A stretch of 35,390 nucleotides of DNA. Source: an uncultured Verrucomicrobia subdivision 3 bacterium (GTDB lineage Bacteria; Verrucomicrobiota; Verrucomicrobiia; Limisphaerales; UBA11358). A model generated the notes under the pieces. The model was not told the origin of the DNA, ran no database searches, and saw nothing but the letters and a program-made list of their open reading frames with translations. Of the stretch, positions 1 to 35,390 are shown piece by piece. The DNA lies in assembly GCA_903842235.1 (NCBI GenBank), contig CAIMLG010000292.1, forward strand, positions 1-35,390. The letters run 5' to 3'. The translations under genes and the position numbers were made by a program. Within the stretch, counting starts at the first letter, position 1; each line of letters opens with the position of its first letter.

Positions 1-37
1 CGGCGGGCTTCGTTTCAGTTGTGGCGGCGGTGGACAT
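1..37 (-). CDS. nuoG: probable start of nuoG (partial, runs off the window)
   Basis: An ATG at 37-35 opens a frame reading M-S-T-A-A-T-T-E-T-K-P-A before the window ends. It begins 5 nt after the nuoF stop codon. In most nuo operons nuoG follows nuoF, and a short polar Ala/Thr-rich lead before the ferredoxin-like domain is common. Only 12 codons are visible and no domain can be seen, so the identification rests on position. Confidence 0.45.
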   Translation of the reverse strand, partial: MSTAATTETKPA

Positions 38-42
38 TGAAA

Positions 43-1473
43 TCAGTGGTGCGCGGCTTCCAATTGTTTTTGTTCCGGCGCGGAAACTTCCTTCGCACGA
101 CGATCTTCATCGGCGGCACCTTTGGCGACGAATTCATCTTTGAACTTCGCGAGGAAACTTTGCACCGGCCAGGAGCAGGCTTCACCGAAGGCGCAAATTG
201 TGCGGCCGCCGGGAATGTTGTCAGCGATCTTGCCGAGGTAATCCGCGTCGCTGGCGCGGCCATGGCCGTGTGTGAGGCGATGCAGCGTCTTGTTCATCCA
301 GAGCGAGCCTTCGCGGCACGGCGTGCATTGGCCGCAGCTTTCGTGCGCATAAAATTCGGAGAGGTTCGCGAGCGCTTTGACAATATCCACGCTGTCGTCC
401 ATCACGATAATCGCGCTGGAGCCGCTCATCGTGCCAGCTTGCGCGAGCGAATCGAAATCGTAAGGCAGATCGAGCATGTCGGTCTCGACCAAAATTTCTT
501 TGCCCTCGGCGTCCTTCTTCTTGAGCTTGAACTTCTCGCCGGCCTTCAGAACTTTCGAAGACGAACCGCCGGGAATGATGGCTTTGAGTGATCGCCCGGG
601 GCGCAGCCCGCCGCCGAAATTTTCGTCGAAGAGCAATTCGCGGAGGGTCGCCTTGCCGACTTCGATTTCGTAATAGCCGGGGCGCTGAACATGGCCGCTC
701 AAGCTGACGATGCGCGTGCCGGTGTTGTTCGGCGTGCCGAGCTTGGCGAATTCCGCGCCGCCCATGGCAACGATGTGCTTCACGTTGCAGAGCGTCTCGA
801 CGTTGTTGACGATGGTCGGGCACATCCACAAACCGAGCACGGCGGGAAAATACGGCGGTTTGATGCGCGGATACGGCCGCTTGCCTTCCAGCGATTCGAT
901 AAGGCCGGTTTCCTCGCCGCAGATGTAGGCCCCCGCACCGCGATGAACGTGCAGCTCCAGATCGTAACCCGTGCCGAGAATATTTTTCCCAAGGAAATTT
1001 TTAGCGCGGGCTTCCTGGAGCGCCTGTTTGAGAATCTTCGCGCCTTCGGGCATTTCGCCCCGGATGTAGATGTAGGCGAGCTTCACATCGTTCGCGAAGC
1101 AGGAGATGATCATGCCTTCGATCAATTGATGCGGATCCTTGTGGATGATCTGCCGGTCTTTGAACGTGCCGGGCTCGGATTCATCGGCGTTGCAAATCAG
1201 GTAAATCGGCTTGCCGCTCTTGCGGTCCACAAAACTCCATTTAAGCCCGCACGAGAAACCGGCACCGCCGCGGCCGCGCAGGCCGGAGGTCATCACTTCC
1301 TGACGCAGTTGTTCCTGCGGCGTCTGGGTTTTGCCCTCGGCCAAAGTCTTGGTCTGGGACGCCAGCGCCTTCTTGAGCGTCGCGTAGCCGCCATGACGCA
1401 AATAGCACTCAATGTCGGGCGTGTAACCCGGCTCATCGGCATGCTTCAAAATTAATTTGTATTCTTGCGCCAT
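43..1473 (-). CDS. nuoF: NADH-quinone oxidoreductase subunit F (NADH- and FMN-binding)
   Basis: This is the 51-kDa-type subunit of complex I. It accepts a hydride from NADH on FMN and passes electrons to the N3 4Fe-4S cluster. The 476-residue protein shows the FMN loop GRGGAGF at about 67-73, the nucleotide-site stretch GAYICGEETGLIESLEG at 181-197, and the cluster ligands C380, C383, C386 (CGQCTPC) and C427 (TICAFGEAC). Length is normal for bacterial NuoF. I chose the ATG at 1473 because it is preceded by GAAGAG about 11 nt upstream; an in-frame TTG seven codons further up (1494) is less likely. Unusually, a tRNA gene on the other strand separates it from nuoE, leaving a 126-nt gap in an otherwise overlapping cluster. 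Confidence 0.96.
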   Translation of the reverse strand: MAQEYKLILKHADEPGYTPDIECYLRHGGYATLKKALASQTKTLAEGKTQTPQEQLRQEVMTSGLRGRGGAGFSCGLKWSFVDRKSGKPIYLICNADESEPGTFKDRQIIHKDPHQLIEGMIISCFANDVKLAYIYIRGEMPEGAKILKQALQEARAKNFLGKNILGTGYDLELHVHRGAGAYICGEETGLIESLEGKRPYPRIKPPYFPAVLGLWMCPTIVNNVETLCNVKHIVAMGGAEFAKLGTPNNTGTRIVSLSGHVQRPGYYEIEVGKATLRELLFDENFGGGLRPGRSLKAIIPGGSSSKVLKAGEKFKLKKKDAEGKEILVETDMLDLPYDFDSLAQAGTMSGSSAIIVMDDSVDIVKALANLSEFYAHESCGQCTPCREGSLWMNKTLHRLTHGHGRASDADYLGKIADNIPGGRTICAFGEACSWPVQSFLAKFKDEFVAKGAADEDRRAKEVSAPEQKQLEAAHH

Positions 1474-1482
1474 ATCAGCAAC

Positions 1483-1510
1483 TTGACTCTTCAAAATTAT
1501 TCTCTAGGCT
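1483..1510 (+). promoter_or_regulatory. sigma70-type promoter for the tRNA-Gln gene
   Basis: TTGACT at 1483-1488 and TAGGCT at 1505-1510 are separated by 16 nt and lie 14 nt before the first base of the tRNA. This would place the transcript start about 7-8 nt ahead of the mature tRNA end. It points away from nuoF, whose start codon is at 1473, so it drives the tRNA only. Confidence 0.6.
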
Positions 1511-1524
1511 CATTCGTCCCATCC

Positions 1525-1598
1525 TGCCCGATGGTGTAACGGTAGCACAGCAGACTCTGAATCTGTTTGTCTAGGTTCAAATCCTAGTCGGGCAACCA
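1525..1598 (+). tRNA. tRNA-Gln (anticodon CTG)
   Basis: The sequence folds as a complete cloverleaf. The acceptor stem is TGCCCGA (1525-1531) with TCGGGCA (1588-1594). The D stem is GTG/CAC. The anticodon stem is GCAGA/TCTGT with loop CTCTGAA, giving anticodon CTG at 1557-1559. The T stem is CTAGG/CCTAG around loop TTCAAAT. The discriminator is A1595 and CCA (1596-1598) is encoded. The weak U1-A72 first pair is typical of glutamine tRNAs. The gene reads CAG codons. It lies opposite the nuo genes, with its CCA one base from the nuoE stop codon. Confidence 0.95.
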
Positions 1599-1599
1599 C

Positions 1600-2085
1600 T
1601 CACTGGCAGCCAGCAATAATTTCATCCGCCTTCTGCTGGCTCACCCCCTCGTAAAACTTTTCGCCGACCATCATCACCGGCGCAGTGCCGCAGCTCGCGA
1701 GGCACTCCACGAATTCCACCGTGAACTTGCCGTCCTTCGTCGTCTGCGGGCCGTGCGCGTGCGCGTTCAGGCCAAGCTTGTCACAAAAATGTTGGTGCAG
1801 TTCATACGAGCCGCCCAGCGCACAACTCAGCGTGCGGCAAACCTTGATGGTGTATTTCCCCTGCGGCTCCTGCCGGAGCATGGGGTAAAACGTCAGGATC
1901 TCAAAAACATTGATCGGCTGGAGCTCCAGCTTTTTCGCGGTCCATTGCACGGCGGCGGACGAAATCCAGCCAAACTGTTCCTGGATGGCGTGCAGCACCA
2001 TCAGCGACGCGGCGCGCTTCACTGGATAGTGCGAAACCAATTCGTTCACTTCCGCTTCGAGTTCAGGGGTGGCTTGGAAACTCAT
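1600..2085 (-). CDS. nuoE: NADH-quinone oxidoreductase subunit E (2Fe-2S, N1a)
   Basis: This is the 24-kDa-type subunit of the NADH dehydrogenase arm of complex I. Residues 1-70 form the helical lead and residues 75-161 the thioredoxin-like fold. The four 2Fe-2S ligands are C83 and C88 (C-x4-C) and C128 and C132 (C-x3-C, ECLASC). Its 161 residues match the family. The ATG overlaps the nuoD stop in an ATGA arrangement (2082-2085), which implies translational coupling. The stop codon almost abuts the 3' end of the opposing tRNA-Gln gene. Confidence 0.95.
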   Translation of the reverse strand: MSFQATPELEAEVNELVSHYPVKRAASLMVLHAIQEQFGWISSAAVQWTAKKLELQPINVFEILTFYPMLRQEPQGKYTIKVCRTLSCALGGSYELHQHFCDKLGLNAHAHGPQTTKDGKFTVEFVECLASCGTAPVMMVGEKFYEGVSQQKADEIIAGCQ

Positions 2086-3353
2086 CGGTCACATTCTCCC
2101 ATGACAAAGTCCAGCGAGCCAAGAATCACCGGCACGTCGCTGATCATGCAGCCCGGCAGCACTTCGCCCAGGATGCTCAAGTTTACAAACGAGGGGGCGC
2201 GAATCTTGAGGCGATACGGTGTGCCGCCGCCTTTGCTGTTGATGTAAAAACCTAGTTCGCCTTTCGGATTTTCGTGGCCGAAATAAATTTCGCCGGGCGG
2301 GCAATTGACTCCTTCCGTCACGAGCATGAACTGATGGATTAATTCCTCCATGCTCGACAGCACTTTCTGCTTTGACGGCAAGGTGATTTTGCCGTCGGCA
2401 ATGGAAACGGGCTCTTTTGCGTCGTTCACCCAGCCCCCGGGGATTTTCTCCAGGCACTGGCGCAAAATGCGGACGCTCTGGCGCATTTCTTCCTGACGCA
2501 CCAGATAGCGATCGTAGCTATCGCCCACCGAGCCCACCGGCACTTCAAATTCAAAATCTGCGTAGCACAGATACGGCTGGTTTTTGCGCAAATCCCAATC
2601 CACGCCGCTGCCGCGCAAGTTCGGGCCGCTCAGGCCGTAGTCCATCGCCATCGCCTTGGAAACCACGCCGACGTCGCGCAGGCGATCCACCCAAATCCGG
2701 TTGCGCGTGAGCAGCGTCTCCACTTCCGCCAGCGTTCCTTCAAATTCATCGCAAAACTGTTTCACCTGCGCGCACCAAGTCGGGGGAATATCCCGCATCA
2801 GGCCGCCAATGCGCGTGTAACTGGTGGTCAAGCGGGCCCCGCTGGCGGCTTCGGCCAGATTATAGATTTTTTCGCGCTCCGTGAACGTCAGCAGGAATAT
2901 GGTAATGGCCCCCGCATCCATCCCGAAGGCGCCGAGGCCGAGCAAATGCGCCGAAATCCGGGCCAGTTCGCAGCACATCACGCGGATGTATTGGCAGCGC
3001 GGCGGCAGTTTGTCCTGCACGCCGAGCAATTTTTCCACCGCCAGCGCGTAGGCGACGTTGTTGGCCAGCGGCGCGAGATAATCCAGCCGATCCGTGTAGG
3101 GGATAAACTGGGTGTAGGTCATGTTTTCGGCAATTTTTTCGTCGCCGCGATGCAGATACCCCACGTCCGGGTCCGCCTTGGTAATGACTTCGCCATCCAA
3201 CTCCAGCACGATGCGCAAGACCCCGTGCGTGGCCGGATGGGATGGCCCCATGTTCAACACCATTTTCTCACCCTGCACGTCCTGAAGCTCCTCCGTTGCC
3301 GCCGCCAAGCAGGCGGCGGAATCGCGGATTTCAATGTCTTGAACAGTGGCCAT
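2082..3353 (-). CDS. nuoD: NADH-quinone oxidoreductase subunit D
   Basis: This 49-kDa-type subunit forms part of the quinone-binding site of complex I together with NuoB. The 423-residue protein has the diagnostic stretch NMGPSHPATHGVLR at about 34-47 and ends in the usual FVMGECDR, corresponding to the conserved C-terminus next to the quinone cavity. A lead of about 30 residues before the first conserved strand is a little longer than in E. coli-type split versions. It overlaps nuoE by 4 nt and follows nuoC by 5 nt, so all three genes are probably co-translated. NuoC and NuoD are separate here, not fused. Confidence 0.97.
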   Translation of the reverse strand: MATVQDIEIRDSAACLAAATEELQDVQGEKMVLNMGPSHPATHGVLRIVLELDGEVITKADPDVGYLHRGDEKIAENMTYTQFIPYTDRLDYLAPLANNVAYALAVEKLLGVQDKLPPRCQYIRVMCCELARISAHLLGLGAFGMDAGAITIFLLTFTEREKIYNLAEAASGARLTTSYTRIGGLMRDIPPTWCAQVKQFCDEFEGTLAEVETLLTRNRIWVDRLRDVGVVSKAMAMDYGLSGPNLRGSGVDWDLRKNQPYLCYADFEFEVPVGSVGDSYDRYLVRQEEMRQSVRILRQCLEKIPGGWVNDAKEPVSIADGKITLPSKQKVLSSMEELIHQFMLVTEGVNCPPGEIYFGHENPKGELGFYINSKGGGTPYRLKIRAPSFVNLSILGEVLPGCMISDVPVILGSLDFVMGECDR

Positions 3354-3358
3354 GTAGA

Positions 3359-3964
3359 TTATTCTTCGGGCGTCCTCACCCGAGGTTCGCGGTCAATCGC
3401 ATTCTTGCCGCCAGCCACCGTCACAAACGGTCCGCCTTCCATTGGGGTTACGCGCGTGAACGCCACGCCCGGCAGCTCCGTCGGCTTGCCGGCCAGCGGA
3501 AAATCTTTTCGCAGCGGATGATACGGATAGCCTTCCCACATCAAAATCCGGCGCAAATCCGGATGGCTGCGGAAGCGAATACCCATCATGTCGTAAATTT
3601 CGCGTTCGTGCCAATTGGCCGTGTGCCAAACCGATAAAACGCTCGGCAACTCGGATTTTTCCTCGCTTACGCCAGTTTTTAATCGAATTTCAGCTCCATT
3701 ACCGTTACCGACCTGTCGAATATGGTAAATAACGGACCAGCGAGGGTCTTCGCCGTAATTATCCACACTGGAGATATCAACCAGATAATCAAAGACAAGC
3801 TGCTGTTTAGCGAAGCGGCAAACCACGTTAATCTTCTCCGAATCAGAAATTTCCAGCGCAACTTCCCCGCGAAACTCCACCGGTTCAGAGATCAAATCTC
3901 CGAACTTGGCTTTGATTTGGTTGGCGGCTTCGAGGGCAGTCACAAAATTAGGGCTGGGGCACAT
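3359..3964 (-). CDS. nuoC: NADH-quinone oxidoreductase subunit C
   Basis: This is the 30-kDa-type subunit of the peripheral arm of complex I, which docks against NuoD. The 201-residue protein contains the family signature [13 protein letters not shown] at about 119-131, followed by [24 protein letters not shown]. The ATG at 3964 lies inside the 3' end of nuoB, an overlap of 17 nt. The first residues ([10 protein letters not shown]) carry no conserved domain, so a slightly later start cannot be excluded. The order B-C-D is the standard bacterial one. Confidence 0.95.
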
Positions 3965-4478
3965 TCAAGAGCTTGGCGGCAACCAATTCCTGCAAAACGG
4001 GTTGTTTCTTGATCTTTTCCTGCAATTTCATCAGCGCATCCAGCACGGCTTCGGGCCGGGGCGGACAGCCGCTGACGTAAATGTCCACGGGCACAATGTT
4101 GTCCACCCCTTGCAACGTGGCATAGCTGCGATACATACCGCCCGTGGAGGCGCAAGCGCCCATGGCAATAACCCATTTGGGTTCAGCCATCTGATCGTAG
4201 ATGCGCTTGAGCGAACTGGCCATTTTGTAGGTGACCGTGCCCGCGACAATCATGCAATCGGACTGGCGCGGCGAAAAACGCATGACTTCCGAGCCAAAAC
4301 GGGAAATATCAAAACGGCTGGCTCCAACGGCCATCAATTCAATGGCGCAGCAAGCGAGCCCCATCGGCATCGGCCAGACGGAATTGGCGCGGAACCAAGC
4401 CAGCGCGGCATCCACAGTCGTCAGCACGACGTCGCCTTCGATCTTGGAATTGTAGCCGTATTCGCTTTGAGACTGCAT
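3948..4478 (-). CDS. nuoB: NADH-quinone oxidoreductase subunit B (4Fe-4S cluster N2)
   Basis: NuoB carries cluster N2, the last iron-sulfur centre before ubiquinone or menaquinone. The 176-residue protein shows the four expected ligands: the tandem cysteines C43-C44 in [11 protein letters not shown]109 in [11 protein letters not shown] and C138 in [10 protein letters not shown]. It is the first gene of the cluster here. No nuoA-like small three-helix protein lies upstream; the next gene upstream is an unrelated peptidase-like protein. The membrane subunits are presumably encoded beyond nuoG or elsewhere. Confidence 0.97.
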
Positions 4479-4506
4479 GGTTTACGCGCCTAAAAAAACG
4501 CGGTTT

Positions 4507-4535
4507 AGCCTAGCGGCCAGCAAAAATGCCAGCAA
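4507..4535 (-). promoter_or_regulatory. candidate promoter of the nuoB-F cluster
   Basis: On the minus strand TTGCTG (4535-4530), a 17-nt spacer and TAGGCT (4512-4507) lie 28 nt before the nuoB start. The -10 hexamer is identical to the one proposed for the tRNA-Gln gene. The -35 box matches only the TTG part of the consensus, so this is a weak call. Confidence 0.3.
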
Positions 4536-4667
4536 GTTCAAATTTGTGATTTTTTCCACAAGCAAAACTGTTGAGCTGTTGGTTTATGAAGTTGGCAGCG
4601 CCCTTCAACCCGCAAACTGACGACGGCCCCTTTACCGACCAGTTGCGGGAGAATATAATTTTACTTA

Positions 4668-5612
4668 CTAGGGTTGGCTGCTTGCGGCAAATGGCTTGGG
4701 AGGCTTGTTCCGCTTTAGAAACCATTCACGGTCTTTGCCGGCAAGGGCCGCCTTCAAGCGCCGCACATAATCATGCCATTCGGATTGCACCTGATCCACG
4801 GGGCCGATGATTTTCTCAAAGGCGGCCAAGTCGCCGCCGCTTGGCACCAACCGCAGGGCCGGGTCATGATATTTTTCACTTTCGAAAATAAAGTAAGTCA
4901 GCGTCCACCAATGAAGATAGTAAAGGTTAAATTCTTTGCTCCTGCTGGGGCCACCGCGGTCGCTGAGAATGGCCCGCAACGGAATGACACTGCCATTCTT
5001 CAAGTTTTCCGTCAGGTTGGAACTGGTCGCCAAGGTGTCCATCCACCAAACCGGATAGGTGTTCAGGTCAATCCGGCCCACAGCCAACTCGTTAGCCATA
5101 ATCCGACTCGTGGAAAAATATTCAGCCAGTCCTTCCTCCAGCCACTTGGCGAGGCGGAAGTGAGCCACTTCATGATTCAACTGATGAACGGATTCATGGA
5201 CCATCCATTGGTAAGGGTTAATTTCCCCATCGGAATAATAGGCGCGACAGAACGGTTCACGGTAAAAAGCCTCCGCCCAGCCCAACCCGGGATTGATGCG
5301 GCGCATTTCCGCCCGGTCGCGGTAGAGTTTGAGTTGCAGTTTGGGATGATCCCACTGCCAACTGCTGATCGAGGCGAAATGGTTGGAATAAGCGGTGTAG
5401 AGGTAGTTCAGCGCGCGAGCCGTGTCTTCGGTTTGCGATTGGGTGGCCGTGGAATAAATTTTGTGGTGCGCGGTTTCAATGATCCTCGTTGGATGCCACG
5501 GACGCGGCAAGAACCGCCAGGCGGCCGCCGCCAGCACAACGACCAGATAAATGAGCCAGCGAATTTCACTGAGCCGCAATTTCCTACGAAAGAACGGTGG
5601 GCGCGATGACAT
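4668..5612 (-). CDS. membrane-anchored gluzincin-like peptidase (HExxH), unnamed
   Basis: The 314-residue protein has one N-terminal membrane segment (about 18-34, IRWLIYLVVVLAAAAW) after a basic lead, then an extracytoplasmic domain. Residues 139-143 read HESVH, the zinc-peptidase HExxH motif. It is followed by KWLEEGLAEYF (156-166), which supplies the downstream glutamate typical of gluzincins of the peptidase-MA/DUF1570 kind. It therefore looks like an active zinc peptidase in the envelope; the substrate is unknown. I start it at the ATG at 5612, because the longer frame (5723) has no membrane-protein character and would overlap the divergent gene. There is no obvious functional link to the nuo genes downstream. 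Confidence 0.8.
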   Translation of the reverse strand: MSSRPPFFRRKLRLSEIRWLIYLVVVLAAAAWRFLPRPWHPTRIIETAHHKIYSTATQSQTEDTARALNYLYTAYSNHFASISSWQWDHPKLQLKLYRDRAEMRRINPGLGWAEAFYREPFCRAYYSDGEINPYQWMVHESVHQLNHEVAHFRLAKWLEEGLAEYFSTSRIMANELAVGRIDLNTYPVWWMDTLATSSNLTENLKNGSVIPLRAILSDRGGPSRSKEFNLYYLHWWTLTYFIFESEKYHDPALRLVPSGGDLAAFEKIIGPVDQVQSEWHDYVRRLKAALAGKDREWFLKRNKPPKPFAASSQP

Positions 5613-5721
5613 TGGCTGGAAGCATCCCAATTCTTTCAATTGCTCACAAGCCAAAGCCCGCCGGCATTTGCCAGCGTTCAAGCCGCTCGACAAAACCGGG
5701 CCGCCGCGCCATCCTGCCAGC

Positions 5722-6333
5722 ATGGCATTTGAATCGGAATCGCCCCTTAATTCGCTCTGGCTTGAATACAGTCAGGCCTTTCAGGATTGGGACGATCTCA
5801 CCCTCGGCCGATGGCTCGCCCAGACGCTGGGCCAATTAGAGGGCCGGGCCTGGCGGCTTTCGCATCCGCTGGTCGGGGCCTACCGCCTCGCGGCCCAGGT
5901 GGCGCATGAAAGGCAGATTTGGTTCAAGCGCCTGGCCACCCCGCCCGCCGCCTACGCGGAATCGCCTTGTTGTCGCGCGCCGTTTCTGCCACTGCTCACG
6001 CGCGATGTCCGCACCGAGGGCCTCATTTGCCAGCATTGCAACGAAATCCTGCTGCCATACGCCGAAACCCCCGAGGATCTGAAGCTGGAACTGGAAGCCT
6101 GGGCCAACCAATACCAGCCGGTGCATGACGTCGCCCATTGGGATGACCGCCAGCGGCGGCGCGCGCCCAATTACGACGACGCCTATGAAAAAGCCGCGCA
6201 GCAGGCGGAAGGTTTGCTCGTTTACGTCGGCCAAAAGCTCGCCCCGCGCCTGCTCGATCATTATCCCGCCGTCATTTGGGAAGATCAGGATGAATGTCTG
6301 GAAGTGCGCCCGGAAGACGTCAAGCTCGCATGA
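5722..6333 (+). CDS. hypothetical protein with a central zinc-ribbon-like Cys pair set
   Basis: This 203-residue soluble protein matches no family I can name. In the middle it has CC at 83-84 and CQHC at 103-106, spaced as in a small treble-clef or zinc-ribbon site. An aromatic-rich N-terminal helix region precedes it and an acidic C-terminus (EDQDECLEVRPEDV) follows. The ATG at 5722 is preferred over an upstream frame because it leaves about 110 nt for divergent promoters with the peptidase gene. Its stop overlaps the next ATG (ATGA, 6330-6333), so the two genes are translated together. Confidence 0.75.
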   Translation: MAFESESPLNSLWLEYSQAFQDWDDLTLGRWLAQTLGQLEGRAWRLSHPLVGAYRLAAQVAHERQIWFKRLATPPAAYAESPCCRAPFLPLLTRDVRTEGLICQHCNEILLPYAETPEDLKLELEAWANQYQPVHDVAHWDDRQRRRAPNYDDAYEKAAQQAEGLLVYVGQKLAPRLLDHYPAVIWEDQDECLEVRPEDVKLA

Positions 6334-6998
6334 AATTCCTGTTCAAATGGCTGTTCCGGCTCACCCTGCTAGCCGTGGTGCTGCTGGTCATTCTGCTTTT
6401 ATCGCTCGATCCGATTTTGCGGGTGGTGGTGGAGCACAACCTCCGCTCCCAGACCGGCCTGGAAGCCGAAATTGGCAAATTCCACCTCGGCCTGCTCGAA
6501 CCCGTGGTGCAGATCGAAAATCTCAGGCTCCACAACCCGCCGGCTTTCGGCGGCACGCCGTTTCTGAACATTCCGGAAATTCATGCGGAATACGACCGCC
6601 CGGCCCTGTGGGATAAGAAAATCCACCTCACGCTCCTGCGCTTCAACCTCAGCGAATTCGCCATCGTGCGAAACGAGGCGGGTCAGACGAACCTGTTTGC
6701 ACTCAGCCTGGCCCTGCCCACCAGGGAAGCCCTCGTCCAGAGCCGGGAGATGGCGGAATTCAAAAAACAAACCCACCTGGATTTTCTGGGGGTAGACACG
6801 CTGAATGTGTCGGTGGGCACGGTTAAATTCATTGATTTGAAAGACCCGCGAAACAATCGGGAACAAAAAATCAGCATCGAAAACCAGGTCCTCAAGAATG
6901 TCAAAAGCCCCGCTGACCTGGCCGGGCTGGCGGTGCTGATCGCTTTGCGCAGCGGCGATTTCTTTGGCTCGCTCGTGTTGCCGGCGGCCTGGAAATAA
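6330..6998 (+). CDS. AsmA-like membrane-anchored hypothetical protein
   Basis: The 222-residue protein begins with a classic uncleaved membrane anchor (MKFLFKWLFRLTLLAVVLLV, to about residue 28). Then comes a beta-rich region resembling the start of AsmA/YhdP-type proteins (VVVEHNLRSQTGLEAEIGKF, then VVQIENLRLHNPP and FLNIPEIHAEYD). AsmA-family proteins work in envelope lipid or outer-membrane homeostasis. At 222 residues this would hold only the N-terminal AsmA module, much shorter than full members. It is coupled to the zinc-ribbon gene by an ATGA overlap. Confidence 0.7.
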   Translation: MKFLFKWLFRLTLLAVVLLVILLLSLDPILRVVVEHNLRSQTGLEAEIGKFHLGLLEPVVQIENLRLHNPPAFGGTPFLNIPEIHAEYDRPALWDKKIHLTLLRFNLSEFAIVRNEAGQTNLFALSLALPTREALVQSREMAEFKKQTHLDFLGVDTLNVSVGTVKFIDLKDPRNNREQKISIENQVLKNVKSPADLAGLAVLIALRSGDFFGSLVLPAAWK

Positions 6999-7041
6999 AT
7001 TTTCAACGAGTTTTGCGCTTTTTCGCGTCCCGGCTTTTCTC

Positions 7042-7047
7042 TAAACT
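7042..7047 (+). promoter_or_regulatory. -10-like box directly before proB
   Basis: TAAACT at 7042-7047 lies 6 nt before the proB GTG. This would put the first transcribed base at or next to the start codon, a leaderless message. No good -35 box sits at the right distance (the bases there are T-rich), so the call is tentative. The same hexamer is used in the much better serA promoter. Confidence 0.3.
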
Positions 7048-7053
7048 CGCCGG

Positions 7054-8130
7054 GTGCATCGCGACTCCCTCAAATCCGTTTCCCGCATCGTCGTGAAGCT
7101 TGGCACCGGTGTCCTGACCGACAGCCGGAAGCTAATTGACCCCGCGCAACTCGAACAGCTCGCCGCGCAGCTCGCCGCCTTGCGATGCGCCGGCAAGGAA
7201 GTCGTGCTGGTCACCAGCGGCGCAGTCGGGGCCGGCATGGGGGCGCTCGGCTACGAAACGCGGCCCAGCCATCTCGCGGAGAAACAGGCTTGCGCCGCCG
7301 TCGGGCAGTCGCGCCTGATGGCCGCTTACGACAAGCTGTTTGCCGCGCACGGCCTCGTCGTGGCGCAGGTGCTGCTCACGCATGCGGATTTGGAACATCA
7401 CGAGCGGCATCTCAATGCCCGCAACACGCTGGTCACCCTACTCAATCGCGGCGTCATTCCGATCATCAATGAAAACGACGCCGTCTCGTTCACCGAAATC
7501 AAATTCGGCGACAATGACAAGCTGTCCGCGCTGGTCGCCTCGCTGCTGCCGGCAGATTTGCTCGTTATCCTGACGACCGTGGCCGGCGTCATCGAAAATT
7601 TCGGCAAGAAAAATGCCCGGACCCTTTCGGTCATCGAAAAAATCAGCGCGGCCGTGGAGAACCTGGCCGGCGGCACCACCAGCGCCACCGCCGTGGGCGG
7701 CATGAAATCCAAGATCGACGCGGCTAAAATCGTTGTGCGCTCCGGCATTCCGCTCGTCATTGCCTCCGGCAGCAAGCGGGACGTGCTGGCCCGCATTTTG
7801 GCCGGCGCGGACGAAGGCACGCTCTTTGTCGCCCAGCCAAACAAGCTGCAAGGCCGCAAGCGCTGGATCGCATTTTTTCATCATCCCAAAGGCGCGTTAT
7901 TCGTGGATGACGGCGCCAAAAAAGCATTGCGCGAATCCGGCAAGAGCCTATTGCCACCCGGCGTCACCCAGTGCGAAGGCAAATTCTCTGCGGGCGACGT
8001 GGTGCGGCTCTGCGATCACGACGGGATGGAATTCGCCCGCGGGATTGCCAAATACAGCGCCGCCGCCATCCGTGCCAAGAAGCTGGCGCGCGTGGAACTG
8101 GTGCACCGCGACGACTTGGTGATCCTGTGA
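7054..8130 (+). CDS. proB: glutamate 5-kinase
   Basis: ProB phosphorylates glutamate to gamma-glutamyl phosphate, the first step of proline synthesis, in the cytoplasm. The 358-residue protein has the amino-acid kinase domain: IVVKLGTGVLT near the start, LVTSGAVGAGMG at about 52-63, then NARNTLVTLLNRGVIPIINENDAVS and FGDNDKLSALVA. A PUA domain follows from about residue 270 (KGALFVDDGAKKAL onward). Length is normal for the two-domain form. The start is GTG at 7054, without a clear Shine-Dalgarno site. The usual partner proA is not next to it; mazG follows after a palindromic repeat. Confidence 0.95.
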   Translation: MHRDSLKSVSRIVVKLGTGVLTDSRKLIDPAQLEQLAAQLAALRCAGKEVVLVTSGAVGAGMGALGYETRPSHLAEKQACAAVGQSRLMAAYDKLFAAHGLVVAQVLLTHADLEHHERHLNARNTLVTLLNRGVIPIINENDAVSFTEIKFGDNDKLSALVASLLPADLLVILTTVAGVIENFGKKNARTLSVIEKISAAVENLAGGTTSATAVGGMKSKIDAAKIVVRSGIPLVIASGSKRDVLARILAGADEGTLFVAQPNKLQGRKRWIAFFHHPKGALFVDDGAKKALRESGKSLLPPGVTQCEGKFSAGDVVRLCDHDGMEFARGIAKYSAAAIRAKKLARVELVHRDDLVIL

Positions 8131-8205
8131 TTGGCCGCCGGGACACCGAGCGCACCGAGAAAATTCCTTTCAGGACCCCCGTGTCCTCGGTGGCTCTGCG
8201 GCCAA
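8131..8205. repeat. palindromic intergenic element between proB and mazG
   Basis: TTGGCCGC (8131-8138) pairs with GCGGCCAA (8198-8205), and CACCGAG (8144-8150) pairs with CTCGGTG (8186-8192), giving a long bulged hairpin with a 35-nt loop. The element starts at the base after the proB stop and ends 7 nt before the mazG start. The content (ACCGAG/CTCGGTG motifs) looks like a dispersed non-coding repeat rather than a classic terminator; there is no U-tract. Confidence 0.6.
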
Positions 8206-8212
8206 CATTTTT

Positions 8213-8866
8213 ATGAAAAAAAACCCTGCGATAAACGACCTGCTCAAGGTCATGGCGAAGCTGCGTTCGCCGAAAGGCTGTCCGTGGGACCGCGAGCAGA
8301 ATCATCACAGCCTGCGCCGCCACGCCATCGAAGAAGTCTATGAATTGATTGACGCCATTGAGGCGCGGGACGACATCGAGATGGCGGAGGAATTGGGCGA
8401 TTTGCTGCTGCAGGTGGTGTTTCACTGCCAACTGGCCCGCGAGCGCGGCGCGTTTGATTTTGAACAAGTCACGCGGCATCTCGTAGACAAGCTGATCCGC
8501 CGCCATCCGCACGTTTTCGGCACCACCCAAGTCAAGGATGTGGACGAAGTCTGGGCCAACTGGGAAAAAATCAAGCGCGCGGAAAAAGTCGGCACCCAAC
8601 GCGAACGGGCTTCCGCACTCGACGGCATTCCCAAACACCTGCCCGCCCTGCTTTACGCAGAAAAACTGCTGAAGAAAGCCCGGAAAGCGCAACTCGTTCC
8701 CGAGCCAAAGACAGCGCCACGCAAACTGACCCAGGCCGCTCTGGCACAGGATTTGTTTGAACTGGCGGCATCCGCCCAGGCGCGCGGTTGGAGCGCGGAG
8801 GAACTATTGAGCCAGGAAATCAAGCGGCGCGAGAAGCAACTGCGCCGACGGGAGCAGGGAAAGTAA
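8213..8866 (+). CDS. mazG: nucleoside triphosphate pyrophosphohydrolase MazG
   Basis: MazG hydrolyses (d)NTPs to the monophosphate and pyrophosphate, cleaning the nucleotide pool. The first MazG domain is intact: LRSPKGCPWDREQ at about 17-29, the metal motif EEVYE near 42-46, EELGDLLLQVVFH near 61-73, then the HPHVFG loop near 100. The linker and C-terminal part are present (VDEVWANWEKIKRAEK, then PALLYAEKLLKKA), but the second EExxE/ExxD metal motif of two-domain MazG is not recognisable. The protein, 217 residues, is shorter than the roughly 260 of E. coli MazG. The start lies 7 nt after the palindromic element, with no evident ribosome binding site. Confidence 0.93.
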   Translation: MKKNPAINDLLKVMAKLRSPKGCPWDREQNHHSLRRHAIEEVYELIDAIEARDDIEMAEELGDLLLQVVFHCQLARERGAFDFEQVTRHLVDKLIRRHPHVFGTTQVKDVDEVWANWEKIKRAEKVGTQRERASALDGIPKHLPALLYAEKLLKKARKAQLVPEPKTAPRKLTQAALAQDLFELAASAQARGWSAEELLSQEIKRREKQLRRREQGK

Positions 8867-8892
8867 AATCCCGTCCCACAGCGGACTGCGCC

Positions 8893-10134
8893 TCAATAAT
8901 CCAGCTCCGGCACCGGAATCTCCCGCGCCTTCTTGAACAGCGGCGAGCCGTCCGTCGCCTCGGGGTATTCGAAGATTTTTCCCTCGAAATTGCGGATGAC
9001 GACGCGGTCCGCATTGCGGCTCAGAACATATTCCGGGCTGACCGGCACCTTGCCGCCGCCGCCGGGGGCGTCGATGACATAGGTCGGCACGGCGTAGCCG
9101 GTCGTGTGACCGCGCAAGGCTTCCATGATCTCAATGCCCTTGCGCACGCTGGCGCGCAGGTGGGAAGAGCCGGCGATCAAATCGCACTGGTAGATGTAAT
9201 AAGGCCGCACGCGGCACATGAGCAACTTTTGCAGGTGCGCCTTCATCACCTCGGCATCGTCGTTCACATGCTTGAGCAGCACCATCTGGTTGCCCAGCGG
9301 AATGCCGGCGTCCGCCAACCGGCCCAAGGCGTCGCGCACCTCGGTGGTCAGCTCGCGCGGATGGTTCGAGTGAATACTGACGAATAGCGGATGAAATTGC
9401 TTCAGCATCGCGCACAATTCCGGCGTGATGCGCTGCGGCAGGAAGACCGGAATGCGCGTGCCAATCCGCAGAAATTCCACATGCGGAATCGCGCGCAGCC
9501 GGCTCAGCAAATTCTCCAGCTTCTCATCGCTCAGGAGCAGCGGATCGCCGCCGCTCAACAGCACATCGCGGATTTCCGGATGCGCCGCGATGTAGGCGAT
9601 TTGTTTGTCGTATTCGGGGTGGAAATCGTAGCCGCTGGCGTTGCTGACCAGCCGGGAGCGCGTGCAGTAGCGGCAATAGCTCGCGCAGCGGTCCGTCACC
9701 AAAAACAGGACGCGGTCCGGATAGCGGTGCACCAACCCCGGCACGGGCGAGTGCGAATCTTCACCGCAGGGATCGCTCATTTCCCAGGCGGCCGTTTGCG
9801 TTTCCTCAATGCGCGGAATAACCTGCCTGCGAATCGGGCATTGTTCATCCGCCGGATTGATGAGGTTGAAAAAATACGGCGTGATGCCGAGGGCTAGCTT
9901 GTGGTTGGCAAGCCGCGCTCCGGCCCGTTCCTCCGGCGTGAGCGTGGGCAGGAATCTTTCCAACTGCTCGACGGAACTAATCCGGTGCTTGAGCTGCCAG
10001 CGCCAGTCGTTCCAATCGGCCTCGGAGACCTGGTGCCAGAACCCGCGGCCGGCGGAATGAAACGCCTTCAAGGCCTTAAAGGGATGGCCAGCGGGCGGCT
10101 CGTCTTCGGCTTTGGATGAATGGTCGGCCTGCAT
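8893..10134 (-). CDS. kamA: lysine 2,3-aminomutase (radical SAM, PLP-dependent)
   Basis: The enzyme converts L-lysine to L-beta-lysine using S-adenosylmethionine, a 4Fe-4S cluster and PLP. The cluster motif is C150-x3-C154-x2-C157 (CASYCRYC). LSGGDPLLLSD (193-203) follows in the SAM barrel. The PLP lysine is K362 in APGGGGKVPV. D318 (QCDL) and D355 (VIDAPG) match the aspartates that bind the substrate side chain in the Clostridium enzyme, which argues for lysine over glutamate. The N-terminal helical region (about 32-75) is the usual KamA lead, unlike the short EpmB. The protein ends soon after the barrel, without the C-terminal CxCxxC zinc ligands of the clostridial enzyme. No beta-lysine acetyltransferase (ablB) is nearby. 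It has its own strong promoter. Confidence 0.92.
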   Translation of the reverse strand: MQADHSSKAEDEPPAGHPFKALKAFHSAGRGFWHQVSEADWNDWRWQLKHRISSVEQLERFLPTLTPEERAGARLANHKLALGITPYFFNLINPADEQCPIRRQVIPRIEETQTAAWEMSDPCGEDSHSPVPGLVHRYPDRVLFLVTDRCASYCRYCTRSRLVSNASGYDFHPEYDKQIAYIAAHPEIRDVLLSGGDPLLLSDEKLENLLSRLRAIPHVEFLRIGTRIPVFLPQRITPELCAMLKQFHPLFVSIHSNHPRELTTEVRDALGRLADAGIPLGNQMVLLKHVNDDAEVMKAHLQKLLMCRVRPYYIYQCDLIAGSSHLRASVRKGIEIMEALRGHTTGYAVPTYVIDAPGGGGKVPVSPEYVLSRNADRVVIRNFEGKIFEYPEATDGSPLFKKAREIPVPELDY

Positions 10135-10146
10135 TTCAGTAAGCGC

Positions 10147-10174
10147 ACTATAAATTTGATTACCGCCCTGTCAA
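10147..10174 (-). promoter_or_regulatory. strong sigma70-type promoter of kamA
   Basis: On the minus strand TTGACA (10174-10169, perfect consensus), a 16-nt spacer and TATAGT (10152-10147) lie just before kamA. The -10 box ends 12 nt before the ATG, so the leader would be only about 5-6 nt. The kamA gene therefore probably starts its own transcript rather than depending on the gene upstream. Confidence 0.7.
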
Positions 10175-10183
10175 GTTGACCGA

Positions 10184-11548
10184 TCAAGGCCCGGTTCGGT
10201 TCCGATTTTGCGGCAACGCCTCAGACCTCACCCGCGCATCCAGCTCCCGGCGGCGGGCGTCCAGCGCGTCCAGCTTCTTGAGGGTCGTTGGCAGGGAAAC
10301 CTGACGGCCAATCGCCGTCGCTTTTTGACTGGCGGCGGAAGGTTTTTTCCGTTCGCCAAAATAATCGGCCAAAACCAGCCGGTAACTCCCGGCGAGCCCG
10401 GCGAAGGGCTGGGCCAGCCGAAACTGCGCCAGCGCGAGATCGCGCAGTTTAATCGCCAGCACGTCCGCCTGCTGCTCTCTGGTGAAATTGCGGAGGGCGG
10501 CTTGGAAGGGGATTTCCGCGCGGGTCGGGAGCGCGTTGGAATCGCTGCGGTATTCCACCGGCACGCTGAGCAGACCGGCCAGGCGTTCCCGGCTGTCGGC
10601 CAGCGGCCAGCCCGGGCCGGGATCGTGGGCGGCAAAGGCCACCACCTGCAACGCCCACCATTTTTCCACCTCCACCGGACTGCGAAAATCTTCGCGGAAA
10701 GCCGAGAAGAAAGCGGTCTGCCAGTTGAGGCAGCCCGGCAACTGGGCCAGCAGGCGACGACATTTATCCGCGCCGTTGTTGAGGGTAAGCAGCTCGTGGA
10801 CGAACAGTTGGGCGCTGGCCAGGTAGGCGCCGCCGTCTTCGCCATCCATCTGGGCGTCGGCGGGCCAGCTCATTTGATCAAAGGTGAGCGCGGTCGAGTT
10901 TTGCAGGATCGGGCGCGCGCCAGCGAGGGGGTCCAGGCCGCGCTCGGTGGCCTCGACCCACTTGTAATTTTTTTTGGCTGGCGCCGACAGAATCATATTG
11001 CCGCGACTGGTGGCGAGGGTTTGGCACGCGAGGCCATCCACCAGCCACGCGGGTATTTCCGCCGAGCGCCCGGGCGCGGGGGTTTCGCGATTGGCGATTT
11101 CCAGCAAGAGCACGGCGGACAACGCCCGGGAAAAACGGGTGCGGGTGACCACCTCCGGCATCGCCACCCGATAGTTCCAAACCCGGAGAAACTGGCTGGC
11201 CGCGATGGTCACCACGTCATTCGTGGTGCGCGCCGGCTGGAGGTCAATGAGGATTTTTCCGCGCCAGCCCGCCTCCGGTTTCAAACCCAACTGATCCCAC
11301 AGGGCCGCCTTAAACCGTTCAGCGCTGACCGTAAGGAGCGCCGGCTCCAGCCGGACCAGCCCGGAGTTCGCCGCAAGGTCCGCGCGCGGCAGCAGCGGCG
11401 CGCTTCCGCCCAGCTGGCGGGAGACGATGAACTGCCCGGAGAAACTGCGCGCCGAGACGCTTTCCGAGAAGGAGGACTGAGCGTGGGCCACAACCAACCC
11501 AAGGAGCGTTCCCCAAAACGCCGCGGGGCGGAGCAGGGGGCGGATCAT
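10184..11548 (-). CDS. secreted hypothetical protein with a degenerate peptidase-like core
   Basis: The 454-residue protein starts with a signal peptide (LLRPAAFWGTLLGLVVAHA, cleavage near 23/24). It belongs to no family I can name with certainty. Residues 139-175 resemble the layout of the peptidase-MA gluzincins: a helix (FSRALSAVLLLEIANRE) followed by IPAWLVDGLA, which matches the usual P-x-WL-x-EGLA. However, the HExxH is missing (LLLEIAN in its place) and the downstream acid is Asp. That suggests an inactive relative, which is inference. The C-terminal third is basic and helical. The ATG at 11548 overlaps the upstream FmdB-type gene's stop (ATGA), so the pair is translationally coupled. 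Confidence 0.75.
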   Translation of the reverse strand: MIRPLLRPAAFWGTLLGLVVAHAQSSFSESVSARSFSGQFIVSRQLGGSAPLLPRADLAANSGLVRLEPALLTVSAERFKAALWDQLGLKPEAGWRGKILIDLQPARTTNDVVTIAASQFLRVWNYRVAMPEVVTRTRFSRALSAVLLLEIANRETPAPGRSAEIPAWLVDGLACQTLATSRGNMILSAPAKKNYKWVEATERGLDPLAGARPILQNSTALTFDQMSWPADAQMDGEDGGAYLASAQLFVHELLTLNNGADKCRRLLAQLPGCLNWQTAFFSAFREDFRSPVEVEKWWALQVVAFAAHDPGPGWPLADSRERLAGLLSVPVEYRSDSNALPTRAEIPFQAALRNFTREQQADVLAIKLRDLALAQFRLAQPFAGLAGSYRLVLADYFGERKKPSAASQKATAIGRQVSLPTTLKKLDALDARRRELDARVRSEALPQNRNRTGP

Positions 11549-11856
11549 TTTTTGCCCGGTTTGGGCGCCGGTTTGGGAGCGGCCGGCGGGGCGGCAGCAC
11601 TCGCCGACTTGGCGCCGGCCGCATCCTTTTTGGCGGCCTGCTGGTAGCCGGCGCTGCGGTAGTCGGTGATGTAGAAGCCGCCGCCTTTGAAAAGCAGGCC
11701 GGCCCCCGCGCCAATTTTTTTGACCACCGGGCCCCGCCCCCATTTCTTCTGGCCACAGACCTCCTTCGGACAGGTTTTAAGCGATCCGGCCGTCATGGAG
11801 TGGCTGGCCTCAAACTCATGGCCACACTTCTTGCAAAGGTATTCGTAAGTCGGCAT
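11545..11856 (-). CDS. FmdB-family zinc ribbon protein
   Basis: The 103-residue protein opens with the family signature MPTYEYLCKKCGHEFE. Paired cysteines C8/C11 and C29/C34 would hold one zinc ion. FmdB-type proteins are small putative regulators; their targets are mostly unknown. The middle has a Gly-rich stretch (GAGAGLLFKGGGFYITDY), usual in the longer bacterial members. The tail is Ala/Pro/Lys-rich and probably disordered. It is coupled to the secreted protein downstream by a 4-nt overlap and follows the coiled-coil gene after 27 nt. Confidence 0.88.
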   Translation of the reverse strand: MPTYEYLCKKCGHEFEASHSMTAGSLKTCPKEVCGQKKWGRGPVVKKIGAGAGLLFKGGGFYITDYRSAGYQQAAKKDAAGAKSASAAAPPAAPKPAPKPGKK

Positions 11857-11883
11857 AGGCCACTTGCGAACGGATAGGTTGAC

Positions 11884-12666
11884 TTAGCGGCCAGCCGGAA
11901 TGTTCGTGGCCCCCAGCGGCGGAATCACCTTCACCGAGCCGTCGGAACCCACCTCGACATTGAGGTTGTAGGTGGACGGGTCGGCCGCCGCGGCATTGCC
12001 AGCCGGGGCCGTGCGCTGAATCAGCAATTCGGCGCCTTTTTTTCCGCCGGTATCGTTTTTCATCAACTGGATCCGGCGCGCCACGTACGCTTCCTCCTTG
12101 AGCTTTTTAACCTGGGTGCGCAGTTCGGTGAGATCGTTAAACTTGCGCTCCAATTCCGCCTTCAGCGCGAGTTGTTTTTTTAACTCCTGCTCCAGATACG
12201 TGCGGTTGGTTTCGGAGATCGCAAGCTGATTCAGGGTTTTCTCAATGGTGGCGTTCAACTCAGCAAGGGTGTTGGTCAACTCGCCGGCCCGCTGATCCAG
12301 CGCCTTGTTTTGCACTTCCAGATCGGAAATGCGGCTGTTCAGGCCGGTAATCTTGCCTTCCAGTTCCGACTTGGTTTCGGTGAGGGTAACGGCGGCGGTG
12401 GTCAGGCTATTGGAAAACTGAGCCGCTTGCTGCTGGCTCAGGGCCAATTGCTGCTGGCTGGCCGCCCAGTCGTTGGAGTAGGTCAGGCTGATTTGGCCAA
12501 TGGAATCAACCAGCTTTTGCTTGGCCTCGATCTGTCCGGACAGATCGGAGATGGTGTCGGTATCCTTCTTCTGCTGGTCGGCGGCCTGCTTCTTGGTGGC
12601 AAGCATGGAAATCCCCAGCCCAACGCAGGCGAGCACGAGAACAACGATGACAACTTTGATTTTCAT
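11884..12666 (-). CDS. membrane-anchored coiled-coil protein, unknown function
   Basis: The 260-residue protein has a single N-terminal hydrophobic segment (about 3-23) that may be an uncleaved anchor. Next comes a long heptad-rich region, about 30-200, with Gln, Leu, Glu and Asn patterns typical of a parallel coiled coil. The tail (about 205-260) is Ala/Pro/Gly-rich and ends in a beta-like stretch (YNLNVEVGSDGSVKVIPP). No catalytic motif is visible. It lies 44 nt after the PpiC-type gene on the same strand, so it is probably in the same transcript and may act in the same envelope compartment. Confidence 0.75.
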   Translation of the reverse strand: MKIKVVIVVLVLACVGLGISMLATKKQAADQQKKDTDTISDLSGQIEAKQKLVDSIGQISLTYSNDWAASQQQLALSQQQAAQFSNSLTTAAVTLTETKSELEGKITGLNSRISDLEVQNKALDQRAGELTNTLAELNATIEKTLNQLAISETNRTYLEQELKKQLALKAELERKFNDLTELRTQVKKLKEEAYVARRIQLMKNDTGGKKGAELLIQRTAPAGNAAAADPSTYNLNVEVGSDGSVKVIPPLGATNIPAGR

Positions 12667-12710
12667 AATTCATTCAACATGACCGCCCGCATTAGGTTTG
12701 GCAAGCCAAC

Positions 12711-13823
12711 TTACTTGTTGGCTTCCGCCGGCGGGAGCATGCTGGCGGCGGCCTCCGCTTGCTTGGCTTCTTCCTGCGCCTTGGCATCCATGGCTTTCAG
12801 GGCGGGATCCACAATTTCCAGCTTGCCCTCCACGCGGAGCTTTTTGACAAAATCCGGCGCCAGCTTGGCGATCTTCTGCTGGGTCAGATAATTTTTGATG
12901 TCGGCACTGACTTTTTCAAACGCGATCTTGCTGGCCGACTTCTTGTTTTCGATGGCCTTGATGATATGAAAGCCATACTGGGTGGTGACGATTTCACTCA
13001 CCTGGTTGCTGGACAAGCCAAAGGCGGCCGCTTCAAATTCCGGGACCATCTGGCCGCGGGGAAAATCATATTCGCCGCCGGTGTCCTTGGAGCCGGGATC
13101 TTCGGAGTATTCCTTGGCCAGCTTGGCGAAATCCTCGCCCGCCTTGGCCCGCTTGAGCAGGTCTTCCGCCTGTTTCCGCTTCGCCGCCACGGCGTTGGTG
13201 GCGAGGGGCAGCTTGGTGGCCGGATCCATCGTCATCAGCAGGATGTGACGGACGTGCGCCATTTCCGGCTGCTCAAATTCGGTCGCATTGGTGGTGTAAA
13301 AATCCTTGGCGGCCTGGTCCGTGACGACAATGTTCAATTCGCGCTTGAGCGCCGCCTTGGCGGTGGCTTCCTGGGTTGCCTTGCTGCGCAATTCTTCGAC
13401 CGTCATGTCCACGGCCTTGAGCTGGCGTTCAAAGGCTTCCGGCGAGCCAAACCGCTCCAATAGATTGGTATATTGCAGATCCGAATCCGCCTTGCCCGCC
13501 GCCCGGTCGGCATCCGTCGCCTTCTGCAACAAGAGCTGGATGGTGACGAGCTGGTTCAAGACCGCGACTTCAAAGTTCGGCGGCAGCATTTGCCGGGCGG
13601 CGGCGGCGTTGGCCTTGGCCCCGGACAAAACCTGGTCCAATTCGCTGCGCTTGACCTGAAAGCCCGTGCCCTTGGCAATTACCGGGTCGCCAAACAACGC
13701 CGTCATGGCCGCCCCGGAACCGGCATTGGTGCCCACCGCAGCGCTGGCGGCGTTTTGAGTGGCCGCCGAAGCGGAGAGAACACCGGCAATTAGCGCGGCA
13801 GAGAGAGACAAATATGATTTCAT
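12711..13823 (-). CDS. PpiC-type peptidyl-prolyl isomerase / periplasmic chaperone
   Basis: The 370-residue protein has a signal peptide (about 1-20, ending ASA). A helical SurA-N-like region with an FERQL-x3-DMTVEELR pattern lies at about 130-150. A parvulin domain spans about 186-293, shown by AHVRHILL, FAKLAKEYSEDPGSKDTGGEYDF, MVPEFEAAAFGL and TTQYGFHIIKA. SurA/PrsA relatives help fold secreted and outer-membrane proteins by binding unfolded chains and isomerising proline bonds. There is one parvulin domain, unlike the two in SurA. The C-terminus is Ala-rich. It follows serA after 45 nt and precedes the coiled-coil gene. Confidence 0.9.
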   Translation of the reverse strand: MKSYLSLSAALIAGVLSASAATQNAASAAVGTNAGSGAAMTALFGDPVIAKGTGFQVKRSELDQVLSGAKANAAAARQMLPPNFEVAVLNQLVTIQLLLQKATDADRAAGKADSDLQYTNLLERFGSPEAFERQLKAVDMTVEELRSKATQEATAKAALKRELNIVVTDQAAKDFYTTNATEFEQPEMAHVRHILLMTMDPATKLPLATNAVAAKRKQAEDLLKRAKAGEDFAKLAKEYSEDPGSKDTGGEYDFPRGQMVPEFEAAAFGLSSNQVSEIVTTQYGFHIIKAIENKKSASKIAFEKVSADIKNYLTQQKIAKLAPDFVKKLRVEGKLEIVDPALKAMDAKAQEEAKQAEAAASMLPPAEANK

Positions 13824-13868
13824 TTGGTCAATTGGACTTACAAGTTTCGTTTTGGTTCAAAAACAGAG

Positions 13869-15467
13869 TCACAACCTTACCACCTTTACATTGCTGATGT
13901 CAGGGTCTTTTTTTAGCTCCTCCAGGACGGCCGCGGGCGGCTCGCTATCGAGGCTCAGCACCGTCAAGGCCCGCCCGCCCGCCGTGTCCCGGCCCAAACT
14001 CATGCTGGCGATGTTCACCTTGTGCTTGGCGAGGAGGGTGCCGAGGTGGCCGACCATGCCCGGCTTGTCGGCGTTGTTCAGCAGCAACATAATGCCCGTG
14101 ACGGGCACTTCCACCGGCTGGCTGAAGATCCGCACGATGCGCGGATTGTTCGGCGAACCAAAGAAGGTGCCGCCGGCGGAAACCAGCTTCCGGCTGCCGC
14201 TCATCGCCTGGATGTGCACCCATTCGTTGAAGGTCACCGGCTCGTCCGATTTCTTTTCCTCCACCGTGACGCCGATGCTTTGCGCCACGCTGCGGACGTT
14301 GACGTTGTTCACGTCCTTCAAATTGCTGGTGGACAGGAAGCCCCGCAAAATCGCGCGCGTCACCGGATCCACGTTCGGCAAATGCCGCGCGTTGCCGCCA
14401 AAGGTGATGTGCAGGCGGTCCGCCGTCGCCGGGGAAAGCTGCGCGATCAGTTTGCCCAGCGCCTCGCCGAGCGGGAGGTAGGGCTTCACCTGTTCGTAAG
14501 TCTTGGCGTCGAGGTACGGCAGGTTGACCGCGTTGCGGACTTCGCCGGTGAGCAAATAGCCGGCGATGACTTCGGCCACTTCGATGCCGCATTTTTCCTG
14601 CGCTTCCTCCGTGCTCGCGCCGAGGTGCGGGGTGAGAATCAAATTGGGCTGTTTGCGATACGGATGATCGGCGGGCAGCGGTTCCACGGCGAACACGTCC
14701 AGGGCCGCGCCGGCGACTTTGTTGGATTCCAGCGCGGCAATCAGGTCGGCCTCGCAAATGATTTCGCCGCGGGCGCAGTTCACAATTTTGACGCCGGGCT
14801 TCATTTTCGAGAAGGCGGCGGCATTCAGCATTTCCTTGGTTTCCTTCGTCACCGGCATGTGGACGGTGATGAAATCCGCCTCGCGATACACGGCGTCCAA
14901 ATCCGCCGCGAACTCCGCGCCGATGGCTTTGGCGCGGTCTTCCGTCAGATAGGGATCGTAAGCCACGACGCGCATGCCGAAGGCGAGGGCGCGCTTGGCC
15001 ACTTCGGTGCCGATGCGGCCCATGCCAAGCACGCCCAGCGTCTTGCCGGAAAGCTCCACGCCCTGAAATAATTTGCGGTCCCATTTGCCGGCCACCATGG
15101 TGGCGTGCGCCTGCGGCACCTTGCGCGCCAGCGCCAGCAGCATGGCAAAGCTCAATTCCGCCGTGGTGACGGTATTGCCGCCGGGGGTGTTCATGACCAC
15201 CACGCCGTGCTGCGTGGAAGCCTCGATATCCACATTATCCACGCCGACCCCGGCGCGGCCGACCACGCGCAATTGCTTGGCGGCATCAATGACCTTTTTG
15301 GTCACCTTGGTCTCGGAGCGCACCACCAGCGCCGTCGCATCGGCGACAATCGGAAGCAATTCTTCCTCTTTGAGCCGTTTCGGCAGGACGACAACATTGA
15401 ATTCCGGCCGCTGCTGGAGCAGCGCAATGCCCTTGGGCGAGATGGGGTCGCAGATGATGATTTTCAT
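13869..15467 (-). CDS. serA: D-3-phosphoglycerate dehydrogenase
   Basis: SerA oxidises 3-phosphoglycerate to 3-phosphohydroxypyruvate with NAD, the first step of serine synthesis. The 532-residue protein is the long form. The catalytic and NAD domains carry GVLGMGRIG (145-153) and the active-site residues R233 (CARGEI), E262 (DVFAVEP) and H281 (TPHLGAS). An intervening allosteric substrate-binding domain covers about 320-450. A C-terminal ACT domain includes NADKPGMVGHLGTLLAKHKVNIASM. The ACT domain usually senses serine. I use the ATG at 15467 because the conserved MKIIICDPIS begins there; the longer frame adds 18 unrelated residues that overlap the promoter. Confidence 0.96.
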   Translation of the reverse strand: MKIIICDPISPKGIALLQQRPEFNVVVLPKRLKEEELLPIVADATALVVRSETKVTKKVIDAAKQLRVVGRAGVGVDNVDIEASTQHGVVVMNTPGGNTVTTAELSFAMLLALARKVPQAHATMVAGKWDRKLFQGVELSGKTLGVLGMGRIGTEVAKRALAFGMRVVAYDPYLTEDRAKAIGAEFAADLDAVYREADFITVHMPVTKETKEMLNAAAFSKMKPGVKIVNCARGEIICEADLIAALESNKVAGAALDVFAVEPLPADHPYRKQPNLILTPHLGASTEEAQEKCGIEVAEVIAGYLLTGEVRNAVNLPYLDAKTYEQVKPYLPLGEALGKLIAQLSPATADRLHITFGGNARHLPNVDPVTRAILRGFLSTSNLKDVNNVNVRSVAQSIGVTVEEKKSDEPVTFNEWVHIQAMSGSRKLVSAGGTFFGSPNNPRIVRIFSQPVEVPVTGIMLLLNNADKPGMVGHLGTLLAKHKVNIASMSLGRDTAGGRALTVLSLDSEPPAAVLEELKKDPDISNVKVVRL

Positions 15468-15492
15468 AAAATTAATCCAAAAATGGACGCCG

Positions 15493-15521
15493 AGTTTAGT
15501 TTGCCGCGGGTTTTTGGTCAA
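15493..15521 (-). promoter_or_regulatory. promoter of serA
   Basis: On the minus strand TTGACC (15521-15516), a 17-nt spacer and TAAACT (15498-15493) lie 25 nt before the serA ATG, predicting a leader of about 19 nt. The close match and ideal spacing make this one of the clearest promoters in the window. Confidence 0.65.
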
Positions 15522-15671
15522 ACAGCGAATCGGCTAGCGCAACTGATGCAGCCCATGGGCGAAACTGCTGGACCGCGCCGGCGGCGACCAGGCGGGCGGG
15601 GCCGAGATCACCAAAGATGACCGGAAAATAAATTTACGGGCCGGGGGGGGAACGGCTCGCGGGGACGGAAC

Positions 15672-15731
15672 AAGGATGCGAAGGCGCGAAGGCCGCCGGT
15701 TTTGGTTTAACCCGAACGCCGAAGCATCCTT
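15672..15731. repeat. hairpin repeat upstream of the TIR-bounded element
   Basis: AAGGATGC (15672-15679) is the inverse of GCATCCTT (15724-15731), and flanking GGCG/CGCC bases extend the pairing around a 3-base mismatch. The hairpin has a loop of about 30 nt. It lies in the non-coding stretch between serA and the XRE gene, directly next to a larger inverted-repeat element. Confidence 0.5.
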
Positions 15732-15740
15732 CAGGAATCC

Positions 15741-15881
15741 GGCAGGGATAGCGCGCGGCGCGGTCCCCGTCCGCGCGGAGCGGGCGGAACAAATCGTACA
15801 AGATCCGACGCGCGTCAACCTTCGTTCCGTCGCCTGACGCTGCGCTCGGCGACGAGGACGGCGCCGCGCGCCATCCCTACC
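15741..15881. mobile_element. small non-coding element with 21-bp imperfect terminal inverted repeats (MITE-like)
   Basis: The left end 15741-15761 (GGCAGGGATAGC..., ending in GCGCGGCGC) and the right end 15861-15881 (starting GCGCCGCGCG, ending CATCCCTACC) are inverse copies with 19 of 21 matches by hand count. The 141-bp interior is very G+C-rich and has no credible gene. The size, ends and absence of coding capacity fit a MITE or a large palindromic repeat. No target-site duplication is obvious beside it. The rest of the 635-nt gap from 15468 to 16102 holds the serA promoter, the adjacent hairpin and the XRE promoter. Confidence 0.5.
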
Positions 15882-16057
15882 ATGCACCTCGCCCTGGCCA
15901 TAAACGCGCCCCCTATTGGAAGCGGCCGTTGAAGCAACCCAAGTAGCGGCGCCTTTTCCATCGCCGCCGAGGGAACCGATTCAGATTTTCCGGTTAAAAA
16001 TTCACCTTCATTTAGATGTTGTATTTATATGTCTGACTACATCGCGCGCGATCCCGA

Positions 16058-16086
16058 TTGACGTGGCAAGTCATTTATCGTAGTAT
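16058..16086 (+). promoter_or_regulatory. promoter of the XRE regulator gene
   Basis: TTGACG (16058-16063), a 17-nt spacer and TAGTAT (16081-16086) precede the ATG at 16103 by 16 nt, so the leader would be about 10 nt with no Shine-Dalgarno site. A perfect 12-bp palindrome ATCGCGCGCGAT (16041-16052) lies just upstream of the -35 box. Confidence 0.65.
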
Positions 16087-16101
16087 ATTTTGATCTACGA
16101 T
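16077..16101. promoter_or_regulatory. inverted-repeat operator overlapping the XRE -10 box
   Basis: The half-sites ATCGTAG (16077-16083) and CTACGAT (16095-16101) are perfect inverse copies with an 11-nt spacer. They cover the -10 box and the predicted transcription start and end one base before the start codon. This is where a self-repressing HTH protein would bind. Confidence 0.55.
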
Positions 16102-16102
16102 T

Positions 16103-16801
16103 ATGACAAAACAACCCAATGAAGCCATCCGGGCGCTCCGAAAAATCATCGGTCAAACTCAGGCGGAATTTGCGGAGATGATCGGGGCCTCCAAAGACGC
16201 GGTGGTGAGCTGGGAAATAGGGCGGAACCGGCTCTCGGTCACCTGGGCGCGGCGGATTGCGCTGGTGACGGGGGCGGACGGCAGGACGCTGCGGCTGGGG
16301 GTGAGCGTGCCGGTCAGCAATGCCAAAGACGCGCATCTTTACACGGCGGCGGATTTTGAGCAGCACCAGAAAACCGAGTGGGGGCGGTCGGATGAAGCGA
16401 GCGCGCGGCAGCATCTGGAGCAATGCCGGGAAACTTTGGAGCTGCTGTTGCTGGCGGCGGCGCAACCGCCGGGGGACCAACCCCGGCACCGGCTGCCGGG
16501 GTTGATGGATTCGTTCATGCACTGGTGCGACCGCGCGCGGGAGGATTTCAAGCTGGGGCCGCAGATTGACGCCCAACTGGCGCGGCGCCGGCGGCGGGTG
16601 GGGATGACGCAGGAGTATCGGGACTGGCAGGCGATGGCGCGCGGGAATCCGGCGGAACTGAAAGCGGTGGGGTTCCAGGAAGATCCGACCAAAACCGACC
16701 GGGAGGAAATCCGGCTGGCATTGGAAATGGTGCCCGGCTGGGCCCCCGGGCGGAGCATGAAGTGGCCCAAGCCGGCGGTCATGAAGCTGGCCGGGCCCTA
16801 A
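16103..16801 (+). CDS. XRE-family helix-turn-helix transcriptional regulator
   Basis: The 232-residue protein has an N-terminal HTH of the Xre/Cro kind at about 5-58. QTQAEFAEMIGASKDAVVSWEIGRN supplies the two DNA-binding helices, and the domain continues WARRIALVTGAD. The remaining 170 residues are helical and charged, with no ligand domain I recognise; they may mediate oligomerisation or partner binding. The gene is solitary, flanked by repeat-rich non-coding DNA on both sides. A palindrome over its own -10 box suggests autoregulation. Confidence 0.85.
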   Translation: MTKQPNEAIRALRKIIGQTQAEFAEMIGASKDAVVSWEIGRNRLSVTWARRIALVTGADGRTLRLGVSVPVSNAKDAHLYTAADFEQHQKTEWGRSDEASARQHLEQCRETLELLLLAAAQPPGDQPRHRLPGLMDSFMHWCDRAREDFKLGPQIDAQLARRRRRVGMTQEYRDWQAMARGNPAELKAVGFQEDPTKTDREEIRLALEMVPGWAPGRSMKWPKPAVMKLAGP

Positions 16802-17429
16802 ACTTTGCGAAGGCGGGGCAGAACCCTCCCGAGGCTTGGCGCAAGGAACGCAGCGCAAGTGTCGGGTCGGTGACGCCCAGGGGTCCTTCCGGACTGGCAC
16901 CTTGCCGCACTGGCCATTTTTGGTGCGGCGCACAGGCAATGACCCTACCTCACCCACCGCGCATGTTTTTTAGTTTGGGCGAGGCACCTCATCCGGCCAC
17001 GGCCACCTTCTCCCCAGCGCGGAGAAGGGTATCTCCATCCCGCTGCGCGGGCCGGAGAGGGAATGAAAAAGGCGATCGGCGAGTTTTCGAGCCGTTCGCC
17101 GCCGCGAGCTGCGCCAGCGGCGAGACAGCCATTGACAAACTTTGCGGAAGCCTGGCCGCCGATTGAGGCGGGGGCAGGTTGTCTACAAAGTCAAGAACAC
17201 GCCCAACCTGTCTCAATATTGCCAAGAACTGCTCTATTTACGGGATTAAAGGTTTGCCAGAAAACAGATAACAGCCTCCATTTAAATTGTTTAACCACCG
17301 CCATCACTTTTGTCCTCTCCCCCAAGATAGGATTTCACCGATCGTGCTTTCGGGTTACTTCGGAATTCCAACTTCGGCGGGCAGGTTTAAGGGGCCGGTT
17401 TAGTTTTAAGACGGGGGTTTCCCGGGCGC
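16802..17429. other. gene-free region with three small inverted repeats
   Basis: No convincing gene lies here. GCCGCAC (16904-16910) and GTGCGGC (16923-16929) form a hairpin whose loop contains TTTTT; it could serve as a transcript end for the XRE gene. CCTTCTCC (17006-17013) and GGAGAAGG (17021-17028) form a tight 8-bp stem with a 7-nt loop, in a sequence context that resembles dispersed intergenic repeats. CAGGTTG (17175-17181) and CAACCTG (17204-17210) are a third pair. From about 17226 the DNA becomes A+T-richer up to the end of the PEP-CTERM gene. Short frames seen here look like repeat translations. Confidence 0.5.
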
Positions 17430-18008
17430 TCAGGCCTTTTTATGCCGGCGTTGCCAAAAGATGCGCCCGGCACCGCTCCCCACCAGGATCAAACCAAACC
17501 CGGCCAGGGCATAAGTGACCGGCTCGGGCACCACGGTGATGTCCAACGTCCAGCCGACCAGCCCGTTTTCAAATCCGGTGCTACTGGTATCCCATAACAC
17601 CAAACCCCAGGTGGTGTTGGGATCGTATCCATTCAAGCCGGAAAAGGTTGTTGAGGTATAAGTATGCAGTCCGGCACCGGAATTATCCACCGGGGTGAAA
17701 TTAACATACGGCGAAGTCGTCAGCGTGCCCAGCGTCAGCAGCCCTTGAATAGTGCCGGCGGCACCGGAAATTGGCAGCGAGGCACTGTCATTGAAGGTCA
17801 GGACGAGCTGGACACCGGTAATGGGGCCGCCCAAACCGCTCAAGGTTTGCTGCGCGGAATAGGTGGTGCCAGCCTGCGGAATCGCCCCCGAATCAGGGTA
17901 GGCGAATGAATAAGAAACCGAGGCCGGCGCGGAGAGGGTGACCAGCACCGCCAGCAGTCCGGCCAGCACCGCCAGCTTCAGGGTTTTTTTAATAAAAAAT
18001 GGGTTCAT
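17430..18008 (-). CDS. PEP-CTERM sorting-domain protein
   Basis: The 192-residue protein has a signal peptide (about 1-29) and a beta-sandwich body. It ends in a PEP-CTERM tail: VPEP at 160-163, a hydrophobic segment (VTYALAGFGLILVGSGAG) and a basic end (RRHKK). Such tails direct proteins to the exosortase/EpsH export and anchoring system. The region FSGLNGYDPNTTWGLVLWD and GLVGWTLDITV resembles the C-terminal strands of proprotein-convertase P-like domains; this is inference. It starts 21 nt after the giant adhesin gene on the same strand, so the two are probably co-transcribed. No exosortase gene is in the window. Confidence 0.9.
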   Translation of the reverse strand: MNPFFIKKTLKLAVLAGLLAVLVTLSAPASVSYSFAYPDSGAIPQAGTTYSAQQTLSGLGGPITGVQLVLTFNDSASLPISGAAGTIQGLLTLGTLTTSPYVNFTPVDNSGAGLHTYTSTTFSGLNGYDPNTTWGLVLWDTSSTGFENGLVGWTLDITVVPEPVTYALAGFGLILVGSGAGRIFWQRRHKKA

Positions 18009-18029
18009 AATTTTTAAGACGCTGGTGGG

Positions 18030-21000
18030 TTAATGGACGGCCAAGCGATAATAGGCGGTGGAGAGCGGGTTGGTATCGGTGTAAAGAACGATGCCGTTGG
18101 CCGCCGCCGTGATTCCGCTGGCGTAGGCGGTTAGGGAGATGGTCGTCCAAGTGGACAAATCAGGCGAACGCTGGACATCGTAGGCATGTCCGGGAATGCC
18201 GTAACCCACCAGATTCACGACCCCGATGCCAACGGTAGGCGGGTAAAGCACGCTCGTCGCCTTGCCCAACCGCACGGTCACGTTGGCCGTGCTCGTGGCC
18301 GTGCCGCCGGTGTAGCCGTCGCTGATGGTGTAGGTGAATGCGTCGGTCCCCACATAACTGGTCGTCGGCGTATAAGTGATCGTGCCCCCGCTCAAGCCAA
18401 CGGTGCCATGCGAGGCGCTGCCGACAGCGGTGATGGTCAGTGGGTCGCCATCGGCATCATAATCCAAACCCGCCAGGGTGGTGGCGCTGACGGCCAGGGG
18501 CGTATTTAACGTTGCTCCAAGATTGTGCGCCCCGGCGGTCGGCGGCGTGTCAATCACCTGGGTCAAGCTCCCAGTGCTGGTCAGGAAACCGCCTCCGCCG
18601 GAATATTCGGCGGTGACGGAAACATTGCCGTGGGCCAAAGTGGTGCTGGCGATCGTGGCAATGCCGCTTCCATTAAGCGTCGCCGCCGCGCCAAGGGCAA
18701 CGCCGTTGGTCTTGAATTGAACCGTGCCGGTGGGCGTCCCGGCACCGGTCACAGTGGCGGTAAAGACCACGCTCGTTCCGGGCAGCGCGGGATTCAACGA
18801 AGAGGTCAGGGCGGTGGATGACGGTGTCGACTGGGCGGTCAGCACGCCGGTCGCGCTGGTGCCAAAGTAAGTGCTATTTTTGTTGCTGGCGGCAGAGGCG
18901 GTTCCACCCCAAGTGCCGGTTGTCTGAGGCACGCCGTTAAGATAGAGGGCGGCGACCGTCTCCGTCGTGCCGCTGGTGAGCGTGACCATTGCGCCGCTGG
19001 CGATGCTCAAAGCGCCGCTGCCCAAACTGCCAGTTGCATTGGCGGTAAGCGAACCGGTGCTCACCGTGGTGCCGCCGGTGTAACTGTTGGCCGAGCCGAG
19101 GACAAGCGTGCCGGTGGAGGTCTTGGTGAGGTCATAACTCCCACCACTTTGACTGATGGCACCGCTCAGCGTCACGTTCCCAACCGTCGTATTTCCTGTG
19201 GGGCCGACTTGAATGGTCAGATTTCCCGTCAATGTCGGATAGGCTCCATTGACGGTGATGGCCGTTGTGTTCTGGTCGTCGGAATTGAATATGATCGTTC
19301 CTGACGAGGGAAAGGTCAAATTTGCGGTGCTCACGGTCAATGTGCCCACCCGGTTGGCCAGGCAGGCACCGGAGGCAAACGTCGTTGTATTGGCATAGGT
19401 GGCACTGCCTGCAAGATTAAAATCTAGTGTGGCACCGCTTTGGACAGCAACGGAAGAACCGTTGATCGAGTTCTGCGTGAAGACAAAAAGTCGGCCACTG
19501 TTCACGGTAATCGCGCCGATGGCATTGTTGCCGGAGGCCCGGTTCAGGATGAGATCATTCCCACCCGAGGTCAGCCCGGTGCCGCCGCTGATGGCTCCCG
19601 TAAAATAGAGCGGGACGCCCAGACTCACCGTCCCGCCCCCAGTGCCAAGCGTCACCGCGCGGGCGGTGGTGATGGCACTGCTGCCGGTGGTTTGCAAGGT
19701 GCCGCCGTTGAAGGTGATCCCGCCGCTGGTGTTGCCCAGGTTGCCGTCCGAACTGATAGACACGGTGCCGCCACTGTTGATGACCGTGCCGCCGGTGTAA
19801 GTGTTGGTCCCATTCAAGTCCAGCGTGCCACCCGTGACGGCTAAGGCGCCCCCCGATGTCCCGTTGTTGATGACACCGTTAGCAACGCCATTATTAACGG
19901 TCAAAGTCTGACTGGTGTTGATTGCGACGCCGCCGCCGGACGCAATGTTCAGGTTCTGCGCCGTTACGGACGCTGTCACTGTCACCGTGTGGGTATTCAA
20001 GACGCTGATCTGCCCCGTGGTTGCCGACGTGGGAGCGGAACCCGCTGTGACCCAAGTCGAGCCGTCGGAAGTGGTTTGCCAAGTGCTCGCCGTGGCCCAA
20101 GTGCCGGTGACTCGCGAGCGGTAGTCGCCAGGTAGCCCGTTAATAGTTATCGAGGAACTGGTGCCGGTCTTCCCTGTTTGATCTTTGGCAGAGAACGTGA
20201 CGGTCTCAAAATAATTGTCCTTCACGCTGATGGTGAACGTGCCGGCGGTGAGCGTTTTGACGTTGTTGTTGAAGGAACTGTCGCCATTGGCATCGAACAG
20301 CACATTGCCGGTGCTGCTGGTATTGGTCACCACTGTGGAATTGTCCGTGTTGACGGTGTTGCCGTTCGCGTCCTTGGCCGTGACCGTGACATTAAAAGCC
20401 GTTCCGCGCGTCTGCGGCGTTGTGGCGGTCACGGTGTAGCTGGCAATGGCACCCGGCGAGAACACAATGTTGCCGCTCGTGACGGACGCTAATCCCGACA
20501 TGCCCGCTGTTCGGGCAGCCGTCAAAGTCATGGTGTCGGCGGCCGAATAAACCGGAGTTGCAATGGTGACAGTGTTGGCACCGCTTGCAATGCTTCCCGC
20601 CAGCGTTCCGCTCAAGGTTCCGGCCCCAGTTGCTTTGCTCAAGGTAATCGTGGTGGCAGAGGTCACGTTTGCCGGATTGCCATTGGCGTCCTGTGACTGG
20701 ACGGTCACGCTGAAGGCTGTCCCCGCTATCCCCATGCTGGGCACTGTCGTGTAGGCCAGCTTGGTCGCCACACCGGCGTTGACGGTGAATGTGCCGCTGG
20801 TTCCGGTTTTGCCGCTCCCAGCGTGGTCGGTGACCGTGATGGTGACCAGCGTCCCGGACTTGGTCAGCGTCGCACTTTGAGTGGAGCGCACACCCGCCAC
20901 GAACGCGCTCGAAGTTGCCGGGCTGACGGTGCCACCCGCTCCGCCGCCGGTTTCCGTCATGTCCACCGTGCCCGTGAACGCATTGGGACCGGTGTTCAGC

Positions 21001-22217
21001 GGGTTGCCGTATACATCCAGCGCCGTGATGGTTGTAATGTTAAATGCCGTCCCTGCCGTTTGTGTTGTGGGCGTCGTCACTGTAAAATGGTCCAGTGGCC
21101 CCGGATTGACCGCGGTGATGGTGGTGGTGCCAACAATCGCGCCCGTAGTGGCCGTAATTGTTTTGCTACCTGCTGTAGCAACCGTCGGCGTCAGCGTCGG
21201 AAAGGTCGTCAACACGCCGGCGGTAAAGGCCGCTGAAGTCCCAGTTGCCCCCGCCGTGCCGGCAAAGGTCACCGTGCCGGTGAACGTATTGGGACCGTTG
21301 CTGCAAGTATTACCATTGGCATCCTTCGCCGTGATGCTGACAAAACTGCCGCTGATATCCGATCCCGCCGTCGCCGAAGCGATCGTCGTGGGATTCATAA
21401 TCAACTGGCTCACCGCCCCCGGCGAGAACCCGATGTTCCCGCTGGTGGCCGCCGTCAAAGCCGGCCCACTCCCAGATTTTGTAGCCGTCAAAGTCATCGT
21501 GTCCGCCGCCGAATAAACCGGGGTAGCGATTGTCACGCTGTTAGCACCGACCGCAATGGTCCCCGCAACGATGCCGCTGAGGGTTCCACCACCGGTCGCT
21601 TTGCTCAAGGTTATGGTAGCGGTAGCCGTTATCACATTTGCCGGATTGCCATAGGCGTCCTGCGACTGCACCGTCACACTAAAGGCCGTCCCCGCAATCC
21701 CGGTGCCCGGCACCGTCGTGAAGGCCAACTTTGATGCCGCGCCGGCGTTGACCGTGGTGATGGTGGTGGTGCCCACCAATGCGCCGGTGGTCGCCGTAAT
21801 GGTCTTGCCACTGCCCGCCGCCGTCGGCGTCAAGGCGGGGAAAGTCGTCAACACGCCGGCGGTAAAGGCCGCTGAAGTCCCGGTTGCCCCCGCCGTGCCG
21901 GCAAAGGTCACCGTGCCGGTGAACGCATTGGGACCGCTGCTGCAAGTATTACCATTGGCATCCTTCGCCGTGATGCTCGTCAGAGTGACCGGCGTGCCCG
22001 CCGTCGCCGTGGCGATCGTCGTGGGATTCATCACCAACTGGCTCATTGCACCCGGATTGACCGCAGCAATTGTGGCTGAACCCGTGGCGGCTCCGCTGGT
22101 CGCGGTCAGGGTCAAGCTGGTGCCGGCCACCGCTGGAGTCACGCTCGCGCCGCTCAAGACGCCCGAGGTGAATGCGGCGGACGTGCCCGTCACTCCCGCC
22201 GTGCCGCCAAACGTCAC
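18030..22217 (-). CDS. giant repeat adhesin, downstream part (frameshifted from 22214-24100)
   Basis: These 1,395 codons carry the larger part of one secreted adhesin; the GTG at 22217 is not a real start. In order it has about five Ig-like units (1-690) containing repeats such as SITAKDANGN and AGTAFSVTVQSQD. Two autotransporter-type beta-strand repeat regions follow (about 790-1060, with GTNTYTGGTVINSGG and ANSYTGGTTVSTGS). Next are a Big_3-like Ig domain (about 1133-1222), a cadherin-like domain (about 1225-1316), and a C-terminal module with YDVQRSPDLSTWTTI and YTDTNPLSTAYYRL, of a type often seen in verrucomicrobial surface proteins. There is no outer-membrane barrel. Restoring one base near 22241-22246 joins it to the upstream part, giving 2,023 residues. 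Confidence 0.85.
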   Translation of the reverse strand: MTFGGTAGVTGTSAAFTSGVLSGASVTPAVAGTSLTLTATSGAATGSATIAAVNPGAMSQLVMNPTTIATATAGTPVTLTSITAKDANGNTCSSGPNAFTGTVTFAGTAGATGTSAAFTAGVLTTFPALTPTAAGSGKTITATTGALVGTTTITTVNAGAASKLAFTTVPGTGIAGTAFSVTVQSQDAYGNPANVITATATITLSKATGGGTLSGIVAGTIAVGANSVTIATPVYSAADTMTLTATKSGSGPALTAATSGNIGFSPGAVSQLIMNPTTIASATAGSDISGSFVSITAKDANGNTCSNGPNTFTGTVTFAGTAGATGTSAAFTAGVLTTFPTLTPTVATAGSKTITATTGAIVGTTTITAVNPGPLDHFTVTTPTTQTAGTAFNITTITALDVYGNPLNTGPNAFTGTVDMTETGGGAGGTVSPATSSAFVAGVRSTQSATLTKSGTLVTITVTDHAGSGKTGTSGTFTVNAGVATKLAYTTVPSMGIAGTAFSVTVQSQDANGNPANVTSATTITLSKATGAGTLSGTLAGSIASGANTVTIATPVYSAADTMTLTAARTAGMSGLASVTSGNIVFSPGAIASYTVTATTPQTRGTAFNVTVTAKDANGNTVNTDNSTVVTNTSSTGNVLFDANGDSSFNNNVKTLTAGTFTISVKDNYFETVTFSAKDQTGKTGTSSSITINGLPGDYRSRVTGTWATASTWQTTSDGSTWVTAGSAPTSATTGQISVLNTHTVTVTASVTAQNLNIASGGGVAINTSQTLTVNNGVANGVINNGTSGGALAVTGGTLDLNGTNTYTGGTVINSGGTVSISSDGNLGNTSGGITFNGGTLQTTGSSAITTARAVTLGTGGGTVSLGVPLYFTGAISGGTGLTSGGNDLILNRASGNNAIGAITVNSGRLFVFTQNSINGSSVAVQSGATLDFNLAGSATYANTTTFASGACLANRVGTLTVSTANLTFPSSGTIIFNSDDQNTTAITVNGAYPTLTGNLTIQVGPTGNTTVGNVTLSGAISQSGGSYDLTKTSTGTLVLGSANSYTGGTTVSTGSLTANATGSLGSGALSIASGAMVTLTSGTTETVAALYLNGVPQTTGTWGGTASAASNKNSTYFGTSATGVLTAQSTPSSTALTSSLNPALPGTSVVFTATVTGAGTPTGTVQFKTNGVALGAAATLNGSGIATIASTTLAHGNVSVTAEYSGGGGFLTSTGSLTQVIDTPPTAGAHNLGATLNTPLAVSATTLAGLDYDADGDPLTITAVGSASHGTVGLSGGTITYTPTTSYVGTDAFTYTISDGYTGGTATSTANVTVRLGKATSVLYPPTVGIGVVNLVGYGIPGHAYDVQRSPDLSTWTTISLTAYASGITAAANGIVLYTDTNPLSTAYYRLAVH
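21182..21338. repeat. direct repeat, copy A, within the adhesin gene
   Basis: This stretch recurs at 21821-21977, offset by 639 nt (213 codons), with only a handful of differences. It encodes the SITAKDANGNTC to LTPT part of an Ig-like unit. High nucleotide identity, including third positions, points to recent duplication or gene conversion between modules. Confidence 0.75.
21821..21977. repeat. direct repeat, copy B, within the adhesin gene
   Basis: This is the second copy of the 157-bp repeat, 639 nt from the first and in the same frame. A looser repeat of a neighbouring unit (starting GCCGGATTGCCAT) occurs at 20671 and 21640, offset by 969 nt. Confidence 0.75.
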
Positions 22218-24100
22218 AGTCGAACTAAAGCTTGTGACCGTGGGCCGCCGGCATCTTGGGCTGTAATCGTGGGGATGGTAAAGGGCGTGCCCGCCGTCTG
22301 CGGCGACGAAAGCGCCGAGATGGCAAACTTGGCCACCGGCCCAACCCCGGTCGCGACCGTCAGCACGCCAGTTGAGGCAAAGTGGGTATTATCCTGAATA
22401 CTTGCAGTGGAGGTTGTGGAACCCCAAGTACCCGCCGATTGCGTCACGCCCAGGAAAGTCAGGCTGTTGGCGGTGGCTGTGCCGGTGAAGGTTGTGGTGG
22501 CCGTGCCCTCGAAATCCAGCGTCCCGCCGATGGTGGCTCCGGTCATCGTTTTCGCGCCACCGCCGGAAAAGGTGAGGTTGTTGTAGGTCACGGCGGCGAT
22601 GGTTTGTGCCGTAGCGTTGTTGTAATTCACAGTTCCGGTGCCCGCCGTAAATGTTCCGCCGGTGCCACTGGTCACCGTGCCCGCCAAGCTTAGATTCAAG
22701 GTACTGGAACCGCCATCGAGTGTGCCGGCGGTGCGCGTCCAAGTGCCGGCAAAGGTGTGGGTCAATCCGTTTCCAAGTTTGAGCGTGCCGCCGGTGCCGT
22801 TGATGGCCAGTCCGCCGCCGCTCACGTTGGCGGTAAAGGTGGCGGTGCCGGCCGTTTTGGTCATGGAAACCAAACCGGTGGTGGTGAAACCATCAATGCT
22901 CTGCGTGGCGGCGGAGTTAGTGATGACAATCGGTGAACTGCCGGCAGTGAAGGTGCCGCCGTTGTTGATGAAATCACCGCCAAAGAACAATCCAAAGTTT
23001 GCCGTGGCTAAGGTTGCGCCGCTGGCAATGGTCAACGGAACCGAAGTGCCAAAAACTTCAGCGGAGTTCATGGTAATCACCCCGGTGTTGGTGATGATGA
23101 TGCCGCCGGTGGCCGTAAACGGACTGATCCATTCTTCCGCTGACGCAGTCCTTGCAGTTGCGGTGTTGTATTGCAGCGTTGCATTGGCACCGTAGGTAAC
23201 CACCCCGGTGGTGACGGTGATGGTGGCGGTTCCTTCCAGAGAGAGAACGCCGTTCACCGTCGGGGTCGTGGTGAAGGTTTTTGCGCCTGAACCTGAAAGT
23301 GTCAGATTGGCGTAGGTTGTCACTTCTGCCGCTTGGGCGGCTCCGGTATAGTTGACTGTGTTGCCGCTGGCGGTGGCCGTTAGCGTCGTGATGCTGGAAG
23401 TCCCGCCGATATTCAAGGTCGAATTCGCGCCTTGAGTAAAAGATGTGCCGCTGACCGTGAACGTGGCGGTAACCGTCAGTGTGCCGTTATTCTGATATGT
23501 CCCGCTGAAAGTGGCTTGCGGCAGCGTCGTGGTTCCGCTGAGCGTTTTGCTCGTTCCGGTAAAATTATGCGTGGTGTTTTGGGCGGTGAACGTCGTGGCG
23601 TTGTTCGCAAAGTTACCGCCAAAGGAGAAAGTTGCTGCCGCGCCGGTGGTGGTTTCATTCCAAACCGCGCCGCTATTGAGCGTTACATCCCCGTTAAATG
23701 CCATGGCGCGCACGGTTACGCTGGTTGAACCAAAGTTTATCGTTCCGGATATGGTGGTGGCACCACTTACCGTAAACGGCCGATACATTGTAAGCGTAGC
23801 GCCGCTATTGACGGTAAGAACTCCACACGCCAGTGTGCCGCTACTCGTTGTGACAGGTGAACCTGAAGCGATGATCACAGTATCCGCCGAAGTGGGCGTG
23901 CCGTTTGGACTCCATGTGGTGGTTGTTCCCCAATCACCACCGGCTCCCGTGCTAGTATAGGTCGCCGCACTTGCCGTCGCCGCACCCAGCAGCGTGACCA
24001 GCAGCGCGAGGATGGGCAGAACCAGTTTGTCTTCATGCGTAAAAGCGGCGTTGGCGGTTGCAGCACGGGCCGACCCAAGTTTCAGATTCGGTGTTTTCAT
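22214..24100 (-). CDS. giant repeat adhesin, N-terminal part (ends at a frameshift)
   Basis: These 628 codons hold the true start of the adhesin. The signal peptide has an unusually long hydrophilic lead of about 26 residues, then LVLPILALLVTLLGAATASA. Passenger repeats follow, rich in Thr, Ser, Gly and Asn (TWSPNGTPTSADTVIIASG, then many SGTT and GGGA turns), of the beta-helix kind seen in autotransporter passengers. The last in-frame residues, AGTPFTIPTITAQDAGG, begin an Ig-like unit that is cut off; the next frame continues it as TVTSFSSTVTFGGTAG. AAGGA lies upstream of the ATG, at a longer than usual distance. The break is either a real mutation that inactivates the gene or a base-calling error. 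Confidence 0.85.
   Translation of the reverse strand: MKTPNLKLGSARAATANAAFTHEDKLVLPILALLVTLLGAATASAATYTSTGAGGDWGTTTTWSPNGTPTSADTVIIASGSPVTTSSGTLACGVLTVNSGATLTMYRPFTVSGATTISGTINFGSTSVTVRAMAFNGDVTLNSGAVWNETTTGAAATFSFGGNFANNATTFTAQNTTHNFTGTSKTLSGTTTLPQATFSGTYQNNGTLTVTATFTVSGTSFTQGANSTLNIGGTSSITTLTATASGNTVNYTGAAQAAEVTTYANLTLSGSGAKTFTTTPTVNGVLSLEGTATITVTTGVVTYGANATLQYNTATARTASAEEWISPFTATGGIIITNTGVITMNSAEVFGTSVPLTIASGATLATANFGLFFGGDFINNGGTFTAGSSPIVITNSAATQSIDGFTTTGLVSMTKTAGTATFTANVSGGGLAINGTGGTLKLGNGLTHTFAGTWTRTAGTLDGGSSTLNLSLAGTVTSGTGGTFTAGTGTVNYNNATAQTIAAVTYNNLTFSGGGAKTMTGATIGGTLDFEGTATTTFTGTATANSLTFLGVTQSAGTWGSTTSTASIQDNTHFASTGVLTVATGVGPVAKFAISALSSPQTAGTPFTIPTITAQDAGGPRSQALVRL
22241..22246 (-). 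other. site of a one-base deletion splitting the adhesin gene
   Basis: Reading on the minus strand, GAT GCC GGC GGC is followed by CC ACG GTC ACA AGC instead of a full codon and ACG GTC ACA AGC. Both sides continue the same Ig-like unit when compared with the sister repeats. The total span 18030-24100 is 6,071 nt, one short of a multiple of three, as expected for a single missing base. Confidence 0.75.
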
Positions 24101-24582
24101 GGTTATTTAATATCCTTGTCCTTCAGCAGCTTGAGGAAATTTTCGGGGGCTGGCCGGCGAATTGTCCACCGGCAAAAGCGACTTGTTCCAAGGCATTTAA
24201 GCCAGAACCGCTATGCAAAATGACTGCAAATAATCCAGCTTGTTTCATATTCACTAGAGTTCCACCTTTTGATTAGATCCAATCTAAATTAGATACTTAT
24301 TTAAAGAAGACCAATTTAGCCGATGATAGTCAAGCCCTTATTTGCCCATTTAAAGGGTAGCGGGTTACCCGATAAAAGCTCATTTAGGGTGTATTACTTT
24401 ATATTAATCTGGTTAGCACTCCATCCTGCCAACCCTAAGGCGGTGAAACGAACAGGCGGTGTCAACGTGTTGGATTTGGCAAGGCACTGCGCATCAGCGT
24501 ATCGGATCAATACACGATCTGGTTCCGCATCCACCGGCGGCTGGTCAAACGAGGTCGGGATTCACTGAAACCACCACAAGCT
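24101..24582. other. A+T-rich gap between the adhesin and the OPT transporter
   Basis: No gene is supported here. The stretch is clearly richer in A+T than its surroundings and contains the presumed control region of the adhesin gene, including the TTAGAT cluster at 24273-24294. A weak promoter-like pair on the minus strand (TTGGTC, 17 nt, TAATTT) overlaps that cluster. The part from about 24430 to 24582 is again G+C-rich. Confidence 0.5.
24273..24294. promoter_or_regulatory. three alternating TTAGAT half-sites upstream of the adhesin gene
   Basis: TTAGAT (24273-24278), ATCTAA (24282-24287) and TTAGAT (24289-24294) lie in alternating orientation with 3-nt and 1-nt gaps. Two overlapping palindromes result. 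They are about 175 nt upstream of the adhesin start and over a weak -10-like TAATTT. This is a plausible regulator-binding site; the regulator is unknown. Confidence 0.35.
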
Positions 24583-26502
24583 TCAGTGTCCCAGCAGTTT
24601 TTGGAACATCTCCGGGCCATTCTGCCAGAAAATCAGCGCCACCCCCATCAGCGCCCCGCCCGCCATGATGCCGGAGGCGATGGGATAGGTGTATTCCTCC
24701 GCCTGAGCCGGGGATTTCTTCTGGAACCCATGGGCCAGCAACGCCCCCAGCATGAACAGCAGGCCATAATACCAGTGGAACACCCACGCCAGGCCAAAGG
24801 CGGACGCCGAGGGCAAGTATTTTTGCTGCTTGGGGAAGAGCACCGGCAGCAGGGATAAAATAATGCCCACCGCGCCGCCGATCGCGATGGACCAGACTTT
24901 CACCGGCGCGAGGGCTTCCAGCCCCAGGCTCAACGCCTTGGCCACCGCCGCCCACGTCTGCGCGGCGGGGGCCGGAAACTGATCGCTGCCAATAACATCC
25001 GCCTTGTTTACAATCAGCGTAAAGGCAAACACGCTGACGACGGTGCCGATGAAAATGCCGGCAAACTGCGCAATGAACTGCTTGCGCGGATGCGCGCCCA
25101 ACAGATAGCCGCTCTTCAAATCGGTCAGTAAATCCGCCGCCGAACCGGCCGCGCCAGCGGTGATGTTGGCGCTCATGAGGTTCACATTCACGTTGCCGGG
25201 ATTGAGCGCGCCAAACGTGAGCTGGGTCACTTTGCCCATTGCGCCGATCGGCGTGGTGTCGGTTTCGCCGGTCACGCGGCAGGCCACCAGCGCCAGCGCA
25301 AAGGACAGCACCACGGCCAGCGCACTCTGCCAATACGGCATCTGAAATGATTCGTGCGCCAGCCACGCCAGCGCAATGAGCGAGATCAACTGGCCAGCGG
25401 CGAACCACGACATCGGCGTTTCGATCGCTTCCATTTCCGTCAACGGGGCACGGCGGGAAAACATTTTTCCCAGGCCGCTGAACGCCGACAGGACGATGCG
25501 CCATTGCAAAAAGAACCCGAAGATGCCAGAGGTGACCATGCAGGACGCCCCGAACCATAAGGTCCATTGCACCACGTCCTTAAAGCCGGAGCCGGTGATG
25601 ATGCCCGCGTGCTGCAGGACGGGCACAAATACCGCCCAGCACAGCGTGCCGCCCACCAACATGCTGATACAGACGCGCAGCCCGGTAATGGCCCCGGCGG
25701 CGATGAAGATCGGCTCCCAGCTAAACATCACCGTGCGGCCCACCCAAGCCGGCCCGAGCACGGCTTGATTAAACTTCGTGACCAGCGCCTCGCTCGAATA
25801 CGGCGCCAGCCGGCTGAACATGGCAAAGCCGTCATGCCAGAAATTGTCCAGCGCCGCGACCACCCCCGATATCCCCAGCGCCTTGGCAGCGCGCAGCCCT
25901 TTTTCACCATGCGAATGCAGCGCCCGCAGGGTTTCCGCCGCCGCCACGCCGCTGGGAAAGCGCAGTTGCTCAATGTTAATCATCTGTTTCTTCATCGGCA
26001 CCGCCATCGTCACGCCGAGGATGGCCAGGAAAAATACCCATGCCAGCGTGAGCGGAATCGGCAGCGGATGGCCATTCAGGAGGATGAACGCCGCGAAGGC
26101 CGACACGAGCGTGCCGCCGGTGGAATACCCCGCCGAACTGGCGGTGGATTGCATGCAGTTGTTTTCGAGAATGGTCATCGGCGTGCGAGCTAGGCCGATT
26201 TTCACGAACGTCGTCCAAATCGCGTAGGAAAGGATGCAGGCGGTGATGGCCACGCCGATGCCCCAGCCGGATTTCAGGCCGATGTAAAGATTCGTCGTCG
26301 AGAGCACGCCGCCCAGCACCGAACCCATCAGCACCGCCCGCCAGGTCAGCTGCTTCATCGAATCCCCGCGCCCGCGATACACCTGCTCAAACCACTGGCG
26401 CTGGATTTCCTCCGGCGGGCCGGTGAACCCTTCCACCGGCAGTTTGTAGGCTGCGTCCGGCGGGCCAGCCACGTTGGATTCAGGCGCTGATGGCGAATTC
26501 AC
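24583..26502 (-). CDS. OPT-family oligopeptide/metal-chelate transporter
   Basis: This inner-membrane protein of about 639 residues has some 14-16 hydrophobic segments. Characteristic stretches are LTWRAVLMGSVLGGVLSTTNLYIGLKSGWG, the sequence INIEQLRFPSGVAAAETLRALH, and LLTDLKSGYLLGAHPRKQFIAQF. OPT proteins import oligopeptides or metal-siderophore complexes using the proton gradient; the substrate cannot be read from sequence. The longest frame begins at a TTG (26571). I prefer the GTG at 26502, which begins VNSPSAPESN. A TAGGCT box lies 7 nt upstream of it, as seen before other short-leader genes here. It is divergent from moxR. Confidence 0.9.
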   Translation of the reverse strand: MNSPSAPESNVAGPPDAAYKLPVEGFTGPPEEIQRQWFEQVYRGRGDSMKQLTWRAVLMGSVLGGVLSTTNLYIGLKSGWGIGVAITACILSYAIWTTFVKIGLARTPMTILENNCMQSTASSAGYSTGGTLVSAFAAFILLNGHPLPIPLTLAWVFFLAILGVTMAVPMKKQMINIEQLRFPSGVAAAETLRALHSHGEKGLRAAKALGISGVVAALDNFWHDGFAMFSRLAPYSSEALVTKFNQAVLGPAWVGRTVMFSWEPIFIAAGAITGLRVCISMLVGGTLCWAVFVPVLQHAGIITGSGFKDVVQWTLWFGASCMVTSGIFGFFLQWRIVLSAFSGLGKMFSRRAPLTEMEAIETPMSWFAAGQLISLIALAWLAHESFQMPYWQSALAVVLSFALALVACRVTGETDTTPIGAMGKVTQLTFGALNPGNVNVNLMSANITAGAAGSAADLLTDLKSGYLLGAHPRKQFIAQFAGIFIGTVVSVFAFTLIVNKADVIGSDQFPAPAAQTWAAVAKALSLGLEALAPVKVWSIAIGGAVGIILSLLPVLFPKQQKYLPSASAFGLAWVFHWYYGLLFMLGALLAHGFQKKSPAQAEEYTYPIASGIMAGGALMGVALIFWQNGPEMFQKLLGH

Positions 26503-26579
26503 GCCGCCGAGCCTAGGCAAGTGCCGGTCGGGGCGCGAGCCTTTTTGGCGGGGTCCGGCGGTATTTCCCAAGCGCGCGC

Positions 26580-26608
26580 TTGAGTCGCCGCGCAGCGCAC
26601 TCTAAATT
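26580..26608 (+). promoter_or_regulatory. promoter of the moxR operon
   Basis: TTGAGT (26580-26585), a 17-nt spacer and TAAATT (26603-26608) end 8 nt before the moxR ATG. The transcript would start one or two bases ahead of the start codon, that is, nearly leaderless. Confidence 0.55.
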
Positions 26609-26616
26609 CAAACCCC

Positions 26617-27597
26617 ATGACCACCTCGTTGAAAGATCAAGTCGCGGAAACGAACGCTTGGATCACCAAACTGCGCGCGGAAATCGCCCACGTCATCGTC
26701 GGGCAGGAACAACTCGTTGAGCGCCTGCTCGTCGGCCTGCTCGCCAACGGCCACGTTTTGCTCGAAGGCGTGCCCGGCCTGGCCAAGACGCTGTCCGTCC
26801 GCACGCTGGCGACCGCCGTGCAGGCCAAATTCAACCGCATCCAGTTCACGCCCGACCTGCTGCCGGCGGACATTCTCGGCACGCTGATCTACAATCCGCA
26901 GGACGGCAAATACCACGTCACGCGCGGACCAATCTTCGCCAACTTCGTCCTCGCCGATGAAATCAACCGCGCGCCCGCCAAGGTGCAAAGCGCGCTGCTC
27001 GAAGCGATGCAAGAGCGCCAAGTCACGCTCGGCGGTGAAACGATGAAGCTGCCGTCGCCGTTTCTCGTGCTGGCCACGGAAAATCCGATTGACCAGGAAG
27101 GCACGTATCCATTGCCCGAAGCGCAGGTGGACCGCTTCATGTTCAAGGTGATTCTCGATTATCCGAACGAGGTGGAAGAAAGAAAAATTCTCGACCGCAT
27201 GGCCTTCACCAGTCCGGAGCAACCGGTAAAGCCCGTCGTCTCCCTTGATGAAATCCTCGCGACGCGCAAGCTGGTGGACCAAATCCACGTGGACGACAAG
27301 ATCCGCGATTACATCGTGAAAATTGTTTTCGCCACGCGCAAGCCGCAGGATTTCAAGCTGGACGTGAAACATTTCATCCAGTTCGGGGCGTCGCCGCGCG
27401 CGACGATTTTCCTGACGCTCGCCGCCAAGGCGTGGGCGCTGCTGCAAGGCCGCGACTACGTGATTCCCGAGGACGTGAAAAGCATCGGCCCCGACGTGTT
27501 GCGCCACCGCATCATCCTCACCTACGAAGCCGAGGCGCAAGCCGTGACCACCGACGCGATCATCAAGAAAGTTTTCAACGCCGTGCCGGTGCCGTGA
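26617..27597 (+). CDS. moxR: MoxR-family AAA+ ATPase
   Basis: MoxR proteins are ATP-driven chaperones that mature or insert cofactors into partner complexes, usually with von Willebrand A-domain proteins encoded next to them. The 326-residue protein shows Walker A GVPGLAKT (51-58), the MoxR stretch QFTPDLLPADILGT, Walker B VLADEINRAP (111-120), the sensor LATENPIDQEGTYPLPEAQVDRFMFK, and the C-terminal lid (ASPRATIFLTLAAKAWALLQGRDYV). It is full length. It heads an operon continuing with DUF58, a DUF4381-like protein and BatA/BatB, but about 5 kb of other genes separate it from DUF58. Its stop overlaps the next start (GTGA). Confidence 0.95.
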   Translation: MTTSLKDQVAETNAWITKLRAEIAHVIVGQEQLVERLLVGLLANGHVLLEGVPGLAKTLSVRTLATAVQAKFNRIQFTPDLLPADILGTLIYNPQDGKYHVTRGPIFANFVLADEINRAPAKVQSALLEAMQERQVTLGGETMKLPSPFLVLATENPIDQEGTYPLPEAQVDRFMFKVILDYPNEVEERKILDRMAFTSPEQPVKPVVSLDEILATRKLVDQIHVDDKIRDYIVKIVFATRKPQDFKLDVKHFIQFGASPRATIFLTLAAKAWALLQGRDYVIPEDVKSIGPDVLRHRIILTYEAEAQAVTTDAIIKKVFNAVPVP

Positions 27598-28130
27598 AAA
27601 GAATAAAAATTATTTTCTGCCTCACGCTTGTTTTTGGCGGCGGATTATTGGGTTGTTCAACCATAAATCCATGTCGTAGCTGGCCTGTATTCTATGATTG
27701 CGAGAAGGGGCCAGAGCATCTTTTTATTTCACGCGCGCCGCAATCCATGGCTTTCTACACGAATGGCATTCCGGATTGGAATTATGATTTGCGCGTTCCG
27801 GCGGCAAAAATAACCTCGGCACAGATTAATGTGCTGGGAGAGATAGATGGATTGCGAATCATTGAAGTGCAACTTGCTCTGACAGATTTGTATTATACCG
27901 ACGTGTTGATAATTTTGGAGGAAGTCGAAACGGGACGATTTTTGCCAGTTTACGTTCAGGACTATAATCATGATGTCCGTTGGCCATCTGCGAACGTGCT
28001 TGCCAAAGAGGAAACGGAATTCACTGTAAATGCCGGCATGGACTACGCGGGCACCGGCCATTTTCACACTTATTATAAAATCATCATTTCACCGAATCAT
28101 AACCCGCTCGTGAAGGGATCATTTTATTGA
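27594..28130 (+). CDS. small predicted lipoprotein, unknown function
   Basis: The 178-residue protein begins KRIKIIFCLTLVFGGGLLGC, a basic lead and hydrophobic stretch ending in a lipobox-like LLGC with the lipidated cysteine at position 21. The rest is a beta-rich domain with no motif I recognise. The GTG start overlaps the moxR stop (27594-27597), so it is translated in coupling with moxR. The coding sequence is noticeably richer in A+T than moxR or DUF58, which suggests it came from elsewhere. It is followed after 18 nt by a decayed copy of the DUF58 gene start. Confidence 0.75.
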   Translation: MKRIKIIFCLTLVFGGGLLGCSTINPCRSWPVFYDCEKGPEHLFISRAPQSMAFYTNGIPDWNYDLRVPAAKITSAQINVLGEIDGLRIIEVQLALTDLYYTDVLIILEEVETGRFLPVYVQDYNHDVRWPSANVLAKEETEFTVNAGMDYAGTGHFHTYYKIIISPNHNPLVKGSFY

Positions 28131-28148
28131 TAATACTTTTGATTTACC

Positions 28149-28187
28149 ATGACCGCCACCAAACTGTCCGCATCCATCCACCGCGGG
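28149..28187 (+). pseudogene. decayed copy of the DUF58 gene start
   Basis: The first 13 codons beginning ATGACCGCCACC match the start of the real DUF58 gene (32566) at 30 of 39 positions by hand count. The bases upstream (TTTTGATTTACC) also resemble those before the better copy at 31774 (TTTTGTTTTTCCC). The frame soon stops, after 28 codons. Chance similarity cannot be fully excluded for this copy. Confidence 0.4.
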
Positions 28188-28261
28188 TTGGCGCACCCGC
28201 ACCACGACAAATTGCAGCGTGGCATCCGTATTTAATCATCGCTACTATCCAATCACTGACC

Positions 28262-30481
28262 ATGAGCAAACCGTCCGTTCATTTCTTCCGTCACCGCGAA
28301 GCGCTGAAATTGTGCAAACTACTCCTGCTGCTGGGCGGCCTGTTGACCCCGGTGATTTCCCACGCCGACGTGCGCCTGCCGCACGTCTTCGGCAACCACA
28401 TGGTTTTGCAGCAGGAAAAGCCGCTGACCATTTGGGGCTGGGCGACGCCCGGCGAAACGGTCACGGTGAAATTGGATCAGGTCACGCAGACAGCCAATGC
28501 CAATGCCAAGGGCGAATGGAAAGTCGTCTTGCCCGCCATGAAAGCGGCCGGGCCTTACACGCTCGTCGCGAGCGGTTCCAGCACGGTCACGTTGGACGAC
28601 GTGATGATCGGCGAAGTCTGGCTGTGCTCCGGGCAGTCGAACATGCAACTGGACATTGCCAGCGCCAACAATGGCAAAGCGGAAGTGGCCCAGGCCAATC
28701 ACCCCAGCCTCCGCCTGCTGGTGGTGGAACGACGTTGGACGCCCGAACCGCAGCGCGACCTGAGCGGCACCTGGAAAGTTTCTTCCCCGGAAACGCTCAG
28801 CGCGGGTGGTTTTTCCGCCGCCGCCTACTTTTTTGGCCGCGAGCTGAATGACAAACTGGGCGTGGCCGTCGGATTGATCGAGGCGGATTGGGGCGGCACG
28901 CGCATTGAGCCTTGGACGCCGCCCGCAGGCTTCGCGGCGGTGCCGGCTTTGCAGCAGGAATCTGAAAACGTGCAGCAGGGCATTCCGACAAGCCCGTTGC
29001 ACCAGGCGCGCCTGAGCCAGACGCTCGACCAGTATGCGCAGTGGGAAAAAGCCGCACGCCAGGCGCTGACGGCGGAGAGCGCGGTGCCGCCCGTGCCGGT
29101 CTATCCCGATGAATTGCGCCCGCCGCACGAGTTGCAGCAGGCCACGACGCTGTATAATGGCATGATCCATCCGCTGGCGCCGTTCGCCTTCCACGGTGCG
29201 ATCTGGTATCAGGGCGAATCCAATGTGGGCGAAGGCCGCTTGTATGCCGAGCACATGAAAGCCCTCGTGAACGGCTGGCGCACGCTCTGGGGCCAGGGCG
29301 ATTTCCCCTTCTTTTTCGTGCAGATTGCGCCCTACAAATATGAGGGTAAGCAAGAACGCGAGGCGGAACTCTGGGAAGCCCAAGCCATCGCGGCCGACAC
29401 CATTCCCAACGCCGGCATGGCGGTCATCAATGACGTCGGCAATCTCGGCAATATTCACCCCACCGATAAACAAACCGTGGGCCATCGCCTCGCGCTGCTG
29501 GCGCTGGGCAAGACTTATGGGCAGAAGGACCTGGTTTATTCCGGCCCCACCTTCAAGAGCATGACCGTGGCTGACGACCGCCTCCGCGTGACCTTTGATC
29601 ACGCGGGCGGCGGCTTGGCGAGCCGGGATGGAAAGCCGCTGAATTGGTTTGAAATCCTGGACGCCCACGAAGGTGGATTTGTCAAAGCCGAGGCCCGCAT
29701 CGAGGGCGACAGCGTGGTGCTCACCGCGCCCGCCGTGAAACATCCGGTGGCCATGCGGTTTGCCTGGAGCGGCCTGGCCGAACCCAATCTGATGAATGCC
29801 GCCGGCCTTCCCACCGGGGCCTTCCGCGCCGGCGAACGCCCCAAGTCCGTTTGGAGCGGCCTGAACGTTCCCGAAATGAAAGATTATCAATTGGTATATG
29901 ATCTGGACCTGACCCGGCTTGGCGCCGCGTTTAAATACAACGTGGACGACCACTGGAAAATTCAAAAGCCCTTCGACCGCATCGCCTATCTGCTCGAACT
30001 CGAGGACACCCACCAGAACACCCAAGCCATCTATGTTTCCATGGATGCGTTCACGGCCGATGCGGCCAGAATCGGCGTGCCCGTCTTTGGCTCCGGCGCC
30101 TTTTTTCAGCAGAACGTCACCAACCTGAATGTCTATTCCAACGTCAAAGACATCGTCACCGGCACCGGCCTGACCGGCGGCAATATTGAATTTTGGCCAA
30201 ATAACTACGGCGGGGGCAATTCCGCCCAGGTGCCGAATGCGTCCAGCGAGACGCTTGATTTCGGCGATCAAATTTTTGATCCGGCGGACGGCTACGGCAG
30301 CATGCAGGTGCACAATCACGAGGCGCGCCAGACGCTGTTCGCCATCAACCACTGGCGCGAAGGCAGCCGCGCGGACATCGGCATCGGCAATCAACCCACG
30401 GGCAGCCCCGACTGGACGTTTGCGAAGAATGCCGACAGCTACCGCACCATGCGCCTCCGCGTGCTGGTGCGCGGCCGGTGA
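28262..30481 (+). CDS. sialate O-acetylesterase-like SGNH hydrolase with extra C-terminal domain
   Basis: This predicted secreted esterase removes acetyl groups from sialic acid or other glycans. The 739-residue protein has a signal peptide (about 15-35), then DVRLPHVFGNHMVLQ and an Ig-like lead. The SGNH blocks are GQSNMQ with the nucleophile S126, then IWYQGESN at 314-321, and the D/H pair in NDVGNLGNIHPTDK (D391, H399). After the catalytic domain a second beta-rich domain of roughly 170 residues (about 565-739) is present that the basic family lacks. I start at the ATG at 28262, just before the signal peptide. The gene interrupts the moxR-DUF58 operon. Confidence 0.9.
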   Translation: MSKPSVHFFRHREALKLCKLLLLLGGLLTPVISHADVRLPHVFGNHMVLQQEKPLTIWGWATPGETVTVKLDQVTQTANANAKGEWKVVLPAMKAAGPYTLVASGSSTVTLDDVMIGEVWLCSGQSNMQLDIASANNGKAEVAQANHPSLRLLVVERRWTPEPQRDLSGTWKVSSPETLSAGGFSAAAYFFGRELNDKLGVAVGLIEADWGGTRIEPWTPPAGFAAVPALQQESENVQQGIPTSPLHQARLSQTLDQYAQWEKAARQALTAESAVPPVPVYPDELRPPHELQQATTLYNGMIHPLAPFAFHGAIWYQGESNVGEGRLYAEHMKALVNGWRTLWGQGDFPFFFVQIAPYKYEGKQEREAELWEAQAIAADTIPNAGMAVINDVGNLGNIHPTDKQTVGHRLALLALGKTYGQKDLVYSGPTFKSMTVADDRLRVTFDHAGGGLASRDGKPLNWFEILDAHEGGFVKAEARIEGDSVVLTAPAVKHPVAMRFAWSGLAEPNLMNAAGLPTGAFRAGERPKSVWSGLNVPEMKDYQLVYDLDLTRLGAAFKYNVDDHWKIQKPFDRIAYLLELEDTHQNTQAIYVSMDAFTADAARIGVPVFGSGAFFQQNVTNLNVYSNVKDIVTGTGLTGGNIEFWPNNYGGGNSAQVPNASSETLDFGDQIFDPADGYGSMQVHNHEARQTLFAINHWREGSRADIGIGNQPTGSPDWTFAKNADSYRTMRLRVLVRGR

Positions 30482-30531
30482 TGACGGGGGCGATCATCAA
30501 GAAAGTGTTCAACGCCGCGCCGATGACGTGA
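30481..30531 (+). pseudogene. second copy of the moxR 3' end, now a 16-residue mini-frame
   Basis: Positions 30490-30531 match the last 14 codons of moxR (27556-27597) at 38 of 42 positions. The copy reads MTGAIIKKVFNAAPMT, compared with TTDAIIKKVFNAVPVP in moxR. Its ATG overlaps the esterase stop (TGATG at 30479-30483) and its stop overlaps the next gene's ATG (30529-30533). The fragment therefore links the two neighbours translationally. Confidence 0.8.
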
Positions 30532-31298
30532 TGAAAAAGAACCCCACTTCAGTCGCATTGCCATGGGTGCTAGCCGTCGGCTTATTGGCCGTGGCTGCCA
30601 TTCAGGCAACCGGTGAACCCACGACCCTCGCCGAGTTGAATGCCTGGTATCCTGAAGTGCCTGCCAGTCAAAATGCCGCTCAATTGTATGCGGAGGCATT
30701 CACCATGTTGCCGGAAAGTTCATCGGACGCTCCGCCGCCAGTGGGACAAAGCCAGAAAATACTCGACCTGCTGCATCGCGCCACGACCTTCCCGCAATGT
30801 CGGTATCCGGTTGATTTTAACCTGGGTTTTCAAGCCAAGCTGCCACATCTGGCCAAGGTTAAATTAAGCGCGGAATTACTTCAGCAGGAAGCCATCCTCA
30901 ATGCGACGAAGGGCCGGATGGATTTAGCTATGCAATCAATTCAGGCGGGACTAGGCCTTGTCCGGTCGTTGGAACGTGAGCCGACGATCATTTCACAACT
31001 TGTCCGGTCACGGGCGATCGAACTCACCTTCACCGGATTGGAACAATCTTTGTGGCACAAGGCATTTACGGATGAGCAATTGAGCCAGTTGCAAGCGGCG
31101 TTCCAGATTGCGGAGACCAATGACGCAACGGCCTACAAACGGGCGCTGGCCGGCGAACGTTGCATGGGCTTGACGGCATTTCAATCGCCGCTCAACTTTT
31201 TTAAAACCGTCGGCGGCGAAAATCCTCTCGGTCCTGAGTTTGAAAAAAAGGTGGCCGACTATGTAAAGGGAGGAACCAACAAGCTGGATACGGAATAA
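30531..31298 (+). CDS. hypothetical envelope protein, 5' part, ended by an in-frame stop
   Basis: These 255 codons start with a membrane or signal segment (VALPWVLAVGLLAVAAIQA). A largely helical domain follows (LAELNAWYPEVPASQNAA, LLQQEAILNATKGRMDLAMQ). I do not know the family by name. The frame is closed by TAA at 31296-31298, but the same frame continues directly with the matching C-terminal half at 31299. One G-to-T change in a GAA codon would explain it. The ATG overlaps the stop of the moxR-tail fragment, copying the arrangement between moxR and the lipoprotein gene. Confidence 0.7.
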   Translation: MKKNPTSVALPWVLAVGLLAVAAIQATGEPTTLAELNAWYPEVPASQNAAQLYAEAFTMLPESSSDAPPPVGQSQKILDLLHRATTFPQCRYPVDFNLGFQAKLPHLAKVKLSAELLQQEAILNATKGRMDLAMQSIQAGLGLVRSLEREPTIISQLVRSRAIELTFTGLEQSLWHKAFTDEQLSQLQAAFQIAETNDATAYKRALAGERCMGLTAFQSPLNFFKTVGGENPLGPEFEKKVADYVKGGTNKLDTE

Positions 31299-31301
31299 TA
31301 T

Positions 31302-31760
31302 TTGAAACAAATGGGGGACGTCATCGGGATGATAGACGTTCCGTTCCCAGACCGGATCGACAAGGCATGGAGATGGAGCATCCAGATAAACAGCGCAGAT
31401 GAAAAAGGATTTCTCATTTCCCCAAGTCTCTTGCAGCCGCTCGCGACGGTTCCGGAGAAATCAGCGATCGGCGTGGCTGAATTGCGCGTCGCGCAGGTCG
31501 TCCTTGCCGCTGAACGCTACCGGCTGGCGCATAATAATTCGCTGCCAAATTCCCTTGCCGATTTGGTGCCGCAGTATCTCCCGTCTGTGCCGGCTGATTC
31601 CTTTGATGGGAAACCACTGCGCTTTAAAACAATTCCCCAACGTGGCTATATGGTCTATTCCATTGGCAAAGACCGCGAAGATGACGGCGGCATCCACAAG
31701 CCATTGAAACCAACCGTCGGCATGAGATATGACCTCGCCATGAGTGTGTTGAGGAAATGA
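31302..31760 (+). CDS. hypothetical envelope protein, 3' part (same frame, after the stop)
   Basis: These codons continue the frame of the preceding gene without shift. The start shown (TTG 31302) is nominal; ATG 31314 is another choice. It contains the best conserved part of the protein: LAAERYRLAHNNSLPNSLAD, VPQYLPSVPADSFDGKPLRF and YMVYSIGKDREDDGG. Similar stretches are common in hypothetical proteins of planctomycetes and verrucomicrobia and resemble the C-termini of pilin-like proteins. Joined, 30531-31760 encodes 409 sense codons plus the internal stop. It is most likely a recent pseudogene. Confidence 0.6.
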   Translation: MKQMGDVIGMIDVPFPDRIDKAWRWSIQINSADEKGFLISPSLLQPLATVPEKSAIGVAELRVAQVVLAAERYRLAHNNSLPNSLADLVPQYLPSVPADSFDGKPLRFKTIPQRGYMVYSIGKDREDDGGIHKPLKPTVGMRYDLAMSVLRK

Positions 31761-31773
31761 TTTTGTTTTTCCC

Positions 31774-31853
31774 ATGACCGTCACCGAACTCCTCGAATCT
31801 GTCCGCCGCGTGGAAGCCCGCACGAACCGGCTCGCGAACGATACGATGGGCGG
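31774..31853 (+). pseudogene. 80-nt copy of the DUF58 gene start
   Basis: It matches the first 80 nt of the DUF58 gene at 32566 with 73 of 80 identical bases. Five of the seven differences leave the protein unchanged, so the copy evolved as coding sequence before it was truncated. Homology ends abruptly after ATGGGCGG. The rest of the gap to 31904 holds no other recognisable feature. Confidence 0.85.
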
Positions 31854-31904
31854 TGGGCCGCAGCGGGCTTTGACTCCATTGGCGCAAAATGGTAATAGAA
31901 AGGC

Positions 31905-32213
31905 GTGAAGCTGAATTTCAATCCTGAACGATTGGGCCGGTTTTGCCGCGAGCGCGGCATTGCCCGGCTGGAATTGTTCGGCTCGGCTTTGCGGGATGAT
32001 TTTCGTGATGAAAGCGATGTGGACTTGCTCGCCACGCTGCGAGCCGACGCGCATCCAACCTTGCTCGACTGGGCGGACATGCAGGAGAAGCTGGCGGAAC
32101 TGTTTGGCCGTTCGGTGGACTTGGTGAGCCGCCGCGCCATCGAAAACAGCCGCAACCGCTATCGCAAACATTCCATCCTCACCACCGCGACCCCAATTTA
32201 TGCGGAAGGATAA
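31905..32213 (+). CDS. mntA: MntA-type minimal nucleotidyltransferase antitoxin
   Basis: The 102-residue protein is a minimal nucleotidyltransferase. G26-S27 in LFGSALRDDF, the D38-x-D40 pair in ESDVDLLA and a third acid at D72 (SVDLV) form the metal and nucleotide site. In characterised MntA/HepT systems this enzyme adds AMP to a tyrosine of the HEPN toxin and neutralises it. The start is a GTG at 31905. It overlaps hepT by 14 nt, the usual linkage. The pair sits inside the moxR-DUF58 operon, right after a duplicated DUF58 start. Confidence 0.88.
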   Translation: MKLNFNPERLGRFCRERGIARLELFGSALRDDFRDESDVDLLATLRADAHPTLLDWADMQEKLAELFGRSVDLVSRRAIENSRNRYRKHSILTTATPIYAEG

Positions 32214-32550
32214 CGCTCACTTGGCGGACATGCTGGAAGCGGCCAAAGCCATCCAGCGTTTCACCGGCGGAGTTTCTTTGGAGTCGTTCCAGGCGAACGA
32301 GGAAAAATACGAGGCGGTGAACCGCAAGTTCGAGATCATTGGCGAAGCCGCCCGCCGCCTGTCTCCTGAAGGCCGCAATTTGTTTCCAGAGATTCCGTGG
32401 CGGCTGCTCACGGCGATGCGAAACAATCTAATCCACGACTATGACGATGTGGATTTGAATGTGGTTTGGGACACCATCCAGCACGATTTACCGCCGTTGA
32501 TGGTCCATTTGGAAACTTATCTGGCCGCCAACCCGCCTCCGGAATCCTGA
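32200..32550 (+). CDS. hepT: HepT-type HEPN toxin (RNase)
   Basis: The 116-residue helical protein carries the HEPN catalytic motif R74-x4-H79-x-Y81 (RNNLIHDY). In the characterised systems Arg and His cut RNA and the Tyr is the residue modified by MntA. Length and helix pattern (EKYEAVNRKFEIIGEAARRL, then the motif) fit the HepT-like DUF86 family. The ATG at 32200 lies inside mntA. The toxin appears intact. The gene ends 15 nt before the functional DUF58 start. Confidence 0.9.
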   Translation: MRKDNAHLADMLEAAKAIQRFTGGVSLESFQANEEKYEAVNRKFEIIGEAARRLSPEGRNLFPEIPWRLLTAMRNNLIHDYDDVDLNVVWDTIQHDLPPLMVHLETYLAANPPPES

Positions 32551-32565
32551 TGGCCGAGTGCGGCT

Positions 32566-33549
32566 ATGACTGTCACCGAACTGCTCGAATCCGTCCGCCG
32601 CGTGGAAGTCCGCACGAACCGCCTCGTGAACGACACGATGGGCGGCGCCTATTTGAGCGGCTTCAAGGGGCGCGGCATGGACTTCGAGGATTTGCGCGAA
32701 TACATGCCCGGCGATGACGTGCGCGCCATTGACTGGAATGTCACGCATCGCCTCGGTCGGCCGTTCGTGAAGCGCTTCCGCGAGGAGCGCGAACTCACCG
32801 CCGTCCTCGCCGTGGACGTGTCCGCTTCGTCCAGCTTCGGCTCGGCCAACCGCACCAAGCGCGAGTTCGCGGCCGAGATTGCCGCCACGCTCGCGATGTC
32901 CGCCGCCAAAAACGGAGACAAGGTCGCGCTGCTGCTCTTCACCGACGAAGTGGAATTGTTCGTTCCGCCGCGCAAAGGCCGGCGACACATTTTACGGCTG
33001 GTGCGGGAGCTGTTGATGTTTCAGCCCAAGAAGCGCAGCACGGACATTTCCCAGGCGCTCGGTTTCTTGAACCACGTCCTGAACCGCCGGGCGCTGGTGT
33101 TTTTGCTTACGGATTTTTTACACTCGGGCGGCGGGGATTCTCCTCGTCCTGCCTTCTCGTCCTCGTCCTCGAACCGTTCCAGAAAAATCGAGGACGAAGG
33201 ACGAGAAGGAGGAGGATTTGGCGACCGCGACGTCATCGCCGAACTCGGCCTCACCAACACGCGGCACGACGTGGTCTGCCTGCACCTGCACGATCCGCGC
33301 GAGAGCGAATTGCCGGATGCCGGCCTCGTTACCATCGAAGATGCCGAGACCGGCGAGTTGCTGGAGCTGGATTCGGGGCGCGGGGCGGTGCGCGAACGGT
33401 TTGCCGCCGTCAACGCCGAGCGACTGGCGGAACTGGATCGCGCGTTCACTCGCACCGGCGTGGATACGCTGCGCCTTCAGACCACCGAGCCGTTTGCGCC
33501 GGCGCTGCAACGCTTCTTTGAACTCCGCCGCGGGCGACGTCGTGGTTAA
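32566..33549 (+). CDS. DUF58 domain protein of the MoxR/Bat operon
   Basis: DUF58 proteins contain a von Willebrand A-like fold and are thought to link MoxR to its targets. The 327-residue protein has the signature GFKGRGMDFEDLREYMPGDD at 32-51 and then DVRAIDWNVTHRLGRPFVK. The A-domain strand LAVDVSASS lies at 81-89, the strand ALVFLLTDF at 176-184 and RHDVVCLHLHDPRE at 233-246. Between about 187 and 220 there is an extra Ser, Arg and Gly-rich stretch encoded by a palindromic repeat element. Relatives normally run straight from the TDF strand to the helix before HDVV. The reading frame is kept, so the protein is probably still made. Confidence 0.92.
   Translation: MTVTELLESVRRVEVRTNRLVNDTMGGAYLSGFKGRGMDFEDLREYMPGDDVRAIDWNVTHRLGRPFVKRFREERELTAVLAVDVSASSSFGSANRTKREFAAEIAATLAMSAAKNGDKVALLLFTDEVELFVPPRKGRRHILRLVRELLMFQPKKRSTDISQALGFLNHVLNRRALVFLLTDFLHSGGGDSPRPAFSSSSSNRSRKIEDEGREGGGFGDRDVIAELGLTNTRHDVVCLHLHDPRESELPDAGLVTIEDAETGELLELDSGRGAVRERFAAVNAERLAELDRAFTRTGVDTLRLQTTEPFAPALQRFFELRRGRRRG
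33153..33208. repeat. palindromic repeat inserted in frame within the DUF58 gene
   Basis: The left arm 33153-33172 (CTTCTCGTCC then TCGTCCTCGA) and the right arm 33188-33208 (TCGAGGACGA then AGGACGAGAAG) are inverse copies apart from one extra base. The loop is 15 nt. The pattern of GAGGACGA blocks is typical of dispersed palindromic repeats. Looser pairing extends to about 33139-33218. Confidence 0.75.
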
Positions 33550-33573
33550 ATTGGAAATGAACCATCAGCCTTC

Positions 33574-33650
33574 AACATTGAACCTGCAACGCCCAAGGAA
33601 ATTGGGCGGTGAGCGTCGCGTTCGGTGTTGGACGTTGAAGGTTCAATGTT
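33574..33650. repeat. palindromic repeat across the DUF58/DUF4381 boundary
   Basis: The arms 33574-33591 (AACATTGAACCTGCAACG) and 33633-33650 are inverse copies at 17 of 18 positions. Inside, CGCCCAA (33590-33596) and TTGGGCG (33602-33608) form a second hairpin. The element ends 2 nt before the ATG at 33653 and is open in the next gene's frame, so it adds an artificial N-terminus to the longest version of that gene. Confidence 0.75.
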
Positions 33651-33652
33651 CA

Positions 33653-34210
33653 ATGTTTCTGCTGTTGTCGGCACTGCCGCTTTGCGCCCAGACAGCCACG
33701 AACGACCCGTTCGCGCTCGCACCGGCTTACGGCGAAATTCCGGCGACCTTTTGGGAGCGGCACGGCACCGGCATTTGCATCGGGGTGCCGCTCTTTCTCG
33801 CGTTGGGTGCATGGGTTTGCTGGGCGTTATTTCGACCCCGTTCACAACCGGTTCCGCCCCCGGCTGACCGGGCGCGGGCGGCGCTGGCAAAAATACAGGG
33901 GCAGACCGAAGACGCCGCAATTGTCGGCGCGATTTCCAGAATCGTGCGCGAGTATGTCTGCGCGGCGTGCCAATTGCCTCCCGGCGAATGGACCACGGCC
34001 GACCTGTCGGCTGCGATTGGGCATAATGAGCAGTTGGGCGCGGAACTGGCCAAGGCAATCGCTGATTTTTTGCGCGAATGCGACGAACAAAAATTTTCGA
34101 CCGGCACAGCTGCGTTTCCGCTGGGCGGCGCCCATCGCGCGTGGCGGCTGATCGAAATGGCGGAGCAACGCCGCGCGGCCGGACAACCGCAACCCTCCGC
34201 TGCCCAATGA
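33653..34210 (+). CDS. DUF4381-like membrane protein of the Bat operon
   Basis: The 185-residue protein, from the ATG at 33653, starts with a signal peptide (MFLLLSALPLCA, cleavage before QTATND). It has one membrane helix near 40-60 (GICIGVPLFLALGAWVCWALF) and a cytoplasmic helical domain with an IVREYVCAACQLPPGEWTT stretch. Position between DUF58 and BatA, size and layout fit DUF4381/BatX-type proteins. A longer start at 33557 would add residues translated from the palindromic repeat (PSTLNLQ and similar) and hide the signal peptide, so I prefer 33653. The stop overlaps the batA start (ATGA). Confidence 0.8.
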   Translation: MFLLLSALPLCAQTATNDPFALAPAYGEIPATFWERHGTGICIGVPLFLALGAWVCWALFRPRSQPVPPPADRARAALAKIQGQTEDAAIVGAISRIVREYVCAACQLPPGEWTTADLSAAIGHNEQLGAELAKAIADFLRECDEQKFSTGTAAFPLGGAHRAWRLIEMAEQRRAAGQPQPSAAQ

Positions 34211-35247
34211 CTGGCGAATTTGAATTCCAATTCCCGTGGGTGCTGGCGCTGCTGGGCCTGCTGCCGGTTTATGCCCTGCTGCTGGGAAAACATGGGCGGC
34301 TTTCGGCCCTGACCTTTTCCAGCGCGGAAATTGCCCGGGCGGCCGGCGCCAAAGCCCGGGCGGCCATCGGACGCTTGCTGCTTTTTCTCCGGCTGCTCGT
34401 CGTGGCGCTGGGCATCGGGGCATTGGCCGCGCCGCGCCTGGCGAATTATCACGTCGAGACCGAGACCCCGGGCATCGACATCATGCTCGTGCTGGATTTG
34501 TCGTGGTCGATGATGGCGGTGGACATGGGCCGGCCGTCGGAAAAATTATCGCGCTATGCGATTGCCTCCGGGGTTTTGAAAAGTTTCATTCAGGAACGGC
34601 CGAATGACCGCATCGGCCTGATCGCCTTTTCCGGCGTGCCGTATCTGGCCAGCCCGCTGACCCTGAATCACGACTGGCTGATCGACAACCTGGAGCGCCT
34701 GCACGTCGGGCTGATCGGCGACCTCGGCACCGCCATAGGCGATGCGGTGGCGGTGGGGGCCAAGCGCTTAAAAGCCGTGCCCAACAGCAAAAGCCGCGTG
34801 ATCATTCTGCTGACGGATGGCGATAACAACGCCGGCAAAATTGATCCCCTGCCCGCCGCGCAGCTGGCGGCGGCGCTGGGAGCCAGAATTTACACCATCG
34901 GCATCGGCGTGGAGCAGCCGTGCAATTTGCCCGCGTTCGAGCCCGCCACGGGAAAGCTCAAGCTCGACCCCAACGGAAATATCATTCCCACCATCCTGCT
35001 GCAGCCGGCGAACTACGCGGTGCTGGGCCAGATGGCGGCCCTGTCCGGGGGGCACTTTTACCGGGCCACCAGCCAGCGCGAATTGCAGAGCATTTACAGC
35101 CAGATTGATCATTTGGAAAAATCTGAAGTCAAACTCCGGCGGTTCGCCACCTATCAGCCGCTCTATCCCTGGCCGCTGGGCGCCGCGCTGGCGCTGCTGG
35201 CGCTGGAACTGGTTTTGCGGAGCACCAAATATCGCCGCGTGCCATGA
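34207..35247 (+). CDS. batA: von Willebrand A-domain membrane protein, BatA type
   Basis: The 346-residue inner-membrane protein has two N-terminal helices (about 10-27 and 56-76), a von Willebrand A domain (about 90-290) and a C-terminal helix (about 325-340). The metal-ion site is complete: D97-x-S99-x-S101 (DLSWS), T175 in GDLGTAIGD and D204 in LLTDGD. BatA/BatB proteins form surface or periplasmic complexes linked to MoxR and to envelope stress tolerance; the exact role in this phylum is unknown. The start ATG overlaps the upstream stop, and the stop overlaps the next start. Confidence 0.92.
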   Translation: MTGEFEFQFPWVLALLGLLPVYALLLGKHGRLSALTFSSAEIARAAGAKARAAIGRLLLFLRLLVVALGIGALAAPRLANYHVETETPGIDIMLVLDLSWSMMAVDMGRPSEKLSRYAIASGVLKSFIQERPNDRIGLIAFSGVPYLASPLTLNHDWLIDNLERLHVGLIGDLGTAIGDAVAVGAKRLKAVPNSKSRVIILLTDGDNNAGKIDPLPAAQLAAALGARIYTIGIGVEQPCNLPAFEPATGKLKLDPNGNIIPTILLQPANYAVLGQMAALSGGHFYRATSQRELQSIYSQIDHLEKSEVKLRRFATYQPLYPWPLGAALALLALELVLRSTKYRRVP

Positions 35248-35390
35248 TGAACTTCGCCCATTTTCATTTTGCAGAACCGCGCTGGCGCGGGCTGGCGGCC
35301 GGCGCGCCGCTGCTGCTGGCGTGGCTCGGCTGGCCGGCCGCGCGCGCCCGCCGGCGTCAACGGGCCCGGCTGGCGGCGCCGCCGTTGCAC
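35244..35390 (+). CDS. batB: second Bat-type protein, N-terminal part (runs off the window)
   Basis: The frame starts MMNFAHFHFAEPRWRGLAAG, overlapping the batA stop by 4 nt, and is still open at the window end (49 codons). The aromatic lead followed by a hydrophobic helix (APLLLAWLGWPAA) and a basic stretch (RARRRQRAR) is how BatB-type proteins begin. The von Willebrand domain itself lies outside the window. Confidence 0.7.
   Translation, partial: MMNFAHFHFAEPRWRGLAAGAPLLLAWLGWPAARARRRQRARLAAPPLH

Follow-up and report, generated by a model that had tools for sequence, protein, structure and literature searches.

The window analysed here, a stretch of 35,390 nucleotides, is contig C292 of a draft genome (G000) of 4.32 Mb in 354 contigs, 88.65% complete and 4.27% contaminated. 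On its minus strand lie two long open reading frames, ORF A (24100..22214), which encodes 628 amino acids, and ORF B (22217..18030), which encodes 1395 amino acids from a GTG. The two ORFs are the upstream and downstream halves of one gene for a putatively exported Ig-like/PATR repeat surface protein. By eye, the N-terminus of ORF A looks like a signal peptide, a hydrophobic stretch followed by an AxA-like site, and after this putative signal peptide come Thr/Gly/Ala-rich repeats; ORF A matched no family in Pfam or NCBIfam. In ORF B, matches to Big_3_5, Big_9, Cadherin_5 and PATR pass the Pfam cut-offs, and TIGR02601, an autotransporter-type repeat, passes that of NCBIfam; no signal peptide was seen in this ORF by eye. 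The style of the C-terminal domain would suit a member of the Verrucomicrobiota.

Elsewhere in the window NuoB-E, ProB and SerA are intact. A tRNA-Gln gene (CTG anticodon) at 1525-1598 on the plus strand sits beside the nuo genes, which are on the minus strand. At 32200-32550 there is a HepT-like gene (Pfam PF01934), directly after a short ORF (region 31905-32550). Together they are a possible toxin-antitoxin pair, in which the short ORF would suit an MNT-type nucleotidyltransferase as the putative partner. Another candidate break in the window, near 11549, was dismissed, as relatives' proteins align along that gene in one frame.

One gene in two frames

ORF A and ORF B together span 6071 bases, that is 3n+2, which fits 2,023 residues and a stop codon if one base is missing. 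The frame of ORF B is -1 relative to that of ORF A and is open back to 22388, so that both frames are open across 22388..22217. In ORF A, homology in frame stops at 22241-22246 and the remaining C-terminal residues are out of frame; the point where it ends and the point where the in-frame homology of ORF B begins fall within one Ig-like unit. The coding sequence is otherwise undamaged: there are 618 stop-free codons on the A side of the break and 1403 on the B side, with GC3 of 0.66 and 0.73, and no second lesion was seen in the gene. Near-identical direct repeats lie inside the gene at 21205-21338 and 21844-21977, 639 bp apart, with shared exact stretches of 43, 40, and 38 nt, and recombination or misassembly could alter the number of units there.

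As bait to locate the break we used a natural, unbroken Ig-like unit of 98 residues from a genome of the same genus (G009:C175). Residues 3-34 of the bait match the window at 22336..22241 in the frame of ORF A (E 7.3e-5), and residues 34-98 match it at 22244..22050 in the frame of ORF B (E 4.5e-17), so that the Ig-like unit split by the break, on the minus strand, extends over 22050..22336 by homology. A tblastn search on the cut-out loci finds the same two abutting matches in two frames. When the window is aligned as DNA to G009, there is one gap of one column, at the break, and none other away from the ends. A fifth-order coding model trained on the long ORFs of G000 ranks a switch at 22242 highest, and its six top points are 22241-22246. 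Homology and coding statistics are two independent methods, and they place at 22241..22246 on the minus strand a single net lesion, one base short (remainder 2), where coding passes from frame A to frame B.

A preliminary description of this DNA had proposed a one-base shortfall in a gene of 2,023 residues, with the two frames joining inside one Ig-like unit at 22241-22246. The length of the span, the split bait match, the one-column gap and the coding model all bear this out. The range given there for the lesion, 22235-22260, contains the break and is wider than it, and the strand, which was not given, is minus.

Within 22200-22300, the sole homopolymer of four is the GGGG from 22271; the longest one at the break itself is a GGG (22242-22244). 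Tandem Repeats Finder reports no tandem repeats in 18000-24200. Among the DNA compared there is no exact match longer than 15 nt touching 22230-22256, and a DNA search of the rest of the genome with 22000-22500 gives no second match over the break. Misjoining through the direct repeats 639 bp apart was considered and rejected: they stop about 260 bases short of the break, which no such exact match touches. An imperfect inverted repeat (22203..22248, arms 22203-22218 and 22233-22248, 75% complementary) spans the break; by eye in the DNA alignment, G009 does not preserve the perfect core of this repeat, and a function for it is not supported. The RNA around the break folds somewhat better than shuffled sequences do (z -2.18, with 4 of 200 shuffles as stable). 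We also dropped the motif GGGCC as a mark of the breaks: it came up post hoc at a handful of sites, and 10% of 40-bp stretches contain it or its complement.

Related units, gene context and predicted fold

The bait was searched against two sets of genomes, one of 49 and one of 293 from the order, the latter an even sample of a larger group. In the first set there are 18 matches: the bait itself, the two halves in the window, one in G027, and 14 that run through residue 34 without a change of frame. In the second set there are 40, which are again the bait, the two halves and the same G027 match, together with 36 that cross residue 34. The G027 match begins past residue 34 and is not counted as crossing. 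Counting by hand over the union of both sets we find 38 one-frame crossings, of which 34 belong to other genomes and 4 to other places in G000. Some of them are weak (E up to 7e-4), and one, in G096, does not resemble an Ig unit. Intact homologous units are thus found elsewhere, and two of the four further crossings in G000 lie in the broken gene itself. In both searches the window is the sole match that is split in two. Residue 34 of the bait is invariant in ten aligned intact units.

Among long relatives of ORF B the best is G004:C58, with 46% identity over residues 107-1094; it lies in a single open frame of 1987 amino acids. It lies at least 3 kb from a MoxR-DUF58-BatA cluster, and members of these families also occur in the window, at 26617-35247; this relative may share part of the window's neighbourhood. 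In all nine of the relatives' serA loci examined, serA, a PPIase gene and the next gene are together. Among the six of these loci with at least 9 kb on the upstream side of serA there is no clear counterpart of the broken gene there, with the exception of one weak match of 87 residues in G026. Since none of these relatives clearly has it beside serA, the broken gene looks accessory. A contig search with P0002 returned 8 distant loci; own or very near genomes may be left out of that search, which makes it uninformative on conspecifics. A related Ig-repeat gene in another genome (L178:1-860, G121:C138) also shifts frame inside a unit, near 390-420, with a masked stretch soon after; in drafts of this kind, breaks may be commoner in repeat-rich surface genes than in other genes.

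For the intact G009:C175 unit a beta sandwich is predicted with high confidence (mean pLDDT 93.7), in which six strands are at least three residues long. In this predicted structure residue 34 sits in the loop between strands 21-29 and 44-47, and on that model the break cuts the Ig-like domain after the second of its six strands. Fold comparison of the predicted unit gives Z 9.1 for invasin 1cwv (rmsd 2.7, 89 aligned) and Z 9.0 for FdeC 4e9l (rmsd 2.5, 93 aligned), the latter also having a weak sequence match (E 0.006). The Ig-like domains of GH2 enzymes score Z about 10, as high as or higher than the adhesin domains, and Foldseek has no match for the predicted unit at E 0.001 or below. The fold therefore supports "Ig-like" and not "adhesin". 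The latter name, which the gene had been given earlier, is reasonable in view of the Ig-like/PATR domains and the predicted Ig-like fold, with binding itself putative.

Other breaks in the same genome

How common are such breaks in this draft? We sampled 80 stretches of G000 (0.92 Mb, about 770 kb of it coding), and used its relative G016 for comparison. Relatives' ORFs compared with 68 distinct G000 genes gave 3 candidates, one of them real (the GH127 gene on C70) and the other two judged to come from spurious query ORFs. A frame-shift caller counting direct switches found 16 in the 770 kb of coding DNA of G000 vs. 5 in 646 kb of G016. With a second setting, which uses equal switch costs and keeps overlapping open frames with coding signal on both sides, there are 27 candidates in G000 vs. 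6 in G016 over the same lengths; this filter misses the GH127 break, and the G+C of 0.597 in G000 vs. 0.564 in G016 may lengthen chance overlaps in G000. A permissive run gives at least 130 plus 9 junctions in G000 and at least 96 plus 9 in G016, and many of these junctions look like ordinary boundaries between adjacent genes.

We tested 21 G000 junctions with Pfam, and some also with NCBIfam; 17 are among the 27 candidates and 4 come from outside. The outcome is 3 in-gene breaks, 13 pairs of neighbouring genes, and 5 undecided junctions (L128, L198, L048, and two in L049). A junction was called as neighbouring genes when each side has a different family or, for L214 and L121, when complete related domains lie on each side. 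For G016, five of the six candidates were tested, and none shows the same family on its two sides; for one of them, a family is present on a single side.

Three further genes of G000 are broken, all of dispensable kinds. One is a GH127 beta-L-arabinofuranosidase gene, broken near 1358 of L117 (C70), where one Pfam profile crosses the break, with its positions 1-213 on one side and 217-376 on the other. Another is a fused MFS/spermidine synthase, broken near 17933 of L113 (C30); the profile of the fused family matches both sides, one of them just under cut-off, and ten relatives at 46-66% identity have open frames of 909-1061 amino acids around the same domain. The third is an exported PATR/DUF5005-like protein, with PATR, DUF5005-like, and then fn3 and laminin-G domains, broken at a run of seven G (L133:7912-7918, C25 near 27,912). 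Six related loci match this protein only to residue 855-856, which is the seven-G run, and one paralog continues in a single frame. This site is a better candidate than that of the window for phase variation, or for a homopolymer error. Near 7683 of L048 (C100), beta-propeller and cytochrome c parts lie in two frames, and both match in order a beta-gamma fusion profile (hydrazine synthase-like, far under cut-off); this is perhaps a further broken gene.

With the window included, the in-gene breaks of G000 number at least 4 over some 770 kb of coding sequence, or about one per 190 kb as a lower bound. The numbers are small, and the contrast between G000 and G016 is suggestive at most.

What the break represents

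The break, a single lesion in an otherwise healthy gene, is either recent or artefactual. The reading that we favour, at roughly even odds (about 0.5), is that a one-off, non-programmed, recent single-base indel broke an accessory gene for a very long exported Ig-like/PATR surface protein. We infer a lesion of recent date that is present in the DNA of the organism and not in the consensus alone, and a loss of function. The broken gene would yield a secreted fragment of at most 628 amino acids that ends inside an Ig-like domain and would lack the C-terminal two thirds of the protein. The downstream part, having neither a signal peptide nor a convincing start, would not be displayed.

The closest competitor, to which we give a substantial weight that stops short of even odds, is that the gene is intact in the organism and a base was lost in the draft by low coverage, strain mixture or platform indels. 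An error of consensus or assembly explains all observations of the break equally well, including the clean single lesion in an otherwise healthy gene. The draft in 354 contigs and its incompleteness speak for it too, as do the 4 confirmed in-gene breaks (window included) vs. none of five tested in G016; the 27 vs. 6 caller candidates could also mean a noisier assembly, with the G+C difference as a possible contributor. Against it, the common sources of indel errors and misjoins are missing: the site has no homopolymer, and in the DNA compared no exact repeat longer than 15 nt touches it. The rate of breaks, moreover, is one that ordinary pseudogenes would be expected to produce just as well as ordinary draft errors. 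What makes us lean slightly to a real mutation is that the breaks fall in genes of dispensable kinds, with NuoB-E, ProB, and SerA of the window left intact.

We regard all of the remaining explanations as very improbable. Long surface proteins are typical targets of phase variation, in which reversible gain and loss of a base at the site would switch the gene, and the inverted repeat that spans the site could in principle template single-base changes. However, the break has neither a homopolymer over three bases nor a tandem repeat, and the perfect core of the inverted repeat is, by eye, absent from G009. A survey of phase-variation signatures scanned for single-nucleotide tracts longer than six bases (PMC4746626). 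Slim as the chances of phase variation in general are, those of the specific form in which the inverted repeat templates the base, and a very long surface protein alternates with a short secreted fragment by a homopolymer-free reversible switch, are slimmer. The earlier argument against slippage, made from the lack of a long homopolymer, holds; of the readings offered with it, phase variation has found no positive support, while pseudogene and sequencing error both stand. Two separate, translationally coupled genes have an equally poor prospect. The GTG of ORF B at 22217 does overlap the TGA of ORF A, in a GTGA at 22214..22217 on the minus strand, but such an overlap arises wherever a TGA follows A, G, or T, with G giving the GTG, and we judge it a coincidence. 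Moreover, the sequences on either side of the break make up a single Ig-like unit, ORF B has by eye neither a Shine-Dalgarno sequence before its GTG nor a signal peptide, and its best long relative is one open frame. The last explanation, programmed -1 ribosomal frameshifting joining both frames, we hold the least probable of all. The frame of ORF B is the right one for it, both frames are open over 22388..22217, and the RNA is somewhat more stable than shuffled sequences, but by eye G009 does not have the core stem. On the other hand, reading the codons by eye, there is no slippery heptamer of the form X XXY YYZ at the join, and homologous units in relatives cross without any frame change, which leaves nothing conserved for frameshifting to act on.

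For annotation, ORF A and ORF B should be treated as a single broken gene instead of two proteins, and the break is no ground for claiming a switch. Were its state to differ within one clone, this would be surface variation of an unusual kind, with no simple repeats behind it.

The literature searched had nothing recognisable on the broken gene or on the break site, and comparison is with known kinds. The invasin/intimin/FdeC-type surface proteins with Ig-like repeats have a fold similar to that predicted for the intact unit, but sequence identity is 19-22% and GH2 domains fit equally or better, and the fold does not name a function. With PATR/autotransporter-type repeat proteins (PF12951, TIGR02601), ORF B shares the same repeats above curated cut-offs, whereas the Pfam and NCBIfam matches of the broken gene include no autotransporter beta-barrel family. 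Genes that vary in phase by homopolymer tracts (PMC4746626) have in common with this one a frame break in a probable surface-protein gene, and differ in having the tract. Also close are frameshift pseudogenes, and the false pseudogenes that indels make in draft MAGs, as documented for nanopore MAGs (PMC8103633). With these the broken gene shares a single net indel, two open frames that abut and intact homologs in other places; the window site differs in having no homopolymer, and the nanopore case may not apply to the G000 draft.

Follow-up and report, generated by a model that had tools for sequence, protein, structure and literature searches.

The window, a stretch of 35,390 nt from an uncultured Verrucomicrobia subdivision 3 bacterium, contains a MoxR-DUF58-BatA gene cluster (Table 1), and the DUF58 gene carries a palindromic repeat in its coding sequence. 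The DUF58 product matches the profiles PF01882 (DUF58; residues 42-285, E 1.1e-73) and PF13519 (VWA_2; residues 80-184). Residues D84, S86, S88, T159 and D183 are invariant in an alignment of 52 homologues, a pattern (DxSxS, T, D) that would be expected of a MIDAS, and we treat them as candidate MIDAS residues. An AF2 model built on this 52-sequence alignment has a pLDDT of 78, and Foldseek matches it to BatB, NorD and other vWA domains; this model superseded one that drew on 23 close sequences, whose quality was too low (pLDDT 53). The model places a strand (176-182) before and a helix (223-233) after residues 187-219, whose pLDDT is about 35, and the loop that follows Asp183 is predicted to be disordered. 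The earlier note, made from the letters alone, had suggested that the repeat may create a surface loop, and the insert does fall in this loop, which links a strand of the vWA fold to the helix after it and is predicted to be disordered.

Table 1. Features of the DUF58 locus, in positions of the window.
Feature	Position	Strand	Length	Evidence
MoxR AAA+ ATPase, upstream partner in the MoxR-DUF58-BatA cluster	26617..27597	+		PF07726, E 2.8e-64
DUF58 (vWA-fold) gene	32566..33549	+	327 aa	PF01882 and PF13519 profile matches, invariant MIDAS candidates, AF2/Foldseek
Variable loop of DUF58 (residues about 188-219)	33127..33222	+		ortholog alignment and loop extraction; low pLDDT
Type A palindromic repeat element	33136..33224	.		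covariance model R1: 73.1 bits, E 6e-15
Hairpin left arm	33152..33172	+		arm pairing, RNA fold
Apical loop ACCGTTCCAGAAAAA region between arms	33173..33187	.		arm pairing, RNA fold
Hairpin right arm, one bulged A	33188..33209	+		arm pairing, RNA fold
BatA-like vWA gene, downstream of DUF58	34207..35247	+		PF00092 / PF07584

The near-perfect hairpin described in the earlier note was confirmed with slightly refined arms: 33152-33172 pairs with 33188-33209, with a few further outer pairs, and the arms consist of GAGGAC-like repeats. The minimum free energy of the RNA from 33133-33222 is -50.4 kcal/mol, compared to -31.2 +/- 3.5 for dinucleotide shuffles (z -5.5), none of which (0 of 200) folds as low; folded as DNA, the hairpin has a z-score of -5.6. 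A folding scan of the whole 35 kb ranked it fourth among 1766 80-nt windows, and the three that outrank it all come from two GC-rich stretches. An Rfam search with the hairpin returned only sub-threshold microRNA matches, as any long hairpin draws. The insert encodes SPRPAFSSSSSNRSRKIEDEGREGGGFG, with SSSSSNRSRKIEDEGR as a stretch of the peptide, and the DUF58 reading frame runs uninterrupted across the hairpin, with the PF01882 match spanning both sides. This copy has no stop in any of the six frames over 33136-33216, and its absorption would thus be possible in every phase as long as its length is a multiple of three.

The neighboring DNA holds further repeats (below, L, G and C numbers denote loci, genomes and contigs). 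The first 80 nt of DUF58 recur as a 91% copy at positions 31774-31853, and the last 63 nt of MoxR as a 79% copy at 30469-30531; these end copies bound cargo genes for a SASA esterase, an unknown and an NTP_transf_2/HepT-like pair. L012/L070 and L071 have DUF58 5' fragments of a similar kind upstream, and protein matches place such fragments in G005, G032, G044 and others as well. The MoxR-DUF58 junction looks like a place of recurrent insertion that regenerates gene ends. A second palindrome (33571-33653; 26-nt arms, 88% complementary) follows closely on the stop codon of DUF58 and extends over the start of the ORF that comes next, in which a signal-peptide-like start, MFLLLSALPLCAQ, begins from about 33654; it has relatives at a few other places in the genome.

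The hairpin in DUF58 belongs to a dispersed family, which we call type A. Of the 320 genomes of the order that were scanned for its core palindrome, CGTCCTCGA(2-30)TCGAGGACG, 36 contain it, one of them at as many as 74 places, while a reversed-pattern control was positive in 2 of the 320. Most of the listed matches show long mirrored GAGGAC-like arms; a few lack extended arms and look chance-like (e.g., L044, L045, L052 and L059). In the source genome, searching for the arm pattern with 3 mismatches allowed, the kind of copy search that had been proposed, gave no excess over the control, because the copies there are mostly divergent. A covariance model (R1, from 22 elements) took its place and detected about 20 places at E<=1e-3, with the DUF58 copy, itself one of the training elements, as the second-best match. 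About 11 of these places share 100-400 bp with each other and are thus members of a longer hairpin-carrying repeat. A longer repeat of 150-400 bp, with a type A-like hairpin in it, is seen near the ends of contigs G000:C130, C295, C56, C107, C247 and C197 (L226, L230-L233 and L235) and probably breaks the assembly of the source genome. A pattern that included the apical loop, run on 97 relatives, matched only the DUF58 copy. The copies in the source genome were inspected along with the long ORFs and flanking DNA around them. As stops are rare in the arms, open frames pass through many type A copies. Type A is multicopy and palindromic, as a dispersed REP-like element should be, and these counts together with the open frame in DUF58 bear out the proposal that a dispersed repeat became coding without a break in the frame. 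Literature searches for GAGGACGAGGACGAG returned unrelated papers only, and searches on such repeats in this bacterial group returned nothing beyond PMC3733652. Type A apparently represents an undescribed family of GAGGAC-arm hairpins distributed across this verrucomicrobial order.

The loop that holds the hairpin also varies among orthologues. In an alignment of 34 DUF58 orthologues, the flanks are nearly constant at 184 codons upstream and 93-94 downstream (exceptions: a shorter upstream part where a contig begins, 91 codons downstream in the distant L076, and L030, which meets assembly Ns), so nearly all of the length change sits in this loop, which ranges from 18 to over 50 codons. Between residue L185 and the residue before H234, the insert-free loci L024-L027 have 24 codons, whereas the DUF58 gene of the window has 49; insert-free loops occur in L024-L029 and others (L070 is identical to L012, and L071 to L024, over the DUF58 gene). 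All extracted loops have nucleotide lengths divisible by 3. Other palindromes occupy the site in many orthologues: type B in L010, L013, L015, L021 and L023, and in degraded form in L016 and L020; type C in L012, L018, L030, L072 and L191; type D in L017, L074 and perhaps L011; and type F, with two perfect arms of about 30 nt, in L073. The assignments of L011 to type D, of L014 and L019 to other types, and of L016 and L020 to degraded type B were made by eye. In L030 (G007:C176), a run of Ns separates two partial type C copies. The paralogue L032 (G006:C47) carries a type E palindrome at the equivalent loop; in the other paralogues of the sampled genomes, the loop measures 66-69 nt in group 2 and 117-120 nt in group 3.

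These palindromes are also dispersed. Pattern scans, with reversed controls at or near zero, located type B in 37 of 49 genomes (up to 70 places), type C in 27 of 49 (up to 26) and type D in 38 of 49 (up to 50), as well as about 40 places for type F in G320 and about 19 for type E in G006. The same genome-wide scans recover in-gene copies of type B (G005:C84), type C (G007:C176 and G015:C230), type D (G013:C84), type F (G320:C831) and, in the paralogue, type E (G006:C47). The window itself contains another type C-like hairpin at 17007-17070 (CCTTCTCCCCAGCGCGGAGAAGG). As judged from these sequence comparisons, the DUF58 loop is an insertion hot spot for at least five unrelated palindrome families (A, B, C, D and F). 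The insert had been thought to be unique, and this is true of its residues, which are shared by none of the 33 other orthologues, but not of the site, which holds other palindromes elsewhere. The residues were likewise not seen without the palindrome in any of the 33, as they would be if they were ancestral protein sequence. The arms, being built of GAGGAC-like repeats, could in principle reflect ancestral low-complexity sequence or Ser/Glu codon slippage with an incidental palindrome; we consider this very improbable, given also that the whole element, both arms included, resembles elements elsewhere and that relatives have palindromes of other, unrelated kinds at this site.

Folding of the inserts differs among species. 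The palindromes of the DUF58 gene of the window, L010, L012, L013, L015, L030, L072, L073 and L191 form stable hairpins that beat every other stretch of their own gene, as would be expected if they were kept as RNA hairpins that slow or attenuate translation of the MoxR-DUF58-Bat cluster. However, the B- and C-type inserts of L016, L018, L020, L021 and L023 do not fold significantly better than chance (z 0.4 to -1.3), L024-L029 and others, close relatives among them, are insert-free, and the hairpins of different species are unrelated. An RNA role alone would also not require such strict keeping of the frame. Attenuation through mRNA structure, as the earlier note had suggested, is thus disfavored, because the structure is not conserved while the frame is, and we regard it as quite improbable. 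Inserts that are recognizable by sequence yet fold near chance fit a decay of dyad symmetry after insertion, and the weakly folding inserts may well be decayed copies.

Insert types are scattered on the gene tree, which was built on 834 flanking sites. They need 18 changes by parsimony, close to the mean of 19.1 for shuffled labels. As many inner branches are weakly supported and some labels were set by eye, parsimony gives only an estimate of how many gains were independent. Near-sister genes within one supported clade differ, L025 having no insert and L191 a type C element. Comparison of the DUF58 gene of the window with its relatives, in which the genomes of the genus are drafts, gives a dN/dS of 0.05-0.13 in the flanks, and the C-terminal 94 conserved codons remain in frame downstream of the insert. 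The insert is thus a multiple of three, lacks a stop and is followed by sequence under purifying selection. Splicing or bypass would not demand a length that is a multiple of three, so translation of the insert into protein is the simplest reading of these sequences. The source genome is a draft (354 contigs, 89% complete) with repeats near several of its contig ends, which would leave room for an assembly artefact or a dead gene; this possibility is close to negligible, as over 2 kb separate the insert from the end of its 35-kb contig, inserts of this kind also appear in independent assemblies, and the C-terminal codons are kept in frame with low dN/dS.

Several known systems resemble the DUF58 case in part. 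Rickettsia palindromic elements (RPE) are dispersed and inserted in frame in many protein genes, where they encode extra peptides (PMC10969869, PMC3733652). The likeness lies in this mode of insertion only: in Rickettsia, which belongs to another phylum, a few families enter many genes, whereas the DUF58 case has one loop of a single orthologue group receiving at least five. GTAG and CGTC REPs are also found inside ORFs; intragenic GTAG repeats are most numerous in the verrucomicrobium Opitutus terrae, and recB of two Xanthomonas species carries different REPs at about the same site (BMC Genomics 2013, PMC3733652). The DUF58 loop is like recB in this respect, but here the shared site spans many species and at least five families. 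Type A itself is longer than these REPs and has arms of GAGGAC-like units. GTAG is absent from the DUF58 copy, and the flanks examined around the six Y1_Tnp genes of the source genome contain no type A. CGTC recurs within the paired arms with no clear unpaired terminal tag; in CGTC REPs, a stem-loop of 20-40 bp bears CGTC unpaired at one of its ends. Type A does not appear to belong to the GTAG REP/RAYT group. It resembles MITEs in being short, inverted-repeat and multicopy, but no parent transposase, IS-derived terminal repeat or target-site duplication was found for it.

We propose that the DUF58 loop is a permissive, recurrent landing site at which selfish hairpins of unrelated families are absorbed and tolerated, and we consider this explanation probable. 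Selfish hairpins would insert all over the genome, and those within genes would persist only in tolerant loops and with the reading frame intact. A type A copy would have landed in the loop after the MIDAS aspartate of the DUF58 vWA protein and been retained there, since its length was a multiple of three, it brought no stop codon and it met a loop that tolerates extra residues. Copies of families A, B, C, D and F would have been inserted at the same loop in separate lineages, presumably by transposition, and read through by translation; later they may lose dyad symmetry by mutation, be deleted or be replaced. We infer that the clustering of inserts at this loop reflects the survival of insertions, not targeting, and that the loop is more likely tolerant than useful.

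vWA domains commonly bind partners via the MIDAS face. This property, the position of the loop immediately after Asp183, and its fast turnover in this orthologue group compared to the steady 66-69 nt of paralogue group 2 would suit a MIDAS-adjacent loop that is selected for diversity (e.g., in partner choice), with palindromes supplying new loop sequence. We find this rather unlikely, because the insert peptides are of low complexity and predicted to be disordered, many species are insert-free, and relaxed constraint would account for the pattern of these unalignable inserts just as well. A more specific form, in which the MIDAS-facing loop would be a dedicated acceptor that recruits many palindrome families to diversify the partner-binding face of this MoxR-associated vWA protein, is a little less likely again.

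Under tolerated absorption, the explanation that we favor, the process extends what was already known: in-frame palindromic insertions had been described mainly in Rickettsia and some REP-rich genomes, and what is new here is the type A family and the reuse of a single loop by several families in several species. This one DUF58 loop offers a natural series in related species, in which the site is empty or holds a near-perfect palindrome, a weakly folding one or a replacement, from at least five families. With it one can test if selfish hairpins contribute to the evolution of proteins or are no more than tolerated.
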